DNA of 64,000 nucleotides, taken from NCBI GenBank assembly GCA_028292265.1, contig JAQGMR010000065.1, forward strand, positions 1-64,000. The letters run 5' to 3'. Of the stretch, positions 1 to 64,000 are shown in pieces. The stretch comes from Herminiimonas sp. GTDB lineage: Bacteria; Pseudomonadota; Gammaproteobacteria; Burkholderiales; Burkholderiaceae_D. The notes under the pieces are model-generated. The model saw only the letters and a list, made by a program, of their open reading frames with translations, was not told where the DNA came from and did not search any database. Position numbers and translations under genes: made by a program. The stretch's first letter is position 1; the number at the start of each line of letters is the position of its first letter.

Positions 1-598
1 TTTCCTTCGTGAGCGGCAGGATGCACACCACCACGCGCGAGCTCGCAAGGAATTGATCCAGCCCGCCATTGCCGGCGTAACACTGCACGCCCGGCAAATT
101 CTTTTGGGCGCGGCTCCAGCCATGAAGCGGGAAGCCAAACTCGGCCAGCGCATGGGCAATGCGGGTGCCAAGCACGCCCAGGCCGAGGATGCCGATGGAA
201 AAATCGCGCTTGTCATGCGGCTTGAGGAAACGCCACTGCCCGTTGCGGGCCTGCAGATCGAACTGGTCGAAGCGACGGAAATAGCGCAGCACCGCCCAGC
301 TGACATACTCGGCCATCTGCATGCCCATGCCAGCATCGTCGAGCCGCACGATTGGCAAGCCTTTCGGCAAGTCAGCGCCGAATTGCAGGATCGCATCGAC
401 GCCAGCGCCAAGGTTGAAAACTGCCTTCAAACCGGGCAATCGCAGCACTTCGATCGGCGGCTTCCATACCATGGCATAGTCCGCCGGCCCGTGGTCACCT
501 TCCTGCCAGACGCGTACGCTGGCCTCGGGCAATGCGGATTGCAAATCCTTTAACCAGGCGTCCGGCTTGCCGCCTGTGGCATGTAATACGACTCGCAT
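1..598 (-). CDS. D-2-hydroxyacid dehydrogenase, GhrA-like (3' end cut by window edge)
   Basis: The first 199 residues are present; the gene runs off the left edge. It starts at an ATG whose complement is at 596-598 and opens MRVVLHATGGKPDAW. The order is a variable N-terminal substrate half with VFNLGAGVDAIL near residue 80, then a Rossmann nucleotide loop GILGLGVLGTRIA near residue 155. This matches glyoxylate/hydroxypyruvate reductase A (family length about 310), which reduces 2-oxo acids with NAD(P)H in the cytoplasm. It lies 101 bp downstream of liuD in the same direction, so it may be a late operon gene, but no known leucine step needs it. Product class is fairly sure; substrate is not. 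Confidence 0.8.
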   Translation of the reverse strand, partial: MRVVLHATGGKPDAWLKDLQSALPEASVRVWQEGDHGPADYAMVWKPPIEVLRLPGLKAVFNLGAGVDAILQFGADLPKGLPIVRLDDAGMGMQMAEYVSWAVLRYFRRFDQFDLQARNGQWRFLKPHDKRDFSIGILGLGVLGTRIAHALAEFGFPLHGWSRAQKNLPGVQCYAGNGGLDQFLASSRVVVCILPLTKE

Positions 599-699
599 GA
601 ATTCCTCTTCCTATTTCGTTTTCAAGGCGCTTTGGCTACCGGCTCGGTTCGCCGGCCTGGCCTTTCCGATGCAGCGGGAGAGGCAGGCGCATCGCCGTA

Positions 700-2787
700 T
701 TACAGATCCGTGGCAGAACTGGCACCCTGTTGCGGGAGCAGTGCCAACAACTGCGCGCCTTCCGCAACCTGGTCGCCGACCACGAACATCACCTCGTCGA
801 CCAGGCCATCGCCCGGCGCAGCAATGGTGTGCTCCATCTTCATCGCTTCCATTATCAGCAGGGCATCGCCCTTCTTGACCGATTGTCCTTTGCGAACGAG
901 CACCGCGACAATCTTGCCGGGCATGGGCGCGGTCAGGCGGCCGCCTTCGCCTTCATGTTCGCCAGCATGGGCCAGAGGATCGGCATACTGCAATACGATG
1001 CGGTCTTCCCCGCTAAAAACGTGAAACGCTTCGCCGTCGCGCACCACGGTGCCATGGACGCGGCGGCCGGCCAGGCGCAGGGTGAACTCGCCGGCGTGGT
1101 GACTGACTATTTGCATGGCGGCCCGCTCGTCGGAATGGCCGGCATTGCCGGCATTGCCCGCGTTACCCGTATTGCCGATTCGGCGCAGGGTCCAGCAATC
1201 CTCCAGATATTCGACGTCGATGGCGCTGTGGCCCGCTTCGCTGTCGAATTCCAGACGGCGCGTTACGGTGGCGTTCATGCGCCAACCCGTGCTGTCGGCC
1301 CAGGGGTCGTAATGTGTGCCGGCTGTCGACCGGCTGTGGCCCGCCAGATCGCCCTGCAACAGCGCCGCAGCGGCCAGCGCAAGCACCTCCATGCCAGGCA
1401 TGGTGGATGCCGGGAACAAGGTCTCGTGATGGCGTTCAATCAGCCCGGTGTCGAGATCTGCGCCTGAGAACGGCTCGCTTTCTATCAGCCGCTTGAGAAA
1501 GCTTATGTTGTTGGCTACGCCGACAATCTGGAACTCGCCCAGCGCCTGTGACATGCCGACCAACGCCTGCTCACGCGTTGGCCCCCAGACGATCAACTTG
1601 GCAATCATCGGGTCATACCATGGCGTTATCGCATCCCCCCCACGCACGCCCGAATCGATGCGCACGCAAGCACCCTGCAGCGCAGGTGTGGTGAATTGGA
1701 CAGCGGCCGGCGTTTCAAGGTGGAGCAGCGTGCCGATCGATGGCAGGAATCCCTTCTCCGGATTCTCTGCATAGACCCGTGCTTCGATGGCATGGCCGTG
1801 AATCGCAAGCTGCTCCTGGCGCAGTGGAAGCGGCTGCCCGGCCGCCACGCGCAACTGCCACTCCACCAGGTCTGTGCCGGTGATGATTTCGGTAACCGGG
1901 TGTTCAACTTGCAGGCGCGTGTTCATTTCCATGAAATAGAAGGCGCCACCTTCAACTATAAATTCGACCGTGCCAGCGCCGACATAGCCGACGGCGCGTG
2001 CCGCAGCAACTGCCGCATCGCCCATGGCGGCGCGCCGCTCCTGCGTCATGCCGGGAGCGGGCGCTTCCTCCAGGACCTTCTGGTGACGGCGCTGTACCGA
2101 GCAGTCGCGTTCAAACAGGTACACGCAGTCGCCGTGCTGGTCGGCAAAGACCTGGATCTCGATGTGTCGAGGGCGCGTGAGGTATTTTTCAATCAGCACC
2201 TTGTCATCACCGAAGCTGTTGATGGCTTCGCGCTTGCACGAAGCCAAGGCGTCCTTGAACTCCGCGCTCTTTTCGACAACCCGCATTCCCTTGCCGCCAC
2301 CGCCGGCGCTGGCCTTTAGCAGTACCGGATAACCGATGAGGTCCGCCTGTTTCTGCAGAAAGTCGGCATCCTGCAGATCGCCGTGGTAGCCCGGGACCAG
2401 CGGCACCGCAGCCGTTTCCATCAACGCCTTGGCGGCGGACTTTGAACCCATCGCGCGGATCGCCGATGCTGGCGGGCCAATAAAAATCAGCCCGGCTTGA
2501 GCACAGGCAGCCGCGAAGCCTTCGTTCTCGGACAGAAAACCATAGCCGGGGTGCACTGCCTGCGCGCCGGTCTCAAGCGCCGCAGCAATGATGCGCTCGC
2601 CCCGCAGGTAGCTGTCGGCAGCCGCCGCCCCGCCTATAAGAAGCGCTTCGTCGCACACCGCCACATGCCTGGCGTCGGTATCGGCTTCCGAGTACACAGC
2701 GACCGTCTTGATGCCCATGCGGCGCGCGGTGGCGGCAACGCGGCAAGCGATTTCGCCACGGTTGGCGATCAGGATCTTGGTGAACAA
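700..2787 (-). CDS. liuD: Methylcrotonyl-CoA carboxylase biotin-containing (alpha) subunit
   Basis: This 695-residue subunit carboxylates its own biotin with ATP and bicarbonate, for conversion of 3-methylcrotonyl-CoA to 3-methylglutaconyl-CoA in leucine breakdown. Visible parts are the biotin carboxylase N-terminus TKILIANRGEIACR, the ATP-grasp loop KASAGGGGKGMR near residue 160, and a C-terminal biotinyl domain with EAMKMEH (biotinyl Lys near 650). I chose a TTG start at 2787 because an AAGGAG ribosome site sits just upstream; the open frame extends 44 codons further but that stretch overlaps the end of bioB and is unlike the family. Residues around 540-560 hold a GNA-GNA-GNA repeat from 9-bp DNA units. 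bioB lies 31 bp upstream. Confidence 0.95.
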   Translation of the reverse strand: MFTKILIANRGEIACRVAATARRMGIKTVAVYSEADTDARHVAVCDEALLIGGAAAADSYLRGERIIAAALETGAQAVHPGYGFLSENEGFAAACAQAGLIFIGPPASAIRAMGSKSAAKALMETAAVPLVPGYHGDLQDADFLQKQADLIGYPVLLKASAGGGGKGMRVVEKSAEFKDALASCKREAINSFGDDKVLIEKYLTRPRHIEIQVFADQHGDCVYLFERDCSVQRRHQKVLEEAPAPGMTQERRAAMGDAAVAAARAVGYVGAGTVEFIVEGGAFYFMEMNTRLQVEHPVTEIITGTDLVEWQLRVAAGQPLPLRQEQLAIHGHAIEARVYAENPEKGFLPSIGTLLHLETPAAVQFTTPALQGACVRIDSGVRGGDAITPWYDPMIAKLIVWGPTREQALVGMSQALGEFQIVGVANNISFLKRLIESEPFSGADLDTGLIERHHETLFPASTMPGMEVLALAAAALLQGDLAGHSRSTAGTHYDPWADSTGWRMNATVTRRLEFDSEAGHSAIDVEYLEDCWTLRRIGNTGNAGNAGNAGHSDERAAMQIVSHHAGEFTLRLAGRRVHGTVVRDGEAFHVFSGEDRIVLQYADPLAHAGEHEGEGGRLTAPMPGKIVAVLVRKGQSVKKGDALLIMEAMKMEHTIAAPGDGLVDEVMFVVGDQVAEGAQLLALLPQQGASSATDL

Positions 2788-2818
2788 CGGCGCTCCTTTG
2801 AGGACGTGGCTTTCCGCA

Positions 2819-3904
2819 TCATGCGGCAGGACCGGCATGGGCCGGCTCGCCAGCCGGCATTGCTGTCGCCGCCTCGCAAACCATCGCGTTGTTTTGGCCC
2901 TGCTGGACTGCGCGCGCATGCAATCCGAGCTTGTCCATCAGGACGTTGTCCGCTTCCACGTCCGGGTTGCCGGTCGTGAGCAGCTTGTCGCCATAGAAAA
3001 TTGAATTGGCGCCTGCCAGGAAACACAGCGCCTGCACCGCATCGTCCATCTGGCGCCGGCCGGCAGAAAGTCGCACGCGTGCGCGCGGCATGGTGATGCG
3101 GGCAACGGCGATGGTCCGCACGAACTCAAAGGGATCAAGCGCCTCAAGTCCATGCAGCGGGGTGCCTTCCACTTGCACCAGATGGTTCACCGGAACCGAT
3201 TCCGGATACGGGTCTATGTTGGCCAATTGCGCGATCAGGCCGGCGCGTTGCAGGCGCGATTCGCCCATGCCAACGATGCCGCCGCAGCACACCTTGATGC
3301 CGGCGCCGCGCACCCGGCCGAGCGTGTCGAGCCGGTTTTGGTAATCGCGCGTGGTAATGATTTTGGAATAAAACTCCGGCGCGGTGTCGAGATTGTGGTT
3401 GTAGTAGTCGAGTCCGGCATCCTTCAATTTCTCGGCCTGGCCTTCACCCAGCATGCCAAGCGTCGCGCAGGTTTCAAGGCCAAGCGCCTTGACTTCGCGC
3501 ACCATTTCCTCGACATGCTCAAGGTCGCGGTCCTTCGGCTCGCGCCATGCCGCACCCATGCAAAAGCGGGTGGCGCCATGCGCTTTCGCGGCACGCGCCG
3601 CTTCCAGCACCGTTGCCAGAGGCAGTATTTTTTGCGCCGTCACGCCGGTGTCATAGCGCGCGGCTTGCGGGCAGTAGGCGCAGTCTTCCGGGCAACCGCC
3701 GGTCTTGATGGACAGCAGCGTCGCAAGCTCCACTTCGGTTGCATCGAAGTGCGTCCGATGCACCTGCTGCGCCCGGTACAGCAGATCGTTGAAGGGCAAC
3801 TCGAAGAGGGCGAGCACCTCCTGCACCGGCCAGACATCGTCGGTCGTGGCGACCAAGGCTGAAGTGGCCGGATGCGGATGAAAATTGACAGGTTGCAGCG
3901 ACAT
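2819..3904 (-). CDS. bioB: Biotin synthase
   Basis: Radical-SAM enzyme that inserts sulfur into dethiobiotin, the last step of biotin synthesis. The SAM-binding [4Fe-4S] motif CxxxCxxC is at Cys71, Cys75 and Cys78 (CPEDCAYC), and a glycine-rich [11 protein letters not shown] segment follows. At 361 residues it is slightly longer than the usual 320-350, with a short Pro/Ala-rich tail. An AAAGGAAA ribosome site precedes the ATG. Its place between liuC and liuD is notable because the LiuD product needs covalent biotin; the gene probably shares the operon transcript. No other bio gene is in the window. Confidence 0.95.
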
Positions 3905-3944
3905 CGTGTTTCCTTTTTCGTTACATATCGGTTCGACTTTGGAT

Positions 3945-4730
3945 CTAGACGAGCCAGTCCGGCTTGCGCTTCTGGAGGAAAGATTGGACCCCTTCCCGCC
4001 CGTCCCTGGAAGCGCGGATGTCCGCGATCCGGTTGACGGTATCTTCGATTAAGGACAGCGACAGCCGCACCCCGGCCACGTCTTGTACCAGGCGCTTGGC
4101 GTCCGCGACGGCATTCGGACTGGCGGCTAGAAGAGATGTAACCACGCCCTGCACCCTCGCGTCCAGTTCCTCGCTGCTGCAAACCTCATGCACAAAGCCG
4201 ATGCGCAGCGCTTCGCTGGCGGCGAAGCGCTCTGCAGTAAGAAAATAGCGACGTGCCGCGCTCTCCCCCATGGCGCGGATCACATACGGGGAGATGGTGG
4301 CGGGAATCAGCCCCAGCTTCACTTCGGAGAGACAAAAAGTGGCGCCCTCGGCCGCAACCGCGATGTCGGCGGCCGCGACCAGGCCCATGCCGCCCGCATA
4401 GCAGTCGCCCTGCACGCGCGCCACCACCGGCTTGCGGCAGACATGAATTGTGCGCAGCATCTCGGCCAGGGTTGCAGCATCGGCGAGGTTCTCGTCGCGC
4501 GAGTAGTCCGCCATTTTCTTCATCCAGTTCAGATCGGCGCCGGCGCAGAACGCAGAGCCAGCGGCGGACAGGACGACGGCGCGCACGGTGGCCTCGTGAT
4601 TCACGGCGTGGAAGGCCGAAGTAATCTCCGCAATGGCAATTTCATTGAACGCATTGCGCACCTCTGGCCGGTTGAGCTGGATGGTAGCAACGCCGCCTTC
4701 GATATTGAAGTTAAGGGTCTGGTAATTCAC
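3945..4730 (-). CDS. liuC: Methylglutaconyl-CoA hydratase (enoyl-CoA hydratase family)
   Basis: Crotonase-fold enzyme of 261 residues, expected to hydrate 3-methylglutaconyl-CoA to HMG-CoA in the leucine pathway. The N-terminus has the family pattern [14 protein letters not shown], followed by [16 protein letters not shown] (oxyanion-hole region) and [20 protein letters not shown] placed the start at a GTG (complement at 4728-4730) because GGAAGG lies six bases upstream and the protein then begins [16 protein letters not shown] as expected; a longer frame to 4817 would run back into liuB. It sits 67 bp after liuB and 40 bp before bioB. Role rests on context as well as family. Confidence 0.9.
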
Positions 4731-4797
4731 GTGAATCCTTCCATACGATGGTGGCGTGAGTTGAGTACGTCTTTCATCGCGCGTTTCGTCTCTGAGA

Positions 4798-6405
4798 CTA
4801 CATCCGGAACACGCCAAAGCGCGTGTCCTCGATCGGTGCGTTCAGGGTCGCTGACAGTCCCAGACCAAGCACCATGCGGGTGTCGGCAGGATCAATCACC
4901 CCATCGTCCCACAGCCTCGCGCTTGCATAGTACGGATGCCCCTGGTGCTCATACTGGTCGCGCAAGGGCTGCTTGAATGCCTCTTCCTCATCCTTGCTCC
5001 AACTGCCGCCGCGCCCCTCGATACCGTCACGCCTCACCGTGGCGAGGACGCTGGCGGCCTGCTCCCCGCCCATCACAGAGATGCGCGCGTTGGGCCACAT
5101 CCACAAGAAGCGCGGCGAGAATGCACGCCCGCACATGCCGTAATTTCCGGCCCCAAAACTGCCGCCGATAATGAGCGTGAGTTTGGGGACGGCGGCAGTG
5201 GCGACCGCGGTCACCATCTTGGCGCCGTTGCGGGCAATGCCTTCGTTTTCATACTTGCGGCCCACCATGAAGCCAGTGATGTTTTGCAGGAAGACCAGCG
5301 GAATCTTGCGCTGGCAGCATAGTTCGATGAAGTGCGTGCCCTTAAGCGCCGATTCCGAGAACAGGATGCCGTTGTTGGCGATGATGCCAACCGGCATGCC
5401 GAGAATGTGGGCAAAGCCGCAGACCAGGGTCGTGCCGTAGCGCGCCTTGAATTCATCGAACTCACTGCCGTCGACGATGCGCGCAATCACTTCACGCACA
5501 TCGAACGGCTTGCGCGTGTCGACCGGTATCACCCCATACAACTCCTGCGCCGGGAACAGCGGCGCAACCGGCTCGCGTAACACCAAGCCGTGCTGCTTCT
5601 TGCGGTTCAGGTTACCCACAATGCGGCGCGCCAGCGCCAGCGCATGCATGTCGTCCTGCGCCAGATGGTCCACCACGCCGGACAGCCTTGTGTGCACGTC
5701 GCCGCCGCCCAGATCTTCCGCGCTCACCACTTCGCCGGTAGCGGCCTTCACCAGCGGCGGGCCGCCCAAGAAGATGGTGCCCTGATCCTTGACGATAATG
5801 GATTCGTCACTCATGGCCGGCACGTAGGCGCCGCCAGCCGTGCACGAACCCATCACCACCGCGACTTGCGGAATGCCTTGGGCCGAGAGGTTTGCCTGGT
5901 TGTAGAAAATGCGTCCGAAGTGGTCGCGGTCGGGAAACACCTCATCCTGGTTCGGGAGGTTGGCCCCGCCGCTGTCAACCAGATAAATGCAGGGCAGATT
6001 GTTTTGCGCCGCGATCTCCTGCGCGCGCAAGTGCTTCTTCACCGTGATCGGAAAATACGTGCCGCCCTTGACGGTGGCATCGTTGCAGACAATGACGCAT
6101 TCCAGGCCGCTGACCCGGCCGATGCCAGTGATGATTCCGGCGGCCGGCGCGGCATTGTCATACATGTCATACGCCGCCATTTGCGAGAATTCGAGGAAGG
6201 GCGTGCCGGGGTCCAGCAGCATTTGCACCCGGTCGCGCGGCAGCAACTTGCCGCGGGCGGTGTGCTTGCTGCGCGCTTCGGGTCCGCCGCCTTCGGCGAT
6301 GCGCGCCACCTTTTCGCGCAGGTCATCTACCAGCGCCTGCATTGCGCGGGCATTGGCACTAAAGTCCTCAGAGCGCGGATTCAATCGAGTTTCTATCTTG
6401 TTCAT
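4798..6405 (-). CDS. liuB: Methylcrotonyl-CoA carboxylase carboxyltransferase (beta) subunit
   Basis: 535 residues, the normal length for this subunit, which transfers the carboxyl group from biotin on LiuD to 3-methylcrotonyl-CoA. Two crotonase-type halves are visible: an N-terminal part with [20 protein letters not shown] and [13 protein letters not shown], and a C-terminal part with [31 protein letters not shown] and [14 protein letters not shown]. The start ATG shares the sequence ATGA with the stop of the upstream SEC-C gene, so the two are probably translationally coupled. The strong match and adjacency to liuC/bioB/liuD make the assignment secure. Confidence 0.96.
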
Positions 6406-6890
6406 TTTTTCTTTTCAGGAAAGCTGCCGTCCAGGTAACGCCATTCGCCATCTTCACGCTCAAAGCGGCTGATTTCATGCAGACGATGGCCACGACCGCC
6501 GGCGCGGTAGCGCGCGACGAACTCCACGGTGGCCATGCCGGTGGCATCGTCCGGCTCTGGTAGAACGCTGCGTCGTACCTCCAGCCCAAGCCATGTGACA
6601 CCATCCTCGGTCAGTGCGCCTTCCGGCCGGGTCCGTGAATGCCAGGTGCGCTGTAGCCAGTCCTCGTCGCGCAGCACATAGGCGCAATACCGCGAGCGCA
6701 TCAATTCTTCGGCACTTGCTGGCCGCAACCCCTGCGAGCGGTCGAGGAAGCGGCCACAGCAGTCGCCGAAACGATTGCCGCCGCAGGGACAGGGCTCGGT
6801 AGTCGCCGGCCGCTTCACGGCAGCGCCTTCATGACAATCCCCTTGCACCAATTCCTTTGCACTAATTCCTTTACGCCGATTACCCACCAA
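6402..6890 (-). CDS. YchJ-like (UPF0225) SEC-C motif protein
   Basis: A protein of up to 162 residues with a Cys-rich zinc-binding SEC-C motif near its N-terminus ([15 protein letters not shown]) and a following DUF-type domain with [20 protein letters not shown] and a C-terminal [17 protein letters not shown]. The family function is poorly known. The start is uncertain: TTG at 6890, GTG at 6887 and several internal GTG/TTG codons are possible, and the 5' end consists of three tandem 14-bp units (6831-6872), two of them containing AAAGGAATT, so ribosome sites are duplicated there. Its stop overlaps the liuB start (ATGA). Why it is embedded in a leucine operon is unclear. Confidence 0.8.
6831..6872. 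repeat. Three tandem 14-bp units at the 5' end of the SEC-C gene
   Basis: Units at 6831-6844, 6845-6858 and 6859-6872. The last two differ by one base (gcacYaattccttt); the first is more degenerate. On the minus strand each of the two good copies carries AAAGGAATT, a possible ribosome-binding sequence, so the repeat duplicates the translation-start region of the gene. Confidence 0.75.
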
Positions 6891-6905
6891 CTTTAGCCAC
6901 GACCG

Positions 6906-7319
6906 CTACGCCAGCTTTTTCGGCTTTTCCGGCAGCGGCGCTACCGGCGCACCGGCTGCCTTCCATGCGCCGAAACCGCCTTCCATGTCCGCCACCGGCG
7001 CGAGCCCCATTGCCTGAACGTCGCGCGTCGCCAGGGCGCTGCGCAAGCCCCCCGCGCAGAAGAAAATGAATTCCTTCTTTTCGCCAAAGACTGGCTTGTA
7101 GTAAGGCGATTCCGGGTCGACCCAGAATTCGATCATGCCGCGTGGAGCGTGAAAGGCGCCGGGAATGATGCCGTCTCGCTCGAGCTCACGCGGATCTCGC
7201 AGGTCGATGAATTGCACCGCCGGATCGCCCAGTTTTTTACGCGCCTCTTCGACACTGTAGCGCCGGATGCTGGCAGTGGCTTCTTCCACCATCGATTTCA
7301 CGCTCTTCTTCATGCTCAT
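6906..7319 (-). CDS. Rhodanese-like sulfurtransferase
   Basis: A single rhodanese domain of 137 residues. It shows FIDLRDPRELERDGIIPGA near residue 37 and an active-site loop FFCAGGLRSALA with the catalytic cysteine at 88, followed by DMEGGFGAWKAAG. Such proteins carry persulfide sulfur or hydrolyse simple thiosulfate-like donors. I placed the start at the ATG ending at 7319 (MSMKKSVKSM), preceded by AAAGGGAAAG; a longer frame exists but is the antisense shadow of the upstream gene. It lies 19 bp after the HCCA-isomerase-like gene and 15 bp before the SEC-C gene. Its role in the operon is unknown. Confidence 0.85.
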   Translation of the reverse strand: MSMKKSVKSMVEEATASIRRYSVEEARKKLGDPAVQFIDLRDPRELERDGIIPGAFHAPRGMIEFWVDPESPYYKPVFGEKKEFIFFCAGGLRSALATRDVQAMGLAPVADMEGGFGAWKAAGAPVAPLPEKPKKLA

Positions 7320-7338
7320 TGCTTTCCCTTTGCCCGGA

Positions 7339-7944
7339 TCAGGTCTTGCCATTGCCAAGCTTTGCTTCGATGTGAGCAAAGCGGTCGAAGCCCCAGAACG
7401 GTTCATCGTCAACGAACATGAACGGCGAGCCGAACACCCCGCGCGCGACGGCAGCATCGTTGTCGGCCCGCAGGCGGTCCTTGATCTCCTGGCTGCCGAT
7501 GCCGGCCGCAAGCGCCTGCGGATCGATCTCCAGGCGCTCAGCGATCCGCGCTACTTCCTGCGCGCTGCTGATGTCGACGCCATCAACGAAAAACGCCTGG
7601 AACAGCGCCTTGGCAAGTTGCAGCATCTTCGTCTCGCCATGGTGCTCGCGCGTCCAGAGCATGGCACGCGCGGGTGTCTGTGTCGGAATCGGAAATTTAG
7701 GCGGACGGTTGTAGGGTATGCCCGCGAGACGCGCAGTGCGCTCGAAGTCGAGCCAGCTGTACTCGGACCGCATTGGAATTTGGGTAAGTGGGCGGGCGCC
7801 GGTCAAAGGAAATATTGCGCCAAGCAGGACCGGATGCCAGTTCACCGTGCGGCCGTGGCGCTCCGCCAGTTGTTCAATGCGCATCGCGGCGAAGTAGCCG
7901 TAGGGCGAGGAAAAATCAAAGTAGAAGTCGATGCCGGATGCCAT
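7339..7944 (-). CDS. DsbA-family / 2-hydroxychromene-2-carboxylate isomerase-like protein
   Basis: 201 residues with the kappa-class glutathione-transferase type start IDFYFDFSSPYGYFA; the serine of FSSPYGY corresponds to the glutathione-activating position in the HCCA isomerase family. Later segments LWTREHHGETKMLQLAKALFQAFF and ARGVFGSPFMFVDDEPFWG also fit. There is no signal peptide or CxxC, so it is a cytoplasmic member rather than a disulfide oxidase. The real substrate is unknown. It is the first gene after an 82-bp gap following the acyl-CoA dehydrogenase. Confidence 0.85.
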   Translation of the reverse strand: MASGIDFYFDFSSPYGYFAAMRIEQLAERHGRTVNWHPVLLGAIFPLTGARPLTQIPMRSEYSWLDFERTARLAGIPYNRPPKFPIPTQTPARAMLWTREHHGETKMLQLAKALFQAFFVDGVDISSAQEVARIAERLEIDPQALAAGIGSQEIKDRLRADNDAAVARGVFGSPFMFVDDEPFWGFDRFAHIEAKLGNGKT

Positions 7945-8026
7945 GTTGTCCCCTTGTTGTTTCCAATGTCTTGCGACGCGGCCAGGCGGTTGCCACCGAT
8001 ACGGTTGCAGCGTCGTTATACCGGAC

Positions 8027-9157
8027 TCAAGCCAGCGCTCGTCCGATCAATATTTTTTGTATATCGCTGGTGCCTTCGTAAATCTGGCAGACACGCACAT
8101 CGCGATAAATGCGCTCGACCGGAAAGTCGCTGACATAGCCATAGCCGCCATGCACCTGGATCGCGGCGGAGCAAACGCGCTCCGCCATTTCGCTGGCAAA
8201 CAGTTTGGCCATTGCGGCTTCCTTCAGGCACGGCAGGCCGGCGTCCTTCATGCTGGCCGCATGCCACACCAACTGGCGCGCCGCTTCAATTTGGGTCGCC
8301 ATGTCGGCCAGCCGGAATTGCACCGCCTGGTGGTCGAACAAGATCTGGCCAAAGCTGGTGCGGTCCTTTGAATAGGCGAGTGCCGCGTCAAACGCAGCGC
8401 GCGCCATGCCAACCGCCTGCGCCGCTATGCCGATGCGGCCCCCTTCCAGACCCGACAGGGCGATGCGATAACCTTCACCCTCCGCTCCAATCAGGTTGGC
8501 GGCCGGTACCCGGCAGTTCTCCAGCGTGATCTGCGCTGTGTCGGACGAATGCTGGCCGAGCTTGTCTTCCAGGCGCGCGACGATATAGCCGGGCGTGGCA
8601 GTCGGCACCCAGAAGGCGCTGATGCCACGCTTGCCCGCTCCCTTATCCGTGACAGCCATGACGATGGCAACGTCGGCATTCTTGCCGCTGGTGACAAACT
8701 GCTTGACGCCATTGAGCACGTAGTCGTCGCCTTCACGCCTGGCAGTCACCCGCAGCGCCGATGCGTCGCTACCTGCATGCGGCTCAGTCAGGCAGAAGGC
8801 GCCCAGCATGCGGCCCTGGGCAAGCGGTCGAAGCCATTGTTCCTGCTGCGCCGGATTGGCATACAGCATGCCGATACTGCACACCGGGCAGTTGTTGACG
8901 GAGATGATGGTGGAGGTGCCGCCATCACCGGCTGCGATTTCTTCCAGCACGATGGCCAAGGCAACATAATCCATGCCGGCGCCGCCAAGGTGCTCCGGCA
9001 CCGCGACACCATAGGCGCCGAGCGCGGCCAGGCCGGCCAGCGCCTCGCGGGGAAATTCATGTTCTCGGTCCCAGCGCGCCGCGTGCGGCAGCAGCCGCTC
9101 TCGGGCATAAGAGCGTACAGCGTCGCGGATCATTTCATGCTGCTCGCTGAGAACCAT
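8027..9157 (-). CDS. Acyl-CoA dehydrogenase (short/branched-chain type)
   Basis: 376-residue flavoprotein that oxidises an acyl-CoA to the 2-enoyl-CoA, passing electrons to ETF. Family signatures are CLTEPHAGSDASAL, GVKQFVTSGKNADV and QVHGGYGYVSDFPVERIYRD. The catalytic glutamate is in IYEGTSDIQ (about Glu361), the position used by short-chain and 2-methylacyl dehydrogenases, unlike LiuA in this window, which carries it elsewhere. That suggests butyryl- or 2-methylbutyryl-CoA (isoleucine arm) rather than isovaleryl-CoA. It begins nine bases after the SDR gene in the same operon. Confidence 0.92.
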   Translation of the reverse strand: MVLSEQHEMIRDAVRSYARERLLPHAARWDREHEFPREALAGLAALGAYGVAVPEHLGGAGMDYVALAIVLEEIAAGDGGTSTIISVNNCPVCSIGMLYANPAQQEQWLRPLAQGRMLGAFCLTEPHAGSDASALRVTARREGDDYVLNGVKQFVTSGKNADVAIVMAVTDKGAGKRGISAFWVPTATPGYIVARLEDKLGQHSSDTAQITLENCRVPAANLIGAEGEGYRIALSGLEGGRIGIAAQAVGMARAAFDAALAYSKDRTSFGQILFDHQAVQFRLADMATQIEAARQLVWHAASMKDAGLPCLKEAAMAKLFASEMAERVCSAAIQVHGGYGYVSDFPVERIYRDVRVCQIYEGTSDIQKILIGRALA

Positions 9158-9166
9158 GGCTCTGCC

Positions 9167-9838
9167 CTACCAGCCGACCGTGCGGCCGGCATGGTTGCGG
9201 AAGGTGCCGGTGTCGGCCGGCCCCAGGCTATCGATCACCCGCAGAAGGCCACTCACGCTTTCGTCCACGGTAATCGAGGCGCCCGGACCACCCATGTCAG
9301 TCTTCACCCAGCCCGGACACAGGACCGCCATGGTCGCGCCAGGATAGTCGAACGACGCCGAGCGGACCGCCATGTTTAGCGCGGCCTTGGAAACCCGGTA
9401 TTGCCAGCCGTAGCTCGACTCCGCTTCGCCGATGCTTCCCATGCCGCTTGATATGAAAACGAATTTGCCGGCAGCAGTCTCAACCACCGGCGCAATCAAG
9501 GCAATGGCCTGCATGGCGCCGAGCACGTTGGCATGCATCAGCGCGTCGAACTCATGCTGCGTCGGCGGCGCCTTGGCATCCTGGTGTTGGGCGCCATAGA
9601 TGCCAGCGACATAAATGGCGAGGTCCAGCTCAACGGCGTCGAGTTGCCAGCCCAGTGCGGCCAGCATGTCTGGCTGCGTGACGTCCAGCTTGAGCGGCTC
9701 GGCGCCTTCCGCCTTGAGCGAGGCCAGCGCCGCATCGTCGCGCGCAGTGGCAAAAACCTGCCAGCGTCCGGCCAGAAGCTGCCGCACAAACTCGCGGCCA
9801 ATGCCGCGTGATGCGCCTATCACGAGAGCCGTTGGCAT
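9167..9838 (-). CDS. Short-chain dehydrogenase/reductase (SDR), small CsgA-like type
   Basis: 223 residues with the classical SDR nucleotide loop VIGASRGIGREF at the N-terminus, an active-site serine in FVFISSGMGSIG and the catalytic YxxxK as YRVSKAALN. The compact size and sequence style resemble C-factor-type SDRs; substrate is unknown. In this operon it could act on a hydroxyacyl intermediate, but SDRs of this type are too varied to say. It is six bases after the thiolase gene and nine bases before the acyl-CoA dehydrogenase. Confidence 0.88.
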   Translation of the reverse strand: MPTALVIGASRGIGREFVRQLLAGRWQVFATARDDAALASLKAEGAEPLKLDVTQPDMLAALGWQLDAVELDLAIYVAGIYGAQHQDAKAPPTQHEFDALMHANVLGAMQAIALIAPVVETAAGKFVFISSGMGSIGEAESSYGWQYRVSKAALNMAVRSASFDYPGATMAVLCPGWVKTDMGGPGASITVDESVSGLLRVIDSLGPADTGTFRNHAGRTVGW

Positions 9839-9844
9839 GATCCG

Positions 9845-11026
9845 TTACACCATCTCTATCGCCATGGCAGTGGCTTCACCGCCGCCGATGCATAACGCCG
9901 CGATGCCGCGTTTGCCGCCGGTTTTTTTCAGCGCGCCCAGCAGCGTCACGATGATGCGTGCGCCGGACGCGCCGATCGGGTGGCCGAGTGCACAAGCGCC
10001 GCCGTGAATGTTGATTTTTTCATGCGGTATGTTGTGCTCTTTCATGGCGGCCATGGCAACCGCTGCGAAGGCTTCATTGACTTCGAACAGGTCAACTTCC
10101 TTCGTATTCCAGCCGGTCTTCTTGTAGAGCTTTTCGATTGCGCCTACCGGAGCAGTCGTGAACCAGCCTGGCTCCTGCGAATGGCGGCTATGCGCCACAA
10201 TGCGGGCGATTGGCTTGCAGCCGAGCCTTTTCGCGGTGGATTCGCGCATCAGTACCAGCGCGGCGGCGCCGTCGTTAATGGAGGACGAGGAAGCGGCGGT
10301 AATCGTGCCATCCTTCTTGAAAGCGGGTTTCAACGCCGGGATCTTGTCGAGCCTGGCCTTGGCCGGGCCTTCATCCTTGTCGATCACGATGTCGCCGGAT
10401 TTGGCGGCAACGGTAACCGGAGCAATTTCCCATTTGAAGGAACCATCGGCAGTGGCAGCCTGCGAGCGACGCACCGAATCCATGGCGAAAGCGTCTTGCG
10501 CTTCGCGTGTGAACTCGTATTTGGCGACACAGTCTTCGGCGAAGGTGCCCATGGAACGGCCCTTGTCGTAGGCGTCTTCCAGGCCATCAAGCATCATGTG
10601 GTCATACATCGTGCCGTGGCCGATACGGTAGCCGCCGCGCGCCTTGGTGATGAGGTACGGCGCATTGGTCATGGATTCCATTCCGCCCGCCACCACGACC
10701 TCATTGGTCCCGGCCAGAATCGAGTCGAAGCCGAACATGGTGGCCTGCATCGCGGAGCCGCACATCTTGGACATGGTCACCGCGCCGGCCGAAGCCGGTA
10801 TGCCAGCCTTGATGGCGGCCTGGCGCGCAGGCGCCTGGCCCTGCCCGGCCATGAGGCAGTTGCCGAACAGGACGTCCTGCACCTCGGACGGGTCGATGCC
10901 CGCGCGCTCGACAGCGGCACGGATCGCAGCGGCGCCAAGGTCACTGGCGGAAAGGGAAGAAAAGTCGCCCTGGAAGGCGCCCATTGGTGTGCGCGCTGCG
11001 CCGACGATAACTACGGGATCGTTCAT
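9845..11026 (-). CDS. Acetyl-CoA C-acyltransferase (thiolase)
   Basis: 393 residues, a standard biosynthetic/degradative thiolase. The nucleophilic cysteine is Cys89 in MSKMCGSAM, the catalytic histidine is His349 in CALGHPIGASG, and the second cysteine is Cys379 in LCIGGGEAT. VNEAFAAV is also present. It would cleave acetoacetyl-CoA, the product of HMG-CoA lyase plus CoA transfer, or 2-methylacetoacetyl-CoA from isoleucine, to acetyl-CoA units in the cytoplasm. It follows aceK by 18 bp and precedes the SDR by 6 bp. Thiolase identity is sure; the exact chain is an inference from context. Confidence 0.94.
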   Translation of the reverse strand: MNDPVVIVGAARTPMGAFQGDFSSLSASDLGAAAIRAAVERAGIDPSEVQDVLFGNCLMAGQGQAPARQAAIKAGIPASAGAVTMSKMCGSAMQATMFGFDSILAGTNEVVVAGGMESMTNAPYLITKARGGYRIGHGTMYDHMMLDGLEDAYDKGRSMGTFAEDCVAKYEFTREAQDAFAMDSVRRSQAATADGSFKWEIAPVTVAAKSGDIVIDKDEGPAKARLDKIPALKPAFKKDGTITAASSSSINDGAAALVLMRESTAKRLGCKPIARIVAHSRHSQEPGWFTTAPVGAIEKLYKKTGWNTKEVDLFEVNEAFAAVAMAAMKEHNIPHEKINIHGGACALGHPIGASGARIIVTLLGALKKTGGKRGIAALCIGGGEATAMAIEMV

Positions 11027-11044
11027 GGTATGGCTCCGGATGTG

Positions 11045-12850
11045 TCAGGCAGCCCTTGCTGCCCGGACGGGTTTATCATTTTCTGCATTGTCGGCATGAC
11101 GAAAACGCAGTTCCTGCGAATACGGGAACACGTCTTCAATCTGGCCATCAAGGATTCTTTGCTTGCGGACCTGCCAATACTGGGGCGTCAGCAAATCCGC
11201 GTGGTACTTCATGAAATACTTTTTAACCCTGGGGTCTCCTAGCAGGAAGGTCGCAAGCTGCTCTGGGAAAACGTCGTTTTTGGCAACGGAATACCAGGGC
11301 TCGGCAGCCATTTCATCCTCTTCGTTGCGCGGCGCCGGAATCGCCCGGAAATTGCAGTCGGTGATGTATTCGATTTCGTCGTAATCATAGAACACCACGC
11401 GGCCGTGCCGTGTGACACCGAAATTCTTGTACAGCATGTCACCCGGAAAAATGTTGGCAGCGACAAGGTCCTTGATGGCGTTGCCGTATTCGCGTACGCC
11501 ATGCTCGAGTGCCGCTTCATCTTCATTCCTTGCCGCGTCCGCGATCCAGATATTAAGCGGCACCATGCGCCGCTCAATATACAGGTGCTTGATGATGACC
11601 TGATCGCCATCCTCCTCCACGATGGAAGGGGCAATCGCCTTCATGTCGGCCAGCAGTTCGTTGGAAAAGCGCGAGCGCGGGAAAGCCACATCGGAATATT
11701 CCAGCGTATCGGCCATGCGCCCGACGCGGTCATGGTTCTTCACCAGCAGATATTTTTCCTTGACCAGCGCGCGGGTTGTTTCCTTCGGCGGATGAATTAC
11801 ATCCTTGATCGCCTTGAATACATAAGGAAATGACGGCAGCGCGAACACCACCATCACCATCCCGCGAATGCCTGGTGCGCTTTCGAAGCAGTCGGACGAG
11901 TGCCGCAGATGGTGCAGGAAATCGCGATAGAACGCGGCCTTCCCCTGCTTTTGCAGACCCAGGATGGTGTAGATCTCGCTGGCCGGCTTGAGCGGCAGCA
12001 TGCTCCGCAGGAAATGCACGTAGGCGGAGGGCACTTCCATGTCGACCATGAAATAGGCGCGGGTGAAAGAGAACAGCACCACGATGTCGCCCGGGTCGAG
12101 CAGGATCGTATCCAGCACCAGTTCGCCGCGCGCGTTATGCAGGATTGGCACCACAAAGGGCAGGACCCGGCCACCGTTGATGCCCTTCCCCACAATGTAG
12201 GCGCCCTTGTTGCGATAGAACGGTGATGACAGCACCTGGATCTGGTGATTCGCCTCCAGTTCCAGCGCGCCGAATGCGGCGACAAGACGCTCTTCCACCA
12301 ACGCCACATCGCGACCGAGGTCTTCAAAGGGACAATCAAGCTGAAAGTTGGTAAGGATCCGCTTGAGTGTGAATTGCAACCCATCCTGCGCCGGGTAGTA
12401 CACGCGATAGGTGGGAATCGGTCCCTCGTTTTCTATGTACTCGGTCGAGATCACCCGCCGTACGAAAATGAAGTCGTTGTGGAAGTAGGTACGGTGCAGG
12501 ATGCGGCAGCATACCGAGTTGAAAAACGTCTCAGCCAGTTCAGGTTGCTTGTGGGCCGTGAGCAACCCGATGTAGTGCAGCTTGACCTCTCGCCAGACAT
12601 TGTCGGTCAGGTCTTCTGCGCCGTACTCGTCTTCCAGGATACGGATGCACTCTTCCACCCGATGATCGTAGAAGCCGATCCGCTCGCGCGCTTCATTCTG
12701 CGCGACCCGCCAGTTGCTGGTTTCAAAGTGCCGGCGCGCGGCCTGGCTGCTCTCGCGGAACAGGCGATAGTGCTTGTCGAATCCGTCGAGAATGGTTCGC
12801 GCCGTATCGAACGCGATCTGCGACGAGAGAAGTTTGGGAAAAACTTGCAT
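11045..12850 (-). CDS. aceK: Isocitrate dehydrogenase kinase/phosphatase
   Basis: 601 residues, the usual AceK length. This bifunctional enzyme phosphorylates and dephosphorylates isocitrate dehydrogenase and so sets the split between the TCA cycle and the glyoxylate bypass. Recognisable segments are the N-terminal regulatory half ([18 protein letters not shown]), [20 protein letters not shown] of the kinase lobe and [18 protein letters not shown] with the metal-binding aspartate. Usually it sits with aceBA; here it lies 12 bp after liuA and 18 bp before the thiolase, so it is probably co-transcribed with leucine genes whose end product is acetyl-CoA. Confidence 0.96.
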
Positions 12851-12862
12851 GGCAGTGCCAGT

Positions 12863-14047
12863 TTAACGGGTCTCCGCAAACAGTTCCCGGCCGATCAGCA
12901 TGCGCCGGATCTCGCTGGTACCCGCGCCAATTTCGTAGAGTTTCGCATCGCGCCACAGTCGGCCGGTTGCATAGTCGTTGATGTATCCATTGCCGCCGAG
13001 CGCCTGTATTGCCTCGCCCGCCATCCATGTCGCTTTTTCGGCGGAATAAAGAATGGCGCCAGCCGCATCCTTGCGCAAGGCACGCACCGCTTCCGGAGTC
13101 CTGGCCCGGTCGCATGCCTGGCCGACAGCATAGACGTACGCCTTGCAGGCCATCATGGTGGAGTACATGTCGGCCAGTTTGCCTTGCATCAACTGAAACT
13201 CGCCGATGGGCTGGCCGAACTGCTTGCGCTCATGGACGTACGGCACCACGACATCCATGCAGGCTTGCATGATGCCGAGTGGCCCACCCGACAGCACGGT
13301 GCGCTCGAAATCCAGGCCAGACATCAGCACGTTTACGCCCTTGCCAAGCCCGCCGATGATGTTCTCTGGCGGCACTTCGCAGTCGACGAAAACCAGTTCG
13401 CCTGTATGGGAGCCTCGCATGCCAAGCTTGTCGAGCTTTTGCGCGACCGAGAACCCGGGAAAGCTCTTCTCGATCAGGAATGCAGTGATGCCACGCGGCC
13501 CCGCCTCCAGATCGCTTTTGGCATAGACCACCAGTACATCCGCGTCCGGGCCATTTGTGATCCACATCTTGGTGCCGTTGAGCACCCAGCGGTCGCCCTT
13601 CCAGTCGGCGCGCAGTTTCATGTTGACCACGTCGGATCCGGCGCCGGGCTCAGACATGGCGAGCGCGCCGACGTGTTCCCCGGACACCAGCTTCGGCAGA
13701 TATTTTTTGCGCTGCTCTTCGCTGCCGTTGCGCCGAATCTGATTGATGCAGAGATTCGAATGCGCCCCGTAGGAAAGGCCGACCGAGGCGGAGGCCCGCG
13801 AAATTTCCTCCATGGCGATGATGTGCGCGAGATACCCCATGCCCGTCCCGCCATATTCTTCATCGACCGTCACGCCAAGTACGCCCAGTTCACCCATCTT
13901 GCGCCACAAGTCCATGGGGAACTGGTCACTCCGGTCAATCTCCGCGGCGCGCGGCGCAATTTCAGCCGCGGCGAATTGCTGGACGGTGTCGCGCAGTGCG
14001 GCGATGTCTTCGCCGTGGTCGAAGCTCAAGCCTGGTAGCGGTGTCAT
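12863..14047 (-). CDS. liuA: Isovaleryl-CoA dehydrogenase
   Basis: 394-residue FAD enzyme that converts isovaleryl-CoA to 3-methylcrotonyl-CoA. The family signature that separates it from other acyl-CoA dehydrogenases is visible: the catalytic glutamate sits in [10 protein letters not shown] (Glu248), while the usual C-terminal position reads [11 protein letters not shown] with glycine in place of glutamate. Other motifs are [12 protein letters not shown] and [15 protein letters not shown]. The ATG is preceded by AGGAGA. A LiuR-type palindrome lies 73 bp upstream in the 107-bp gap after liuR, so this is probably the main regulated promoter of the operon. Confidence 0.97.
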
Positions 14048-14119
14048 GGGCGTCTCCTGTGGACTATTTTTGAATGGTCAGAATATCGGCAGAATCGGTT
14101 GGGAAAAGAATAACCGCAG

Positions 14120-14137
14120 TTGACGTTAACGTAAACG
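14120..14137. promoter_or_regulatory. LiuR-type operator upstream of liuA
   Basis: On the minus strand the core reads TTTACGTTAACGTCAA, an imperfect palindrome around ACGTTAACGT, with one further TTTACG half-site beside it. It lies in the liuR-liuA gap, about 75 bp upstream of the liuA start. A copy differing by a single base lies upstream of liuR at 14676-14691, which is what one expects of an autoregulated MerR-family operator. Assignment to LiuR is by position and repetition, not by experiment. Confidence 0.75.
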
Positions 14138-14154
14138 TAAACCGCCGAGGGCTG

Positions 14155-14586
14155 TCAGGCCGCTCGTCGGGAGCCCGTCCCCGGGCGTCGTGGCTTCACG
14201 GTCGACGGCGGACCTTCCAGCATGCGGCGACAATGCTCCTCCTGCGTGGCAATCTCGGCCAAAGTCACTTCCAGGTCTTCACGCTGTTGCTCCAGCGTCT
14301 GTCGGTGGCGGGCCAGCACTTCCAGGAACTTGTTTAGCTGGGCCATGGAGTCTTTAGGCGACTCGTACATGTCGACCAGCGTCTTGATTTCTGACAGTGT
14401 CAGGCCAAGGCGCTTGCCGCGCAGCGTCAGCTTTAGACGGGTGCGTTCGCGGGCTGAATAGACCCGTGTGCGGCCGCCGGCGCCCTCGCGCCGCGGACTG
14501 ATCAAGCCCTGGTCTTCGTAAAACCGGATTGCGCGCGGCGTGATGTCGAATTCGCGCGCCAGTTCTGTGATGGTATAGGTCGGCAT
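14155..14586 (-). CDS. liuR: MerR-family regulator of leucine/isovalerate degradation
   Basis: 143 residues. An N-terminal winged helix-turn-helix (YTITELAREFDITPRAIRFYEDQGLI) is followed by GRTRVYSARERTRLKLTLRGKRLGLTL-type linker sequence and a long coiled-coil dimerisation helix (about residues 80-120) rich in Glu/Gln. No metal-binding cysteine cluster is present, consistent with an acyl-CoA or small-molecule sensing branch. It is the first gene of the liu operon and is flanked by two copies of the same palindrome. No strong ribosome site precedes the ATG. A short basic Pro/Arg-rich tail ends the protein. Confidence 0.93.
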   Translation of the reverse strand: MPTYTITELAREFDITPRAIRFYEDQGLISPRREGAGGRTRVYSARERTRLKLTLRGKRLGLTLSEIKTLVDMYESPKDSMAQLNKFLEVLARHRQTLEQQREDLEVTLAEIATQEEHCRRMLEGPPSTVKPRRPGTGSRRAA

Positions 14587-14893
14587 GGCACGACTACGTT
14601 GCGAAAGAATGCGTTGAACTTCAAGCCGGCACAGCGGGGGTCTTCGTCGATCCCCGTTGTGAATTAAAATGGCACTTTACGTAAACGTCAAACGCATTGT
14701 AGGCGGCTCGACCCGAAATGGAAATGGCACCGGTTGCCAGCCTTGCGCACCTTCAAGCGCTGCCGGCATGCCGGCAAGTTGAGCCGGCTGTAGCACCCTG
14801 GCTGAACAGCACCGCTTATGCTTCCGGCTGGTCCCATGCTTCAATCCCCACAACCGAGAATGACCTTCAGCGCCACCTCCTGACCAGACACGA
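14587..14893. other. Divergent intergenic region between liuR and the MBL-fold gene
   Basis: This 307-bp strip separates liuR (leftward) from the metallo-hydrolase gene (rightward). It holds the second LiuR-type palindrome at 14676-14691 and a perfect 16-bp palindrome TGCCGGCATGCCGGCA at 14761-14776. I see no gene in it. The LiuR site is about 90 bp from liuR and about 200 bp from the hydrolase start, so it more likely serves liuR. Confidence 0.6.
14676..14691. promoter_or_regulatory. LiuR-type operator upstream of liuR
   Basis: The plus strand reads TTTACGTAAACGTCAA, one base different from the site upstream of liuA read on the opposite strand. Its position about 90 bp upstream of the liuR start suggests autoregulation, possibly with an effect on the divergent hydrolase gene. 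Confidence 0.72.
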
Positions 14894-15952
14894 ATGAACC
14901 TGCTCGAATCCCAGCTTGACTATCCCCTTGACGAATTCCTCCCCGAAACTGGCGCCGTTCATGAAGTGGCGCCCGGCGTGTTCTGGCTGCGCATGGGACT
15001 GCCTTTTGCGCTGAACCATATCAACCTTTGGCTGGTTCGCGACGAGATTGAAACACCACGCGGTGTTGAACGCGGCTGGACCATCATTGATTGCGGCATT
15101 GCCAGCGATCCTACCCGCACCGCCTGGGAAAGCATTTTTGCCGCGGCGCTCGACGGCTTGCCGGTGCTCCGCGTCATCGTTACCCATTGCCACCCGGACC
15201 ATGTCGGCCTTGCAGACTGGCTGTGCCAGCGCTGGGATGCGCCGCTCTGGATGACCGCTGGCGAATACGGCTATGCGCGGATGATGTCCGCCGCCCTGCC
15301 CGGCGCAGGCGGGACATCGATGGCGCCGCATTACGAGCGCCACGGATTGAAGGACGCAAATACCCGGCTGGCGGGACGCAAAAGCCATTACCAGACGCTG
15401 GTACCCTCGGTGCCCGCCGCATATCGGCGCATGCACGACGGCCAGCGACTCGCCATGGGCGGGCACGAATGGCGCGTTATCACCGGCTTTGGCCACTCAC
15501 CGGAACATGCCGCGCTTTACTGTGGCGCTTTGGACCTGCTCATATCGGGCGACATGGTGCTACCGCGTATTTCAACCAACGTGTCCGTAATTTCCGTGGA
15601 ACCGGAATCCAACCCGGTGCAGGAGTATCTCGACTCGCTAACCAGATATGCTGAACTTCCGGCGGACACGCTGGTGTTGCCGTCGCATGGCAAGCCGTTT
15701 CGCGGATTGCATACCCGGATTACCCAGTTGCGCGAACATCATGCCGCGCGCCTCGCGGAAGTGCTGCATGCGTGCGCCGTGCCGCAATCTGCGGCCGACA
15801 TCGTGCCGGTGATGTTTCCACGCGCTCTGGACTCCCACCAGCTCAGTTTTGCGATAGGCGAAGCGCTGGCCCACCTGCATCAGCTCTGGTTTACCGGCCA
15901 ACTGAAGCGTTTCATTGACAGCGACGCTGTCACGCGTTTTGTTGTGGTGTAA
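14894..15952 (+). CDS. MBL-fold metallo-hydrolase
   Basis: 352 residues of metallo-beta-lactamase fold. The zinc-binding motif THCHPDH is at residues 97-103, followed by GLADWLCQRW; later histidine/aspartate ligands are in TGFGHSPEHAALYC and ISGDMVLPRIS. The C-terminal third forms an extra helical domain as in LACTB2/RNase-Z-like hydrolases of thioesters or glyoxalase-type substrates. It is divergent from liuR. The substrate is unknown; a hydrolase of an acyl-CoA or lactone would fit the neighbourhood but is only a guess. Confidence 0.88.
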   Translation: MNLLESQLDYPLDEFLPETGAVHEVAPGVFWLRMGLPFALNHINLWLVRDEIETPRGVERGWTIIDCGIASDPTRTAWESIFAAALDGLPVLRVIVTHCHPDHVGLADWLCQRWDAPLWMTAGEYGYARMMSAALPGAGGTSMAPHYERHGLKDANTRLAGRKSHYQTLVPSVPAAYRRMHDGQRLAMGGHEWRVITGFGHSPEHAALYCGALDLLISGDMVLPRISTNVSVISVEPESNPVQEYLDSLTRYAELPADTLVLPSHGKPFRGLHTRITQLREHHAARLAEVLHACAVPQSAADIVPVMFPRALDSHQLSFAIGEALAHLHQLWFTGQLKRFIDSDAVTRFVVV

Positions 15953-15980
15953 CGGCGCCCGTCATGGAATAATTTGCGAA

Positions 15981-16397
15981 ATGAAACCGTCCAGCGAACG
16001 CGAAGCCTTTAGCCAGCGATTACTCGATTCGCTGCGGAGCGCTGCGTGCCCGGAAAGCCCTACCGTGCTGGCACGCGAATTCAACCACCGCTTTGCGGGG
16101 TCGGCCATCACGGTTCATGCCGCGCGCAAGTGGCTGGTTGGCGAAGCCATTCCTACGCAGGAAAAGCTTCGCATTTTGGCCGAGTGGCTCAGCGTGGATG
16201 TGCACTGGCTGCGTTTCGGCGATCAGGTGCTCGGTCCTTGCGATGTGCAAGACGTCTCTATCGCCACGCCGGACGGCGAGAGTGCACAACTGGTTCGTGA
16301 AGTCAGCAAGCTAGGCGAGCAGCACCAGATAATCGTGCGCCAGGTGATTCGCATGCTGGCGCGGATGGCACGCGCTGGACAGGACGTTGCTAGATAA
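15981..16397 (+). CDS. Small helix-turn-helix DNA-binding protein
   Basis: 138 residues starting at ATG 15981. The central part (LAREFNHRFAGSAITVHAARKWLVGEAIPTQ region, about residues 30-65) resembles Cro/C1-type HTH proteins seen in betaproteobacteria, followed by LRILAEWLSVDVHWLRFGD and a C-terminal helix VSKLGEQHQIIVRQVIRML. An upstream in-frame extension overlaps the end of the hydrolase gene and looks non-coding. Target genes cannot be told from the sequence. It lies 28 bp after the MBL gene in the same direction, so they may be co-transcribed. Confidence 0.75.
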   Translation: MKPSSEREAFSQRLLDSLRSAACPESPTVLAREFNHRFAGSAITVHAARKWLVGEAIPTQEKLRILAEWLSVDVHWLRFGDQVLGPCDVQDVSIATPDGESAQLVREVSKLGEQHQIIVRQVIRMLARMARAGQDVAR

Positions 16398-16431
16398 CGC
16401 TGCGGAACCTGTGCTGGGCAGAGCGGCGCTT

Positions 16432-16487
16432 TTCCGATGCCGGCCTTCCGATGCCGGTCTTCAGATGCCGGTCTTCAGATGCCGGCG
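16432..16487. repeat. Four tandem 14-bp units
   Basis: Units at 16432-16445, 16446-16459, 16460-16473 and 16474-16487 share the pattern ttcMgatgccggYc with one or two changes each. They lie in the 124-bp gap between two convergent genes, past the stop of the HTH gene and past the stop of the cobalamin-binding-like gene. No coding role is visible. Confidence 0.85.
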
Positions 16488-16521
16488 TCCACAAAATCAA
16501 ATTATCGCTGCCCTTTCCGGC

Positions 16522-17460
16522 TTATTCTGACGCCAGGGTTTTCAGATAGCGCAAGCCGGCAATCGCCCGACTGCCGTACCAGGACAGCATTTCTCCATCA
16601 ACCAGTCGCACTGGCTTGCCGACCTGCTGTTCCAGCGCATCGACATGCTCTTCGGTGAAAGAATACGGCTCGCTCGAGAGCAAAATCTCATCCACATCCG
16701 CCACAAGATTCGCGGACCACTGGAACGTCGGGTAACGGGTCCCGGTTTGCTGTTCCGGCAACGTGGTATGACGCCATCCAATCAACTCCAGCATGCGCGC
16801 GATGTAGGTGTCGCCGGAGATCGTCATCCACGGGTCTTTCCAGATGCAATAGAGGACGGTTTTCTTCGATGCGGCCGACGCGCTGTTTGTGCCTGGATCC
16901 AAGCCCGCATTTGCAGCCGACGCCGACGTCCCTCGCTTCGGCGCGGTCGTTGCTGTCGAGCGCGAAACCGGCGCTTTAGTGAGCGCCGTGAGCGCCGTGA
17001 GTGCAGCCAGTGCCGCATCGAAATCGCCGCACAACGCCTCGGCACGATCCTCCGCAGCGAAAATGCCGCCAAGCAGTCGATACAACCCCGGGTTGTCCAG
17101 CGGCGACTTCGGGTGCGTGACGATCACATGCGGAATGAATGCCGCCAGCGCCTCCACGATGGGCTTTTCGTTTTCATCGATATTGACCACAAGGTGCGTC
17201 GGAGCCAGCTTGCGGATTTTTTCTATGTTGACCGACTTGGTGCCACCCACCTTTTGGATCGCAGCGACGAGGCCTGCGGGATGAACGCAGAAGCCGGTTC
17301 GACCGACCAGCGCGCCGGCAAGGCCGAGGTCACACAACAACTCCGTCAACGAAGGAACGAGGCTGACAATGCGCGGCGTGTCGCCGGCGGCAATGCGATG
17401 ATGCACGGTATTGGCGGCGTCGAACAAGGGCATCAGGGAAAGCGTTGGGTGGCTGCACAA
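16522..17460 (-). CDS. Cobalamin-binding / helical-backbone metal receptor protein (BtuF-like)
   Basis: 312 residues of the BtuF/FepB-type periplasmic receptor fold: RIVSLVPSLTELLCDLG at the N-terminal lobe, GGTKSVNIEKIRKLAPTHLVVNIDENEK, and a C-terminal lobe with ILLSSEPYSFTEEHV. Two oddities are visible. First, there is no hydrophobic signal peptide, so as annotated it would stay in the cytoplasm unless the start is elsewhere. Second, residues about 150-200 form a low-complexity Ala/Thr/Ser insert that begins with an ALT-ALT repeat encoded by 9-bp DNA units (16979-17014). No permease or ATPase is adjacent. Binding of B12 is inferred from family only. Confidence 0.75.
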   Translation of the reverse strand: MCSHPTLSLMPLFDAANTVHHRIAAGDTPRIVSLVPSLTELLCDLGLAGALVGRTGFCVHPAGLVAAIQKVGGTKSVNIEKIRKLAPTHLVVNIDENEKPIVEALAAFIPHVIVTHPKSPLDNPGLYRLLGGIFAAEDRAEALCGDFDAALAALTALTALTKAPVSRSTATTAPKRGTSASAANAGLDPGTNSASAASKKTVLYCIWKDPWMTISGDTYIARMLELIGWRHTTLPEQQTGTRYPTFQWSANLVADVDEILLSSEPYSFTEEHVDALEQQVGKPVRLVDGEMLSWYGSRAIAGLRYLKTLASE

Positions 17461-17557
17461 GCGCCAATCATAGCGAAACCGGCCATTAACGACCGGCCCT
17501 CATCAACAGATTTGCAGATTGGACCCGATCGCATCAACTTTCCCCTCCCTGCGGCGC

Positions 17558-19123
17558 TCACAGCAGCGAGTCAATCGGCAGCAAGGACAGCAGCCACACC
17601 CAGAACCGCTGCAAACCGGTGGTGCCCGGCTCACTGTCGTAGCGCACCTGATGGCCATTCTGCTGCTCTGTCCAGGTAAGCCGGCCATCTCCATCCAGTG
17701 ACACCCGGTATGCATCCTCTGGCACCCGCACTTCGAATGCCTCGTGCACGCGCTGCGCCAGCGTCGGGCTTTCGATCACAAAGCCCATCTCGGTGTTGAG
17801 ATTGGCCGAGCGCGGGTCCAGATTGAAGGAGCCCACAAATGCCGTCGCCTGATCGACGGCAAAGGTCTTCGCATGCAGGCTGGATGCAGACGAGCTCCCC
17901 ATGCCAAAGCGCTTCCGTTCCTGTTCAAGGCCCGGCGCCAGGCGGCGCAGTTCGTACAGCGTCACGCCGGACGCCAGCAGCGCTTCACGGCGCTTTGCGT
18001 AACCAGCGTGGACCGCGACGACGTCGGTGGCTTCTAGCGAGTTGGTCAGAATCTCGACGTGCACACCGCGCCGCGCCAGGTCGCTGAAGAATTCAACGCC
18101 GACTTGTGATGGTACGAAATAAGGCGACACCAGGCTGAGCCTGGAGGCCGGTTCGCCGATCACAGCCCGAAGCTTGTCCCGCACCAGCGAGTCTGGCGCT
18201 GCCGAGCCGAGGCCCTTGGCGGGGTCGTCGCTGACCATGCGGGTCGCCGCCCATTCGAGCGGCAGACTGGACTCCATTAGCTGACGGACAAATGGCGTTT
18301 GCCGCAGTGCGCCGGTGTATTCGGCCAGCGATTGCTGCTCCGTCGGGCCCTGGTGGTCCGGCGCAAGATCCGCCAGCGTGGAGAGGGCGCCAGGCGGCAG
18401 CAACAGTGAGACCGGATAGGACGACAGGCTGCGCCAGTACCGGTCGAAGTCCTCCGACACGGCATGCACTACCGGCCCCGCCGCCATGACGTCAAGGTCG
18501 GTAAAGAGTACGTCGCTGGTGGCGCCGAAATATTCGTCGCCCACATTGCGCCCGCCGACAATGGTCACCTGGTTGTCAGCGGTAAAGGACTTGTTATGCA
18601 TGCGCCGATTGGCGCGCCCAAAGTCGGTCAGGTAGCTTAGCCAGCGCGGCGAGCGCGGCACAAACGGATTGAAGAGGCGTACTTCGATATTCGGGTGCGC
18701 GTCGAGCGCGGCCAAGACCGGGTCCAGTCCCGAAGTATTGTTGTCGTCCAAAAGCAAGCGCACGCGCACCCCACGGTCGGCCGCCGCAATCAGCGCGTGC
18801 AGTAACAAGGTACCGGTCAGGTCCGTGCGCCAAATGTAGTACTGCACGTCCAGACTGCGCTCAGCAACTTGGGCAAGGTGTGCTCGTGCAGCAAACGCGT
18901 CGCGGGCGCCCTGCAGGGCGTAGATGGCCGACTTGCCGGGATGCGCCGCGACCAGCGGCTCCAGCACCCGGCCAAGCCGGGTATCGTGTGTGTCGGACAA
19001 GGCCACCGACACGCTGCGATCCTGAAGCGCAGGCAAGCTGCCACAGGCAACGAGCGACATCGAAATGGCGCAGACGAACGTGCAGCGGACAAGGAAGTCC
19101 AAAATACGTTGATGGCCAGCCAT
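17558..19123 (-). CDS. Phospholipase D / cardiolipin-synthase-type lipoprotein
   Basis: 521 residues with a signal peptide ending in a lipobox (LVACGS, lipidated Cys27), so it should be an envelope lipoprotein. Two HxKxxxxD catalytic motifs are present: His176/Lys178/Asp183 (HNKSFTAD) followed by GGRNVGDEYF, and His417/Lys419/Asp424 (HAKTFAVD) followed by GSFNLDPRS. This arrangement is that of PLD-superfamily phosphatidyl transferases or hydrolases related to cardiolipin synthase C. The exact lipid reaction is not shown by sequence. It lies about 18 bp downstream of a possible truncated toxin gene and has no obvious partner. Confidence 0.9.
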   Translation of the reverse strand: MAGHQRILDFLVRCTFVCAISMSLVACGSLPALQDRSVSVALSDTHDTRLGRVLEPLVAAHPGKSAIYALQGARDAFAARAHLAQVAERSLDVQYYIWRTDLTGTLLLHALIAAADRGVRVRLLLDDNNTSGLDPVLAALDAHPNIEVRLFNPFVPRSPRWLSYLTDFGRANRRMHNKSFTADNQVTIVGGRNVGDEYFGATSDVLFTDLDVMAAGPVVHAVSEDFDRYWRSLSSYPVSLLLPPGALSTLADLAPDHQGPTEQQSLAEYTGALRQTPFVRQLMESSLPLEWAATRMVSDDPAKGLGSAAPDSLVRDKLRAVIGEPASRLSLVSPYFVPSQVGVEFFSDLARRGVHVEILTNSLEATDVVAVHAGYAKRREALLASGVTLYELRRLAPGLEQERKRFGMGSSSASSLHAKTFAVDQATAFVGSFNLDPRSANLNTEMGFVIESPTLAQRVHEAFEVRVPEDAYRVSLDGDGRLTWTEQQNGHQVRYDSEPGTTGLQRFWVWLLSLLPIDSLL

Positions 19124-19140
19124 GTCGTTCTTGGTGAGGA

Positions 19141-19236
19141 CTATGAAGGATTTGACATGATACGTCGGCTCACGCTAACGGCTCCGCGGGGACCGGCAGT
19201 GTCAACACAGGAATCGATGTTGCGCAACAGCTTCAT
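19141..19236 (-). pseudogene. Possible truncated toxin remnant after the orphan antitoxin
   Basis: Four bases after the antitoxin stop, with AGGG as ribosome site, an ATG opens a 31-codon frame beginning MKLLRNID. VapC/PIN toxins paired with this antitoxin class commonly start MKLLLDTH and overlap or abut the antitoxin in just this way. Only the first four residues match and no PIN acidic residues follow, so this may be the stump of a deleted toxin or coincidence. Confidence 0.25.
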
Positions 19237-19240
19237 CCCT

Positions 19241-19477
19241 TCAAGCGAACCGATTTTCGATTTCGGCACTACCCATTTGGTCAAAATCGTCCGGCACCTG
19301 AATCTCGCCCTTCAGAAAGCCAAGCCGGCGCACCTTCCCGGCGTCCGGAGAGTCCAGCCGCACTACCTTGACCAGCGGCTTGCCAGCTTTCGCGATGACG
19401 AATGATTCGCCCCGCACGACGCCATCTACCAAAGCCGAAAGATGCGCTTTTGCGTCATGGATGTTGATAGTCCGCAT
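19241..19477 (-). CDS. Type II antitoxin, Phd/YefM family
   Basis: 78 residues starting MRTINIHDAKAHLSALVDGV, the typical Phd/VapB-like DNA-binding start, then GESFVIAKAGKPLVKVVRLD and a C-terminal toxin-binding tail GFLKGEIQVPDDFDQM, which is characteristic of antitoxins paired with PIN-domain VapC toxins. The ATG (complement 19475-19477) follows a run of eight G on the coding strand. A complete toxin is missing: the gene is followed by a 31-codon frame and then the PLD lipoprotein. It is therefore an orphan or decayed module. Confidence 0.85.
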   Translation of the reverse strand: MRTINIHDAKAHLSALVDGVVRGESFVIAKAGKPLVKVVRLDSPDAGKVRRLGFLKGEIQVPDDFDQMGSAEIENRFA

Positions 19478-19604
19478 TGCCCCCCCCCTGAACACGAAGT
19501 CCGCTAGCCTAACGCGATTATGCTCGCTCAATAAATCGGAAATTCCGGCGGCCCACGCCCTGACGGTGAACGTCCGCCAGCGTCCAGTGATCGGCCGTGC
19601 CGCC

Positions 19605-20681
19605 CTACCCCCGAACCGCCGCGATGATCGCCGCCGTCATCGTCGCGGTCGTGCCGGCACCGCGTATATCGCCAGTACGAGCGGTTGGATTGCCCAGTGT
19701 CGCCGTGATCGCCGTCTCCATTGACTGCGCAGCCTCGATCGCCTGCGGTATGTTCCGTCGCCGGCCAAGCCAGTCGAGCAGCATGCGAGTCGAATCGATC
19801 ATGGCATAGGGATTGGCGCGGCCGGTGCCAGCGATATCGGGCGCGGAACCATGGGTCGCTTGCGCCATGGCGAAATCGCCGTCGCCGATGCACAGACCCG
19901 GCGCCATGCCGAGGCCACCAACCAGGCCAGCGGCCTCATCGGTCAGGATGTCGCCGAACATGTTGGTGGTCACCACGACGTCGAAGTTTTGCGGATCGCG
20001 TACCAGGCGCATTGCCATCGTGTCGACGATCACTTCATTGACGGTCACATCCGGGAAGTCTTTGGCTACCCCGTAGCACTCTTCCACAAACATGCCGCAC
20101 CCCAACTTGAAGACGGTGTTCTTGTGGACAATCGTCAGGAGTTTGCGCCGATGCCGCGCCAGGTTGAAGGCGACCCGTGCCACCCGTTCACTCCCAACGC
20201 GTGTAATCACGCGCACTGAAATCGTCATGTCGTTTGTTGGCCGGAATTCACCCGAACCCGCAACAACGTTACGGTCAGGCTGGAACCCCTCATTGTTCTC
20301 TCGAACGATCACCAGGTCGATGTCGTCGTACAGGCATCCAATATCGGGATAAGAACGTGTCGGCCTGACATTGGCAAACAGGTTGAATTGCTTGCGCATG
20401 ATCGGATGCGGATTGATGGAACCCGGCCCTTTCGGATATTCCCGATGGCCGATAGGCCCCAGGACGAAGCCGTTCATCTTCGCAAGCGTCTCCAGCGTGC
20501 CTTCCGGCAGCGTCGTGCCATGCGTGTCCAGCGCGGTGCGGCCGATTGGCATGGGACGCCACTCGATACGCAAGCCATGGCGTTCCGCCGCCGCAGTGGC
20601 AACGGCCACCGCTGCCGGTACGACTTCGTGTCCGATGTCGTCGCCGTTCAATACGCCCAGGACCAGATGGGGGTCGTTCAT
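19605..20681 (-). CDS. Isocitrate/isopropylmalate dehydrogenase family protein (tartrate-dehydrogenase-like)
   Basis: 358 residues of the NAD(P)-dependent beta-decarboxylating dehydrogenase fold. Visible are GVLNGDDIGHEVVPAA at the N-terminus, substrate-site arginines in MRKQFNLFANVRPTRSY, VIVRENNEGFQ, the catalytic Lys in IVHKNTVFKLG and metal-binding aspartates in NMFGDILTDEAAG, then THGSAPDIAGTGRANP. It should oxidise a 2-hydroxy acid next to a carboxylate, as malate, tartrate or isopropylmalate dehydrogenases do. AAGGA precedes the ATG. It is the last enzyme of the operon, 62 bp after the PdxA2-like gene. Confidence 0.88.
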   Translation of the reverse strand: MNDPHLVLGVLNGDDIGHEVVPAAVAVATAAAERHGLRIEWRPMPIGRTALDTHGTTLPEGTLETLAKMNGFVLGPIGHREYPKGPGSINPHPIMRKQFNLFANVRPTRSYPDIGCLYDDIDLVIVRENNEGFQPDRNVVAGSGEFRPTNDMTISVRVITRVGSERVARVAFNLARHRRKLLTIVHKNTVFKLGCGMFVEECYGVAKDFPDVTVNEVIVDTMAMRLVRDPQNFDVVVTTNMFGDILTDEAAGLVGGLGMAPGLCIGDGDFAMAQATHGSAPDIAGTGRANPYAMIDSTRMLLDWLGRRRNIPQAIEAAQSMETAITATLGNPTARTGDIRGAGTTATMTAAIIAAVRG

Positions 20682-20743
20682 AAGTGAATCCTTGTTATGA
20701 ATTGAAAAAGTTTGCTGAGGTTTTCCAGGGCGGTGCCCGGCTG

Positions 20744-21748
20744 CTAATGAAGTCGTGCTGACGCCATGCGCGCCGCAATGCGCAAGGCGTGCTCCAGCCC
20801 GCCCGGGTTGGCCTGTCCCTGCCCGACGATATCGAATGCCGTGCCATGGGCGGGTGTGGCGAAGACGACCTTGAGCCCAGCGGTGACGGTGACGCCGCGA
20901 TTGAAGCCTAACAGCTTGGTCGCGATCTGACCCTGGTCGTGGTACATCATTACCACGCCGTCATATTCCTGCTTCATCGCCTTGAGGAAAATAACGTCGG
21001 ATGAAATCGGTCCGGCGCAGTCGATGCCCTCGGCATGCAGCCGTTCAACCGTCGGACGGATGATGCGGATCTCCTCGTCGCCAAACAGTCCGCCTTCTCC
21101 GTTATGCGGATTGAGCGCGGCCACGGCAAGTCGCGGGGCGACGATGCCATTGGCCTTGAGCGTGGCGTTGGCCAGTCGCACCGCGGAAGTTATGCGCTCC
21201 GGCGTGACCAGGTCGATTGCCTCCCGCAAGGACACGTGCGAAGTGACGCGAAAGGTGGCGAATTCCTTGATGGCGTTCATCTCGCCAAAGAAACCAACGT
21301 GCTGGGTCAGCGCCGCAAACATCTGGTGCTCGTCGTGATATTTCCAGCCGCCGCGATGCAGGGCGCCCTTGTTCAAGGGAGCAAAGCAGATGCCGTCGAG
21401 CTCGCCGGCCAGGGCGAGGTCTATCATGGTTTTGAGGGTGTCGCCGGACAGCCGGCCCGATTCCGGCGACATGGCGCCGCGCTCGATTGTGGCGGGATCG
21501 ATATTGCCCAGATCAATAATCGGCACATCATCGCTTGACCAGTCGATATCAGAAATCTTTTCGTAGCGGCGCCACGCCAGTTCGACGCCGGCATCGGTAC
21601 AGCCGAGTTGCAGCACGCGCACATCGCCGACGACGACGATCCGCGCTTCTTCCTTCAGGCTGCCTTCCGCCAGAACCTTTGCGCATATCTCCGGGCCGAT
21701 GCCGGTCATGTCGCCTGGCATTAGTCCAATTACCGGTCGTGCTTTCAT
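20744..21748 (-). CDS. PdxA2-type 4-phosphate dehydrogenase (4-hydroxythreonine-4-phosphate dehydrogenase family)
   Basis: 334 residues of the PdxA fold: GLMPGDMTGIGPEI, CFAPLNKGALHRGG with substrate-binding Lys, a metal-binding histidine in FRVTSHVSLREA, ALNPHNGEGGLFGDEE, VMMYHDQGQIATKLLGF and FATPAHGTAFDIVG. The context (transporter, PrpD-like, hydroxyacid dehydrogenase, no vitamin B6 genes) fits the PdxA2 subgroup, which oxidatively decarboxylates 4-phospho-D-threonate or -erythronate, better than pyridoxal synthesis. No tetronate kinase of the DtnK type is beside it, though otnK lies 27 kb away. Its start region is a 14-bp tandem duplication that creates an out-of-frame upstream ATG at 21762. 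Confidence 0.88.
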   Translation of the reverse strand: MKARPVIGLMPGDMTGIGPEICAKVLAEGSLKEEARIVVVGDVRVLQLGCTDAGVELAWRRYEKISDIDWSSDDVPIIDLGNIDPATIERGAMSPESGRLSGDTLKTMIDLALAGELDGICFAPLNKGALHRGGWKYHDEHQMFAALTQHVGFFGEMNAIKEFATFRVTSHVSLREAIDLVTPERITSAVRLANATLKANGIVAPRLAVAALNPHNGEGGLFGDEEIRIIRPTVERLHAEGIDCAGPISSDVIFLKAMKQEYDGVVMMYHDQGQIATKLLGFNRGVTVTAGLKVVFATPAHGTAFDIVGQGQANPGGLEHALRIAARMASARLH

Positions 21749-21874
21749 CTTCGTGCTTTCATGTTTGCGTTTCCACTTCGGTGCTGATTTTCATGCTGAT
21801 GATTGGGTCCCGTTCGTGTTGCACTTTCAACGTCCTGTGCACGCGCACCGCGCCGTATTGAGGAATGCCTTCCT

Positions 21875-23296
21875 CTATGCGGAGCTGCGAGTTAATGCGG
21901 CCATGAGGAGGTCGATAGAAGGAAGCGTCTCCAAATCGCGGACCATTGCAATAACCGACTCTGCCTGTTGCGACGGAAAGCGCGCATAGTCCGCGTTCTC
22001 ACGGAACTTGTCGGCGACGTCCTCATAGTGCATCGGCTCGAATGGACTCCCCTTGCCGAAATCGGCCCTGCCAGAGATCGTGCGGCCATCCGCCAAATGG
22101 ATGTCGATGATGGTGGTCATCTTGTGATAGCCCGCGGCTTCGGCCTCGGCATCAACCACAAAGTCGATTTTCTCAATCATCGCTTTCACGTCGGGGCGGT
22201 TTACCACTGCGTCGGTGAACTCGCTTAGCCCCGCCCGACCTTCGAGCAGCAGGATCGCCATGCAAAACTCCATGGAGAACTTGGCTTGCAGTTCATTGAC
22301 GGGGCGATGGTGGATTAGCGCATTGGGCATGTTGTGATTGGTGCCGACCCGCACCCGAAGCACGTCCGTGGCGCGTATGTGGTTGGCCCGGATCAATCGC
22401 AGCATCTCTGTCATGCCCGGATGCGTTAGCGATCCCGACGGATGCGGCTTGATTGATACTCCCGGGTCAGCGATGGTCCACGGACTGCCGAGTTTCCCGG
22501 CGATGGCTTGCGGGTCATAGCCGCCACCAGCGGCGCTAAAGAACCCGCGCGGCGCCTCCAGAATCCGATCCGTTGCAGTCCAGCCGCAGGATGCAAACTG
22601 GGCGGCTACGACGCCGCTTTCGGACGCGCGTCCAGCATGGAAAGGCTTGGTCATCGTGCCGAAATTCTCACGCAGGCCGGCGGACTGGCTGCCGGCGATG
22701 GAAAGCGCGCGTGCGGTCGCTTCGACACTCAGGCCGAGCAACCTTGCGCTTGCGGCAGCCGCGGCGAAGGTTCCGCAAGTCGCCGTGGCATGAAAGCCGG
22801 TCTGATAGTGGCGCGGGTTGATCGCCTCGGCGATCTTGCACTCCACTTCGACGCCGAGATGGTAAGCGAGCATGGCTGCGCCACCGGTTGCGCCAGTGGA
22901 TTCACCCATGGCAAGCGCTGCCGGCAGTGCGGGCGCTGTGGGATGCGTGAGCAGTCCGTAGACCCGGTCAGTCGCCACGGCGAGCTGCGTATCGTCGTAG
23001 TCGTCGGCATGGATTGCGACGCCATTGGCGAAGGCTGCAAAACGCGGCGCTATCTTCAGGTCTGTACCAATCACGGTGGCCGGACCGACGCCAAGGTTCA
23101 AGTCGGCAAAGTGCTGCCGGACCATGCCGCCGCAGGTCGTGGCGCCGCCAGACAGCGCAAGGCCGAGTCCGTCCAGAATTGACTTCTTGCCGAGGGCGAC
23201 AACGTTTTCCGGGAGGTCGCTCAAAATGGTATTGCAGACCCAGTCGGCGACGTAGAGGGTCAGGTTCTCGATGCCGGCCGCATTCTTGTCATGCAT
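21875..23296 (-). CDS. MmgE/PrpD family protein
   Basis: 473 residues of the family that includes 2-methylcitrate dehydratase and cis-aconitate decarboxylase. Recognisable blocks are KKSILDGLGLALSGG, ANGVAIHADDYDDTQ, the GFHATATCGTFAAAAASARLLGL region, GTMTKPFHAGRASESG and SIKPHPSGSLTHPG. The ATG (complement 23294-23296) is preceded by GGAGA; a GTG four codons earlier is a weaker choice. It probably dehydrates or isomerises a hydroxy tricarboxylic-type acid brought in by the adjacent transporter. Substrate is unknown. A 126-bp gap separates it from the PdxA2 gene. Confidence 0.88.
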   Translation of the reverse strand: MHDKNAAGIENLTLYVADWVCNTILSDLPENVVALGKKSILDGLGLALSGGATTCGGMVRQHFADLNLGVGPATVIGTDLKIAPRFAAFANGVAIHADDYDDTQLAVATDRVYGLLTHPTAPALPAALAMGESTGATGGAAMLAYHLGVEVECKIAEAINPRHYQTGFHATATCGTFAAAAASARLLGLSVEATARALSIAGSQSAGLRENFGTMTKPFHAGRASESGVVAAQFASCGWTATDRILEAPRGFFSAAGGGYDPQAIAGKLGSPWTIADPGVSIKPHPSGSLTHPGMTEMLRLIRANHIRATDVLRVRVGTNHNMPNALIHHRPVNELQAKFSMEFCMAILLLEGRAGLSEFTDAVVNRPDVKAMIEKIDFVVDAEAEAAGYHKMTTIIDIHLADGRTISGRADFGKGSPFEPMHYEDVADKFRENADYARFPSQQAESVIAMVRDLETLPSIDLLMAALTRSSA

Positions 23297-23377
23297 GTCT
23301 GTCTCCACACAAAGGTATTCGCGTGAACTGCGAATTCTTTAAATTGAAACCACGCGCCGCGATGGCCCAGGCCATCT

Positions 23378-24532
23378 TCAATGCGCCAATGCGCGGCAAT
23401 GCTGGGGCGGGAACCGCAGCCATACCGTCGTGCCCTCGGCGATTGCTACGTCGGCCGATGCAATCGCCCGCACCGTTTCTCCGCTTTCCAGCAGCACGAG
23501 ATAGTCACGCGATGCGCCAAGATATACCTGGCGGGTGACCACGCCACTAATGCAATTCGTCTCCGTCGATCCCGGCGCCGAGGTAGAGATGCCGATGTCG
23601 TGGTGGCGTACCGAGACAGAGGTATCGCCTTGGGAATCGTAATCGCCGCTTCCACAACGAAGAACCAGGCCTCCGCCGCAATCAACCGCGTCGACCCCGT
23701 CCCATCGACCCTTGAAAATGTTGGTTCCGCCAATGAAGCGTGCAACGAATTCAGTGCGGGGCCGTTCATAGATGTCTTTCGGCGAGCCGGCCTGCTCTAT
23801 CGTCCCCTGGTTCATTACCACGATCATGTTCGCAGTCGTCATGGCTTCGGCCTGGTCGTGGGTCACATACACCGTGGTGTAGCGATACTTGTCATGCAGG
23901 CGACGAATCTCGAACCGCATTTCCTCACGGAGGTTGGCGTCCAGGTTGGACAGCGGCTCATCCAGCAGCAAGGTTTCCGGCTCAATTACCAGCGCGCGTG
24001 CAAGCGATACGCGCTGCTGCTGGCCGCCAGACAATTCGCCGGGATAGCGCTGCGCCAGCGCGTCGAGCCTGGTTGCGGCGAGTATGGTGTCGGTGCGCTT
24101 CGCGATATCGCTTTTCGGAAGCTTGCGAAGTCGCAGTCCGTAGGCGACGTTTTCATACACCGTCATGTGCGGCCAGAGTGCATAACTCTGGAAGATCATT
24201 GACATATTGCGGCGCTCTGGCGCCTCGCATTTCCCGGGAGCGGAAATGCAACGGCCGCCAACCCGGATTTCGCCGGCATCCGGCTCCACGAAGCCGGCGA
24301 TCAACCGCAGCGTGGTCGTCTTTCCACATCCGGAGGGACCGAGCAGGCAAACGAGCATTCCCTTTTCGATCGATAGCGAAATGTTGTTTACCACGGCCTG
24401 CGATCCGTAGTTCTTGCTCAGGCCGCTCAGTTCAACAAAGCCGGTCGATCCGCTCTGCTGCAGGGTTGTTTCAGGTCGCATGTCGTTTGCTTTGTCGAGT
24501 GGCGTGGTGACGTCGTCGGAAGCCTGCTTCAT
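23378..24532 (-). CDS. ABC transporter ATP-binding protein, FbpC/PotA type
   Basis: 384 residues. Walker A GPSGCGKTT at 65-73, signature LSGGQQQRVSLARAL, Walker B LLLDEPLSNLD and switch histidine YVTHDQAEAM are all intact, followed by a C-terminal TOBE-type domain that in this subfamily gates uptake. It energises import through the adjacent two-domain permease at the inner membrane. Its ATG overlaps the permease stop in an ATGA. The subfamily transports iron(III), polyamines, thiamine or organic acids, so the sequence alone does not give the cargo. Confidence 0.93.
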   Translation of the reverse strand: MKQASDDVTTPLDKANDMRPETTLQQSGSTGFVELSGLSKNYGSQAVVNNISLSIEKGMLVCLLGPSGCGKTTTLRLIAGFVEPDAGEIRVGGRCISAPGKCEAPERRNMSMIFQSYALWPHMTVYENVAYGLRLRKLPKSDIAKRTDTILAATRLDALAQRYPGELSGGQQQRVSLARALVIEPETLLLDEPLSNLDANLREEMRFEIRRLHDKYRYTTVYVTHDQAEAMTTANMIVVMNQGTIEQAGSPKDIYERPRTEFVARFIGGTNIFKGRWDGVDAVDCGGGLVLRCGSGDYDSQGDTSVSVRHHDIGISTSAPGSTETNCISGVVTRQVYLGASRDYLVLLESGETVRAIASADVAIAEGTTVWLRFPPQHCRALAH

Positions 24533-26262
24533 GTGGCACGCGGCAAACGGTTTGCTCCGCCGCTTGAAAAGCGGTTAGCGATGAATACGATGATGAAGGA
24601 AACCGCAAGCAGCATCAGGCCGAGGACAGAAATTGCGCCGAGGTCGCCGCTCTCATTCAGGTCGTAGATGATGACCGATACCAGTTTTGTATTGGCCGTA
24701 GTCAAAAGGATCGTGGCGGACAGTTCACGAATTGTCCCGATGAAGACGAAGCACCAGGTAGCCATGACGCTGGTTCTCAGAAGCGGTGCCGTAACCAGGC
24801 GCAGCGTCTTGAGCCGGCTGGCGCCGAGAATCCGGCTCGCGTCTTCCAGTTCCGGATGAATGCCATGGAAGGCCGAAGACATCTGCTGGTAGCCGGCAGG
24901 CATTTCGATGGTGAGGAATGCGATCAGCAGTATCCAGAGCGTCCCGTACAGCATCAGGGCGGGATGCGAATAGGTAAGGAAGACGCCCACACCCAGGACG
25001 ATGCCCGGTATGGCGACGGGCGCAGTCGCAAGCATTCCAAGCAACGCCGAACCGCGCACCGCGCGGCGTGACACCATGTACGCCGCCATAAGCGCGATAA
25101 CGGTTCCCAGCGTGGCGGTGCCCAGGCCAAGCACCAGCGTGTTCCACAACGCGAGCCGGGTTGCGGAGAATTCGAAAAACACAAAGTGGAAGTTGTGCAG
25201 CGTCAGCGCGCTCCAGGTGAGCGGCTCCGAGACGTTGCGCGTCAAGGCAGTCTTCAGCAGCGCGGCATACGGCAGGATCACCGTCAGCCCGAGCACAATG
25301 ACGACGAAGGCGACGGCCAGCCACTTCCAGCGCCCCAATCGTGCAGTCCGCGGCTCACCGCTTTTGCCACCCAAAACGGTGTAGCCCTTGCGGCCCAGTA
25401 TCCAGCTCTTGCCTTGCAATAGCGCCACGGTGATCAGCAGCAGCGGCAGGGAAGCTGCTGCGGCGAGGCCGAGCCGGGGCGGGTATTGAAACAGGCTCCA
25501 GATCTTGGTGGTGATGACATGAAAGCCGGCGGGCAAGGCAAGGATGGCCGGCGTGCCAAACATGGTCAACGCCTGGAGGATTGCGATCAGTGAGCCGGCC
25601 AGCATCGCTGGCAGCACGAGCGGAATCGTGACCCGCTGCAGCGTGGTCCAGGTGCGCGCGCCGAGGATGGCGGAGGCATCCTCCAGGTCGGTGGGGATGC
25701 GGTCCAGACCATTGGCCACCAGCGTGAATACGTAGGGAAAGGTATAGCAGGCGATGGCGAAAACCAGGCCTTCGATCGTGTAAATGTCGACCAGGTGGCT
25801 GCCTTCCTCGGCGCCGGTCACGGTACGGAAAAGCTGGTTGATCATTCCGCTGTTCGGCGCTGCCAGAATTTCCCAGGCGATGGCGCCCAGGAACGGCGGC
25901 GTCACGAAGGAGGCCGTAACGAGCGCCCGCACGATTCGCCGGCCTGGCAGGTCGGTTCTCGAAACGAGCCATGCCAGCGGGGTGGCGATCACACAGGACA
26001 AAACACCCACCGCGCATGCCATGGCGCTGGCCAGAAGGAACGGCCGGCGCATCGTGACGTCCGTCACCAGCGCCGTGAAATTGCTGAGCGTGAAGGCGCC
26101 GCTCTTGTCGACCAGGCTGGTGTAAATCAGCCATGAAAGCGGCAATATCACCAGTACTGCAAGGACCGCAGCGAGCAGGAAGAAAACCGGGCCAAACAGG
26201 TCGGCACGGCGAGGAGCGCGCGCGACCGGGGCTGAAACCGGAACCGCGACGACTGAACCCAT
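24529..26262 (-). CDS. ABC transporter permease, fused two-domain FbpB type
   Basis: 577 residues with two repeated membrane domains of about six helices each. Each carries the ATPase-docking EAA-type loop: EDASAILGARTWTT in the first half and EDASRILGASRLKT in the second. This head-to-tail fusion is the FbpB/ThiP plan. The ATG at 26262 follows the binding-protein stop by three bases; a TTG immediately before it is an alternative start. With the ATPase that overlaps its end it forms the only transport engine for the three binding proteins upstream. Confidence 0.92.
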   Translation of the reverse strand: MGSVVAVPVSAPVARAPRRADLFGPVFFLLAAVLAVLVILPLSWLIYTSLVDKSGAFTLSNFTALVTDVTMRRPFLLASAMACAVGVLSCVIATPLAWLVSRTDLPGRRIVRALVTASFVTPPFLGAIAWEILAAPNSGMINQLFRTVTGAEEGSHLVDIYTIEGLVFAIACYTFPYVFTLVANGLDRIPTDLEDASAILGARTWTTLQRVTIPLVLPAMLAGSLIAILQALTMFGTPAILALPAGFHVITTKIWSLFQYPPRLGLAAAASLPLLLITVALLQGKSWILGRKGYTVLGGKSGEPRTARLGRWKWLAVAFVVIVLGLTVILPYAALLKTALTRNVSEPLTWSALTLHNFHFVFFEFSATRLALWNTLVLGLGTATLGTVIALMAAYMVSRRAVRGSALLGMLATAPVAIPGIVLGVGVFLTYSHPALMLYGTLWILLIAFLTIEMPAGYQQMSSAFHGIHPELEDASRILGASRLKTLRLVTAPLLRTSVMATWCFVFIGTIRELSATILLTTANTKLVSVIIYDLNESGDLGAISVLGLMLLAVSFIIVFIANRFSSGGANRLPRAT

Positions 26263-26265
26263 CAA

Positions 26266-27312
26266 TCAGGTTCCGAAATATTCTTCGTACTTCTTCTTGA
26301 TCGTGTCAGTTTGCGCTTCGAGCGCCGCGGCATCTGGAAGCAGCAGCTTGATCTGGGACAGCGCCAGGCGACCCGGCTTTTCCTTCACCTCGCGATGGAA
26401 GGAGCGCAAGCCGCCTACATCGCTATTCGCCTGCTGCGCTTCGCGTGTGAACATGAAGTGATAGAACAGGCGCGCTGCATTCGGGTGCGGCGCAGTCTTC
26501 AGAAGCCCTGCATTGCCAATCACCAGCGGCGTTCCTTCGGTGGCATAAACCGGTTCGATCGGCGCGCCGGTTTCCCGCAGCAGGAAGACGTTGTACTCGT
26601 TGCCATCAGCCATGACGGCGCGTTCGCCACGTTGGAGTTTTTTCGGCGGCTCGGTTGAGGACTGAACCTGCATGACCTGCTGCTTGCCGAGCTTCTCGAA
26701 ATAGCCCCATCCAAGCGCCTGGCTCAAAGCGAAGGTGGCGCTCATGATGGTGCCGCTATAGCCGGGATGTCCCTTGACCATCTTGCCTTTCCACTTCGGA
26801 TCCAGCAGGTCGGCGAAACTCTTTGGCGCGTCCTGCTGCTTCACGAGCTTGGTGTTGTAGGCAATGACGGAAAGATGCGCGCGATACGCTGCAAACTGCC
26901 CATCGGGATCCCTTTGCTCCTTCGGCCAGAATTTCGCAACGTCGGACGGTACCGCCGGCTGAAGCCAGCCGGCGCGCTTGAAGTAGATGAAATGGACCGC
27001 GTCGGACGATTCAATAACGTCCGCCCCATAAATCTTGCTGTTCATTTCCTGCGTGATGCGCTGAAAATTGCGCTCCGCGCCACCTCGCTCGACCTGCACT
27101 TTGATGCCCGGATATTTCGCCTCAAATGCCGCCGCCAGCTTCTCGGCTACCGCCACGTCGGTGGAGGAGTAGAACACGACCTTTGCTTCTTTTTTTGCGG
27201 CTTCGACCAGTTGCGGGCTGGCGTCATACGGTGCCGGCGCCTGTGCCTGTGCCATGCCGGAAAAAGCGGCGACCGCAACGCAAAGGACAGCACTAGAGAA
27301 TTTGCTCAACAT
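26266..27312 (-). CDS. ABC transporter solute-binding protein, FbpA-like
   Basis: 348 residues with a signal peptide (MLSKFSSAVLCVAVAAFSGMAQA, cleavage after AQA). The mature part starts PAPYDASPQLVEAAKKEAKVVFYSSTDVAVAEKL and is a family-1-type iron/organic-anion receptor with GGAERNFQRITQEM and YSGTIMSATFALSQALG. It ends next to the permease start, so it is the cognate receptor. GGAGA precedes the ATG. I do not see a clear tyrosine pair for ferric iron, so an organic acid is as likely as iron. Confidence 0.9.
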   Translation of the reverse strand: MLSKFSSAVLCVAVAAFSGMAQAQAPAPYDASPQLVEAAKKEAKVVFYSSTDVAVAEKLAAAFEAKYPGIKVQVERGGAERNFQRITQEMNSKIYGADVIESSDAVHFIYFKRAGWLQPAVPSDVAKFWPKEQRDPDGQFAAYRAHLSVIAYNTKLVKQQDAPKSFADLLDPKWKGKMVKGHPGYSGTIMSATFALSQALGWGYFEKLGKQQVMQVQSSTEPPKKLQRGERAVMADGNEYNVFLLRETGAPIEPVYATEGTPLVIGNAGLLKTAPHPNAARLFYHFMFTREAQQANSDVGGLRSFHREVKEKPGRLALSQIKLLLPDAAALEAQTDTIKKKYEEYFGT

Positions 27313-27362
27313 ACCGTCTCCGTTATTTTTTCTTGGTTGTGCAGGCTTGCCGATCCGGATAG

Positions 27363-28226
27363 CTACCGGGCGCCGACTGCCACCGGTTCCAGACCGCTCT
27401 TTTCGATGGTAGCGGCCGACTGCGCCGACGAAAGGAACTTGATCAGCTCGGCGGCCCCCGCAGAATTCTTGGACTTGCTTGCCACACCGGCCGAGAAAAC
27501 CGTCATCTTCTGCACCTCGGACGGAATCTTGCCCACCAGAGTGATCCCCGGCACCGGCAGCAGTTCGCTGAGCTGTTGAAAGCCCAGCTCCGCCTCGCCG
27601 CGTGCCACGACAGCGCCAACCGGCTCTGCAGGAATGCCCCTGGCCTTGTCATTCATCTGCTCGACAATGCCCAACCGGGGGAACAGCTCGTTCTTGATGT
27701 AGACGCCGCTGGCACTGTCCGAATAGGCGACCGATTTTGCATTGAGGAGGGTCTGCTTCAACGCTGCCACGGAGCTGATGTCGGGCTTGGCCGCGCCCGC
27801 AATCACCGCCATGCCAATCAGCGAATTTGCGAGCGGCGTGCGGCTGGCCGAAACGACAGCGCCATCGGCGGCGAGCTTGTCGAGCGCCTCGCCAGCCATG
27901 ATCAGCACGTCTGCGTCTTCACCGCGTTTCAGTCGATTGGGAATCGCTTGCGGCGTCTCACCCATGGATGGACCGCGGATGGTAGTGACCTTGTTGCGCG
28001 TCGCCTGCTCGAATTGCGGTACCAGTTCCTTGAAGGCTTCCGACAAGCCGCCAGAAATCATGACCTTGATGTCGCCGGCCGTGGCGTGCACAGACGCGGC
28101 CGAAAGCAGGAAAGCAATGCCGACGGCAGTGAGCCGCCCTCTCAGTGACGCGGCGATGCGTGCAAAGGGATAGAACGACGACTCTGCCCAATGGCTATCA
28201 GCTTCATTCATGTCTAGCGTGCCCAC
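27363..28226 (-). CDS. ModA-type solute-binding protein (periplasmic)
   Basis: 287 residues. The start is a GTG at 28226 with GGAGA five bases upstream; the signal segment (GRLTAVGIAFLLSAASVHATA) follows an unusually long 25-30 residue N-terminal stretch. The mature domain begins GDIKVMISGGLSEAFKELVPQFEQATRNKV, like molybdate-binding ModA and its relatives for small anions. No modBC genes are adjacent. It lies 50 bp upstream of the FbpA-like gene and may feed the same permease or act in sensing. Confidence 0.85.
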   Translation of the reverse strand: MGTLDMNEADSHWAESSFYPFARIAASLRGRLTAVGIAFLLSAASVHATAGDIKVMISGGLSEAFKELVPQFEQATRNKVTTIRGPSMGETPQAIPNRLKRGEDADVLIMAGEALDKLAADGAVVSASRTPLANSLIGMAVIAGAAKPDISSVAALKQTLLNAKSVAYSDSASGVYIKNELFPRLGIVEQMNDKARGIPAEPVGAVVARGEAELGFQQLSELLPVPGITLVGKIPSEVQKMTVFSAGVASKSKNSAGAAELIKFLSSAQSAATIEKSGLEPVAVGAR

Positions 28227-28337
28227 GCTGTTCTCCGCTTGAGGATGCCTGTTTTTCTTGTCGGTCCTGATTCAATATGCCACGAACGGGACAGCAGGCC
28301 AGACCTGCGCGCGCTGTCCCGCAACACTGCGTCAAAC

Positions 28338-29657
28338 TCAGAGCTTGTAATAACGCTCCGCCCGCTTGGCTGCGCGCTCCATCGCCTCTTTAGGACTGCG
28401 CGAGCCGCTGGCCGCTTCCGAGATCATGTTGACGACAATGAAGTCGGCCATGGCCGAGGCGGATGCAAAGCCAAGGTCGCCGGCATAGCCATTGCTGAGC
28501 ATTACCTTCATCAGGTCCCGGTACGGCGTGTGCTTCGGATCCGAGGTCCAGATTGGATTGGACTCGTAAGCCTTCAGCGGCTGGGTGACGTAGCCGATGG
28601 CGGCCTGCTGCCAAGGAATGTACTGTTCTTTCTCCATCATGAAGCGCAAGAATTCCTTGGCCGCATTCGGGTACTTGGTGTACTTGAACACCATCATCGG
28701 GAACACGAGAGATAGCTCGGTCGGATGGCCGACCGGGCCGATCGGCATGTTGGCGTGGTTGATGTCGGCTGCCATGGCGGCAATCCCCGGCTCCTTGGAG
28801 GTCTTTGCCGCGTAATAGATCGAGATGCCGTTGTTGGTAAGGCTGATCTGGCCGTCGAGGAATGCCTTGTTATTGTTGGGATCGAGCCAGGAAAGGGTGC
28901 CGGGGACGAAGGTCGCATACAACTCCTTCGCATATTCCAGCGCCTTCAAGGTTTCCGGGCTGTCGATGGAGACCTTGTTCTGCGCATCGACCAGCTTGCC
29001 GCCGAATGCCCAGAGCAGCCAATGGCACCACTGGTTGGCATCACCCGTCGCATTGCCGAGCGCGAAACCGGCCGGCGTACCCTTCGCCTTGAGTCCCTGG
29101 CAAAGCTTGAGGAAACCTGCGGTGTCCTTCGGGAAGGTGTCGAAACCCGCAGCCTTCATATGGCTTTCACGGTAGACCATGCAGCTGCCAGCGGCGCCCA
29201 TGGGTATGGCGTTCCACTTCTTTTTGTCCACCATGCCGTAGGCCTTGGCTGAGTCGTACCAGCCGCCATACTTGTTGCCGAGATAGGTGGCAAGGTCGGT
29301 CAGGTCGACCAACTTGTCGGGGTAAAGGTGGGAATCCTCGAAAGTGCCAATGATGATGTCGGGACCGCTGCCGACGTTCGCCGCAACCGCGGCTTTCGGC
29401 CGAACGTCTTCCCAGCTTTCGGCGTCGATGCGGACTTCGACTCCGGTCAGCTCAGTGAATTTCTTTGTGTTGGCAAGCCAGGCATCTTCGTCGCCCTGCA
29501 CGAAGCGCTTCCAGCGCAGCATGCGCAGCTTGGCGCCTTTCTCCGGCACGTAGCGCTGCCCTGGCGCGCCGGCTGCAAATGCCGGCTGCACGATGGTCGA
29601 TGCAGCGGCGACCGCTGCCGTCGTTTGAAGAAATTCCCGTCTCGTATAATCTTTCAT
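28338..29657 (-). CDS. Extracellular solute-binding protein, carbohydrate (family 1) type with Tat signal
   Basis: 439 residues. The N-terminus has a twin-arginine signal (RREFLQ at 6-11, then a hydrophobic Ala-rich stretch to AFA), so it is exported folded. The body is a sugar-type receptor: LRMLRWKRFVQGDEDAW, DIIIGTFEDSHLYPDKLVDL, and FPMMVFKYTKYPNAAKEFLRFMMEKEQ. GAGGAGAC precedes the ATG. No MalF/MalG-type permease is nearby; it is the first gene of the operon and 111 bp upstream of the ModA-like gene. Ligand unknown. Confidence 0.88.
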   Translation of the reverse strand: MKDYTRREFLQTTAAVAAASTIVQPAFAAGAPGQRYVPEKGAKLRMLRWKRFVQGDEDAWLANTKKFTELTGVEVRIDAESWEDVRPKAAVAANVGSGPDIIIGTFEDSHLYPDKLVDLTDLATYLGNKYGGWYDSAKAYGMVDKKKWNAIPMGAAGSCMVYRESHMKAAGFDTFPKDTAGFLKLCQGLKAKGTPAGFALGNATGDANQWCHWLLWAFGGKLVDAQNKVSIDSPETLKALEYAKELYATFVPGTLSWLDPNNNKAFLDGQISLTNNGISIYYAAKTSKEPGIAAMAADINHANMPIGPVGHPTELSLVFPMMVFKYTKYPNAAKEFLRFMMEKEQYIPWQQAAIGYVTQPLKAYESNPIWTSDPKHTPYRDLMKVMLSNGYAGDLGFASASAMADFIVVNMISEAASGSRSPKEAMERAAKRAERYYKL

Positions 29658-30324
29658 GTCTCCTCGTCCTCTGGTTAATGGGGCGTTGACGCTTTTCTGA
29701 AGCGCTCTGCCCGGTTACGTCGGCTTGCGGGACCATCTCTATTATTTTCAGGATATTGCTACAGCAACGGCGACGGCAAATGCGTGATGGGCAACGAAGC
29801 CCGGGTTTGAGGGCTGCGCGAAATGCAGCCCGGAGCACGGGTTAGTTGTCGTTCTGCATCGTAGTCGGTTGCCGGGGCAATGGCAATCGTTGCGACGCGT
29901 GGACTCGGGTGAGCGCCGGGATACGGTTGCTGTAGCTGCTTCATCTATACCGGCCAGCGCCTGACGCTTCGACACAGAAGCGCCTTGCAAGACGTCCACC
30001 GAAGCCTGGCGCTGAAGTCCGTTGGCTTGCGCGCGGCCGGCGACGGCAGCGTGAGTTTTCTTGGTAGCCGAGTGAGTTATCCTGCATTGACCATGTGCGC
30101 CGCACCACGGCAGAATTCCCTGCAATAATGCGTTCAAACAAAGCAAGGAGACATGCTGGTTATCCCCAGATTGCGGGCTAGCCAGTAATAATGCGGTGCA
30201 GCATGGGCCGCGCGGAGAACCCGTTTCGGCCTCAGCTGCCGTCGGTCCGCAAACCTCCTTGACTTGCCTGGCCTCGCCAATCGCCACGTTGAGACACGTT
30301 CGTCATCCCACAAAGGAGGGTTAA
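29658..30324. other. Divergent intergenic region before ubiD
   Basis: 667 bp between the leftward three-receptor operon and the rightward UbiD cluster, so it should hold both promoters. I see no convincing gene; a leftward open frame across 29748-30287 lacks a ribosome site and family features. Contents I can point to are a hairpin GGGCTGC/GCAGCCC at 29811-29831 and a tiny frame at 30153-30188 that has a very good ribosome site. Confidence 0.6.
30153..30188 (+). other. 11-codon mini-ORF with a strong ribosome site
   Basis: AAGGAGAC directly precedes an ATG that opens MLVIPRLRASQ and stops. It lies 136 bp before ubiD in the same direction. It may be a leader peptide, the stump of a deleted gene, or chance; no attenuator-like structure was obvious to me. 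Confidence 0.25.
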
Positions 30325-31764
30325 TTGATCGATGCACCCCGCTCCACCAAGCCCTTAACGCTACGTTCCTGGCTCAAGCGCCTTGCGGACACCGACCGGC
30401 TGGCCGTCGCCCGTCCCGGCGTCAATCTCAAGCACCAACTGGCCGCCATCGCGAAGCGCATGGACGGATCCAAGGCCGTCCTGTTTCCGACTCCGGGTGG
30501 ACATGCCATGCCGGTCGTCAGCGGCTTCATGTGCCGCCGAGACTGGATCGCCGAGGCGATGCAGGTGAATGAAAGCGAACTTCTTCAGGCTTACCGGCAT
30601 GCGGCCGACAACCCGCTGCCGTGGGAAGAAGTAGCGCCGGGGACTGCGCCGTGCCAGGCCGTGGTGCACAAGGAAGTGGACCTGCGTACGCTGCTGCCGG
30701 TACCAACCCATAGCGAGCACGACAGCGGGCCCTACATTACGGCCGGACTGGTGATTGCGCGCAATCCCGCCAATGGTCTGCAGAACGTGACCATCATCCG
30801 GATTCAGGTGAACGCCAAGGACCGTATGGCGGTGCTGATTTTGCCGCGCCACCTTTACACCTTCTACCAGGCGTCGGTGAAGCTTGGCCAACCGCTGCCG
30901 GTCGCGATTGTCATCGGCGTTGATCCGCTGACGCTGCTTGCCTCGCAGGCGATTGTGCCGATCGACCACGATGAACTCGAAATCGCCGGTGCGCTGCATG
31001 GCACGCCGCTGCGGGTTACGAAATGCCTCACGAACGATGTGCGCGTCCCGGCAGATGCCGAAATCGTGATTGAAGGCCACATCCTGCTCGAGGATCGCGA
31101 GATGGAAGGGCCTTTCGGCGAATTCCCCAAGTACTACAGCACCGCCGAGAAGCGTGAGGTGGTCCAGGTGGATATGATTACCCATCGGAAGGATCCGATT
31201 TACCACACCATCGTTCCGGCCGAAATGGAACATCTGCTGTTGGGCGGCATTCCGCGTGAAGCCACGCTGCTGGCGCATCTGCAACGCAGCTTTCCCGGCG
31301 TGCGCGACGTGCATCTGTCCAAAGGCGGAACCTGCCGTTACCACCTGTATGTGAAGATGAAAAAAATGCGGGAAGGCGAGGCGAAGAACGTCATCCTCGG
31401 CGCCTTCGCCGGACATTACGACGTGAAGCATGTGGTGGTGGTGGACGAAGACGTCGACGTGCATGATCCAGAGCAGGTTGAGTGGGCGGTCGCCACGCGG
31501 TTCCAGGCCGACCGCGACCTCGTGGTCATTTCCGGGGCACAAGGCTCCATCCTGGATCCATCGACGACGGTAGCCTGGGGCAACGCCGAAATCCCGGCGC
31601 ACCTCCAGGGCATCAGTGCCAAAATGGGTCTGGACGCCACTCGCCCGCTGCAGTACCACAGCCACGTCTTCACCAAGGTCCGCATCCCCGGCGAGGAGAC
31701 GGACCCCGCCGCAATGCTTGAGCAGGGAGTCTCACCCAAGGCAAGTGATCTGTTCCGCGAATAG
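30325..31764 (+). CDS. UbiD-family decarboxylase
   Basis: 479 residues. UbiD-type enzymes use prenylated FMN to (de)carboxylate aromatic or alpha,beta-unsaturated acids in the cytoplasm. The conserved substrate/cofactor block is ILLEDREMEGPFGEFPKYY, with the two glutamates expected in the active site; earlier, VTIIRIQVNAKDRMAV supplies the arginine region. The start is TTG, supported by AAAGGAGG four bases upstream. No ubiX-like prenyl-transferase gene is in the window, so the cofactor must be supplied from elsewhere. It heads a transporter-P450-ferredoxin cluster, pointing to a catabolic rather than ubiquinone role. Confidence 0.92.
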   Translation: MIDAPRSTKPLTLRSWLKRLADTDRLAVARPGVNLKHQLAAIAKRMDGSKAVLFPTPGGHAMPVVSGFMCRRDWIAEAMQVNESELLQAYRHAADNPLPWEEVAPGTAPCQAVVHKEVDLRTLLPVPTHSEHDSGPYITAGLVIARNPANGLQNVTIIRIQVNAKDRMAVLILPRHLYTFYQASVKLGQPLPVAIVIGVDPLTLLASQAIVPIDHDELEIAGALHGTPLRVTKCLTNDVRVPADAEIVIEGHILLEDREMEGPFGEFPKYYSTAEKREVVQVDMITHRKDPIYHTIVPAEMEHLLLGGIPREATLLAHLQRSFPGVRDVHLSKGGTCRYHLYVKMKKMREGEAKNVILGAFAGHYDVKHVVVVDEDVDVHDPEQVEWAVATRFQADRDLVVISGAQGSILDPSTTVAWGNAEIPAHLQGISAKMGLDATRPLQYHSHVFTKVRIPGEETDPAAMLEQGVSPKASDLFRE

Positions 31765-31864
31765 ACGACACCATAGAAGGCGCCAGCAATGCCACAAGCG
31801 CAGAGATAAGCGCGGACGCATGCGATGGCAGTAGCGAATACATAAGCATAAAACGGAGACATTC

Positions 31865-32953
31865 ATGGCATCAGCAGCACTTTTCAGCATTCACTTCCGC
31901 CCTGCGCGCCGCACCTCGCTCATGTTGCTTGCTTCGGTCGCCATCCTCGGCGCTGGAATCGCCGCACCGCGGGGATCGGCTCACGCCGCTGACCTGGCCG
32001 AGGTTCGCGTCGGCACCAACGGCGTCGTTAGCGATGCGGCTTTCTTTATCGCCAATCGAAAGGGCTATTTCGCCGAGCAGGGCATCAAGGTGACCTTCGT
32101 TCCCTTCGATGCGGGACCGAAGATGATCGCGCCGCTTGGCGTCGGCCAGATCGACGTTGCGGCAGGCGCTATATCGGCAGGCCTGTTCAATGCGGCCGCG
32201 CGCGGCATTGAAATCAAGATGGTTGCCGACAAGGGCTCAACCCCGCCCGGCTATGACTACGTGCCGATTCTGGTGCGCAAGGCGCTGGTCGATTCCGGCA
32301 AGGTCAAGACCTTCAAGGATCTGAAGGGCCTGAAGGTAGCCGAGGCTGGAAAGGGTGGTTCGCAGAGCTCCAAGTTGAATGAGGCGCTCAAAAGCGTGGG
32401 CCTGTCCTACAAGGATGTAGAGCACGAATACATCGGCTATCCGCAGCATGTGCCAGCGCTGATGAATGGCGCGGTCGACGCCGCGGTCACGACCGAGCCG
32501 TCCGCCACGCAGGCGGTGGAACGCGGCGCGGCGGTCCGGCTGTCAATGGACAAGCTCTACCCGAACCAGGAAGTGGCGGCGCTGTTTTACGGTGGCAAAT
32601 TCATCAAGGATTCGCCCGAGTTGGCGCGCAAGTTCATGGTGGCTTACATCAAGGGCGCTCGGGTGTACAACGACGCGCTCAAGGGTGGAAAATTCGCCGG
32701 GCCGGCGGCCGATGAAGTGATCAAGATGCTGACCGAGGACAGCAACGTGAAAGATGCTTCGCTCTACCGGAAGATGACGCCCAACGGCATCAATCCCGAC
32801 GGCCTGCTGAATGTTGCGAGCCTGAAGAAGGACCTCCAGTTTTACAAGGACCAGGGCTACCTCGAAGGCCAGATCACGGTCGAACAGGTGGTGGACGAAA
32901 GCTTTGCAAAGGCCGCGCTGAAAGAGCTTGGGCCCTATCGGCGCAAGGATTAA
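31865..32953 (+). CDS. ABC transporter solute-binding protein, NMT1/TauA type
   Basis: 362 residues with a signal peptide (hydrophobic LMLLASVAILGAGIA, cleavage near AHA-AD). The mature part has EVRVGTNGVVSDAAFFIANRKGYFAEQGI, GVGQIDVAAGAISAGLFNA and NGAVDAAVTTEPSA, as in receptors for taurine, sulfonates, nitrate or aromatic acids. ACGGAGAC precedes the ATG. The permease and ATPase follow in order. Given UbiD and P450 neighbours, an aromatic carboxylate is a reasonable cargo, but this is inference. Confidence 0.9.
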   Translation: MASAALFSIHFRPARRTSLMLLASVAILGAGIAAPRGSAHAADLAEVRVGTNGVVSDAAFFIANRKGYFAEQGIKVTFVPFDAGPKMIAPLGVGQIDVAAGAISAGLFNAAARGIEIKMVADKGSTPPGYDYVPILVRKALVDSGKVKTFKDLKGLKVAEAGKGGSQSSKLNEALKSVGLSYKDVEHEYIGYPQHVPALMNGAVDAAVTTEPSATQAVERGAAVRLSMDKLYPNQEVAALFYGGKFIKDSPELARKFMVAYIKGARVYNDALKGGKFAGPAADEVIKMLTEDSNVKDASLYRKMTPNGINPDGLLNVASLKKDLQFYKDQGYLEGQITVEQVVDESFAKAALKELGPYRRKD

Positions 32954-32966
32954 GGCAATCACTGAC

Positions 32967-33797
32967 ATGCAACGCGACCTTACACAGCCCGCCACGCAGG
33001 AAAGCCTGCAACCCAAGATCCGGATCAGCGGCCTGACAAAGCAATTCGCCGTCAAGGGCGGCAACTTTACGGCGATCGACAATATCTCGCTCGATATCGC
33101 CCCGGGCACTTTCTTCGTCATTGTTGGGCCGAGCGGATGCGGGAAAACTACGCTGCTGCGCATCCTTGCCGGGTTGGAAAAACCGACCAGCGGCAGCATT
33201 GAGGTGCGCTCCGAGCACCCTGGAAAGCCGGTCAACTCGATGATCTTTCAGGGTGACTCCATCTTCCCGTGGATGACCGTTTACCAGAACGCCGCTTACG
33301 GCCTGAAAATGCGCGGCGTTCCGGAAGCCGAAATCAAGGAAGTGGTCGGGCACTACCTCGACAAGACCGGCCTCACCCGGTTTGCGACGCGCTTTCCGCA
33401 CCAGCTTTCTGGCGGCATGAAGCAGCGTGTATCGATCGCGCGCGCCTTCGCCAATGATCCAGAAATTCTGCTCATGGATGAACCGTTCTCGGCGCTCGAC
33501 GAGCAAAACAAGACGCTGTTGCAGGAGGAAGTGCTGCGTATCTGGGAAGAGCACAAGAAGACGGTCGTGTTCATCACCCACAGTGTCGACGAAGCCGTCA
33601 CGCTGTCGGACAAGATCATGATCATGTCGGCGCAACCGGGAAAGGTGAAGGCCATCATCGATGTGCCCTTCCCCCGGCCACGCAATGTGCTTGAACTGCG
33701 CTCCATGCCAGAGTATGGCGAAATGGTCTACCGGATTTGGGGACAGCTGCGCGATGAAGTGCAGCGTGCCAAGGCGCAGGAGGAGGAACGCACATGA
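32967..33797 (+). CDS. ABC transporter ATP-binding protein, TauB/SsuB type
   Basis: 276 residues from the ATG at 32967 (13 bp after the receptor gene); an upstream in-frame ATG at 32928 lies inside that gene and is less likely. Walker A GPSGCGKTT at 54-62, Q-loop in MIFQGDSIFPWMTVYQN, signature LSGGMKQRVSIARAF, Walker B LLMDEPFSALD and FITHSVDEA are intact. It drives import together with the permease whose ATG overlaps its stop (ATGA). Confidence 0.93.
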   Translation: MQRDLTQPATQESLQPKIRISGLTKQFAVKGGNFTAIDNISLDIAPGTFFVIVGPSGCGKTTLLRILAGLEKPTSGSIEVRSEHPGKPVNSMIFQGDSIFPWMTVYQNAAYGLKMRGVPEAEIKEVVGHYLDKTGLTRFATRFPHQLSGGMKQRVSIARAFANDPEILLMDEPFSALDEQNKTLLQEEVLRIWEEHKKTVVFITHSVDEAVTLSDKIMIMSAQPGKVKAIIDVPFPRPRNVLELRSMPEYGEMVYRIWGQLRDEVQRAKAQEEERT

Positions 33798-34621
33798 GCA
33801 CAACTACGACCACCGCCGCAACCACCAGCACGAGCACTGGCACGAAAGCGAAAACGAGCATGAGCCAGAAGACGCGTGACCGGATAGTCGGCATGGCGTC
33901 GCCAATCTTCTTGCTGTTGCTGTGGGAGTTAGGCGGCCATCTGGGCTGGATCGACACGCGCTTTTTCCCGCCGCCTTCGCTGGTGGCACAGAAGATGGTG
34001 CAAATGTCCGCGTCCGGAGAGCTCTGGACCCACCTTTCGGCGAGCCTGCAGCGCCTGCTTTGGGGTTCACTGCTGGGCGGTATTCCGGCATTGCTGATCG
34101 GCATAGCGATGGGGCTATACCGCCCGGTGCACGCCGCGATTGATCCGCTGATTTCCGCCACTTACCCCGTGCCGAAGAGCGCAATCCTGCCACTGATCCT
34201 TCTGATCTTCGGTCTTGGTGAAGCCTCGAAGATCGTGATGGTGGCTCTTGGCGTGTTCTATCCCGTGATAATCAATACGATTTCCGGCGTACGCCAGATC
34301 GACAAGATCTACCTCGACGTTGGCAAGAACTTCAACGCCAGTCGCTGGCAGACGTTCCGGACGATTGCGCTTCCCGGTGCCATGCCTTCCATCATGGCGG
34401 GTATCAAGCTCGGCATTGGCATGGGCTTGATCCTGATCGCAATCGCCGAGATGGTCGGCGCAAAGTCCGGCATCGGCTTCATGATCTGGGACGCATGGCA
34501 AGTATTGTCGGTCGAAGTCATGTACGTGGGGCTGGTGGTTATTTCCCTTCTGGGTTTCGTGCTGACACTGATACTGAACGAGATCGAGGGGTGGATCGTT
34601 CCATGGAAATCGGAGCGCTGA
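33794..34621 (+). CDS. ABC transporter permease, TauC/SsuC type
   Basis: 275 residues with about six membrane helices; the ATPase-contact loop is DVGKNFNASRWQTFRTIALPG. The first 25 residues are an unusual Thr/Ser-rich low-complexity tract (MSTTTTTAATTSTST...) from a repetitive ACN-rich DNA stretch, preceding the normal start of the fold at DRIVGMASPIFLLLLWE. The ATG overlaps the ATPase stop. Together with the two genes before it this makes a complete importer. Confidence 0.92.
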   Translation: MSTTTTTAATTSTSTGTKAKTSMSQKTRDRIVGMASPIFLLLLWELGGHLGWIDTRFFPPPSLVAQKMVQMSASGELWTHLSASLQRLLWGSLLGGIPALLIGIAMGLYRPVHAAIDPLISATYPVPKSAILPLILLIFGLGEASKIVMVALGVFYPVIINTISGVRQIDKIYLDVGKNFNASRWQTFRTIALPGAMPSIMAGIKLGIGMGLILIAIAEMVGAKSGIGFMIWDAWQVLSVEVMYVGLVVISLLGFVLTLILNEIEGWIVPWKSER

Positions 34622-34622
34622 A

Positions 34623-35825
34623 ATGACAAGCATTGACGCACCGTTGGCGGCACCCGTTATCGACGTAGATCCGTTTTCGGACGACTACATACTCAACCCG
34701 TACCCGCACCATGCCCTGTTGCGCGATGGTGGACCGGTAGTTCGCCTGAAGCACTGGAATGTCCATGCAACTGGCCGCCATGAATTCGTACGGGCGGTGC
34801 TGGAGGACCCGGAAACCTACTGCTCGGGGGCAGGCGTCGGCATCAGCAATTTCAAACAGGAGCCGCCGTGGCGGCCTCCCAGCATGGTGCTGGAGACCGA
34901 TCCACCGGAACACACGCGCAATCGCGCCGTTATCAGCCGGACCCTGTCGCCGGCTGCCTTGCGCTCGCTGCGTGGGCGCTTCGAAACTGAGGCAAACCGC
35001 CTGGTCGAGAGCCTGGTGGAGCGCGGCAGAATCGAAGCGGTGAAAGACCTGGCGGAAGCGTTTCCCCTCAAGGTATTCGCTGACGCCGTTGGCGTGCCGG
35101 AAACCGGACGCGACTACCTTATCGCTTACGGCAACATGGTCTTCAACGGCATGGGCCCGCGCAATGCCCTGTATGCCAAGGCGATGGCGAATGCGGAAGA
35201 AGTCAGCAACTGGGTCTGGAGCGCCTGCCAGCGCGCCAACCTGTCGCCGGACGGATTTGGCATGCAGATCTATGCCGCAGCGGATACCGGGATCCTGACC
35301 GACACCGAGTGCGCCACGCTCACCCGCTCGTTCCTGTCTGCCGGTGTCGACACAACCGCCAATGCGATCGGCAACGCGCTGTACTGCTTCGCAAAAAATC
35401 CGGAGCAATGGCAGGCGCTACGCAAGGACCCGAATTTGGCGCGGGCGGCCTTCGAAGAAGTCATGCGGTATGAGTCGCCCTTCCAGACCTTTTTCCGGAC
35501 CACCACGAAGGAAACCGTGCTCGGCGGAATAACGATTCCAGCCGACGAAAAGATCATGCTTTCGCTCGGCGCCGCCAATCGCGATCCCCGTCAGTGGAGC
35601 GATCCGGACAGTTTCAACATTGGGCGGAGCACGCTCGGCCATGTGGGCTTCGGTGGCGGCATCCACGGATGCGTGGGCCAGATGATTGCGCGGCTCGAAC
35701 TTGAAATGGTGCTGCGGGCGCTCGCGACGCGGGTCTCGTCCATCGAGATCGACGGCGAGCCACGCCACCAACCCCACAACACCCTGCGCGGATTTGAAAC
35801 GCTCCCGGTCCGCCTCTTGCCCTGA
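34623..35825 (+). CDS. Cytochrome P450, bacterial class I (CYP199-like)
   Basis: 400 residues. The oxygen-binding I-helix motif AGVDTT is at 240-245, the ExxR motif lies in FEEVMRYESP, and the heme ligand is Cys350 in FGGGIHGCVGQ. The style (ETDPPEHTRNRAVISRTLSP, FQTFFRTTTKETVLGG) resembles soluble P450s that oxidise or O-demethylate substituted benzoates. It starts one base after the permease stop and is followed by its likely electron donor, a [2Fe-2S] ferredoxin. No ferredoxin reductase is present in the window. Substrate is inferred from the UbiD and transporter neighbours. Confidence 0.92.
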   Translation: MTSIDAPLAAPVIDVDPFSDDYILNPYPHHALLRDGGPVVRLKHWNVHATGRHEFVRAVLEDPETYCSGAGVGISNFKQEPPWRPPSMVLETDPPEHTRNRAVISRTLSPAALRSLRGRFETEANRLVESLVERGRIEAVKDLAEAFPLKVFADAVGVPETGRDYLIAYGNMVFNGMGPRNALYAKAMANAEEVSNWVWSACQRANLSPDGFGMQIYAAADTGILTDTECATLTRSFLSAGVDTTANAIGNALYCFAKNPEQWQALRKDPNLARAAFEEVMRYESPFQTFFRTTTKETVLGGITIPADEKIMLSLGAANRDPRQWSDPDSFNIGRSTLGHVGFGGGIHGCVGQMIARLELEMVLRALATRVSSIEIDGEPRHQPHNTLRGFETLPVRLLP

Positions 35826-35844
35826 CCTTACATCCAGACTGGCC

Positions 35845-36168
35845 ATGCCAAACATTACCTACATACTCGCAGACGGCTCAAAGAAAGTAATTGACGTTCC
35901 CAGCGGCACTTCAGTGATGCAGGCCGCGGTGAATAACGGGATAGAAGGCATCGTTGCGGAGTGCGGCGGGTCGGCAATGTGCGCCACCTGCCACGTGTAT
36001 GTCGCCCCTGAGTGGGCCGACAAGCTACCCCCTATTAACGCGGTAGAAGAAGAGATGCTGGAATCGGTTGCCTGCGAGCGCACCGACAACAGCCGGTTGT
36101 CGTGCCAACTCTGCGCCTCGCCAGAATTTGAAGGCCTCGTTGTGACGCTGCCACGCACGCAAATCTAG
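35845..36168 (+). CDS. [2Fe-2S] ferredoxin, putidaredoxin/adrenodoxin type
   Basis: 107 residues. The cluster ligands are Cys40, Cys46 and Cys49 (ECGGSAMCATCHVY, spacing C-x5-C-x2-C) and Cys87 in RLSCQL, the vertebrate-type layout used to reduce bacterial P450s. The start is the ATG at 35845, 19 bp after the P450 stop; a longer frame reads into the P450 gene and is not real. It would shuttle electrons from an unlinked reductase to the adjacent P450. Confidence 0.94.
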   Translation: MPNITYILADGSKKVIDVPSGTSVMQAAVNNGIEGIVAECGGSAMCATCHVYVAPEWADKLPPINAVEEEMLESVACERTDNSRLSCQLCASPEFEGLVVTLPRTQI

Positions 36169-36256
36169 GAGTCGGAGGCAGAGGGGCAAAAAGGTTGCGG
36201 ACAGTTTGAGATAACCCGATTCTTCGGCATGTCTCCGATTCTTTGGCACGCTTGAG

Positions 36257-37678
36257 TCAGCTGCGACGCGCCGATCGCATCGCTGAACCCGCATTGCGGT
36301 CTAGCCCTAATGCCAGGCCGACGCCAACCAGTCCAAGTGCAGCGGTAAGAACGAAAGCCATCTGAAAGTCGGCCACGTTCGGATGCCTGGCGACGCCACG
36401 TCCGATTGAGACCGCAATGCTTAAGACCAGGGCACCTACCGCGATGCCCATGCCGGACGCGAGTTGGACAATCGCGCTCATCAACGAAGACGCACTGCTC
36501 ATCCTTGCCGCATCAACGTCTGCGAAAGCCAGCGTGGTCAGGGCACTCATTTGTACGGACCTTGACGCCCCGCCAAGAAACAGGATCGCCGCGATCACCC
36601 AGGTTGGCGTAGCACCGGTAATGAAGGCGCACATCGCCGTGGAGAGCACGAGCAGCAGGCCGTTTGCGAGAAGCACCACGCGAAATCCGCTGCGGTCCAG
36701 CATGCGGGGGATGACAATCTTCATCAGCAGATTGCCGGCGAAAATTGCCAGCACCAGCAACCCGGAAACAAAGGCATCCAGTCCCATCGCGATCTGGAAC
36801 ATCAGGGCCAGCAGGAGCGGCGCCACTGATATGACGATGCGAAATATCGATCCGGCCCATACGGTGACCGCGAAAGTCGGTATGCGCAGCAAGGACAAAT
36901 CTACCAGCGGATGCGGGTGGCGCCGAAGGTGGCGCACCGCCGCCACGCCAATCGCCGCTCCAACCGCAATGCAGGCCAGCGCCCTTGTTGCGGAACCGGT
37001 TTGGCCGGCCATGTCGGCGCCGTACATCAACAGCGCAAGAGAGCTACCTGACAGCACGAAGCCGAGCACGTCGAGCGGACGCCGCGAGGTTTCGTTGTAG
37101 TGGCGGAGCAGGATCGCGCTGCCGACTATCCCAGCGAGGCCCAGCGGTATGTTAAGGAAGAATATCCAGCGCCAGGATGCATAGGTCGTAAGAAAGCCGC
37201 CAAGCGGCGGCCCGAGCACCGGCGCAATCAGGCCGGGCCAGGTCAAGGAGGTTAGAGCCCGTATCAACTGTGACTTGTCGGTGGTACGCAGGACGAGGAG
37301 CCGCCCCACTGGCACCATCAACGCGCCGCCAACCCCCTGCAAGATGCGCCATGCAATGAACTGCGGAAGCGATGCGCTCAGGCCGCACAGCAGCGATGCC
37401 AGCGTGAAGATGGCGATAGCACTGGTGAATACGAGGCGTGCACCGAAGCGATCCGCTATCCATCCGCTGATGGGAATCAGGATGCCAAGCGTCAGAAGGT
37501 AGACCGTCATGCCGAGGCTGACGTCGATGGCGCTGGCATGAAAATCCAGGCCCATCTGTGGCAGCGCGGTGGCAATCACCGTGCCGTCGAGGTTTTCCAT
37601 GAAAAAGGCGCTTGCTACCAGGACGATGAGGGCCTTTGACGAACGTGTGGAGTGGGGTGAGTTTGTGGATCGGTCCAT
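36257..37678 (-). CDS. MFS multidrug transporter, DHA2 (EmrB/QacA) family
   Basis: 473 residues with about 14 predicted membrane helices. The N-terminal signature FFMENLDGTVIATALPQMG and the motif GWIADRFGARLVF (loop 2-3), plus the C-motif-like GPPLGGFLTTYASWRWIFFLN, mark a proton-driven drug exporter of the 14-helix family. No membrane-fusion partner (EmrA) is adjacent. It is transcribed opposite to the ferredoxin gene. Substrate unknown. Confidence 0.92.
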   Translation of the reverse strand: MDRSTNSPHSTRSSKALIVLVASAFFMENLDGTVIATALPQMGLDFHASAIDVSLGMTVYLLTLGILIPISGWIADRFGARLVFTSAIAIFTLASLLCGLSASLPQFIAWRILQGVGGALMVPVGRLLVLRTTDKSQLIRALTSLTWPGLIAPVLGPPLGGFLTTYASWRWIFFLNIPLGLAGIVGSAILLRHYNETSRRPLDVLGFVLSGSSLALLMYGADMAGQTGSATRALACIAVGAAIGVAAVRHLRRHPHPLVDLSLLRIPTFAVTVWAGSIFRIVISVAPLLLALMFQIAMGLDAFVSGLLVLAIFAGNLLMKIVIPRMLDRSGFRVVLLANGLLLVLSTAMCAFITGATPTWVIAAILFLGGASRSVQMSALTTLAFADVDAARMSSASSLMSAIVQLASGMGIAVGALVLSIAVSIGRGVARHPNVADFQMAFVLTAALGLVGVGLALGLDRNAGSAMRSARRS

Positions 37679-37828
37679 GCCTGTAATAATGTTGTGGAAT
37701 GCGATTCAAGGCGCCATGCGGGTGCGCCGGCCTGCGCAAAACCGCAATCATCCCATGCATTCGCGGCAGCCAGCGATCCGCCGCAATGGTGAAGCGCAAA
37801 TCAGGCGCAAGTTTGGCGCGACTTCAGA

Positions 37829-38692
37829 TTATTCAGGTTTTTGTGCCGTCCCGGAACCGGCGTTTTGTGCCGGCGGTTTTGCCCTCGGGTGTGCAGTGGT
37901 TCGAGCCTTGCGCGGCGCTCGGGCGAAAGCAAGGTCGTACAGCGCATTCGGTAGCAGCCGCAGCAGCTTTGCGACAACGCCCATCTGCCACGGTATGACC
38001 CGATAGCTGACCCCGGCATCAATTGCGTTCACTGTTTGCGCCGCAAACTTCTCCGCTGACATGAGGAAGGGCATGCGGTACTTATTGGACTGGGTCATCG
38101 GCGTATCAATGTAGCCCGGAACGATGGTGACGACCCGTACCCCGCTGCGGCGCAATTCGACGCGCAACGATTCGCAGTAGGTGATTACGGCGGCCTTGGA
38201 TGCACTGTAGGCGCTGGCGCCTGGAAGCCCACGAATGCCCGCGGCGCTTCCTATGCCGACCAGCCGGCAGCCATGGTCACCCTGTGCGGCCTGCTGTTCC
38301 ATGCGCTCCACGAACGGCGCAAAGGTGGCTACCGTCGCCACCAGATTGGTTGCCACGATGCGCTCGAACACGGGCAGGTCTTCGGCGTGCCGCGTGAGGG
38401 TGCCATGCGAAATGCCGGCGTTGGCGATGACGATGTCGATGCCATTGTTGGCAGCCATGAATTCGGCTGCCGCCGCCCACAGTGCAGCGGTATCCATGAC
38501 GTCGAGGGCATACACCCAGTGTCGCTCGGCGCCCGGCAAGGATGCCTGCAAAGCGTTCAGCCGGTCGCTGCTGCGCCCAACAAGCGCGAGCACAGCACCC
38601 TCTTCCGCGTAACGTCTCGCCAGGGCCGCGCCAATGCCGCTGGATGCGCCGGTGATGAATACGCGCTTGTCTCGCCTTGATTCTGCTTTCAT
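37829..38692 (-). CDS. Short-chain dehydrogenase/reductase
   Basis: 287 residues from the ATG at 38692, which follows GGAGTAAGA; a longer frame to 38755 is less likely. The nucleotide loop is FITGASSGIGAALARRYAEEG, followed by NAGISHGTL and the catalytic motif YSASKAAVITY. A basic Pro/Ala-rich tail of about 25 residues ends it. It resembles SDRs described as fatty-acyl or sterol-type reductases, but the substrate is not evident. A 47-bp near-perfect inverted repeat lies 86 bp upstream of its start. Confidence 0.9.
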   Translation of the reverse strand: MKAESRRDKRVFITGASSGIGAALARRYAEEGAVLALVGRSSDRLNALQASLPGAERHWVYALDVMDTAALWAAAAEFMAANNGIDIVIANAGISHGTLTRHAEDLPVFERIVATNLVATVATFAPFVERMEQQAAQGDHGCRLVGIGSAAGIRGLPGASAYSASKAAVITYCESLRVELRRSGVRVVTIVPGYIDTPMTQSNKYRMPFLMSAEKFAAQTVNAIDAGVSYRVIPWQMGVVAKLLRLLPNALYDLAFARAPRKARTTAHPRAKPPAQNAGSGTAQKPE

Positions 38693-39034
38693 TCTTACTC
38701 CACGGTTAATGCAGTGCGGCGGCACTTCTGTACCAAAAGTCGGAATCGAACACATATTGCAACGCGATCGATGAATCGTCCGATTAAACGGACAAAATAG
38801 TCATTTTTGTACGCTTAATCGGACAGATTCTGCGGCGTGGATTCGCTGAAGTGAATCGGGACCAAAGGGCAGCAAGGATGATGGGTCGGATCGCGCAGGG
38901 GCTGTATCGGGCCCGGGCAGTGGTCTGGCGACCGAGCTATCGAACCCGGTATGCTGCCAGGGTCAATATGACTGCGATCTCAGGCACAATGCGCTATTAT
39001 GCTTGATATTTAAAGCGCGGAGAGCGGTACAGGC
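38693..39034. other. Divergent intergenic region between the SDR and hipB
   Basis: 342 bp with no gene visible. It contains the 47-bp inverted repeat at 38778-38824 (near the SDR) and, close to hipB, a dyad GCGCT...AGCGC at 38991-39018 that overlaps a TATTAT sequence at 38995-39000 suitable as a -10 element. HipB-type antitoxins repress their own promoter through palindromes, so the second dyad is a candidate site. Confidence 0.55.
38778..38824. promoter_or_regulatory. 47-bp inverted repeat, candidate operator
   Basis: Two 20-bp arms (GTCCGATTAAACGGACAAAA and its partner) match at 18 of 20 positions around a 7-bp centre. The outer 10 bp, GTCCGATTAA/TTAATCGGAC, are perfect. Size and symmetry suggest binding of a dimeric or tetrameric repressor controlling the SDR gene 86 bp away. 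No regulator gene of matching type is adjacent except hipB. Confidence 0.65.
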
Positions 39035-39385
39035 ATGGCAAAGCTGAAGTCCAGGTCCCACCGGCCCGCCCTCGCCGACTCCACCATGGTTGAGCGCATC
39101 GTTACGCTTGGACAGCGGATTCGTGCAGCCCGCATGCACCGGCAATGGCGCCAGGTGGACTTGGCCGAAAGGACAGGACTTTCTCGCTCGACGATCGAAG
39201 CAATAGAGCGCGGGGAACCAGGTACCGCCATTGGCGGCTATCTTCAAGTTCTGTGGGTCATGGGCCTGGACCGCGAGCTTGACCTGGTTGCCGATCCAGG
39301 GCTGGACCGGGAGGGACTCGCGTTGACAATGTCAACGGCGGACAAGCGTGTTCGTCCAACACGAAAGGTGGACAATGCCTTCTGA
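39035..39385 (+). CDS. hipB: HipB-like antitoxin, XRE-family HTH
   Basis: 116 residues with a Cro/C1-type helix-turn-helix: LGQRIRAARMHRQWRQVDLAERTGLSRSTIEAIERG (residues about 26-60), then a short C-terminal dimer/kinase-contact region. It precedes and overlaps hipA by 11 bp. As in known HipBA modules it should neutralise HipA and repress the operon. The DNA between it and the SDR carries a candidate palindrome. I am sure of HTH type; the antitoxin role follows from the neighbour. Confidence 0.88.
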   Translation: MAKLKSRSHRPALADSTMVERIVTLGQRIRAARMHRQWRQVDLAERTGLSRSTIEAIERGEPGTAIGGYLQVLWVMGLDRELDLVADPGLDREGLALTMSTADKRVRPTRKVDNAF

Positions 39386-40634
39386 TCGAGACCACCTCTG
39401 GGTGTGGATCCACCTTCCCGATGAAGACGCTCCCGTCTTGTGCGGGCGCGCCGCGTTGCGGCGAGATCAGCATGATTCCGGCCGTGTCGGAGAATTCGTC
39501 TACGGGAAAAGTTACCTCTCCCGGAAGAATGCGGTAGCAATCGATCCAGTCGTGCTCCCCTTGCAGGAAAAGCTATTTACCACCACCACGCTGAGAGGTC
39601 AGTTTGGGGCCATCCTCGACGCGGCGCCCGATCAGTGGGGGCGACGAATTATCGATCGTGAGCATGGCCCACAGGACGACTTCGATTACCTGCTTCTGAC
39701 CAAAGGCGATCAGGTTGGCGCCTTGTCGTTTTCGGCGGAAAGGAACGTCCCGCCATCCACGACCAGCTTGCTGGAATTGAACTCGCTGGCCGACGTTCAT
39801 CGGGCCTACCAGTCATTGGAAGCAGGAGAAGACATTCCGGCGCATCTTGAGGAGTTACTGCGACATGGAACATCGGCCGGCGGCGCCCGCCCGAAAATTA
39901 CGCTGATGGATGAGGGCAGGATATGGCTTGCCAAGCTGCCCAGCAGACGAGATTCCTTCGACTTCCCGCCGATCCCGCTTCTCGAGGCGGCGGTTCTGGA
40001 CCTTGCGGAGTACGCCGGATTAGACGTACCACAGCGCAAGATCGTGGAATTTGGCGGCGTACCGGCCCTTATGGTTGCACGCTTTGACCGCGAGATCGTC
40101 GAGGACGAACGCGGAGCCCACATACACAAAATGCGTTTCGTCAGCGCCCGAACAGTCTTCTACAGCAACCCGGAGTTGCAGCGCTATTACCCGATGGGAT
40201 CTTACCATCGCCTCTCCCATGATCTGGGACGCTGGTCCACACAGGCAAATCGCGACCGCCGCGAACTTTTCAGGCGTATTGTTTTCAACGCGCTGGTCTC
40301 CAATACGGACGATCACGACTTGAACCACGGTCTACTGGCTGGAAAGGACTTCAAGCTGTCACCGCTCTTTGACGTAGTACCACAACAAAGAACCACAGGA
40401 AGATTGAGGCTGGCGCTTTGGCCCGATCCCCAAGGCGCGACGAGGCAAGCGCTATATGCGGATGCACACCATTTTGGATTGTCGCCATTGGAGGCCAAGG
40501 CCACCGTAGAGGGGCTTGTACAGTGCGTCCGCGACCGCTGGGAAGCGTGTCTCGCCGCAAGGAATGTAAGTGCTGTGCATATCCGCGCCGCAGCCGCTTA
40601 CTTCCTGCCGAAGGCCTTCGACCCGGCCAGATGA
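39375..40634 (+). CDS. hipA: HipA-like serine/threonine kinase toxin
   Basis: 419 residues starting MPSDRDHLWVWIHL at ATG 39375 with GAAAGGTGG upstream; it overlaps hipB. HipA family blocks are FGAILDAAPDQWGRRII, the nucleotide region SAGGARPKITLMDEGRIWLAKLPS (lysine in LAKL), VALMVARFDRE-type β-strand, the catalytic loop NALVSNTDDHDLNHGLL and the metal loop LSPLFDVVPQ. Such kinases phosphorylate translation factors (GltX in E. coli) and induce dormancy. All core catalytic residues appear intact, so the module is probably active. The base composition does not look clearly foreign to me. Confidence 0.9.
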   Translation: MPSDRDHLWVWIHLPDEDAPVLCGRAALRRDQHDSGRVGEFVYGKSYLSRKNAVAIDPVVLPLQEKLFTTTTLRGQFGAILDAAPDQWGRRIIDREHGPQDDFDYLLLTKGDQVGALSFSAERNVPPSTTSLLELNSLADVHRAYQSLEAGEDIPAHLEELLRHGTSAGGARPKITLMDEGRIWLAKLPSRRDSFDFPPIPLLEAAVLDLAEYAGLDVPQRKIVEFGGVPALMVARFDREIVEDERGAHIHKMRFVSARTVFYSNPELQRYYPMGSYHRLSHDLGRWSTQANRDRRELFRRIVFNALVSNTDDHDLNHGLLAGKDFKLSPLFDVVPQQRTTGRLRLALWPDPQGATRQALYADAHHFGLSPLEAKATVEGLVQCVRDRWEACLAARNVSAVHIRAAAAYFLPKAFDPAR

Positions 40635-40713
40635 AGGTCCGGGCAACGTAACCCGCGCGATAACCCCTGGATCACGAAGGGCTGCACGGAACTGAACTCG
40701 TTTTTTGGAGCGA

Positions 40714-40736
40714 CGCCGGGCAGGGACCGCCCGGCG
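40714..40736. terminator. Strong hairpin between hipA and dsbA
   Basis: An 8-bp GC stem CGCCGGGC/GCCCGGCG with a 7-base loop lies between the convergent hipA and dsbA stops. A run of six T lies just upstream on the plus strand (six A downstream on the minus strand), so the T-tract is on the wrong side for a classical terminator; it may still serve both convergent genes. Confidence 0.45.
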
Positions 40737-40763
40737 TTGGATTGAAGAACCGTAAAGTGACGC

Positions 40764-41456
40764 TTACTTCTGGTCCTTGGCCACGCGATTGACCAGTACC
40801 GTCATGACCTGCAGCGACGCGGCGAACAGCGCCGGTTCCGGCACGTTCCCAACGCTGGCCGCAACGATAGATGGCGAGGTCAGATATTTGCCGCCGATGG
40901 CGATCGTTGGCACGCCGTCGATCTTGTAGAGCTCCTGCAATTGGGTGGCGCGATGCGCCTTGGTCGTGACGCCGAAAGAGTTGTACAGGTCGAGAAATTT
41001 CTTCCGGTCGACGCCCTGCTTGACCACATATTCCGTAATGGTCTGGTCGGTTTCGAGCGGCACGTGTTCGACGTGGATTGCATGGAAAATCTTGGCATGC
41101 AGTTCATCGACCTTGCCCATCGCTTCAAGCGTATAGAAAAGCTTTTGCTGGGGCACGAACGATTCGCGGAACGCAACTGGCACGCGCTTGAAATTGATGT
41201 GATCGCCCTGCTTCTTTACCCATTCGGTCAGGGTCGGATCGAAGGCATTGCAGTGCGGGCAGGAGTACCAGAAGAATTCGATGACTTCGACCTTCTTGCC
41301 GGACTCCGTCGGTTGCGGCTTGTCGAGGGTACGGTAGTCCTTGCCATTGACCGGCTCGGCAGGCGATGCGGCCGCGCCGTTGGCAACCAGTCCCAAACCA
41401 AGCCCCAATCCCAGACCCAGACCTAGCGTCGCTATCCAGTGTTTAATCAAACGCAT
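40764..41456 (-). CDS. dsbA: Thiol:disulfide interchange protein DsbA
   Basis: 230 residues with a signal peptide, then a thioredoxin fold with active site CPHC in FFWYSCPHCNAFDP; later the cis-proline loop is IDGVPTIAIGGKY. It introduces disulfides into exported proteins in the periplasm. The signal peptide is odd: its hydrophobic core is five Gly-Leu pairs in a row (TLGLGLGLGLGLGL...), encoded by six tandem 6-bp units at 41392-41427, so its length could vary by slippage. The gene follows the SPOR-domain gene by 107 bp in the same direction. Confidence 0.94.
   Translation of the reverse strand: MRLIKHWIATLGLGLGLGLGLGLVANGAAASPAEPVNGKDYRTLDKPQPTESGKKVEVIEFFWYSCPHCNAFDPTLTEWVKKQGDHINFKRVPVAFRESFVPQQKLFYTLEAMGKVDELHAKIFHAIHVEHVPLETDQTITEYVVKQGVDRKKFLDLYNSFGVTTKAHRATQLQELYKIDGVPTIAIGGKYLTSPSIVAASVGNVPEPALFAASLQVMTVLVNRVAKDQK
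41392..41427. repeat. Six tandem 6-bp units in the dsbA signal peptide
   Basis: Units of the form cccaNN (coding for Leu-Gly pairs on the minus strand) run from 41392 to 41427. They encode the hydrophobic core of the DsbA signal peptide, where gain or loss of a unit would stay in frame. Confidence 0.8.
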
Positions 41457-41524
41457 GCTTGTTCCTTTTTTAAATAATCAGAGGCAAGGCCGCGATGCCA
41501 TGCCCGTTGTCAGACCGGTTTCGG

Positions 41525-41572
41525 CACTTGCCTGGGCACTTACTTCAGCACTTACATCAGCAGCTACTTCGG
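41525..41572. repeat. Four tandem 12-bp units at the 3' end of the SPOR gene
   Basis: Units at 41525, 41537, 41549 and 41561 share the pattern cacttacNtcag with changes. They run from the dsbA-side intergenic strip into the last codons of the SPOR-domain gene. Confidence 0.7.
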
Positions 41573-42238
41573 CACCTTCACTACCGCCACATCAACGCCA
41601 TTGTCTGAGAGCTTGGTACGTACGCGGTTCATGGAATCGAGTTGTCCGAAAGGTCCGATTCGAACCCGGTACAACTTGCCATTGTCGGACTGCTTTTCCA
41701 CGATGCTCGCCGCGACGCCTTGCAAGGCGAGCTTGGCCTTGGTGTTTTCTGCATCGGCTTGCTCAAGAAAGGCGCCGGCCTGGAGATAGTAAGTGAATTT
41801 CTCGTCGGAGGTGTCGGGCCGGCCGGTCGCGACCGCTGCCGCGGCGGCCGCCTTTGCCGCCGCCGATTTTTCAATCACGGAAGCCTTGGTGTCAGCCGCT
41901 GTATTGGGCGGTGGCGCAACCGGTTCTTCCTTCCGGGCCGTGGGCACCTCAGGCAAGGGCTTCGCGCTTTCAATTGGTGGCGGCGCAGCGTCACGCGGGG
42001 CTTGCTTGGAGGCCGCGCCGTTGCCGTAAAGCGGGCGGTTCGGGTCGGAAAACTGGCCGCCCGGAACATCGGGCTGCCGCTCTGCCTTGCCCGCCTTGTT
42101 GGTGAAGGGCAGTTGTGTATTCTTGATCGTCAATGCGACGCCGACGGCAATACCAAGGCCAATGACGAGCCCGATAATGAGCCCGAGTATGGTGCCACCA
42201 GCCTGCTTGCGACCCGACTTGTAAACCTGCATGTTCAT
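41564..42238 (-). CDS. SPOR-domain protein (FtsN-like)
   Basis: 224 residues: a short cytoplasmic start (MNMQVYKSGRKQAGG), one membrane helix (ILGLIIGLVIGLGIAVGVAL), a Pro/Ala/Lys-rich linker of about 90 residues, and a C-terminal SPOR domain (YYLQAGAFLEQADAENTKAKL ... YRVRIGPFGQLDSMNRVR). SPOR domains bind denuded glycan strands at the division septum. The position immediately after argS in the same direction (22 bp) is the common arrangement in betaproteobacteria. Whether it is the essential FtsN itself cannot be told. Confidence 0.9.
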   Translation of the reverse strand: MNMQVYKSGRKQAGGTILGLIIGLVIGLGIAVGVALTIKNTQLPFTNKAGKAERQPDVPGGQFSDPNRPLYGNGAASKQAPRDAAPPPIESAKPLPEVPTARKEEPVAPPPNTAADTKASVIEKSAAAKAAAAAAVATGRPDTSDEKFTYYLQAGAFLEQADAENTKAKLALQGVAASIVEKQSDNGKLYRVRIGPFGQLDSMNRVRTKLSDNGVDVAVVKVPK

Positions 42239-42260
42239 GCTTTCCCGTTTGCGTTACAAA

Positions 42261-44114
42261 TTACATTCGTGCCGGCGTTGATACGCCGATCAGTCCAAGG
42301 CCGTTGCGCAGCACCTGGCGCGTCGCCAGCAGCAATGCAAGCCTTGCAAGGCGCAATGCCTGATCGTCCACCAGAACCCGCTCTGCATTGTAGTAGCTAT
42401 GCAGTTCACCGGCCAATTCACGCAGATAAAACGCCACCTGATGCGGCCCCAGTTCAAGAAGTGCCTTTTGCAGCACGTCAGGATACTCCGCCAATTTCGC
42501 GAGCAACGCCGCTTCGCGCGCCGACGTCAGCAACGAAAGGTCCATGTTGTTGATGGCGCTTTCATCGCCGCCCCATTGCCCCAGCACGGAGCAGATCCGC
42601 GCATGCGCATATTGCACGTAATACACCGGGTTTTCATCTGAGCGGGCCAGTGCCAGATCGACATCGAAGATGAATTCAGTATCGGCCTTGCGTGAGATGA
42701 GGAAGAAGCGCACGGCATCCCGGCCGCGGGTGAGATCCCGTTCGCCAGGGGTCATGACTGTCTTGTCAACGCTGTCCGCCTCTGATGTGGCCACCGTGTT
42801 CACGACGTTCACCGCTTGCGTCGTTTGCTCCGGGTCCGCGGCGCCTGACTTGTCTGCCGTCGCCACCGCGTCTACAGCGTCTTCGCCGGCCGACCACTCG
42901 ATCAGGTCGCGCAGCGTGACGTAGGAGCCGGCGCGCTTGGATATCTTCACTTCTACGCCGTCCTTCATCACTGTCACCATCTTGTGCAGGACGTAGTCGG
43001 GGTAGCCCTTCGGTATGCCGATGTCCATGCATTGCAAGCCGGCGCGCACGCGGGCGATCGTGCCATGGTGATCGCTGCCCTGCACGTTGATCACCTTGTG
43101 AAAACCGCGCTGCCATTTGGTGATGTGGTAAGCAACGTCCGGCACAAAATAGGTGAAAGTGCCGTCCGATTTCTTCATGACACGATCCTTGTCGTCGCCA
43201 TGATCCGTGGTGCGCAGCCAGAGTGCCCCGTCCTGCTCGTAGGTGTGACCGCCGCGTGTCAATGTGTCGACCGTGTGCGCAACCTTGCCTTCGGTGTAAA
43301 GCGAGGACTCCAGGTAGTAGTTGTCAAACCTGACGCCGAACGCCTGCAGGTCGAGGTCTTGCTCGTGGCGCAGGTAGGCGACGGCGAAATGGCGGATTGA
43401 CTCCAGATCGCCGACGTCACCGGTCGCGGTAACCGCCACACCATCCTTGGCGCCGACTGTTTTCCCGGCCTGGAAATCGCGCGCGATCTCGGCGATGTAC
43501 TCGCCGTTGTAGGCGTTTTCTGGCCAGGCCGTGTCGCCAGGCTTAAGGCCGCGAGCGCGCGCCTGCACCGAGTTTGCCAGCGTGGCAATCTGTACGCCTG
43601 CATCGTTGTAATAGAACTCGCGCGTCACCTCATGGCCTTGAGATTCGAACAAGGCGGAAAGCGCATCGCCAAGCGCGCCCTGGCGGCCATGACCGACGTG
43701 CAGTGGGCCGGTTGGGTTAGCGGAGACGAACTCGACCAGCACCTTGCTGCCGGCGCCTTCGCGGCTCTTGCCGTAAAGCGCACCTTCTTCCAACACCGTC
43801 GTCACCACCGCTTGCCGCGCCGCTTGCGTCAGGCGCAGGTTGATGAAGCCGGGTCCGGCGATGTCAATGCTGTCAATCAGTTGGGTGCTGGCGGGATTGG
43901 CGCGGACCGCGGCCACCAGCGCCTGCGCCAACTCGCGCGGGTTTTTCTTGAGGGGCTTGGCCAGTTGCATGGCGATGTTGCAAGCCACGTCGCCGTGGGT
44001 TGGATCGCGGGGCCGCTCCAGCGTGACGGTCGGCGCAAGTCCGCTACCCGCAACGATGGGTGCGAGCGCCGCTTCGAACAGCGCGATGATCTGGTGCTTT
44101 TGTTGAACTAGCAT
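42261..44114 (-). CDS. argS: Arginyl-tRNA synthetase
   Basis: 617 residues. Class I synthetase that charges tRNA-Arg. The N-terminal tRNA-recognition (Add1) domain is followed by the HIGH motif [36 protein letters not shown], a KMSKS-type loop [16 protein letters not shown] and the C-terminal anticodon-binding helices ending in VMxx-type motif [15 protein letters not shown]. An unusual insertion of about 50 residues, rich in Ala/Val/Thr/Asp, lies between DLIEWSAGE and [18 protein letters not shown] (DNA about 42733-42884). It explains the extra length over the usual 560-590 and comes just after the KMSKS loop. Reading frame is intact across it. Confidence 0.96.
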
Positions 44115-44349
44115 GGATTGCAGTGGCCGGGCCTCGCGGCACGCCCGAAAGACAGGGGAAAGCGACGATTATACTGGCAGCAATGCCATCAGGAAGTACC
44201 GGATACCAGTCGATACACTATCGCGTCGGCGTGGGACCAGCGCTCCGCCTGCAATGCATAAAGCCGTCTACCGCAAAGGCTACTGGTTAGACACAAATCT
44301 GGTCGGTAAAGCCGCTGCCGTCGAACCACCGCGGCCCGCCAGCCACTCT

Positions 44350-45111
44350 TCAGACGCAGCGCGCGCCGTCCACTTCAATGCAGACGCCGCTGACAAAGGC
44401 CGCCTCGTCCGAGGCGAGGTAAAGCGCGGCGTTTGCCACATCGAGCGCTGTGGAAAAGCGCCCAAGCGGAATGCTCGCAAGGAAGCTGGCACGACGTTCC
44501 TCGTTCACTTCGCCACCCGCAAATTCCGCTGAAAGCCCCGTATCCGGATTGAACACCGGATTAATGCAATTGACGCGGATATTATCCGGCCCCAGTTCGG
44601 CCGCCATTGACTTGCTCGTGCCGATTACCGCCGCCTTGCTGCCGTTGTACCAGGTGAGGCCGGGTCGCGGCCTGACGCCGGCGGTCGAGGCGATATTGAT
44701 GAATGCGCCGCCACCCTGCTTCCGGAATACGGGCACGGCATGCATGGCGGAGAGGTAGATGCTTTTTACATTGACCGCATAGCAACGGTCGAACTCTTCT
44801 TCGGGCACTTCCAGCATCGGCCGGTTGCGGTGGGTCCAGCCGGCATTGTTGACCATGACGTCGAGCCTTCCCCAGTTCTCCAGGGTTTCACGCACCAGCG
44901 CCGCCATGCTCCTGTCCGAAGTGACATCGGCCTGGATATAGCGAGCAAGGCCGCCCGCGGCGAGGATTTCCTCCATGACCCGCTTGCCAGAGTCCGGATC
45001 AATGTCGTTTACGGCGACGATCGCGCCTTCCAGCGCAAGTCGCTTGACGATACCTTCGCCAATGCCGGAACCGGCGCCAGTAACGATGATGACCTTATCC
45101 TTGAGTCGCAT
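44350..45111 (-). CDS. Short-chain dehydrogenase in the tetronate locus
   Basis: 253 residues, classical SDR: VTGAGSGIGEGIVKRLALEG, NNAGWTHRNRPM, an active serine in NIASTAGVRPRPG and the catalytic YNGSKAA. The C-terminus GVCIEVDGARCV is typical of glucose/polyol or 3-oxoacyl reductases. It is 44 bp downstream of the aldehyde dehydrogenase and in line with denD, so it may oxidise a polyol or aldose that enters the tetronate pathway. This role is inferred from context only. Confidence 0.88.
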   Translation of the reverse strand: MRLKDKVIIVTGAGSGIGEGIVKRLALEGAIVAVNDIDPDSGKRVMEEILAAGGLARYIQADVTSDRSMAALVRETLENWGRLDVMVNNAGWTHRNRPMLEVPEEEFDRCYAVNVKSIYLSAMHAVPVFRKQGGGAFINIASTAGVRPRPGLTWYNGSKAAVIGTSKSMAAELGPDNIRVNCINPVFNPDTGLSAEFAGGEVNEERRASFLASIPLGRFSTALDVANAALYLASDEAAFVSGVCIEVDGARCV

Positions 45112-45155
45112 GCTGATTCCCGTTCGTTGGCCGGTTCACTCTGGGTCGCCTCGCG

Positions 45156-46643
45156 TCACTCGCCGTGCCGCAATGCGATGGTCTTCAGCGCGGTAAAACC
45201 ATACAGCGCCTCAAAGCCCTTTTCGCGGCCATGGCCACTCGCCTTCACGCCACCAAAGGGCAGCTCGACACCGCCGCCCGCGCCGTAATTGTTGACGAAA
45301 ACCTGACCGGCCCGCACCGCGCGCGCCATGCGCATCTGACGAGCGCCGTTTTCGGTCCAGACCCCTGCCACCAGCCCGAACCTCGTGCTATTGGCGAGCC
45401 GGATGGCGTGCGCCTCGTTATCGAAAGGCATGGCCGCCAGCACCGGGCCAAACACTTCTTCTTGCGCAAGCCGATGGTCCCACGGTACATCGCGCAGCAA
45501 GGTTGGCGCCTGGTAGAAACCGTTCTCTGGCGCCTCGGGCACGATGCTGCCGGACGCCATGACGGCAATGCCGTCGGCATGCGCGTCCGACAAAAAATCC
45601 CATACACGCTGCAGCTGGTCCTGCCGAATCAGCGGGCCACAATCAAGGTCCATCATGGCCGGCCCCACGCGCAGTTTCTCAAAGGCGCCCGCGAGATGCT
45701 CCAGCACTTCCTCGTACACCGCCTTTTCAATCAGCAGGCGGCTGCCCGCAGAACAGGTCTGGCCGGCGTTCTGCACGATGGCATTGACGATTGCTGGCAA
45801 GGCGAGGTCGAAATCGGCGTCGGCAAACAATATCTGCGGCGACTTGCCACCCAACTCCAGTGTCACAGGAACGTGATTCTGCGCCGCTGCCTGCGAGACG
45901 AGCACGCCCACATCTGGCGAACCGGTAAAGGAAATATGGTCTATACCACCATGCGCGACCAGTGCCGCGCCGGCTTCGCTGCCCAGACCCGTGACGATAT
46001 TGATGGCGCCGGCGGGAAAGCCGACTTCGGCCGCGAGTTGCGCCAGCCGCAAGATCGACTGGCACGCATCCTCTGCCGGCTTGACGACGCAGGCATTGCC
46101 CGCCGCCAGTGCAGCGCCGACCGAGCGCCCGAAAATTTGGAGCGGATAGTTCCATGGAATGATGTGCGCCGTCACGCCGAGCGGCTCGCGCAGCGTGAGG
46201 ACGGTGAACCCGGCCTGGTAAGGCAGCGTTTCGCCGTGCAACTTGTCGCACGCGCCGGCATAGAACTCGAAGTAGCGCGCCACCGCAATCGCATCGGCTC
46301 GGGCCTGCTTGAGCGGCTTGCCGCAGTCACGGGCCTCGATCTGGGTGAACTCGTCTATCCGCTCACCAATAGCCAGCGACAACCGGTATAGCAGCCGACC
46401 GCGATCGACCGCCGACAGCATGCCCCACTCCCCTCCCAGCGCGACGCGCGCCGACTCCACCGCGAAGTCGATATCTTCCGCATCGCCGCGCGCAATTTCG
46501 CCGAAGGCTTCGCCATTGGAAGGATCAATTACAGGCAGCGTCATGCCACCGTGCGGATTCACCGCGCGGTTTCCGATAAAGTGCGCTGCGGGAAGCTTGA
46601 AGGAAGCCGAGGATGGAACGATCAGTTGCGGGTCTGCTGCCAT
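45156..46643 (-). CDS. NAD(P)-dependent aldehyde dehydrogenase
   Basis: 495 residues from the ATG at 46643, which has GGAGAA upstream. Catalytic residues are Glu263 in LELGGKSPQ and Cys297 in NAGQTCSAGSR; VTAHIIPWNYPLQ and SFTGSPDVG are also present. It should oxidise an aldehyde to a carboxylic acid. Placed 19 bp after denD and before an SDR, it could make erythronate or threonate from a tetrose. The family is broad, so the substrate is an inference. Confidence 0.92.
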   Translation of the reverse strand: MAADPQLIVPSSASFKLPAAHFIGNRAVNPHGGMTLPVIDPSNGEAFGEIARGDAEDIDFAVESARVALGGEWGMLSAVDRGRLLYRLSLAIGERIDEFTQIEARDCGKPLKQARADAIAVARYFEFYAGACDKLHGETLPYQAGFTVLTLREPLGVTAHIIPWNYPLQIFGRSVGAALAAGNACVVKPAEDACQSILRLAQLAAEVGFPAGAINIVTGLGSEAGAALVAHGGIDHISFTGSPDVGVLVSQAAAQNHVPVTLELGGKSPQILFADADFDLALPAIVNAIVQNAGQTCSAGSRLLIEKAVYEEVLEHLAGAFEKLRVGPAMMDLDCGPLIRQDQLQRVWDFLSDAHADGIAVMASGSIVPEAPENGFYQAPTLLRDVPWDHRLAQEEVFGPVLAAMPFDNEAHAIRLANSTRFGLVAGVWTENGARQMRMARAVRAGQVFVNNYGAGGGVELPFGGVKASGHGREKGFEALYGFTALKTIALRHGE

Positions 46644-46662
46644 AAGTTCTCCAGGTGGGACG

Positions 46663-47649
46663 TCAGGCCTTGATGGCGCCGCCCAGTTCGTCGTCGATGT
46701 ACGCGCGGATGATGTCGGCAAAGCCAAGCTCGCTTTGGAATCCCAGCTGTTCCGCCCGTGCGGTCAAGAAATCTCCGGGCCATGAATTAACGATGCGCAT
46801 GATGGCCGGATCAGGTTGCCACTGAATTCGGTCGACTGTCTTGCGGCCCGCCACATTTTCCAGCGCGTCCACCATGTCCTTGACTGTTATGGACAAGCCA
46901 GGCACGTTCAAGGTTCGCGTGAATGCCAGGCCAGCGCCGTCGATATCATGCCCGTGGATCAGGTGACTGATCGCCATGCGCGGTGATACAAGCCACATCG
47001 GCGTTTCCGGCGCCACTGGGCAAATCGCCTGCAGGCCATTGAGCGGCTCGCGAATGATGCCGCTGGCAAAGCTGGAGGCTGCCTTGTTTGGCGCTCCGGG
47101 GCGAACCGACACAGTCGGCATGCGCAGCGCGCGACCGTCGATGAAACCTTTTCGGCTGAAGTCGTTGACCAGCAATTCGCCGATCGCTTTCTGCGTTCCA
47201 TACGAGCTTTGCGGCGTCACCGATGTGCTGTCCAGCACGCGCGGTGGCATCTCGCCTCCAAACACGGCAACAGAACTGGTGAGCACGACCCGCGGCCGGT
47301 TGCCGTTGGCGCGGCAGCGCTCCAGCAGATGGCGGGTGGCGTCAAGATTGATGCGCATGCCAAGGTCGAAGTCCGCTTCGGCCTGGCCGCTGACCACGGC
47401 CGCGAGGTGGAATACCGATTGCGTAGCGGGCGTGAGGCAGCGTGCAATTAGCGCCGGGTCGGCGATGTCGCCGGTCACGACCTCTATACGCGGGTCATTG
47501 AAGCCGCTGGCTGGCACCACGTCGAGCAACCTGATGCGACTGATGGTTTGCTGCGCGCCGTCCGGCCCGCTTAGCGTATTTCGACGCAGTAGCTGGCGCG
47601 CCAACCGAGCGCCAAGAAAGCCGGCGCCGCCGGTAATCAGTATTTCCAT
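46663..47649 (-). CDS. denD: D-erythronate dehydrogenase-like (extended SDR)
   Basis: 328 residues from the ATG at 47649 with AGGAGA upstream. N-terminal MEILITGGAGFLGARLARQL binds NAD; the catalytic pair is Tyr150/Lys154 in SSYGTQKAIGE; VVLTSSVAVFGGEMP supplies the serine. DenD oxidises D-erythronate to 3-oxo-erythronate, which OtnK phosphorylates. It lies divergent to ltnD/otnK/otnC/otnI, which fits exactly. It heads a three-gene leftward unit with the aldehyde dehydrogenase and SDR. The name rests on family plus the adjacent Otn genes. Confidence 0.85.
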   Translation of the reverse strand: MEILITGGAGFLGARLARQLLRRNTLSGPDGAQQTISRIRLLDVVPASGFNDPRIEVVTGDIADPALIARCLTPATQSVFHLAAVVSGQAEADFDLGMRINLDATRHLLERCRANGNRPRVVLTSSVAVFGGEMPPRVLDSTSVTPQSSYGTQKAIGELLVNDFSRKGFIDGRALRMPTVSVRPGAPNKAASSFASGIIREPLNGLQAICPVAPETPMWLVSPRMAISHLIHGHDIDGAGLAFTRTLNVPGLSITVKDMVDALENVAGRKTVDRIQWQPDPAIMRIVNSWPGDFLTARAEQLGFQSELGFADIIRAYIDDELGGAIKA

Positions 47650-47769
47650 GGTATTCGTCTCCTGGCAGAGTCGCGTTGAGGACGGCGCCCTGTCTGTATG
47701 GGGTATTGCAGCGGCTGCAAGTACCGGTGCACTGTACCAGCATCTGCCTGCCACCTCGATTGAAGCATA

Positions 47770-47787
47770 TCGTACATGCTTGTATGA
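47770..47787. promoter_or_regulatory. Inverted repeat between denD and ltnD
   Basis: TCGTACA-tgct-TGTATGA is an inverted repeat with one mismatch, located in the 201-bp gap between the divergent denD and ltnD starts, 64 bp before ltnD. Its style is that of a GntR/FadR-type half-site pair. No matching regulator gene is in the window. Confidence 0.4.
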
Positions 47788-47850
47788 TCACAACATCGCA
47801 TCGTCGCTTGACCACCACCCTTCCTCCATCAAAAAAGAAAGATCAGAGAC

Positions 47851-48765
47851 ATGTCGCAATCGCCAAAAGTTAACGGGGCGCCAGTGGGCGTGATTGGACT
47901 CGGTTCCATGGGCTATGGCGTGGCGCGGTCACTGCTGCGCGCTGGCTTCCGGGTGCATGCCTTCGACGTGCGGCCCGACGTGGTGGCGCGCTTTGCGGCC
48001 GAAGGCGGCATCGCCGCTGCCTCACCCGCCGAACTTGGCGCAGCGGTCGGCGTGGTCGTGCTGCTGGTGGTAAATGCGGCGCAGACAGATGCCGTACTGT
48101 TCGGCGAAAACGGGGCGACGGCAAAACTGGCGCCAGGCTCCGTCGTCATTAGCAGCGCAACGGTGGCGCCGGATTACGCACGCCAGCTTGCTGCCCGGTT
48201 GGAGGGCATGGGCTTGATGAGCATCGACGCGCCGGTGTCGGGCGGCTCTGCCAAGGCTGCAACCGGAGAACTTTCGATAATGAGTTCCGGCGCGGATGCC
48301 GCCTATGCCAAATGCGAGGCGGTTTTTGATGCGATCGCGGCGAAGGTCTACCGTCTTGGCGGCGCGCCGGGCCAGGGCTCCACTGTGAAGATGATCAACC
48401 AGTTGCTGGCCGGCGTGCATATTGCCGCGGCGGCCGAGGCAATGGCGCTCGGCATCAAGGCCGGCGCCGACCCGGCGGTGCTGCTTGAAGTAATCAGCAA
48501 CAGCGCCGGTTCCTCGTGGATGTTCCAGAACCGGGTCCCGCATATTCTGGCAGGCGACTACACCCCGCATTCCGCCGTCAGCATATTCGTGAAAGACCTT
48601 GGCATCGTGCTCGACGCCGCACACAGCAACAACTTCCCGTTGCCGCTGACCGCCACCGCGCATCAAATGTTTCTGAGCGCAGCGGCCGCCGGCCTGGCGG
48701 CAGAAGACGACTCGGCGGTCATCAAGATTTTCCCTGGCATACAGATTCCCGGAAAGAAGGCATGA
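47851..48765 (+). CDS. ltnD: L-threonate dehydrogenase (beta-hydroxyacid dehydrogenase family)
   Basis: 304 residues. N-terminal NAD loop VGVIGLGSMGYGVARSLL, substrate loop DAPVSGGSAKAATGEL and the catalytic lysine Lys180 in TVKMINQLLAGVH, typical of 3-hydroxyisobutyrate/threonate dehydrogenases. LtnD oxidises L-threonate to 3-oxo-threonate (2-oxo-tetronate after isomerisation). It begins the rightward unit and its stop overlaps the otnK start in ATGA. The assignment depends on the complete Otn set downstream. Confidence 0.88.
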   Translation: MSQSPKVNGAPVGVIGLGSMGYGVARSLLRAGFRVHAFDVRPDVVARFAAEGGIAAASPAELGAAVGVVVLLVVNAAQTDAVLFGENGATAKLAPGSVVISSATVAPDYARQLAARLEGMGLMSIDAPVSGGSAKAATGELSIMSSGADAAYAKCEAVFDAIAAKVYRLGGAPGQGSTVKMINQLLAGVHIAAAAEAMALGIKAGADPAVLLEVISNSAGSSWMFQNRVPHILAGDYTPHSAVSIFVKDLGIVLDAAHSNNFPLPLTATAHQMFLSAAAAGLAAEDDSAVIKIFPGIQIPGKKA

Positions 48766-50045
48766 GCCACAAGCCACTGCTGGGCTGTATCGCTGACGAC
48801 TTCACTGGCGCGACCGACCTGGCTGGCATGCTGGTAAAAGCCGGCATGCGCACGGTGCAAATGATTGGCGTGCCAATCGATGGGCAACAAGGACCGATCG
48901 CGGAGGATGTCGACGCGATCGTCATTGCGCTGAAGTCGCGCACCATTCCGGCGGCGGAGGCGGTGAATGCGTCGTTGGCCGCACTCGCCTGGCTGACCGA
49001 TGCCGGCTGCAAGCAGTTCTACTTCAAGTATTGCTCAACCTTCGACTCCACCGATCGCGGCAATATTGGGCCGGTGGCAGATGCGCTGATGACGGCCATC
49101 GGCACCCGCTTCACGATTGCGTGCCCGGCATTTCCAGAAAATGGCAGGACCATTTTCAAGGGCCATCTCTTCGTCGGGGACCTGCTGCTGTCCGACAGCG
49201 GCATGCGGCATCATCCGCTCACGCCCATGACCGATGCCAACCTGGTTCGTGTGCTGCAGCGGCAGACGCATCGCAAGGTCGGGCTGATCCCGCATGACGT
49301 TGTATCCGCCGGGCCGAATGCCATGCGGCGCAAGATGGCCGCGCTGCAAGCCGAAGGCATTGAAATTGCCGTGGTGGACGCCATAGACAACCAGGCGTTA
49401 ATGACGATTGGTGCAGCCTGCGCCGACTTGCCGCTGCTGACCGCGGGCTCTGGCGTCGCGCTCGGCTTGCCACAAAACTTTACCGGGCTGACCACTGGCG
49501 GCGCCGACCGGCTGCCGGCGACCCGAGGGATGCGCGCAGTGATTTCCGGTAGCTGCTCGAGTGCCACCCAGGAGCAGGTCGCCGTTGCCATCGCGAGCGG
49601 CATGCCCGCGTTCACAGTGGACCCGCTGCGGCTGGCCGCTGGAGACAAGCTGGTGGAGCAGGCGCTAGCCTGGGCGGAACCTTTGCTGGCGAGGGGGCCC
49701 GTGCTAGTGACAGCCACTGCTGCACCAGACCAGGTCAAGCGCATTCAGGACGCAATCGGTACCGAGCGCGCGGGCCAGCTGGTTGAGCAGGCGCTGGCCG
49801 AGATTGCGCGTGGCCTGGTTGCTGCTGGCGTGCGCCAGTTTGTGGTGGCAGGTGGCGAAACCTCCGGTGCAGTCGTGTCGGCCCTGGGTGTAAGCGGCCT
49901 CGTCATAGGCCCGCAGATTGACCCTGGCGTGCCATGGACCGCAAGCCTTGGCAGCGACGACGATGCGCGTCTGGCGCTGGCGCTCAAGTCCGGCAATTTC
50001 GGATCGAAGGATTTTTTCACCAAAGCCTGGGACCTGCTGCAATGA
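48762..50045 (+). CDS. otnK: 3-oxo-tetronate kinase (DUF1537 family)
   Basis: 427 residues from the overlapping ATG at 48762. The N-terminal substrate domain starts LLGCIADDFTGATDLAGMLVKAG and has FYFKYCSTFDSTDRGNIGPV; the C-terminal nucleotide domain has FVVAGGETSGAVVSALGVSGLVIG and DPGVPWTAS. DUF1537 kinases phosphorylate four-carbon oxo or hydroxy acids at C4. It lies between the dehydrogenase and the decarboxylase with ATGA overlaps on both sides, giving tight translational coupling. A longer upstream frame runs inside ltnD and is not real. Confidence 0.93.
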   Translation: MSHKPLLGCIADDFTGATDLAGMLVKAGMRTVQMIGVPIDGQQGPIAEDVDAIVIALKSRTIPAAEAVNASLAALAWLTDAGCKQFYFKYCSTFDSTDRGNIGPVADALMTAIGTRFTIACPAFPENGRTIFKGHLFVGDLLLSDSGMRHHPLTPMTDANLVRVLQRQTHRKVGLIPHDVVSAGPNAMRRKMAALQAEGIEIAVVDAIDNQALMTIGAACADLPLLTAGSGVALGLPQNFTGLTTGGADRLPATRGMRAVISGSCSSATQEQVAVAIASGMPAFTVDPLRLAAGDKLVEQALAWAEPLLARGPVLVTATAAPDQVKRIQDAIGTERAGQLVEQALAEIARGLVAAGVRQFVVAGGETSGAVVSALGVSGLVIGPQIDPGVPWTASLGSDDDARLALALKSGNFGSKDFFTKAWDLLQ

Positions 50046-50689
50046 ACGAGAGCGCGCTGCGTGAAGAAATCTGCCGCTTCGGGAAGTCCCTGTTTGACCG
50101 TGGACTGACTGCGGGCAGCAGCGGCAACATCAGCGTTCGCGTGGACGATGGCGATAGCTGGCTGCTAACCCCGACCAACGCTTGCCTTGGCACGCTCGAT
50201 CCGGCTCGCATTGCGAAGCTGGATGCGACGGGCCAGCACCTCTCCGGCGATGCCCCGTCAAAGGAAGCCTTCTTGCACCGGGCGATGTACGAGGAACGCG
50301 CCGGCGCGGGCGCGGTGGTCCATCTGCACTCCACCCATTCGGCAGCGGTCTCCTGCATGTCGGGACTGGATACCTGCGACTGCATCCCGCCGCTTACTGC
50401 CTATTTCGTGATGAAGATCGGCAGGCTGCCGCTGGTGCCTTACCATCGTCCCGGTGACCCCAAATTGGGCGATGCGATTCGCGGCCTGGCACGCCGTCAC
50501 AGCGCCGTGCTGCTGGCGAACCACGGGCCGGTCGTGTCGGGCACAACGCTTGAAGCCGCGGTCTATGCGACCGAGGAACTGGAAGAGACCGCGAAGCTGT
50601 TCCTGCTGCTGCAAGGGAAAAACCCACGCGTACTCAATGCGGAGCAGATTGGGGAGTTGAAAACCGCCTTCAAGCTGGATTTGCCCTAG
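50042..50689 (+). CDS. otnC: 3-oxo-tetronate 4-phosphate decarboxylase (class II aldolase family)
   Basis: 215 residues from the ATG at 50042 that overlaps the otnK stop. Class II aldolase/adducin fold: [14 protein letters not shown], zinc-binding histidines in [13 protein letters not shown] and a third in [11 protein letters not shown]. OtnC decarboxylates 3-oxo-tetronate 4-phosphate to dihydroxyacetone phosphate. The gene ends in a run of 14-bp repeat units. Identification is firm within the cluster. Confidence 0.93.
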
Positions 50690-50718
50690 CGGATTTGCCC
50701 AACAGATGTGCCTGGCAG
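50677..50718. repeat. Three 14-bp units at the otnC 3' end
   Basis: Units at 50677-50690 and 50691-50704 share ggatttgccc; a third degenerate copy is at 50705-50718. Further looser copies of GATTGCC recur to about 50790. They start inside the last otnC codons and extend into the 187-bp gap before otnI. Confidence 0.65.
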
Positions 50719-50876
50719 GTTCGCGCAGCGATACCCATCAGGATTGCCCTGCCGATTGCCGAGGGATCGCCGTAGCAGATTGCCGCATGAACAAGAACTC
50801 GATACCACCGGTTTTTCAACATGGCGCTACCCGTGCCAAAATAGACCTCACCAAAAAATCCATCTGGAGACTCCCC

Positions 50877-51647
50877 TTGCCAAAGTTCGCTGCCAATCTG
50901 ACGATGCAATTCAATGAAGTGGCCTTTCTGGACCGCTTCGAAGCCGCCGGCAAGGCCGGCTTCCGCGCCGTGGAATTCCTCTTCCCGTATGACTACCCGG
51001 CCGCTGACATCGCGCAGCGCCTGAAGGAAAACGGGTTGGAAAACGTGCTGTTCAACATGCCGCCGGGAGACTGGGCTGGCGGCGAGCGCGGCCTGGCGTC
51101 ACTGCCTGGACGTGAGGCAGAATTTCGTGCTGGCGTCGCAAAGGCGATCGAATACGCGCTTGCGTGCGGCACGCCGCGGCTGCATGCCATGGCGGGCCTG
51201 CTGCCACAGGGTGCCGACCGTGCCAGGCATCGTGCGACCTATGTTGAGAACCTGCGCCATGCGGCAGCCGAAACCGCCCGTCACGGCATCATGCTGCTGG
51301 TCGAGCCGATCAACACGCGTGACATTCCCGGTTACTTCCTCAATACGCAAGCGGAAGCGCACGCCATCCGCGAGGAAGTTGGCGCGGCCAACTTCAAGGT
51401 GCAAATGGACTTTTACCATGTGCAGATTGTCGAAGGCGATATCGCCATGAAACTGCGCAAGTATTTCGCCAATGTCGGGCATATCCAGATTGCCGGCGTA
51501 CCGGACCGCAATGAACCCGACGTGGGTGAAGTAAATTATCCGTATCTGTTCAAGCTGCTTGACGAGCTTGGTTACGACGGATGGATAGGCTGCGAATATC
51601 GTCCCGCAAAAGGCACGGTGGAAGGCCTGGGCTGGAGGCCGCGCTAG
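50877..51647 (+). CDS. otnI: 2-oxo-tetronate isomerase (hydroxypyruvate isomerase family)
   Basis: 256 residues with a TTG start at 50877, supported by CTGGAGA upstream and by alignment to the family start [23 protein letters not shown]-barrel isomerase with metal ligands in [30 protein letters not shown] and GCEYRP. OtnI interconverts 2-oxo and 3-oxo tetronate so that threonate and erythronate arms meet before OtnK. It is 187 bp after otnC; an ATG at 50787 is possible but lacks a ribosome site. The gap is repeat-rich. Confidence 0.9.
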
Positions 51648-51895
51648 CTTGCGGACCGCTGGCCGTCTGGCCGGCGATGGCATCCCGGGCCTGATTCGTC
51701 AGTATGCAGAAGCAGGCGCCTGCGATCACCACCTCGAACGGCTTCGAAAGCGACGCCACGCTGCAGGAGCCTGCACAAGCCCTTGAAAACAGCCCGGACA
51801 AGGTGCGACGTCAGGATTAAACGTGTGCTAACCACTGCCAACCAGAATCAGTCACGCGAAGCATTTCGACCCACCAAATTTTCTGAAGGAAACGC

Positions 51896-53083
51896 ATGAC
51901 TTCAACGCTGTCCAAATCCCCGTCCCCGGAGCGGCTAACGCGGCTCTCCGAGGTAATCCAGTCGCGCATTGATGCGCGCCACATTCCTGGCGCTGTCATG
52001 CTGATCGAGCACGACGGCAAGGTGGTGCTGGAGCGGGCGCTCGGGCTCCGTGATCCGGCCTCCGACGCGCCGATGGAAATGGATACCATCTTCCGGATCT
52101 ACTCCATGACGAAGCCTGTGGTGTCCGTGGCCATCATGATGCTGGTCGAAGCAGGTCAACTTCTTATCAGCGATCCGGTGTCGAAGTACTTGCCGGAACT
52201 GACGGGTATGCAGGTCGGCGTGGAGGAAACCGCTGAGGATGGCAGCAAGCGGCTGAAGCTGGTGCCTGCAGCGCGTGAAATGACGGTGCAGGACTTGCTG
52301 CGTCACACCTCCGGACTGACCTACGGCATCTTCGGCGAATCGCTGGTGAAGACTCTGTACCTCGAGAAACGCATCGAGCGGATCCATACGACAAACGCCG
52401 ACCTGATACGCGAGCTCGCCACCGTTCCGCTCGCATATCAACCCGGTACCCTATGGGAGTACAGCCGCTCAACTGATGTGCTTGGCGGTCTCGTGGAGCG
52501 TATCAGCGGCGCATCACTCGACGTCTGGCTCGACCAGCACATTCTGAAACCGCTCGGCATGAAGGACAGCGGCTTCTGGGTGCCGCCCGCACAGCAGCAC
52601 CGGATAGCCGAACCCTTCCCTGTAGATCCGGATCGGGGCGGCAAGGTGAAACTGACCGACATCCATGCCAAACCTTCTTTCCTGTCGGGCGGCGGCGGCA
52701 TGGTGTCGACTGCGCACGACTACCTGCGCTTCACTCGAATGCTGCACAACGATGGCACGCTGGACGGTGTCCGAATCCTGTCGCGCAAGACGCTCGAGTA
52801 CATGCGAAGCGACCATCTGGCCGACATGCCGGAAGCGTCGCGCACGGCTGGCTTCCTGCCAGGTCCTGGTTACGGGTTTGGGCTTGGCTTCGCGGTACGG
52901 CGCACACCGGGCGCGGCCTGGACACCGGGTTCACCTGGCGACTACCACTGGAGCGGTCTTGCCGGCACCTACTTCTGGATCGATCCGGCAGAAAAGCTGA
53001 TTGCCATCTTCCTGATGCAGGCGCCGGAGCAACGCGGCGAGTATCGACAACTGTTCCGCAACCTGGTCTATGCAGCACTCTAA
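51896..53083 (+). CDS. Serine hydrolase, beta-lactamase class C / EstB-like
   Basis: 395 residues. The catalytic SxxK is Ser70-Met-Thr-Lys73 (IYSMTKPVVS), the tyrosine is in WEYSRSTD (Tyr189), and a C-terminal GxG-like region is YHWSGLAGTYFWID. There is no signal peptide, so it is a cytoplasmic esterase-type member rather than a periplasmic beta-lactamase. GAAGGAAA precedes the ATG. It is followed 18 bp later by an acyl-CoA ligase and may release an acid for that ligase. Substrate unknown. Confidence 0.88.
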   Translation: MTSTLSKSPSPERLTRLSEVIQSRIDARHIPGAVMLIEHDGKVVLERALGLRDPASDAPMEMDTIFRIYSMTKPVVSVAIMMLVEAGQLLISDPVSKYLPELTGMQVGVEETAEDGSKRLKLVPAAREMTVQDLLRHTSGLTYGIFGESLVKTLYLEKRIERIHTTNADLIRELATVPLAYQPGTLWEYSRSTDVLGGLVERISGASLDVWLDQHILKPLGMKDSGFWVPPAQQHRIAEPFPVDPDRGGKVKLTDIHAKPSFLSGGGGMVSTAHDYLRFTRMLHNDGTLDGVRILSRKTLEYMRSDHLADMPEASRTAGFLPGPGYGFGLGFAVRRTPGAAWTPGSPGDYHWSGLAGTYFWIDPAEKLIAIFLMQAPEQRGEYRQLFRNLVYAAL

Positions 53084-53101
53084 TTGAGGCAGGCACCCGA
53101 C

Positions 53102-54700
53102 ATGACCGACACCGACACTGACCCCGACACCGGCGCTCTGGAGCAATTGCTGGAGCAGGACTTCGGCACCATTCCCGCATTGATACGCTGCCAGGCGGCG
53201 ATCCAGCCGCACCACGCAGCCCTGGTGCAGGACGATCGCACCATCAACTATGGCGAACTGGACGCCCTGATGGACCGGGTCGCGGCGTCGTTGCAGCGTG
53301 ACGGCGTGGCGCCGTGCGACAGCATCGCCATCTGTGCCGGCACCTCCGTCGAGTATGCGGTCGTGTTCCTTGGTGCACTGCGCGCAGGCGTTGCGGTCGC
53401 GCCTCTGGCACCGTCCTCCACCGCCGAAAGTTTGGTGGCGATGATCAACGATTGCGGCGCACGGGTTCTGTTTCTCGATGCGTCTACAGCAGCGTTGCTA
53501 ACGCCGGTGATGGACCGCGTTACGGCCAGCCGCGTGGCGCTCGACAACAGCGATGCGGGCGAGCCGTGGAATGCCTGGCTCGCGCCATTCGGCGCAACGC
53601 CGCAGCCGGTTGAAGCGCAACCGGAATGGGCCTTCAACATCATTTATTCGTCCGGCACGACCGGTACGCCCAAAGGCATTGCGCAGCCGAATGCCATGCG
53701 CTGGCTGCACGTCCAGCGCGGCAATCTGAATGGTTACGGGTCGAAGGCAATCACGCTGGTGTCCACGCCGTTGTACTCCAACACGACACTGGTCGCCTTC
53801 TTTCCAACCATCGCGCTCGGTGGCACGGTCGTGCTCATGGCGAAATTCGACGTGGTGGGCTACTTGCGCCTGGCCGAGCGCCATCGCGTGACGCACAGCA
53901 TGCTGGTGCCGGTGCAGTACCAGCGGGTGTTGGCACACCCTGATTTCGGGCGCTACGATTTGTCATCTTTCCACATGAAGTTCTCGACCAGCGCGCCCTT
54001 CAATGCCGCGCTGAAGGCTGATATCCTGGCGCGCTGGCCGGGCGGCCTGATCGAGTACTACGGCATGACGGAAGGTGGCGGCACGCTGATGCTGGCCGCC
54101 CATGAGCATCCAGACAAATTGCACACGGTCGGCGTGCCGGCGCCTGGCCACGACATCCGCCTGATTGATGAGGAAGGACGCGAAGTCCCGGTCGGGCAAA
54201 CCGGCGAAGTCGTAGGACATTCCGGCGCGATGATGACGGGCTACTACAACCAGCCACAAAAAACCGCCGAGGCGGAATGGTTTGACGCGACTGGCAAGCG
54301 CTTCATTCGAACCGGCGACCTCGGGCGTTTCGATGAAGACGGCTTTTTGACACTGCTCGACCGCAAGAAGGACATGATCATTTCGGGCGGCTTTAACGTC
54401 TATCCGAGCGACCTTGAAGTCGTGCTGCAAGCGCACCCCGACGTCGCCGAAGCGGCGGTGGTTGGCGTGCCGTCGGTGGCCTGGGGCGAAACCCCAATTG
54501 CCTTCGTGGTGGCGCGCCCCGGCGCTGCACTGGTTGCGGCGGAGTTGCAGGCCTGGGTCAACAGCCGGGTGGGCAAAACGCAGCGGCTGACGGCGGTTGA
54601 ACTGGTTGAGGCGTTACCCCGGAGCGCAATCGGCAAGGTGCTCAAGCGCGAATTGCGGGACGACTATCGGGGGCGCCATCCAGGAGAAACGGGCTCGTAA
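53102..54700 (+). CDS. AMP-dependent acyl-CoA synthetase
   Basis: 532 residues from the ATG at 53102. Adenylating motifs are FNIIYSSGTTGTPKGIAQPN (P-loop-like), YYGMTEGGG, FIRTGDLGRFDEDGFL and DMIISGGFNVYPSDLEVVL, with the C-terminal catalytic lysine in SAIGKVLKREL. It activates a carboxylic acid to its CoA thioester with ATP. The N-terminus opens with a short TDTDTDPDT low-complexity stretch. A TTG at 53084 would add six residues. It is coupled closely to the serine hydrolase gene. Confidence 0.92.
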   Translation: MTDTDTDPDTGALEQLLEQDFGTIPALIRCQAAIQPHHAALVQDDRTINYGELDALMDRVAASLQRDGVAPCDSIAICAGTSVEYAVVFLGALRAGVAVAPLAPSSTAESLVAMINDCGARVLFLDASTAALLTPVMDRVTASRVALDNSDAGEPWNAWLAPFGATPQPVEAQPEWAFNIIYSSGTTGTPKGIAQPNAMRWLHVQRGNLNGYGSKAITLVSTPLYSNTTLVAFFPTIALGGTVVLMAKFDVVGYLRLAERHRVTHSMLVPVQYQRVLAHPDFGRYDLSSFHMKFSTSAPFNAALKADILARWPGGLIEYYGMTEGGGTLMLAAHEHPDKLHTVGVPAPGHDIRLIDEEGREVPVGQTGEVVGHSGAMMTGYYNQPQKTAEAEWFDATGKRFIRTGDLGRFDEDGFLTLLDRKKDMIISGGFNVYPSDLEVVLQAHPDVAEAAVVGVPSVAWGETPIAFVVARPGAALVAAELQAWVNSRVGKTQRLTAVELVEALPRSAIGKVLKRELRDDYRGRHPGETGS

Positions 54701-54808
54701 TGAAATCGGCTTGCGGGACGCTGCCAGACCGCGATCAGTGCCCGGGTGGCCGGCATCAGGTTGAATGAGCGTCATCCTCAAAATCGGCCTAATCCGTCGG
54801 CAGGATCG

Positions 54809-54908
54809 TCCGCATTCTTCTACCCGCTCAGTTCCTATTCGTCGGCGAATTCATTCCGCATTCTTCGTCGATTTCGATTCCGCATTTCGGCCGGTGTCAG
54901 TCCGCATT
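54809..54908. repeat. Four copies of TCCGCATT near the GH1 3' end
   Basis: Copies at 54809, 54855, 54879 and 54901, each followed by T/C-rich sequence, irregularly spaced by 46, 24 and 22 bp. The last copy covers the final codons of the leftward glycoside-hydrolase gene. They sit between two convergent genes and have no visible role. Confidence 0.5.
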
Positions 54909-56228
54909 TTTCGGTGCGTCCGTAGCGTGGCTGCTTGAATGGTTAGCCCGGCGCGACTCCATGGCCTTACGCCTGCGCTCCCTGCTCCAGCCGTGTTCAA
55001 ATTCGCTCGGCATAACGATCGGCACCTGCAGGCAAACGCTCTGCGTCGGGAGCACCGACGTCCAGTCGCGGATCAACTTTCGGTAGGCCTTGCCGACATT
55101 GCGAATATTGCGGTCAAGGTCGTAGAGGCCCAGCGCGTTTGTATGTCCATTGTTTTCGCGCAGCGCGCTGTCCCAGTCGACCTGGTCAGTCAGTGAGTAC
55201 CAGGTGAAACCGACGACAGGTACGCCATCGTTGCGAACCCGCAGCACATTCGCCCACTCTTTCCTCAGCCACCGGACGGCATCCTGGCCGTCCGGCCCTT
55301 CGACCAGATTTGTTTCGGTGTGCATGACCGGCAGCCGATATCGTTCGTAGTACTGGTGCGTAATAACGGCATAGCCAAAGATCTCGCCCGAGGAACAGGT
55401 GGTGCCGTCTTCGCAAACCCGATGCTCGTTGGTGATGTAATAGTCGTTGCCCATGATGCAGTGATGCTTCATCGTATTTGACATGAAGGCTTTGTATTCT
55501 TCGCGGGTCATCCCGTTGTCAGTCAGGTATTGGTACATCTCCGAATCGACGCGGCGTCCGTAGTTCAGGTCGAGCGAAACGAAGCGCCGCGCGTTGCGGA
55601 ACTCAGCGGGGCCGATGCATTTCGGCGAATCCGCGTGGAAGTATTCCGAGGATTCGCTCTGCACAAAAAGCGCGTCCGACCGCATTTCAAGGATTGCCCT
55701 CATGGCCAGCACATTGGCCCGAACAAGGTGCTTTAGCGCGGTGACAAAGGCGCGATCCGAGCGCTGCTGCTCGTTCCACCACCCGAACATGGCGGAAAAT
55801 TCCGCGCAGATGAACATCTCATTGACTGGCGTATAGAGCTGCACCCACGGGAAGCGCTCGGCGAAGGCGCGCGCATAGTCTGCGAACAGCTCCGGAAAAT
55901 CGGGATTCTGAAAGTTGCCAATCCAGTCCGGCACACCGAAATGGCACAGGTCGACGATCGGAAGGATGTCACGCCGAAGGAGGTCGCCGAAGGTCTGATC
56001 TGCGAACTCCCAGTCGTAGCGGCCTGGTCCAAGCCAGCTTTTCGTGATGGAAGGCCCGTAGCGCAAGACGCCTATGCCCAGCTCTTGCACCAGTTCGAAG
56101 TCCTTGCGCCAGTGCCTGATGTGGCCGCACTTCTCAAGTTCGTCCATCCGGAACCGGCCGCCGTCAATGGTGGGGCAGCTATTTTCTATGCCAGTGGCAA
56201 ACAGAAAATTGGGAAGCATGGGAAGCAC
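54897..56228 (-). CDS. Family-1-type glycoside hydrolase
   Basis: 443 residues if started at the GTG at 56228, which has AGAGGA five bases upstream; ATG 56219 is a close alternative and a longer frame to 56309 lacks support. It shows the family 1 clan pattern: N-terminal LPNFLFATGIENS, acid/base glutamate in YTPVNEMF (about Glu137) and nucleophile glutamate in MHTETNLVEG (about Glu305), where typical beta-glucosidases read TENG. The nucleophile motif is altered, so it may belong to a divergent branch. There is no signal peptide. A basic Ser/Arg/His-rich tail ends the protein. It has no sugar transporter or regulator beside it. Confidence 0.82.
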   Translation of the reverse strand: MLPMLPNFLFATGIENSCPTIDGGRFRMDELEKCGHIRHWRKDFELVQELGIGVLRYGPSITKSWLGPGRYDWEFADQTFGDLLRRDILPIVDLCHFGVPDWIGNFQNPDFPELFADYARAFAERFPWVQLYTPVNEMFICAEFSAMFGWWNEQQRSDRAFVTALKHLVRANVLAMRAILEMRSDALFVQSESSEYFHADSPKCIGPAEFRNARRFVSLDLNYGRRVDSEMYQYLTDNGMTREEYKAFMSNTMKHHCIMGNDYYITNEHRVCEDGTTCSSGEIFGYAVITHQYYERYRLPVMHTETNLVEGPDGQDAVRWLRKEWANVLRVRNDGVPVVGFTWYSLTDQVDWDSALRENNGHTNALGLYDLDRNIRNVGKAYRKLIRDWTSVLPTQSVCLQVPIVMPSEFEHGWSRERRRKAMESRRANHSSSHATDAPKNAD

Positions 56229-56592
56229 GGCAGTCCTCTGTTCCGGAACGATTGTGAGTTGACAATCTTTCCTCGGCAGAGTTCGAGCGCAGGACGAAGG
56301 ATCTTGCATGGAGACGGCAGTCGTTCCGGAAGCCGGAAAGGGAAATCAGTCGCCAGGCTTCAGGAGGGTAGCGACGCGGTGCGCGGAGGGGCGGCAGGAC
56401 ACTGGGTAGGCGGATTTTCAGCCGAACCCGTAGGCAGTCAGTCAGGTACGCAGGTACGCAGGCAAGCAAGCAGAAAGGCACGCAGCCAAGCAGAAAGGCC
56501 TGTCGGCAGTCAGGCGGAAGGACGGTAGGCCAAAGCGGTGAGGCGAAGCGCCGCAACTTGCTGCGTTGCGGCGCTCCAGACTGGTCCGCGAA
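56229..56592. other. Repeat-rich intergenic region between terC-like and GH1 genes
   Basis: 364 bp without a gene. About 56436-56500 consists of imperfect 8-bp periodic units (aggtacgc, aggcaagc, agccaagc and similar). Otherwise I see nothing definite; the promoter of the GH1 gene should be here. Confidence 0.55.
56436..56500. repeat. Imperfect 8-bp periodic tract
   Basis: Two exact copies of aggtacgc (56444-56451 and 56452-56459) are followed by related 8-mers such as aggcaagc, aggcacgc and agccaagc. The tract lies upstream of the GH1 gene and downstream of the TerC-family gene. Confidence 0.65.
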
Positions 56593-57306
56593 TCAGGCGG
56601 CTTCCGCCGACCGCCGCTCGGCCAGCCATTTCCCGGCCAGTACAATCAGCACCGCCCCAACCAGCCCTGGAATGCTGATTGTCGAAGCCAGTCCAGGAAT
56701 CGGGATTTCGTGATGGGGCAGGTTTGCCGCAATCCAGGGCGCCAGGCCGGTATCGGTAAACAGCATGTCGCCCGCGAGGTACCCGAGCAGCGCTGCGCCA
56801 AGCACGATGATGACGGGGAGCCGTTCCATCAGCTTCAGGATAAGCGTACTGCCGAAGATGATAAGTGGAATGCTGATGGCCAGGCCGAGCACCAGAAGCG
56901 TGATGTTGCCCTTGGCCGCGGCCGCCACCCCAAGCACGTTGTCGAGACTCATGACGAGGTCCGCCAACAGAATGGTCTTGATGGCGCTGGTCAGGCTGGA
57001 GTGGGTCTTTACCTCGCCTTCCTCTTCTTCGTCGGCCAGCAGTTGCATGCCGATGTAAAACAGCAGGATGGCGCCGACCAGCTTCAAATAGGGCAGCGTC
57101 AAAAGCTGAAGCGCAAAAATGGTAAGGATCACGCGCAGCACGATCGCGGCCGCGCTGCCGTAGAAGATGGCGAGCCGCTGCTGCCGTGGCGGCAGTGACC
57201 GCGCCGCCAGCGCGATGACGACGGCATTGTCCCCAGAAAGTACGATGTTGACGATGATGATGTTGCCGAGGGCAACCCAGAAAAGCGGGGAAGCTAATTG
57301 ATCCAT
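56593..57306 (-). CDS. TerC/YjbE-family integral membrane protein (candidate Mn exporter)
   Basis: 237 residues with about seven membrane helices. The family signatures are NIVLSGDNAVVIALAAR in helix 1-2 and ILLADLVMSLDNVLGVAAAAKGN in the second half, each with a conserved acidic pair (SGDN, SLDN) thought to bind Mn2+ or Ca2+. A short acidic DEEEEGE loop separates the halves. YkoY/YoaP-like members export manganese or metallate exoproteins. It is preceded by a structured leader of about 240 bp. The substrate is inferred from family. Confidence 0.88.
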   Translation of the reverse strand: MDQLASPLFWVALGNIIIVNIVLSGDNAVVIALAARSLPPRQQRLAIFYGSAAAIVLRVILTIFALQLLTLPYLKLVGAILLFYIGMQLLADEEEEGEVKTHSSLTSAIKTILLADLVMSLDNVLGVAAAAKGNITLLVLGLAISIPLIIFGSTLILKLMERLPVIIVLGAALLGYLAGDMLFTDTGLAPWIAANLPHHEIPIPGLASTISIPGLVGAVLIVLAGKWLAERRSAEAA

Positions 57307-57356
57307 TAGATGTGCAACTCCGAAAATATTGATCGACGACGTCGACCGGCGTTAGC

Positions 57357-57373
57357 GCCCGGCCAGGCCGGGC
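57357..57373 (-). promoter_or_regulatory. GC hairpin in the terC-like leader
   Basis: GCCCGGCC and GGCCGGGC face each other around one base, so a 6-bp stem with a 5-base loop can form about 55 bp upstream of the start codon. Together with the longer hairpin at 57416-57446 it makes the 5' leader of the TerC-family gene structured, a feature seen with manganese riboswitches of this gene family. The known consensus boxes are not clear here. Confidence 0.4.
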
Positions 57374-57415
57374 CTCGGCAATAGTGCAGCTGCCAAAAAA
57401 CGCTGGACCCACCAT

Positions 57416-57446
57416 GACAATGGCCGCTCCAGAGAGCGGCCTTGTC
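57416..57446 (-). terminator. Long hairpin after tctA / in the terC-like leader
   Basis: GACAA-GGCCGCTC and GAGCGGCC-(A)-TTGTC form a 13-bp stem with one bulged base and a 4-base loop. On the minus strand a run of six T follows 18 bases later. It lies 105 bp past the tctA stop, so it can end the transport operon, but it also lies in the leader of the TerC gene. Confidence 0.6.
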
Positions 57447-57550
57447 CACGCTACTTCAATTTGAACGCAAACCGCGCCAACCAAGATCGAAGCGGTCCGG
57501 CTGGTGCAGACCCCCTTGAACACAGCCCAAGGCAGGTCCGCGGTCCAGCG

Positions 57551-59095
57551 CTATTCTTCCTGGAACGCCTCTTCGCGCTTGGCCTTGATCGACGGCAGGG
57601 CCACGATCACAACCAGGGCAGCAGCTGCGAGCAGCAAGCCGAGCGACAGCGGACGGGTAACGAAAACACTGAACTGGCCTCGAGACAACAGGAGCGCTCG
57701 TCGGAAGTTCTCTTCCATCATCGGCCCCAGGACAAAGCCCAGAAGCAGCGGTGCGCCCTCGCAACCCAGCTTGAGGAACACATACCCGAGGAAGCCGAAC
57801 CCTGCGGTGAGGAACACGTCGAAGGTGCTGTTGCTAACCGTGTAGACACCGATACAGCAGAACACGAGAATCGATGGATACAGGAAGCGATACGGCACGG
57901 TCAGCAGCTTGACCCACATGCCAATCAGCGGCAGGTTCAGGATGACCAGCATCAGGTTACCAATCCACATGGAGACGATCAGTCCCCAGAACAGCGATGG
58001 ATTGCTGGTCATGACCTGCGGTCCAGGCTGAATGTTATGAATGGTCATGGCACCGACCATCAATGCCATGACGGCGTTTGGCGGAATCCCGAGGGTAAGC
58101 AGCGGAATAAAGGAAGTTTGCGCCGCCGCGTTGTTCGCCGACTCCGGTGCGGCCACGCCTTCGATCGCACCCTTGCCGAATTCAGCGCGGTTCTTGCTGA
58201 CTTTCTTCTCAAGCGAGTAGGCACCGAATGAAGCCAGTGCCGCGCCGCCGCCAGGGAGAATGCCGAGTGCCGAGCCGAGGATGGTTCCACGAATCACCGG
58301 CGCGATCATGCGCTTCCAGTCTTCCTTGGTCGGGAACATGCTGGAGACCTTGCTCGTGAAGACTTCACGATGCTCTTTTTGCTCCAGGTTGGTGATGACC
58401 TCGGCGAAGCCGAACACGCCCATCGCAACCGCGACGAAGCCAACGCCGTCAGTCAGTTCCGGTATGCCGAATGCATAGCGCGAAACGCCGGTGTTGACGT
58501 CGGTGCCGATGATGCCCCCCAGAAGACCCAGGCAGATCATGGCGATCGCCTTGACCAGCGAACCGGATGCCAGCACCACTGCGCCGATCATGCCAAGCAC
58601 CATCAGCGAGAAGTACTCGGCCGGACCGAACTTGAAGGCCACTTCGGCCAGCGGCGCAGCAAAGGCGGCCAGCAGCAGCGTGCCCACGCAACCCGCGAAG
58701 AACGAACCAAGCGCCGCCGTGGTGAGCGCAACACCTGCGCGACCGCGCCGGGCCATCTGGTAGCCGTCGATACAGGTAACGACAGACGACGTTTCACCTG
58801 GGAGGTTGACGAGAATGGCCGTGGTGGAGCCGCCATACTGTGCGCCGTAGTAAATACCGGCCAGCATGATGAGCCCGCCCAGCGGCGGCAAGGCGTAGGT
58901 CGCCGGCAGCAACATGGCGATCGTAGCGACGGGGCCGAGTCCAGGCAACACGCCGATCAGGGTGCCGATCAGGGCGCCAAGGAAAGCGTAGACCAGGTTC
59001 ATCGGCAAGGACATCGTTACACCGGCGACGGTGAACGGGTCCATCGACAGCACGGCGGTAAAGCCGATGCCGAGATTATGAAAAAGTGTTTCCAT
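57551..59095 (-). CDS. Tripartite tricarboxylate transporter large membrane subunit TctA
   Basis: 514 residues with about 12 membrane helices, starting at the ATG at 59095 after AAGGAGACACTGCAC. The conserved glycine/proline loop GVLPGLGPVATIAMLLP lies near residue 50, followed by YYGAQYGGSTTAILVNLPGE, and a second copy-like motif LGILPGGGAALASFGAY is near residue 270. With TctB it forms a sodium- or proton-coupled importer that takes its ligand from a Bug-type receptor. The tctB stop lies 13 bp upstream. A Bug receptor is 4 kb away in the same direction. Confidence 0.93.
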   Translation of the reverse strand: METLFHNLGIGFTAVLSMDPFTVAGVTMSLPMNLVYAFLGALIGTLIGVLPGLGPVATIAMLLPATYALPPLGGLIMLAGIYYGAQYGGSTTAILVNLPGETSSVVTCIDGYQMARRGRAGVALTTAALGSFFAGCVGTLLLAAFAAPLAEVAFKFGPAEYFSLMVLGMIGAVVLASGSLVKAIAMICLGLLGGIIGTDVNTGVSRYAFGIPELTDGVGFVAVAMGVFGFAEVITNLEQKEHREVFTSKVSSMFPTKEDWKRMIAPVIRGTILGSALGILPGGGAALASFGAYSLEKKVSKNRAEFGKGAIEGVAAPESANNAAAQTSFIPLLTLGIPPNAVMALMVGAMTIHNIQPGPQVMTSNPSLFWGLIVSMWIGNLMLVILNLPLIGMWVKLLTVPYRFLYPSILVFCCIGVYTVSNSTFDVFLTAGFGFLGYVFLKLGCEGAPLLLGFVLGPMMEENFRRALLLSRGQFSVFVTRPLSLGLLLAAAALVVIVALPSIKAKREEAFQEE

Positions 59096-59108
59096 GTGCA
59101 GTGTCTCC

Positions 59109-59570
59109 TTAGCTGCCAAAAAACGTAGGCAGAAGCGGGAACTGCAGCTTCAGCGCATATACAAAGATCACGAAACACATGGCGATCAGGACCGCTGAGT
59201 TGATCAGCGCTTCCTTCCATTTGAATTCATGACCGGCATAGCTGGAAATCATCACCAGCAGGAACAGCGAAACGATCAGGCCGAGCTTGTTTAGCACGAG
59301 GCCGAAAAGCACAATTGGGAAAAGCACGAAGAACAGTGTCCGCCAGTCGAATTTGTCGACCTTTTCTTCTTCTGCCTTGGACGACAGCCCGCTGATTGCG
59401 ACGACGATGCCGAGCACAATCACAATGAGGCCCAGGATTGTGGGGAAATAACCCGGACCCATGCGGTCCGCGCTGCCAAACGTGTACTCCGTGCCAAATC
59501 CTGCAAAGAAAGACCCGAAGCCGACGAACATGACGCCGGCCCAGAAATCCTTCTGGTTCTTGATGCGCAT
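59109..59570 (-). CDS. Tripartite tricarboxylate transporter small membrane subunit TctB
   Basis: 153 residues, four predicted helices: FWAGVMFVGFGSFFAGF, YFPTILGLIVIVLGIVVAI, TLFFVLFPIVLFGLVL and ALINSAVLIAMCFVIFVYAL. The motif RMGPGYFP after helix 1 is typical of TctB. AGAGGGG precedes the ATG. It is the first gene of the tctBA pair, which is separated from the ModA-like gene by 235 bp that should hold a promoter. Confidence 0.92.
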   Translation of the reverse strand: MRIKNQKDFWAGVMFVGFGSFFAGFGTEYTFGSADRMGPGYFPTILGLIVIVLGIVVAISGLSSKAEEEKVDKFDWRTLFFVLFPIVLFGLVLNKLGLIVSLFLLVMISSYAGHEFKWKEALINSAVLIAMCFVIFVYALKLQFPLLPTFFGS

Positions 59571-59805
59571 ACTGACCCCTCTGATAGATTTTTATTTTCG
59601 CCCGGGCGGGCGGGCGTCGAAGAACCGAGCCCACCTTTTCGGAGATGCCAGATTCTTGCCGATCAGGCAGAACTTCGCAACGGCTAATATGCGATTTCGA
59701 GGATTTGCGCGAATTATTTTGCGATGATTGTGGGGGAAGCACTATTACGTTGCAGTGCAGCGCGACCGTTCTCCGCTAATGTGTCGTCCGCTCAGGCCTC
59801 CGCCA

Positions 59806-60501
59806 CTACAGCTCGAAGCCGCCGCGCCTGCGCAGTTCCGAGGACTGCGGACCGGACAAAAGGCTGACGAGTTCGCGTGCGACATCCTGATGATCCGATG
59901 TGGTGCATACGGCAGCGGTGTACACGGTTGCCAGTTCAAACTCCTTGGGTAGCGCCGCGACCAGTGTCACGCCGGCTGTGTACAGTATCTCGGTCACTTG
60001 GGTACAGCCGATCAGACCCGGCTCGTCTGCCTTCGCCATCTCGGCCATCGCGGTTGCACCATTGGGGAACGGACGCAGTGCCTTGTCCACCTCGGCGAGG
60101 ATGCCAAGCTGCTTCACTACATTGATGAAGTGGATGCCAGCTGTGGCGCGCTGCGGGTCGGGGAAGTAAATGCCCTTCGCGCCCAGCAGCGCCGCGCGCA
60201 AGCCGTCCGCGGTAGCCACGTCCGGCATCGATTCCCCGGTCTTGACAGCGACCCCGGTCTTGACCTTGCCGAGCGGGGCCGCCGTGTTGGGCACGACGTG
60301 GCCGGCTTTCTCCAGTTCTGCAATCAGCGCGTTGGTGAGTATGAGAACGTCGCAGGGCGCCCCGGCCAGCAGCTTTTCCTTCATCACCCCAACCGCGCCG
60401 AAAGTGCCCTGCAACTGTGCGCCAGTCCTTGCGCTGAAGTCCGACTGCAATGCCTTGACGACGCCGCTCGCGGCACCGCCGCTTAGTATGTGCAGATCCA
60501 T
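59806..60501 (-). CDS. ModA-like substrate-binding domain protein lacking a signal peptide
   Basis: 231 residues that begin MDLHILSGGAASGVVKALQSDF, the first strand of a periplasmic-binding fold like molybdate receptor ModA. AAGGGGAA sits five bases before the ATG, so the start is well supported and no signal peptide precedes the domain; the protein should remain in the cytoplasm. It lies 39 bp after the large subunit of a molybdenum hydroxylase. It may handle the substrate, molybdate or the cofactor, or sense a ligand; none is shown. A second, exported ModA-like protein occurs at 27.4-28.2 kb. Confidence 0.88.
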   Translation of the reverse strand: MDLHILSGGAASGVVKALQSDFSARTGAQLQGTFGAVGVMKEKLLAGAPCDVLILTNALIAELEKAGHVVPNTAAPLGKVKTGVAVKTGESMPDVATADGLRAALLGAKGIYFPDPQRATAGIHFINVVKQLGILAEVDKALRPFPNGATAMAEMAKADEPGLIGCTQVTEILYTAGVTLVAALPKEFELATVYTAAVCTTSDHQDVARELVSLLSGPQSSELRRRGGFEL

Positions 60502-60540
60502 TTTGATTCCCCTTTTTTGTGCAGGCTGTCACCTGACCGC

Positions 60541-62760
60541 TTAGGCGAGCAGGCTGACAATGCGTTCAGTGGTAATTGGAAGCTCGCGTACGCGCAGCCC
60601 GAGTGCATCGGCCACCGCGTTACCGATGGCAGCGGCGGTCGGCCCGAGCGAGGCTTCACCAGCGCCGAGCGAAGTGTCGCCCGAGTCTATCAATACAATA
60701 TCAACTGCGGGGACTTCGGTAAAACGCAGAATCGGATAGGCTTCCCAGCTGTCGCTGGTGACACGCTCGCAGTCGAAGCGAACGGCTTCCTTGAGTGTCC
60801 AGCTGGTGGCCTGGATTGCGCCGCCTTCGATCTGGTTACGTACGCCGTCCGGGTTGATAACGAGGCCAACATCGACCGCTATGGTTAGGCGTCGCACCCG
60901 AATTTCTCGGCCGGCTTCAACTTCGGCCACGACCGCGCACCACGCGCCGGTGTTCTTGTAGCGGGCGAACCCCAGGCCACGGCCGATGCCTTCCATCTTG
61001 TCGGCGCCGCGCCACCCTGAACGTGCCACGGCCCGCTCGATCACCTCACGCGCACGCGGATCGGTGCAGCCGGCGAGCCGGAATTCGACTGGATCGCGAC
61101 CGGCTGCAAGTGCCAACTCGTCCATGAAAGACTCGGCAGCGAAGACATTGGCGAGCGCACCGAGCGCGCGGAGCGCCGAGGTCCGCAGTGGCATAGTCAG
61201 GACGCGATGATTCACCACATGCCATGCAGGGAAATCGTAGGACGGTATGGCGTTTCTTTCGGCGCCGCCGCCCGCCACGAGCGGCGCATTGATAGCCGCC
61301 AGCACCGGGAACGGCTTCGCCGTATGCCAGCTTCCAAGCAGTGCCGGGGTGGGCGCGCGGCCGGGACGATTACTGTGTCCGTTGCTCCACACACTGTGGC
61401 GCCATGCAAGCACATTGCCTTGTGCGTCGACGTCAGCTTCGAGGTCAACCGCCATCGCAGGCCCAAAAGGCGCCCATGCCAGTTCGTCGGCGCGCGACCA
61501 CTGCACCCTAACCGGCACGCCCGGCTTCGCCCGAGCCAGCCAGGCGGCATCCCAGGCGACATCATCTGCACCGTTGTGCCCATAGCAGCCGGCACCTTCC
61601 ACGTGCTGCACAATAATGTCGCCGACAGCCATAGTGAAAGCGCGAGCAAGGTCGCGCTGCAGGTTGTAGATTCCCTGGCTGTGTGTCCACACTTCAAGCC
61701 GCGTGCCATCGAAACGAGCCAGCGCACAGGACGGGGCCATCGACGCATGCGCGATATAGGGTTTGGCGTAGCTGGACTTGATGGTGCGAACGGTGGCGGT
61801 GCTTCCCGCATCATGAGGCTGGACGGCCGTGTTGTCATCAGCATCGCAACGCTGGTTCACTGCCATGCCATGCGTCGCTACCACGTGCGTATCAGCCGGT
61901 TGCTGCTTCAGCCACTGCGCCATGTGATGCTCGTCCGGCAGGGCAGCATCGACCGGACTTTGCCATGTGGCGTGCTTGCGAACGATCTCGGCGGCCCGGT
62001 CAGCCAGGCGCTCGGTCGCTGCCAACACGGCAAGCACTGAGCCATCACGAAGGATTTCCGCGTCGACGATTCCGGCCTCGGTGATTTTTTCTGCGGCGGT
62101 GCCAAGCGACTCGAGTCGAGCCGCGGGAGATGCAGGCCGCACCATGCGGGCGTAGCGCATTCCCGGCAGCACCACGTCGTGTATGAATCGGCGCTCGCCA
62201 AATACCTTGGCCGGCAGGTCGAGGCGGGCCGCGGTGACGCCGACTAGCGTGTAGTCGTTGCCGGACTTTGGAGCGGCTTCGCCACTTGCTTCACGATCCA
62301 GCAGAGCGTCGTTCGCCAGCGCCCAGTAACTGGTGCTCCGGCCGTCGGCATGCAGAATATCCCCCTGCTCCACGCGCAGGTGCGTGGCCTCAGCCTGCAA
62401 CCATTGCGCCGCCGCCTGCAAATAAAGCCGGCGTGCTTCGGCGCAGGCCTGGCGCAACGCAGCGCCAGATTCCTGGATAGAGAGGCTGCCCGAGGTAACT
62501 GCTTCGTTCGGGCTGGTAGCGGTGCTGGCCGCCACCATGCGCACCTGGTTGCACCGCAAATCGAGTTCTTCGGCGACGATCTGCGCCAGGGCGGTCAGGA
62601 TGCCCTGGCCGAGTTCCACCTTGCCAGAATAGACCTCGACCTTGCCTTCACGGGTGAATCGCAACCACTGATTGAGGCGCCGGTTCACGTGCAGGCTGCC
62701 AGGCAAGGGCTTCGCGGCAGGTTCGCCGCTGGCACTGGCCGCAGCCATCACATACGCCAT
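60541..62760 (-). CDS. Xanthine-dehydrogenase-family molybdopterin-binding subunit (isoquinoline 1-oxidoreductase type)
   Basis: 739 residues from the ATG at 62760, two bases after the small-subunit stop. Blocks include LRFTREGKVEVYSGKVELGQG, the molybdopterin-contact AEELDLRCNQVRMVAAS, QGIYNLQRDLARAF and GYGHN-like CYGHNGADDVAWDA, and a C-terminal active-site glutamate in LGAGEASLGPTAAAIGNAV. It hydroxylates an N-heterocycle or aldehyde with water using Mo. It pairs with a [2Fe-2S] subunit; no FAD subunit is present, as in isoquinoline or nicotinate-type enzymes that pass electrons to a cytochrome. No Tat signal is visible. Confidence 0.92.
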   Translation of the reverse strand: MAYVMAAASASGEPAAKPLPGSLHVNRRLNQWLRFTREGKVEVYSGKVELGQGILTALAQIVAEELDLRCNQVRMVAASTATSPNEAVTSGSLSIQESGAALRQACAEARRLYLQAAAQWLQAEATHLRVEQGDILHADGRSTSYWALANDALLDREASGEAAPKSGNDYTLVGVTAARLDLPAKVFGERRFIHDVVLPGMRYARMVRPASPAARLESLGTAAEKITEAGIVDAEILRDGSVLAVLAATERLADRAAEIVRKHATWQSPVDAALPDEHHMAQWLKQQPADTHVVATHGMAVNQRCDADDNTAVQPHDAGSTATVRTIKSSYAKPYIAHASMAPSCALARFDGTRLEVWTHSQGIYNLQRDLARAFTMAVGDIIVQHVEGAGCYGHNGADDVAWDAAWLARAKPGVPVRVQWSRADELAWAPFGPAMAVDLEADVDAQGNVLAWRHSVWSNGHSNRPGRAPTPALLGSWHTAKPFPVLAAINAPLVAGGGAERNAIPSYDFPAWHVVNHRVLTMPLRTSALRALGALANVFAAESFMDELALAAGRDPVEFRLAGCTDPRAREVIERAVARSGWRGADKMEGIGRGLGFARYKNTGAWCAVVAEVEAGREIRVRRLTIAVDVGLVINPDGVRNQIEGGAIQATSWTLKEAVRFDCERVTSDSWEAYPILRFTEVPAVDIVLIDSGDTSLGAGEASLGPTAAAIGNAVADALGLRVRELPITTERIVSLLA

Positions 62761-62762
62761 GT

Positions 62763-63269
62763 TCAAGCGCCGACTCCCAAAGGCTTGGGTACCTGCACTG
62801 CACCAGTCTCTGCGGCGCGCAGCACCGCGCGCACGATCCGGTTGTGAACGCCGCAGCGGCATAGATTGCGATCGAGCGCCTCTCGAACCTGCTCTTCACT
62901 CGGCTTTGGCGTACGACGCAGTAGCGCTGCGGCCGAGGCAAGCATGCCGGCCGTGCAGTAGCCACACTGGGCCGCCTGCTCATCCAGAAAAGCCTGTTGC
63001 AGTGGATGCGGCGCCACGGCACTGCCGAGACCTTCGACGGTCGTGACTTCCTTGCCCTCAAGCGCCCAAAGCGGCAGGTCGCATGAGGCGACCGCATTGT
63101 CGTCCAACAGCACGAAACACGCGCCGCACTGGTTACTACCGCAACCGAAGCGCGTGCCTTTTAGATCCAGCGTATTGCGCAACACGTCCAGCAACGGCGT
63201 ATTGGTGTCGGCCTCGACTTCATGCTGGCGTCCATTGACCCGAACGGTGATGGTTGCCACCTGGCTCAC
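62763..63269 (-). CDS. (2Fe-2S)-binding subunit of the molybdenum hydroxylase
   Basis: 168 residues with a GTG start (complement 63267-63269) that overlaps the upstream receptor stop as GTGA. The first cluster is plant-ferredoxin-like: Cys43, Cys48, Cys51 and Cys63 (FGCGSNQCGACFVL). The second, helical cluster uses Cys102, Cys105, Cys137 and Cys139 (QCGYCTAGM, CRCG). It transfers electrons from the Mo site to an external acceptor. Without a flavin subunit that acceptor may be a cytochrome or ferredoxin. Confidence 0.95.
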   Translation of the reverse strand: MSQVATITVRVNGRQHEVEADTNTPLLDVLRNTLDLKGTRFGCGSNQCGACFVLLDDNAVASCDLPLWALEGKEVTTVEGLGSAVAPHPLQQAFLDEQAAQCGYCTAGMLASAAALLRRTPKPSEEQVREALDRNLCRCGVHNRIVRAVLRAAETGAVQVPKPLGVGA

Positions 63270-64000
63270 TGGTCTGCCTTCGCTCCAGAGATTTTTACGA
63301 TGTGCGCCCACTTGGTGATGTCGTCGGCGACGTACTTCGAGAACTGCGCCGGTGTCATTTTCATTGGGATAGCGCCCTGCTTGGCCCATGCCTCTATGAC
63401 TTTGGGGTCCGACGCCATTTTCGTGACTTCGTCGTTAAGCCGCTTGACTATTTCCGGTGGCGTGCCTTTTGGCGCCATCAAACCCAGCCAGATCACTGCT
63501 TCATAGCCCGGCACGCCGGACTCGCTCACCGTAGGCACGTTAGGCAGGACCGTGGAGCGGGTCTTGCCGGTGGTGCCAATAGCCTTCACTTTGCCAGTTC
63601 GGATGAAGTCGGCCATGGTCGGCACTGCGTCGAACATCATGTCGACCTGGCCGCCCAGCACGTCGGTGCGCGCGCCGGAACTACCGCGGTACGGCACATG
63701 CAGGATCTTTACGCCGGCCATCGATTTGAAAAGTTCACCTGCCATGTGGTACGGGGTACCCGGACCAGAGGATGCGTAGGTCAAGCTCTCGGGCTGGCTT
63801 TTCGCCAGCTTCAGAAGGTCTGCAAGGTTGGTTACCGCCAGGCCCGGTTTCGTCACCAGCACAAGGTCGGAGTAGTTGATTGGCGCAACTGGTGCGAAGT
63901 CGCGCATCAGGTCGAATGGCTTCTTTGTGAAGAGCGACTCATTGACCGTATGCGTGTTCGACATCAGCAGCAAGGTGTAGCCGTCAGGCGGGCTCTTGGC
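63266..64000 (-). CDS. Bug-type tripartite tricarboxylate transporter receptor (5' end cut by window edge)
   Basis: The last 244 residues are present; the signal peptide and first lobe start lie beyond the right edge. Visible blocks are KSPPDGYTLLLMSNTH, VAPINYSDLVLVTKPGL, PYHMAGELFKSMAGVKILHVPYRGSSGARTDVLGGQVDMMFD-type segment and the C-terminal EIVKRLNDEVTKMASDP. Bug receptors capture organic acids or heteroaromatic acids in the periplasm for TctAB. Its stop overlaps the molybdenum hydroxylase small-subunit start, so uptake and oxidation of one compound are probably coupled. Confidence 0.92.
   Translation of the reverse strand, partial: AKSPPDGYTLLLMSNTHTVNESLFTKKPFDLMRDFAPVAPINYSDLVLVTKPGLAVTNLADLLKLAKSQPESLTYASSGPGTPYHMAGELFKSMAGVKILHVPYRGSSGARTDVLGGQVDMMFDAVPTMADFIRTGKVKAIGTTGKTRSTVLPNVPTVSESGVPGYEAVIWLGLMAPKGTPPEIVKRLNDEVTKMASDPKVIEAWAKQGAIPMKMTPAQFSKYVADDITKWAHIVKISGAKADQ

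Follow-up and report, generated by a model that had tools for sequence, protein, structure and literature searches.

An operon on the minus strand of the analysed DNA combines a Bug-type periplasmic receptor, a two-subunit molybdenum hydroxylase and a tripartite tricarboxylate transporter with a ModA-like protein without a signal peptide (hereafter ModAL), which belongs to a clade apart from its exported relatives. Judged by sequence, the novelty lies in a known fold in a probable new compartment with conserved new partners, the function being a prediction. The wider picture, proposed here with more doubt than conviction, is that exported solute-binding proteins (SBPs) gave rise in proteobacteria to a cytoplasmic family, which would have lost the signal peptide and would act as an enzyme or as a substrate acceptor for a Bug-imported acid, encoded in one operon with the receptor and the hydroxylase and fused to an acetyltransferase in one lineage. 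Among open-access papers, judged by titles and the beginnings of abstracts, no description was found of a cytoplasmic ModA-like protein of this kind and likewise none of the hydroxylase and the transporter together. Solute-binding proteins are assumed to act outside the membrane, and the names of the families matched by ModAL refer to molybdate or to binding outside the cell; a conserved clade in the cytoplasm would represent relocation, possibly even conversion to an enzyme, and homology-based annotations would need correction. The linked hydroxylase, Bug and FAH-family genes then provide a defined module for substrate finding.

Operon organization and the hydroxylase

The window, i.e. the whole analysed stretch of 64,000 bases (G000:C55:1-64000), belongs to a contig of 76,077 bases. 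From 5' to 3' on the minus strand the gene order is FAH-family gene, Bug, small subunit, large subunit, ModAL, tctB and tctA:

64302-65228 (-), outside the window: FAH-family gene, first gene of the operon, 1 base before Bug
63266..64000 (-), continuing to 64300 outside the window: Bug (TctC-type) periplasmic receptor, 344 aa in all, PF03401; full open reading frame in L137
63266..63269 (-): GTGA, overlap of the Bug stop and the small-subunit start, by direct sequence reading
62763..63269 (-): small [2Fe-2S] subunit, 168 aa, GTG start; PF01799 and PF00111; eight Cys
60541..62760 (-): large molybdopterin-binding subunit of the two-subunit Mo hydroxylase, 739 aa; PF20256 and PF02738
60509..60514 (-): AAGGGG, its end 7 bases from the ModAL ATG; probably the ribosome-binding site
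59806..60501 (-): ModAL, predicted cytoplasmic ModA-like (SBP_bac_11) protein, 231 aa; PF13531 at 101.2 bits
59109..59570 (-): tctB, small membrane subunit of a tripartite tricarboxylate transporter; PF07331; 235 bases between ModAL and its start
57551..59095 (-): tctA, large membrane subunit of the same transporter type; PF01970; 13 bases after tctB

The layout given by the first-pass annotation was confirmed. The Bug stop TGA (63268-63266) shares bases with the small-subunit start GTG (63269-63267), and the match coordinates agree with the same overlap in three other loci (L006, which is from Noviherbaspirillum soli, L053 and L054); it may tie translation of the hydroxylase to that of the receptor. 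The large subunit (ATG at 62760-62758) begins two bases (AC) after the small-subunit stop (62765-62763), as had been claimed, and its own stop is separated from the ModAL ATG (60501) by 39 bases. The position of tctBA downstream of the ModA-like gene also held, the Pfam scan having found TctA, TctB and TctC all present (PF01970, PF07331, PF03401), which makes a full transporter set. A GntR/FCD regulator is divergent from the operon, with a second Bug beyond it. Next after tctA in the window is a TerC-family gene (56593-57306, minus strand), and a similar gene, named by eye, takes the same place in L055 (17165-17833, plus strand), so synteny reaches past the operon.

The small subunit carries Cys at positions 43, 48, 51, 63, 102, 105, 137 and 139, consistent with its two [2Fe-2S] domains, and GAGE at residue 699 of the large subunit agrees with the GxGE motif, whose glutamate we take to be a functional residue of molybdenum hydroxylases; these two features gave no sign of a broken enzyme. 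The best solved relative of the large subunit was 8gy3_C, while the hydroxylase scored far under the cut-offs of all NCBIfam equivalogs listed, and the FAH-family gene was likewise under every NCBIfam cut-off listed. Because the large subunit has no Tat leader (by eye), the hydroxylase was taken as cytoplasmic; the full Bug protein has a signal-like N terminus. By analogy with Bug27 and Bug69 of Bordetella, which bind quinolinate according to the available text of PMC11452294, an N-heteroaromatic acid is a possible substrate, and orphan Bugs near catabolic genes are described in the available text of PMC5812351. The same genome encodes a second hydroxylase, about 49% identical (L143, G000:C2:44000-62000, at 6640-9359), with no SBP_bac_11 gene in the fetched flanks.

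Fold and predicted location of ModAL

The open frame of ModAL comprises 240 codons in total and is closed by a stop nine codons upstream of the ATG, with no start codon between; therefore no upstream start can supply a signal peptide, and the earlier statement that the protein lacks one was borne out when such a start was sought. The ATG itself is located at the first predicted strand of the domain, and the ribosome site noted previously is probably the AAGGGG that ends seven bases before it; L006 and L053-L056 have purine-rich stretches in the corresponding position. By eye, the way in which all signal peptides were judged, an export signal was recognized in a single member of the 44-row ModAL clade, L058, while L045, lacking an ATG close to its domain, was ambiguous. 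The L058 protein (8895-9701, minus strand) has a lipoprotein-like signal (LPGC) and a long branch nested within the clade, which may mark a regained export. The ModA-like domain is followed by a C-terminal GNAT domain (PF00583, E 2e-15 to 1e-17) in each of the five f22 loci (L067-L070, L078), and, GNAT enzymes using cytosolic acetyl-CoA, these fused proteins are placed in the cytoplasm independently. On such sequence grounds ModAL is predicted to be cytoplasmic.

The PF13531 (SBP_bac_11) profile was covered completely (1-227 of 227) at 101.2 bits vs a cut-off of 25, while the score on the ModA equivalog TIGR01256, 44.5 bits (44 bits when the whole genome was searched), was under the cut-off of 62.5. 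The AlphaFold model of ModAL, built on an alignment of three rows only, had a pLDDT of 86; four other models were poor (mean pLDDT 63 to 48). Against solved structures the ModAL model gave Z values of about 24 for ModA and for YvgL-like proteins (1wod, Z 24.0), 19.4 for PEB3 with bound phospholactate (3fj7) and 19.0 for AcfC with bound D-aspartate (4jb7), and the PDB sequences listed by phmmer (10) were all ModA-type proteins. Residues S12, S39, A125, V152 and Y170 are presumably the oxyanion ligands of E. coli ModA; in the alignment, from which the cleft residues of ModAL were assigned, four of them are replaced (A10, V37, G148 and Q168 for S12, S39, V152 and Y170), and A125 is kept as A121. 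The genome's own ModA aligned poorly in the 56-row alignment and was excluded from this ligand comparison; it is encoded elsewhere (contig C26) and reaches 178.8 bits on TIGR01256. An exported relative on contig C6 lies just at the same cut-off (62.9 bits, with neighbours). The modB and modC genes are not beside ModAL, whose neighbours are the hydroxylase and tctBA. ModAL is, according to the model, ModA-like in fold and probably not a ModA.

Homologs were sought in genome samples at three levels, the own genome being counted each time. A match was found in 15/294 genomes at family level (E 1e-25), 30/399 at order level (1e-35) and 11/398 at phylum level (1e-30); tblastn thresholds in the analysis were 1e-6 to 1e-8. 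The matches listed had no internal stops and were widely conserved. Trees of 48 and then 56 rows, from which L042, L004 (the own-genome match) and L105 (34% identical, with a signal peptide by eye) were left out, separated 12 exported relatives from 36 and then 44 ModAL rows with a split support of 100/99. Sixteen of the 32 positions listed are invariant in 44/44 clade rows, including G9, A10, V37, G38, D115, A121, G122, P146, G148, M152, T167, Q168, E171 and Y194. Among the 12 exported relatives V37 and A121 are each present once and T167 three times, while Q168 and E171 are each kept in 11. A pattern scan of genome contigs found one relative only, and a plasmid search found none at 60% identity or above, the best among the matches listed being at about 33%.

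Linkage of ModAL with the receptor and the hydroxylase

The order Bug-small-large-ModAL was present in 14 genomes of five families (f1, four; f9, f10 and f49, one each; f88, seven):

Bug-small-large-ModAL loci: the window, L006, L053, L054, L063, L064, L066, L098-L104

The seven f88 loci (L098-L104) are near-copies from one genus, with a TRAP transporter after the module (by Pfam on L099 and by conserved gene clusters). In L098 the Bug match (12865-13568, minus strand) is in two pieces, perhaps by frameshift or sequencing error. One further locus, L065, has small-large-ModAL without Bug, and ten loci of the same subclade (L055-L058, L067-L070, L078, L097) carry ModAL but no hydroxylase of the window's clade: L055 and L056 retain FAH and tctBA, the Bug of L056 being only 31% identical, L058 has no Bug, and L057 has, about 6 kb off, a hydroxylase that is more distant (38% and 34% identity). 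In L082, which extends the stretch of L046 on a larger scale, a relative of the small subunit (46%) was found about 5.5 kb off. Altogether the hydroxylase was counted absent in 29/44 ModAL rows, where absence means lack of a member of the window's hydroxylase clade, the presence label was set by hand for 15/44 rows with the rest counted as without, and the flank covered was only about 1.5 kb in eight of the 29 (L044, L045, L047-L052).

Seen from the receptor, Bug was found at E 1e-95 in 29/399 genomes of the order sample, and in 27 of the 29 its identity was 58% or more. Within the fetched flanks four of these 27 had both hydroxylase and ModAL, five ModAL only, five hydroxylase only and 13 neither; in nine of the latter 13, a ModAL of another subclade is present elsewhere in the genome. 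Thus, 18/27 lacked ModAL in the flanks, including G427, G584 and G430, where the contig ends just downstream; contig ends near the genes in L173, L174, L178 and L140 likewise make an absent neighbour weak evidence there. In the opposite direction, of the 10 order-sample genomes with a ModAL of the Bug-linked subclade, nine carry Bug in that cluster, upstream of ModAL.

The large-subunit search of the order sample gave 71 matches in 49/399 genomes. Among the 30 best loci, which were examined, four had ModAL within about 1.5 kb, all in the window's hydroxylase clade (4/9 vs 0/21 in the sister clade). In a hydroxylase tree of 43 rows all 15 ModAL-linked large subunits fell into a clade of 20 (support 88/79; 19 rows at 95/97), five of whose rows were without ModAL, as confirmed in wider flanks; the sister clade of 22 had no ModAL in the fetched flanks. 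The ModAL label required four changes on this tree vs 12.7 in shuffles, with 0/500 as low, although the 15 vs 28 rows are a non-random set to which near-copies contribute, 11 rows having been picked for having ModAL and L143 and L060 added, and L060 was labelled as without ModAL though an exported relative adjoins. In L138-L142 the 4.5 kb that follow the large subunit contained no common gene in place of ModAL.

An exclusive assignment of ModAL to the hydroxylase was rejected, strict dependence failing in both directions: with the hydroxylase found without ModAL in 5/20 rows and ModAL without this hydroxylase in 29/44, neither needs the other. ModAL accompanies a single hydroxylase subfamily and a single Bug type, and each piece can be missing. 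The coupling of receptor, hydroxylase and ModA-like protein claimed in the first-pass annotation is therefore real and kept across families, but looser than stated, since next to this type of Bug either of the two, hydroxylase or ModAL, can be found alone.

The neighbourhoods of other ModAL subclades, for which the scan covered one or two representatives of each gene, were different. In f46 ModAL has an Iso_dh gene, a VOC protein, MmgE/PrpD and TctBA nearby, in f12 Bugs, a PEP-mutase-like enzyme and a 2-hydroxyacid dehydrogenase, and in f6 threonine synthase. Outside f6 the apparent common thread, as far as gene families indicate, is organic-acid transport and breakdown, and with such differing neighbours one common ligand is not obvious. 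In L060 (8487-13543) an exported relative is located between a FAH-like gene (35%) and a distant two-subunit hydroxylase (small 48%, large 35%), an arrangement that suits a ligand tied to FAH/hydroxylase pathways. The exported SBP_bac_11 paralog of the window (27363-28226, minus strand, in the region 19605-29657) adjoins ABC transporter genes, and a few kb from it are an Iso_dh-like (19605-20681) and a MmgE/PrpD-like gene (21875-23308), both named by eye; as ModAL adjoins Iso_dh or MmgE/PrpD in some f46 loci, the two forms, exported and cytoplasmic, may act in related pathways. A same-clade hydroxylase without ModAL (L142, 5041-8354) is near a DHDPS-family gene and a 3-hydroxybenzoate 6-monooxygenase, the latter over its NCBIfam cut-off.

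Possible roles and comparison with known systems

Tentatively, and a little short of even confidence, we favour a role of ModAL in binding, inside the cell, the acid that is imported or the product made from it. Bug would capture an organic acid in the periplasm, TctAB (or perhaps, in a different genus, the TRAP transporter encoded nearby) would import it, and ModAL would close on the acid or its hydroxylated product in the ModA-type cleft and would hold, buffer or present it to the cytoplasmic Mo hydroxylase and the FAH-family enzyme. What the sequence shows is the operon, the missing signal peptide, the fold (by model), the conservation and the partners; binding of the pathway's own acid, and binding as opposed to catalysis, are inferred. 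Counting against a plain binder, the known cytoplasmic proteins of the SBP fold are mostly enzymes or regulators. An SBP fold turned catalytic (e.g. for decarboxylation, isomerisation or lysis of the imported acid or hydroxylated product) is nearly as likely as a binder, although we regard it as rather doubtful in itself, with the sensor and molybdate roles behind. Cytoplasmic SBP-fold enzymes such as 4,5-dihydroxyphthalate decarboxylase, MqnA and MqnD have no signal peptide and are encoded in catabolic or biosynthetic operons. The predicted cytoplasmic location of ModAL fits this, as do the polar residues of the cleft motif, T167, Q168, E171 and Y194, conserved in 44/44 rows with T167 rarer in exported relatives (3/12); however, Q168 and E171 are kept in 11/12 of those relatives too, and these are presumed binders. 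A relative of 4,5-dihydroxyphthalate decarboxylase (9jp7, E 2.1e-24) is located about 2.5 kb from the ModAL-free hydroxylase of L142, on the other strand, a proximity that is only suggestive. No single reaction is common to all neighbourhoods, and the phmmer matches of ModAL listed from the PDB were ModA-type alone. Enzymes evolved from solute-binding proteins are on record, as stated in the available text of PMC7683729.

A cytoplasmic acid sensor regulating the pathway, the transporter or, when fused, the GNAT enzyme is improbable: the GNAT fusion, the location of the gene inside operons and neighbourhoods varying with the pathway would agree with it, but Pfam gives no DNA-binding domain in ModAL and a GntR-type regulator is already present in several loci (L137 and L099 by Pfam, others by blast). 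Export by another route, or decay from an exported binding protein into a remnant, is highly improbable; the lipoprotein-like signal of L058 speaks for it, while the GNAT fusions, the ribosome site at the domain start, the wide conservation and the lack of stops in the listed matches speak against it. The least probable role, with hardly any likelihood left, is the handling of molybdate or tungstate for the hydroxylase, which has the modelled ModA fold and the adjoining molybdoenzyme in its favour, was considered first and was set aside on the sub-cut-off score (44.5 vs 62.5 bits), the change at 4/5 ligand positions, the separate ModA of the genome (178.8 bits) and the 29/44 rows without this hydroxylase. 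Consequently, from the earlier proposal of a substrate or molybdate handler the molybdate part fell on these points, and the substrate part, i.e. the binder favoured above, is kept with the reserve already expressed.

Compared with described Bug/TctC receptors and tripartite tricarboxylate transporters, the present system is similar in having TctA, TctB and TctC, while the available texts of PMC5812351 and PMC11452294 mention no cytoplasmic binding protein. With ModA (TIGR01256) ModAL shares PF13531 and, in the model, the whole-length fold; it is unlike ModA in lacking a signal peptide and adjoining modBC, in its score under the cut-off and in 4/5 ligand positions. The exported SBP_bac_11 proteins (e.g. 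the window paralog, which is of the same Pfam family, and L014-L023) are about 30% identical to ModAL and mostly keep Q168 and E171, but have a signal peptide (by eye) and stand apart from the clade at 100/99. Among the matches listed, ModAL had no sequence match to the cytoplasmic SBP-fold enzymes, and the closest folds were ModA proteins. PEB3 and AcfC, taken here as exported proteins and with only 13-15% identity to ModAL, resemble it in the modelled fold and bind organic ligands.
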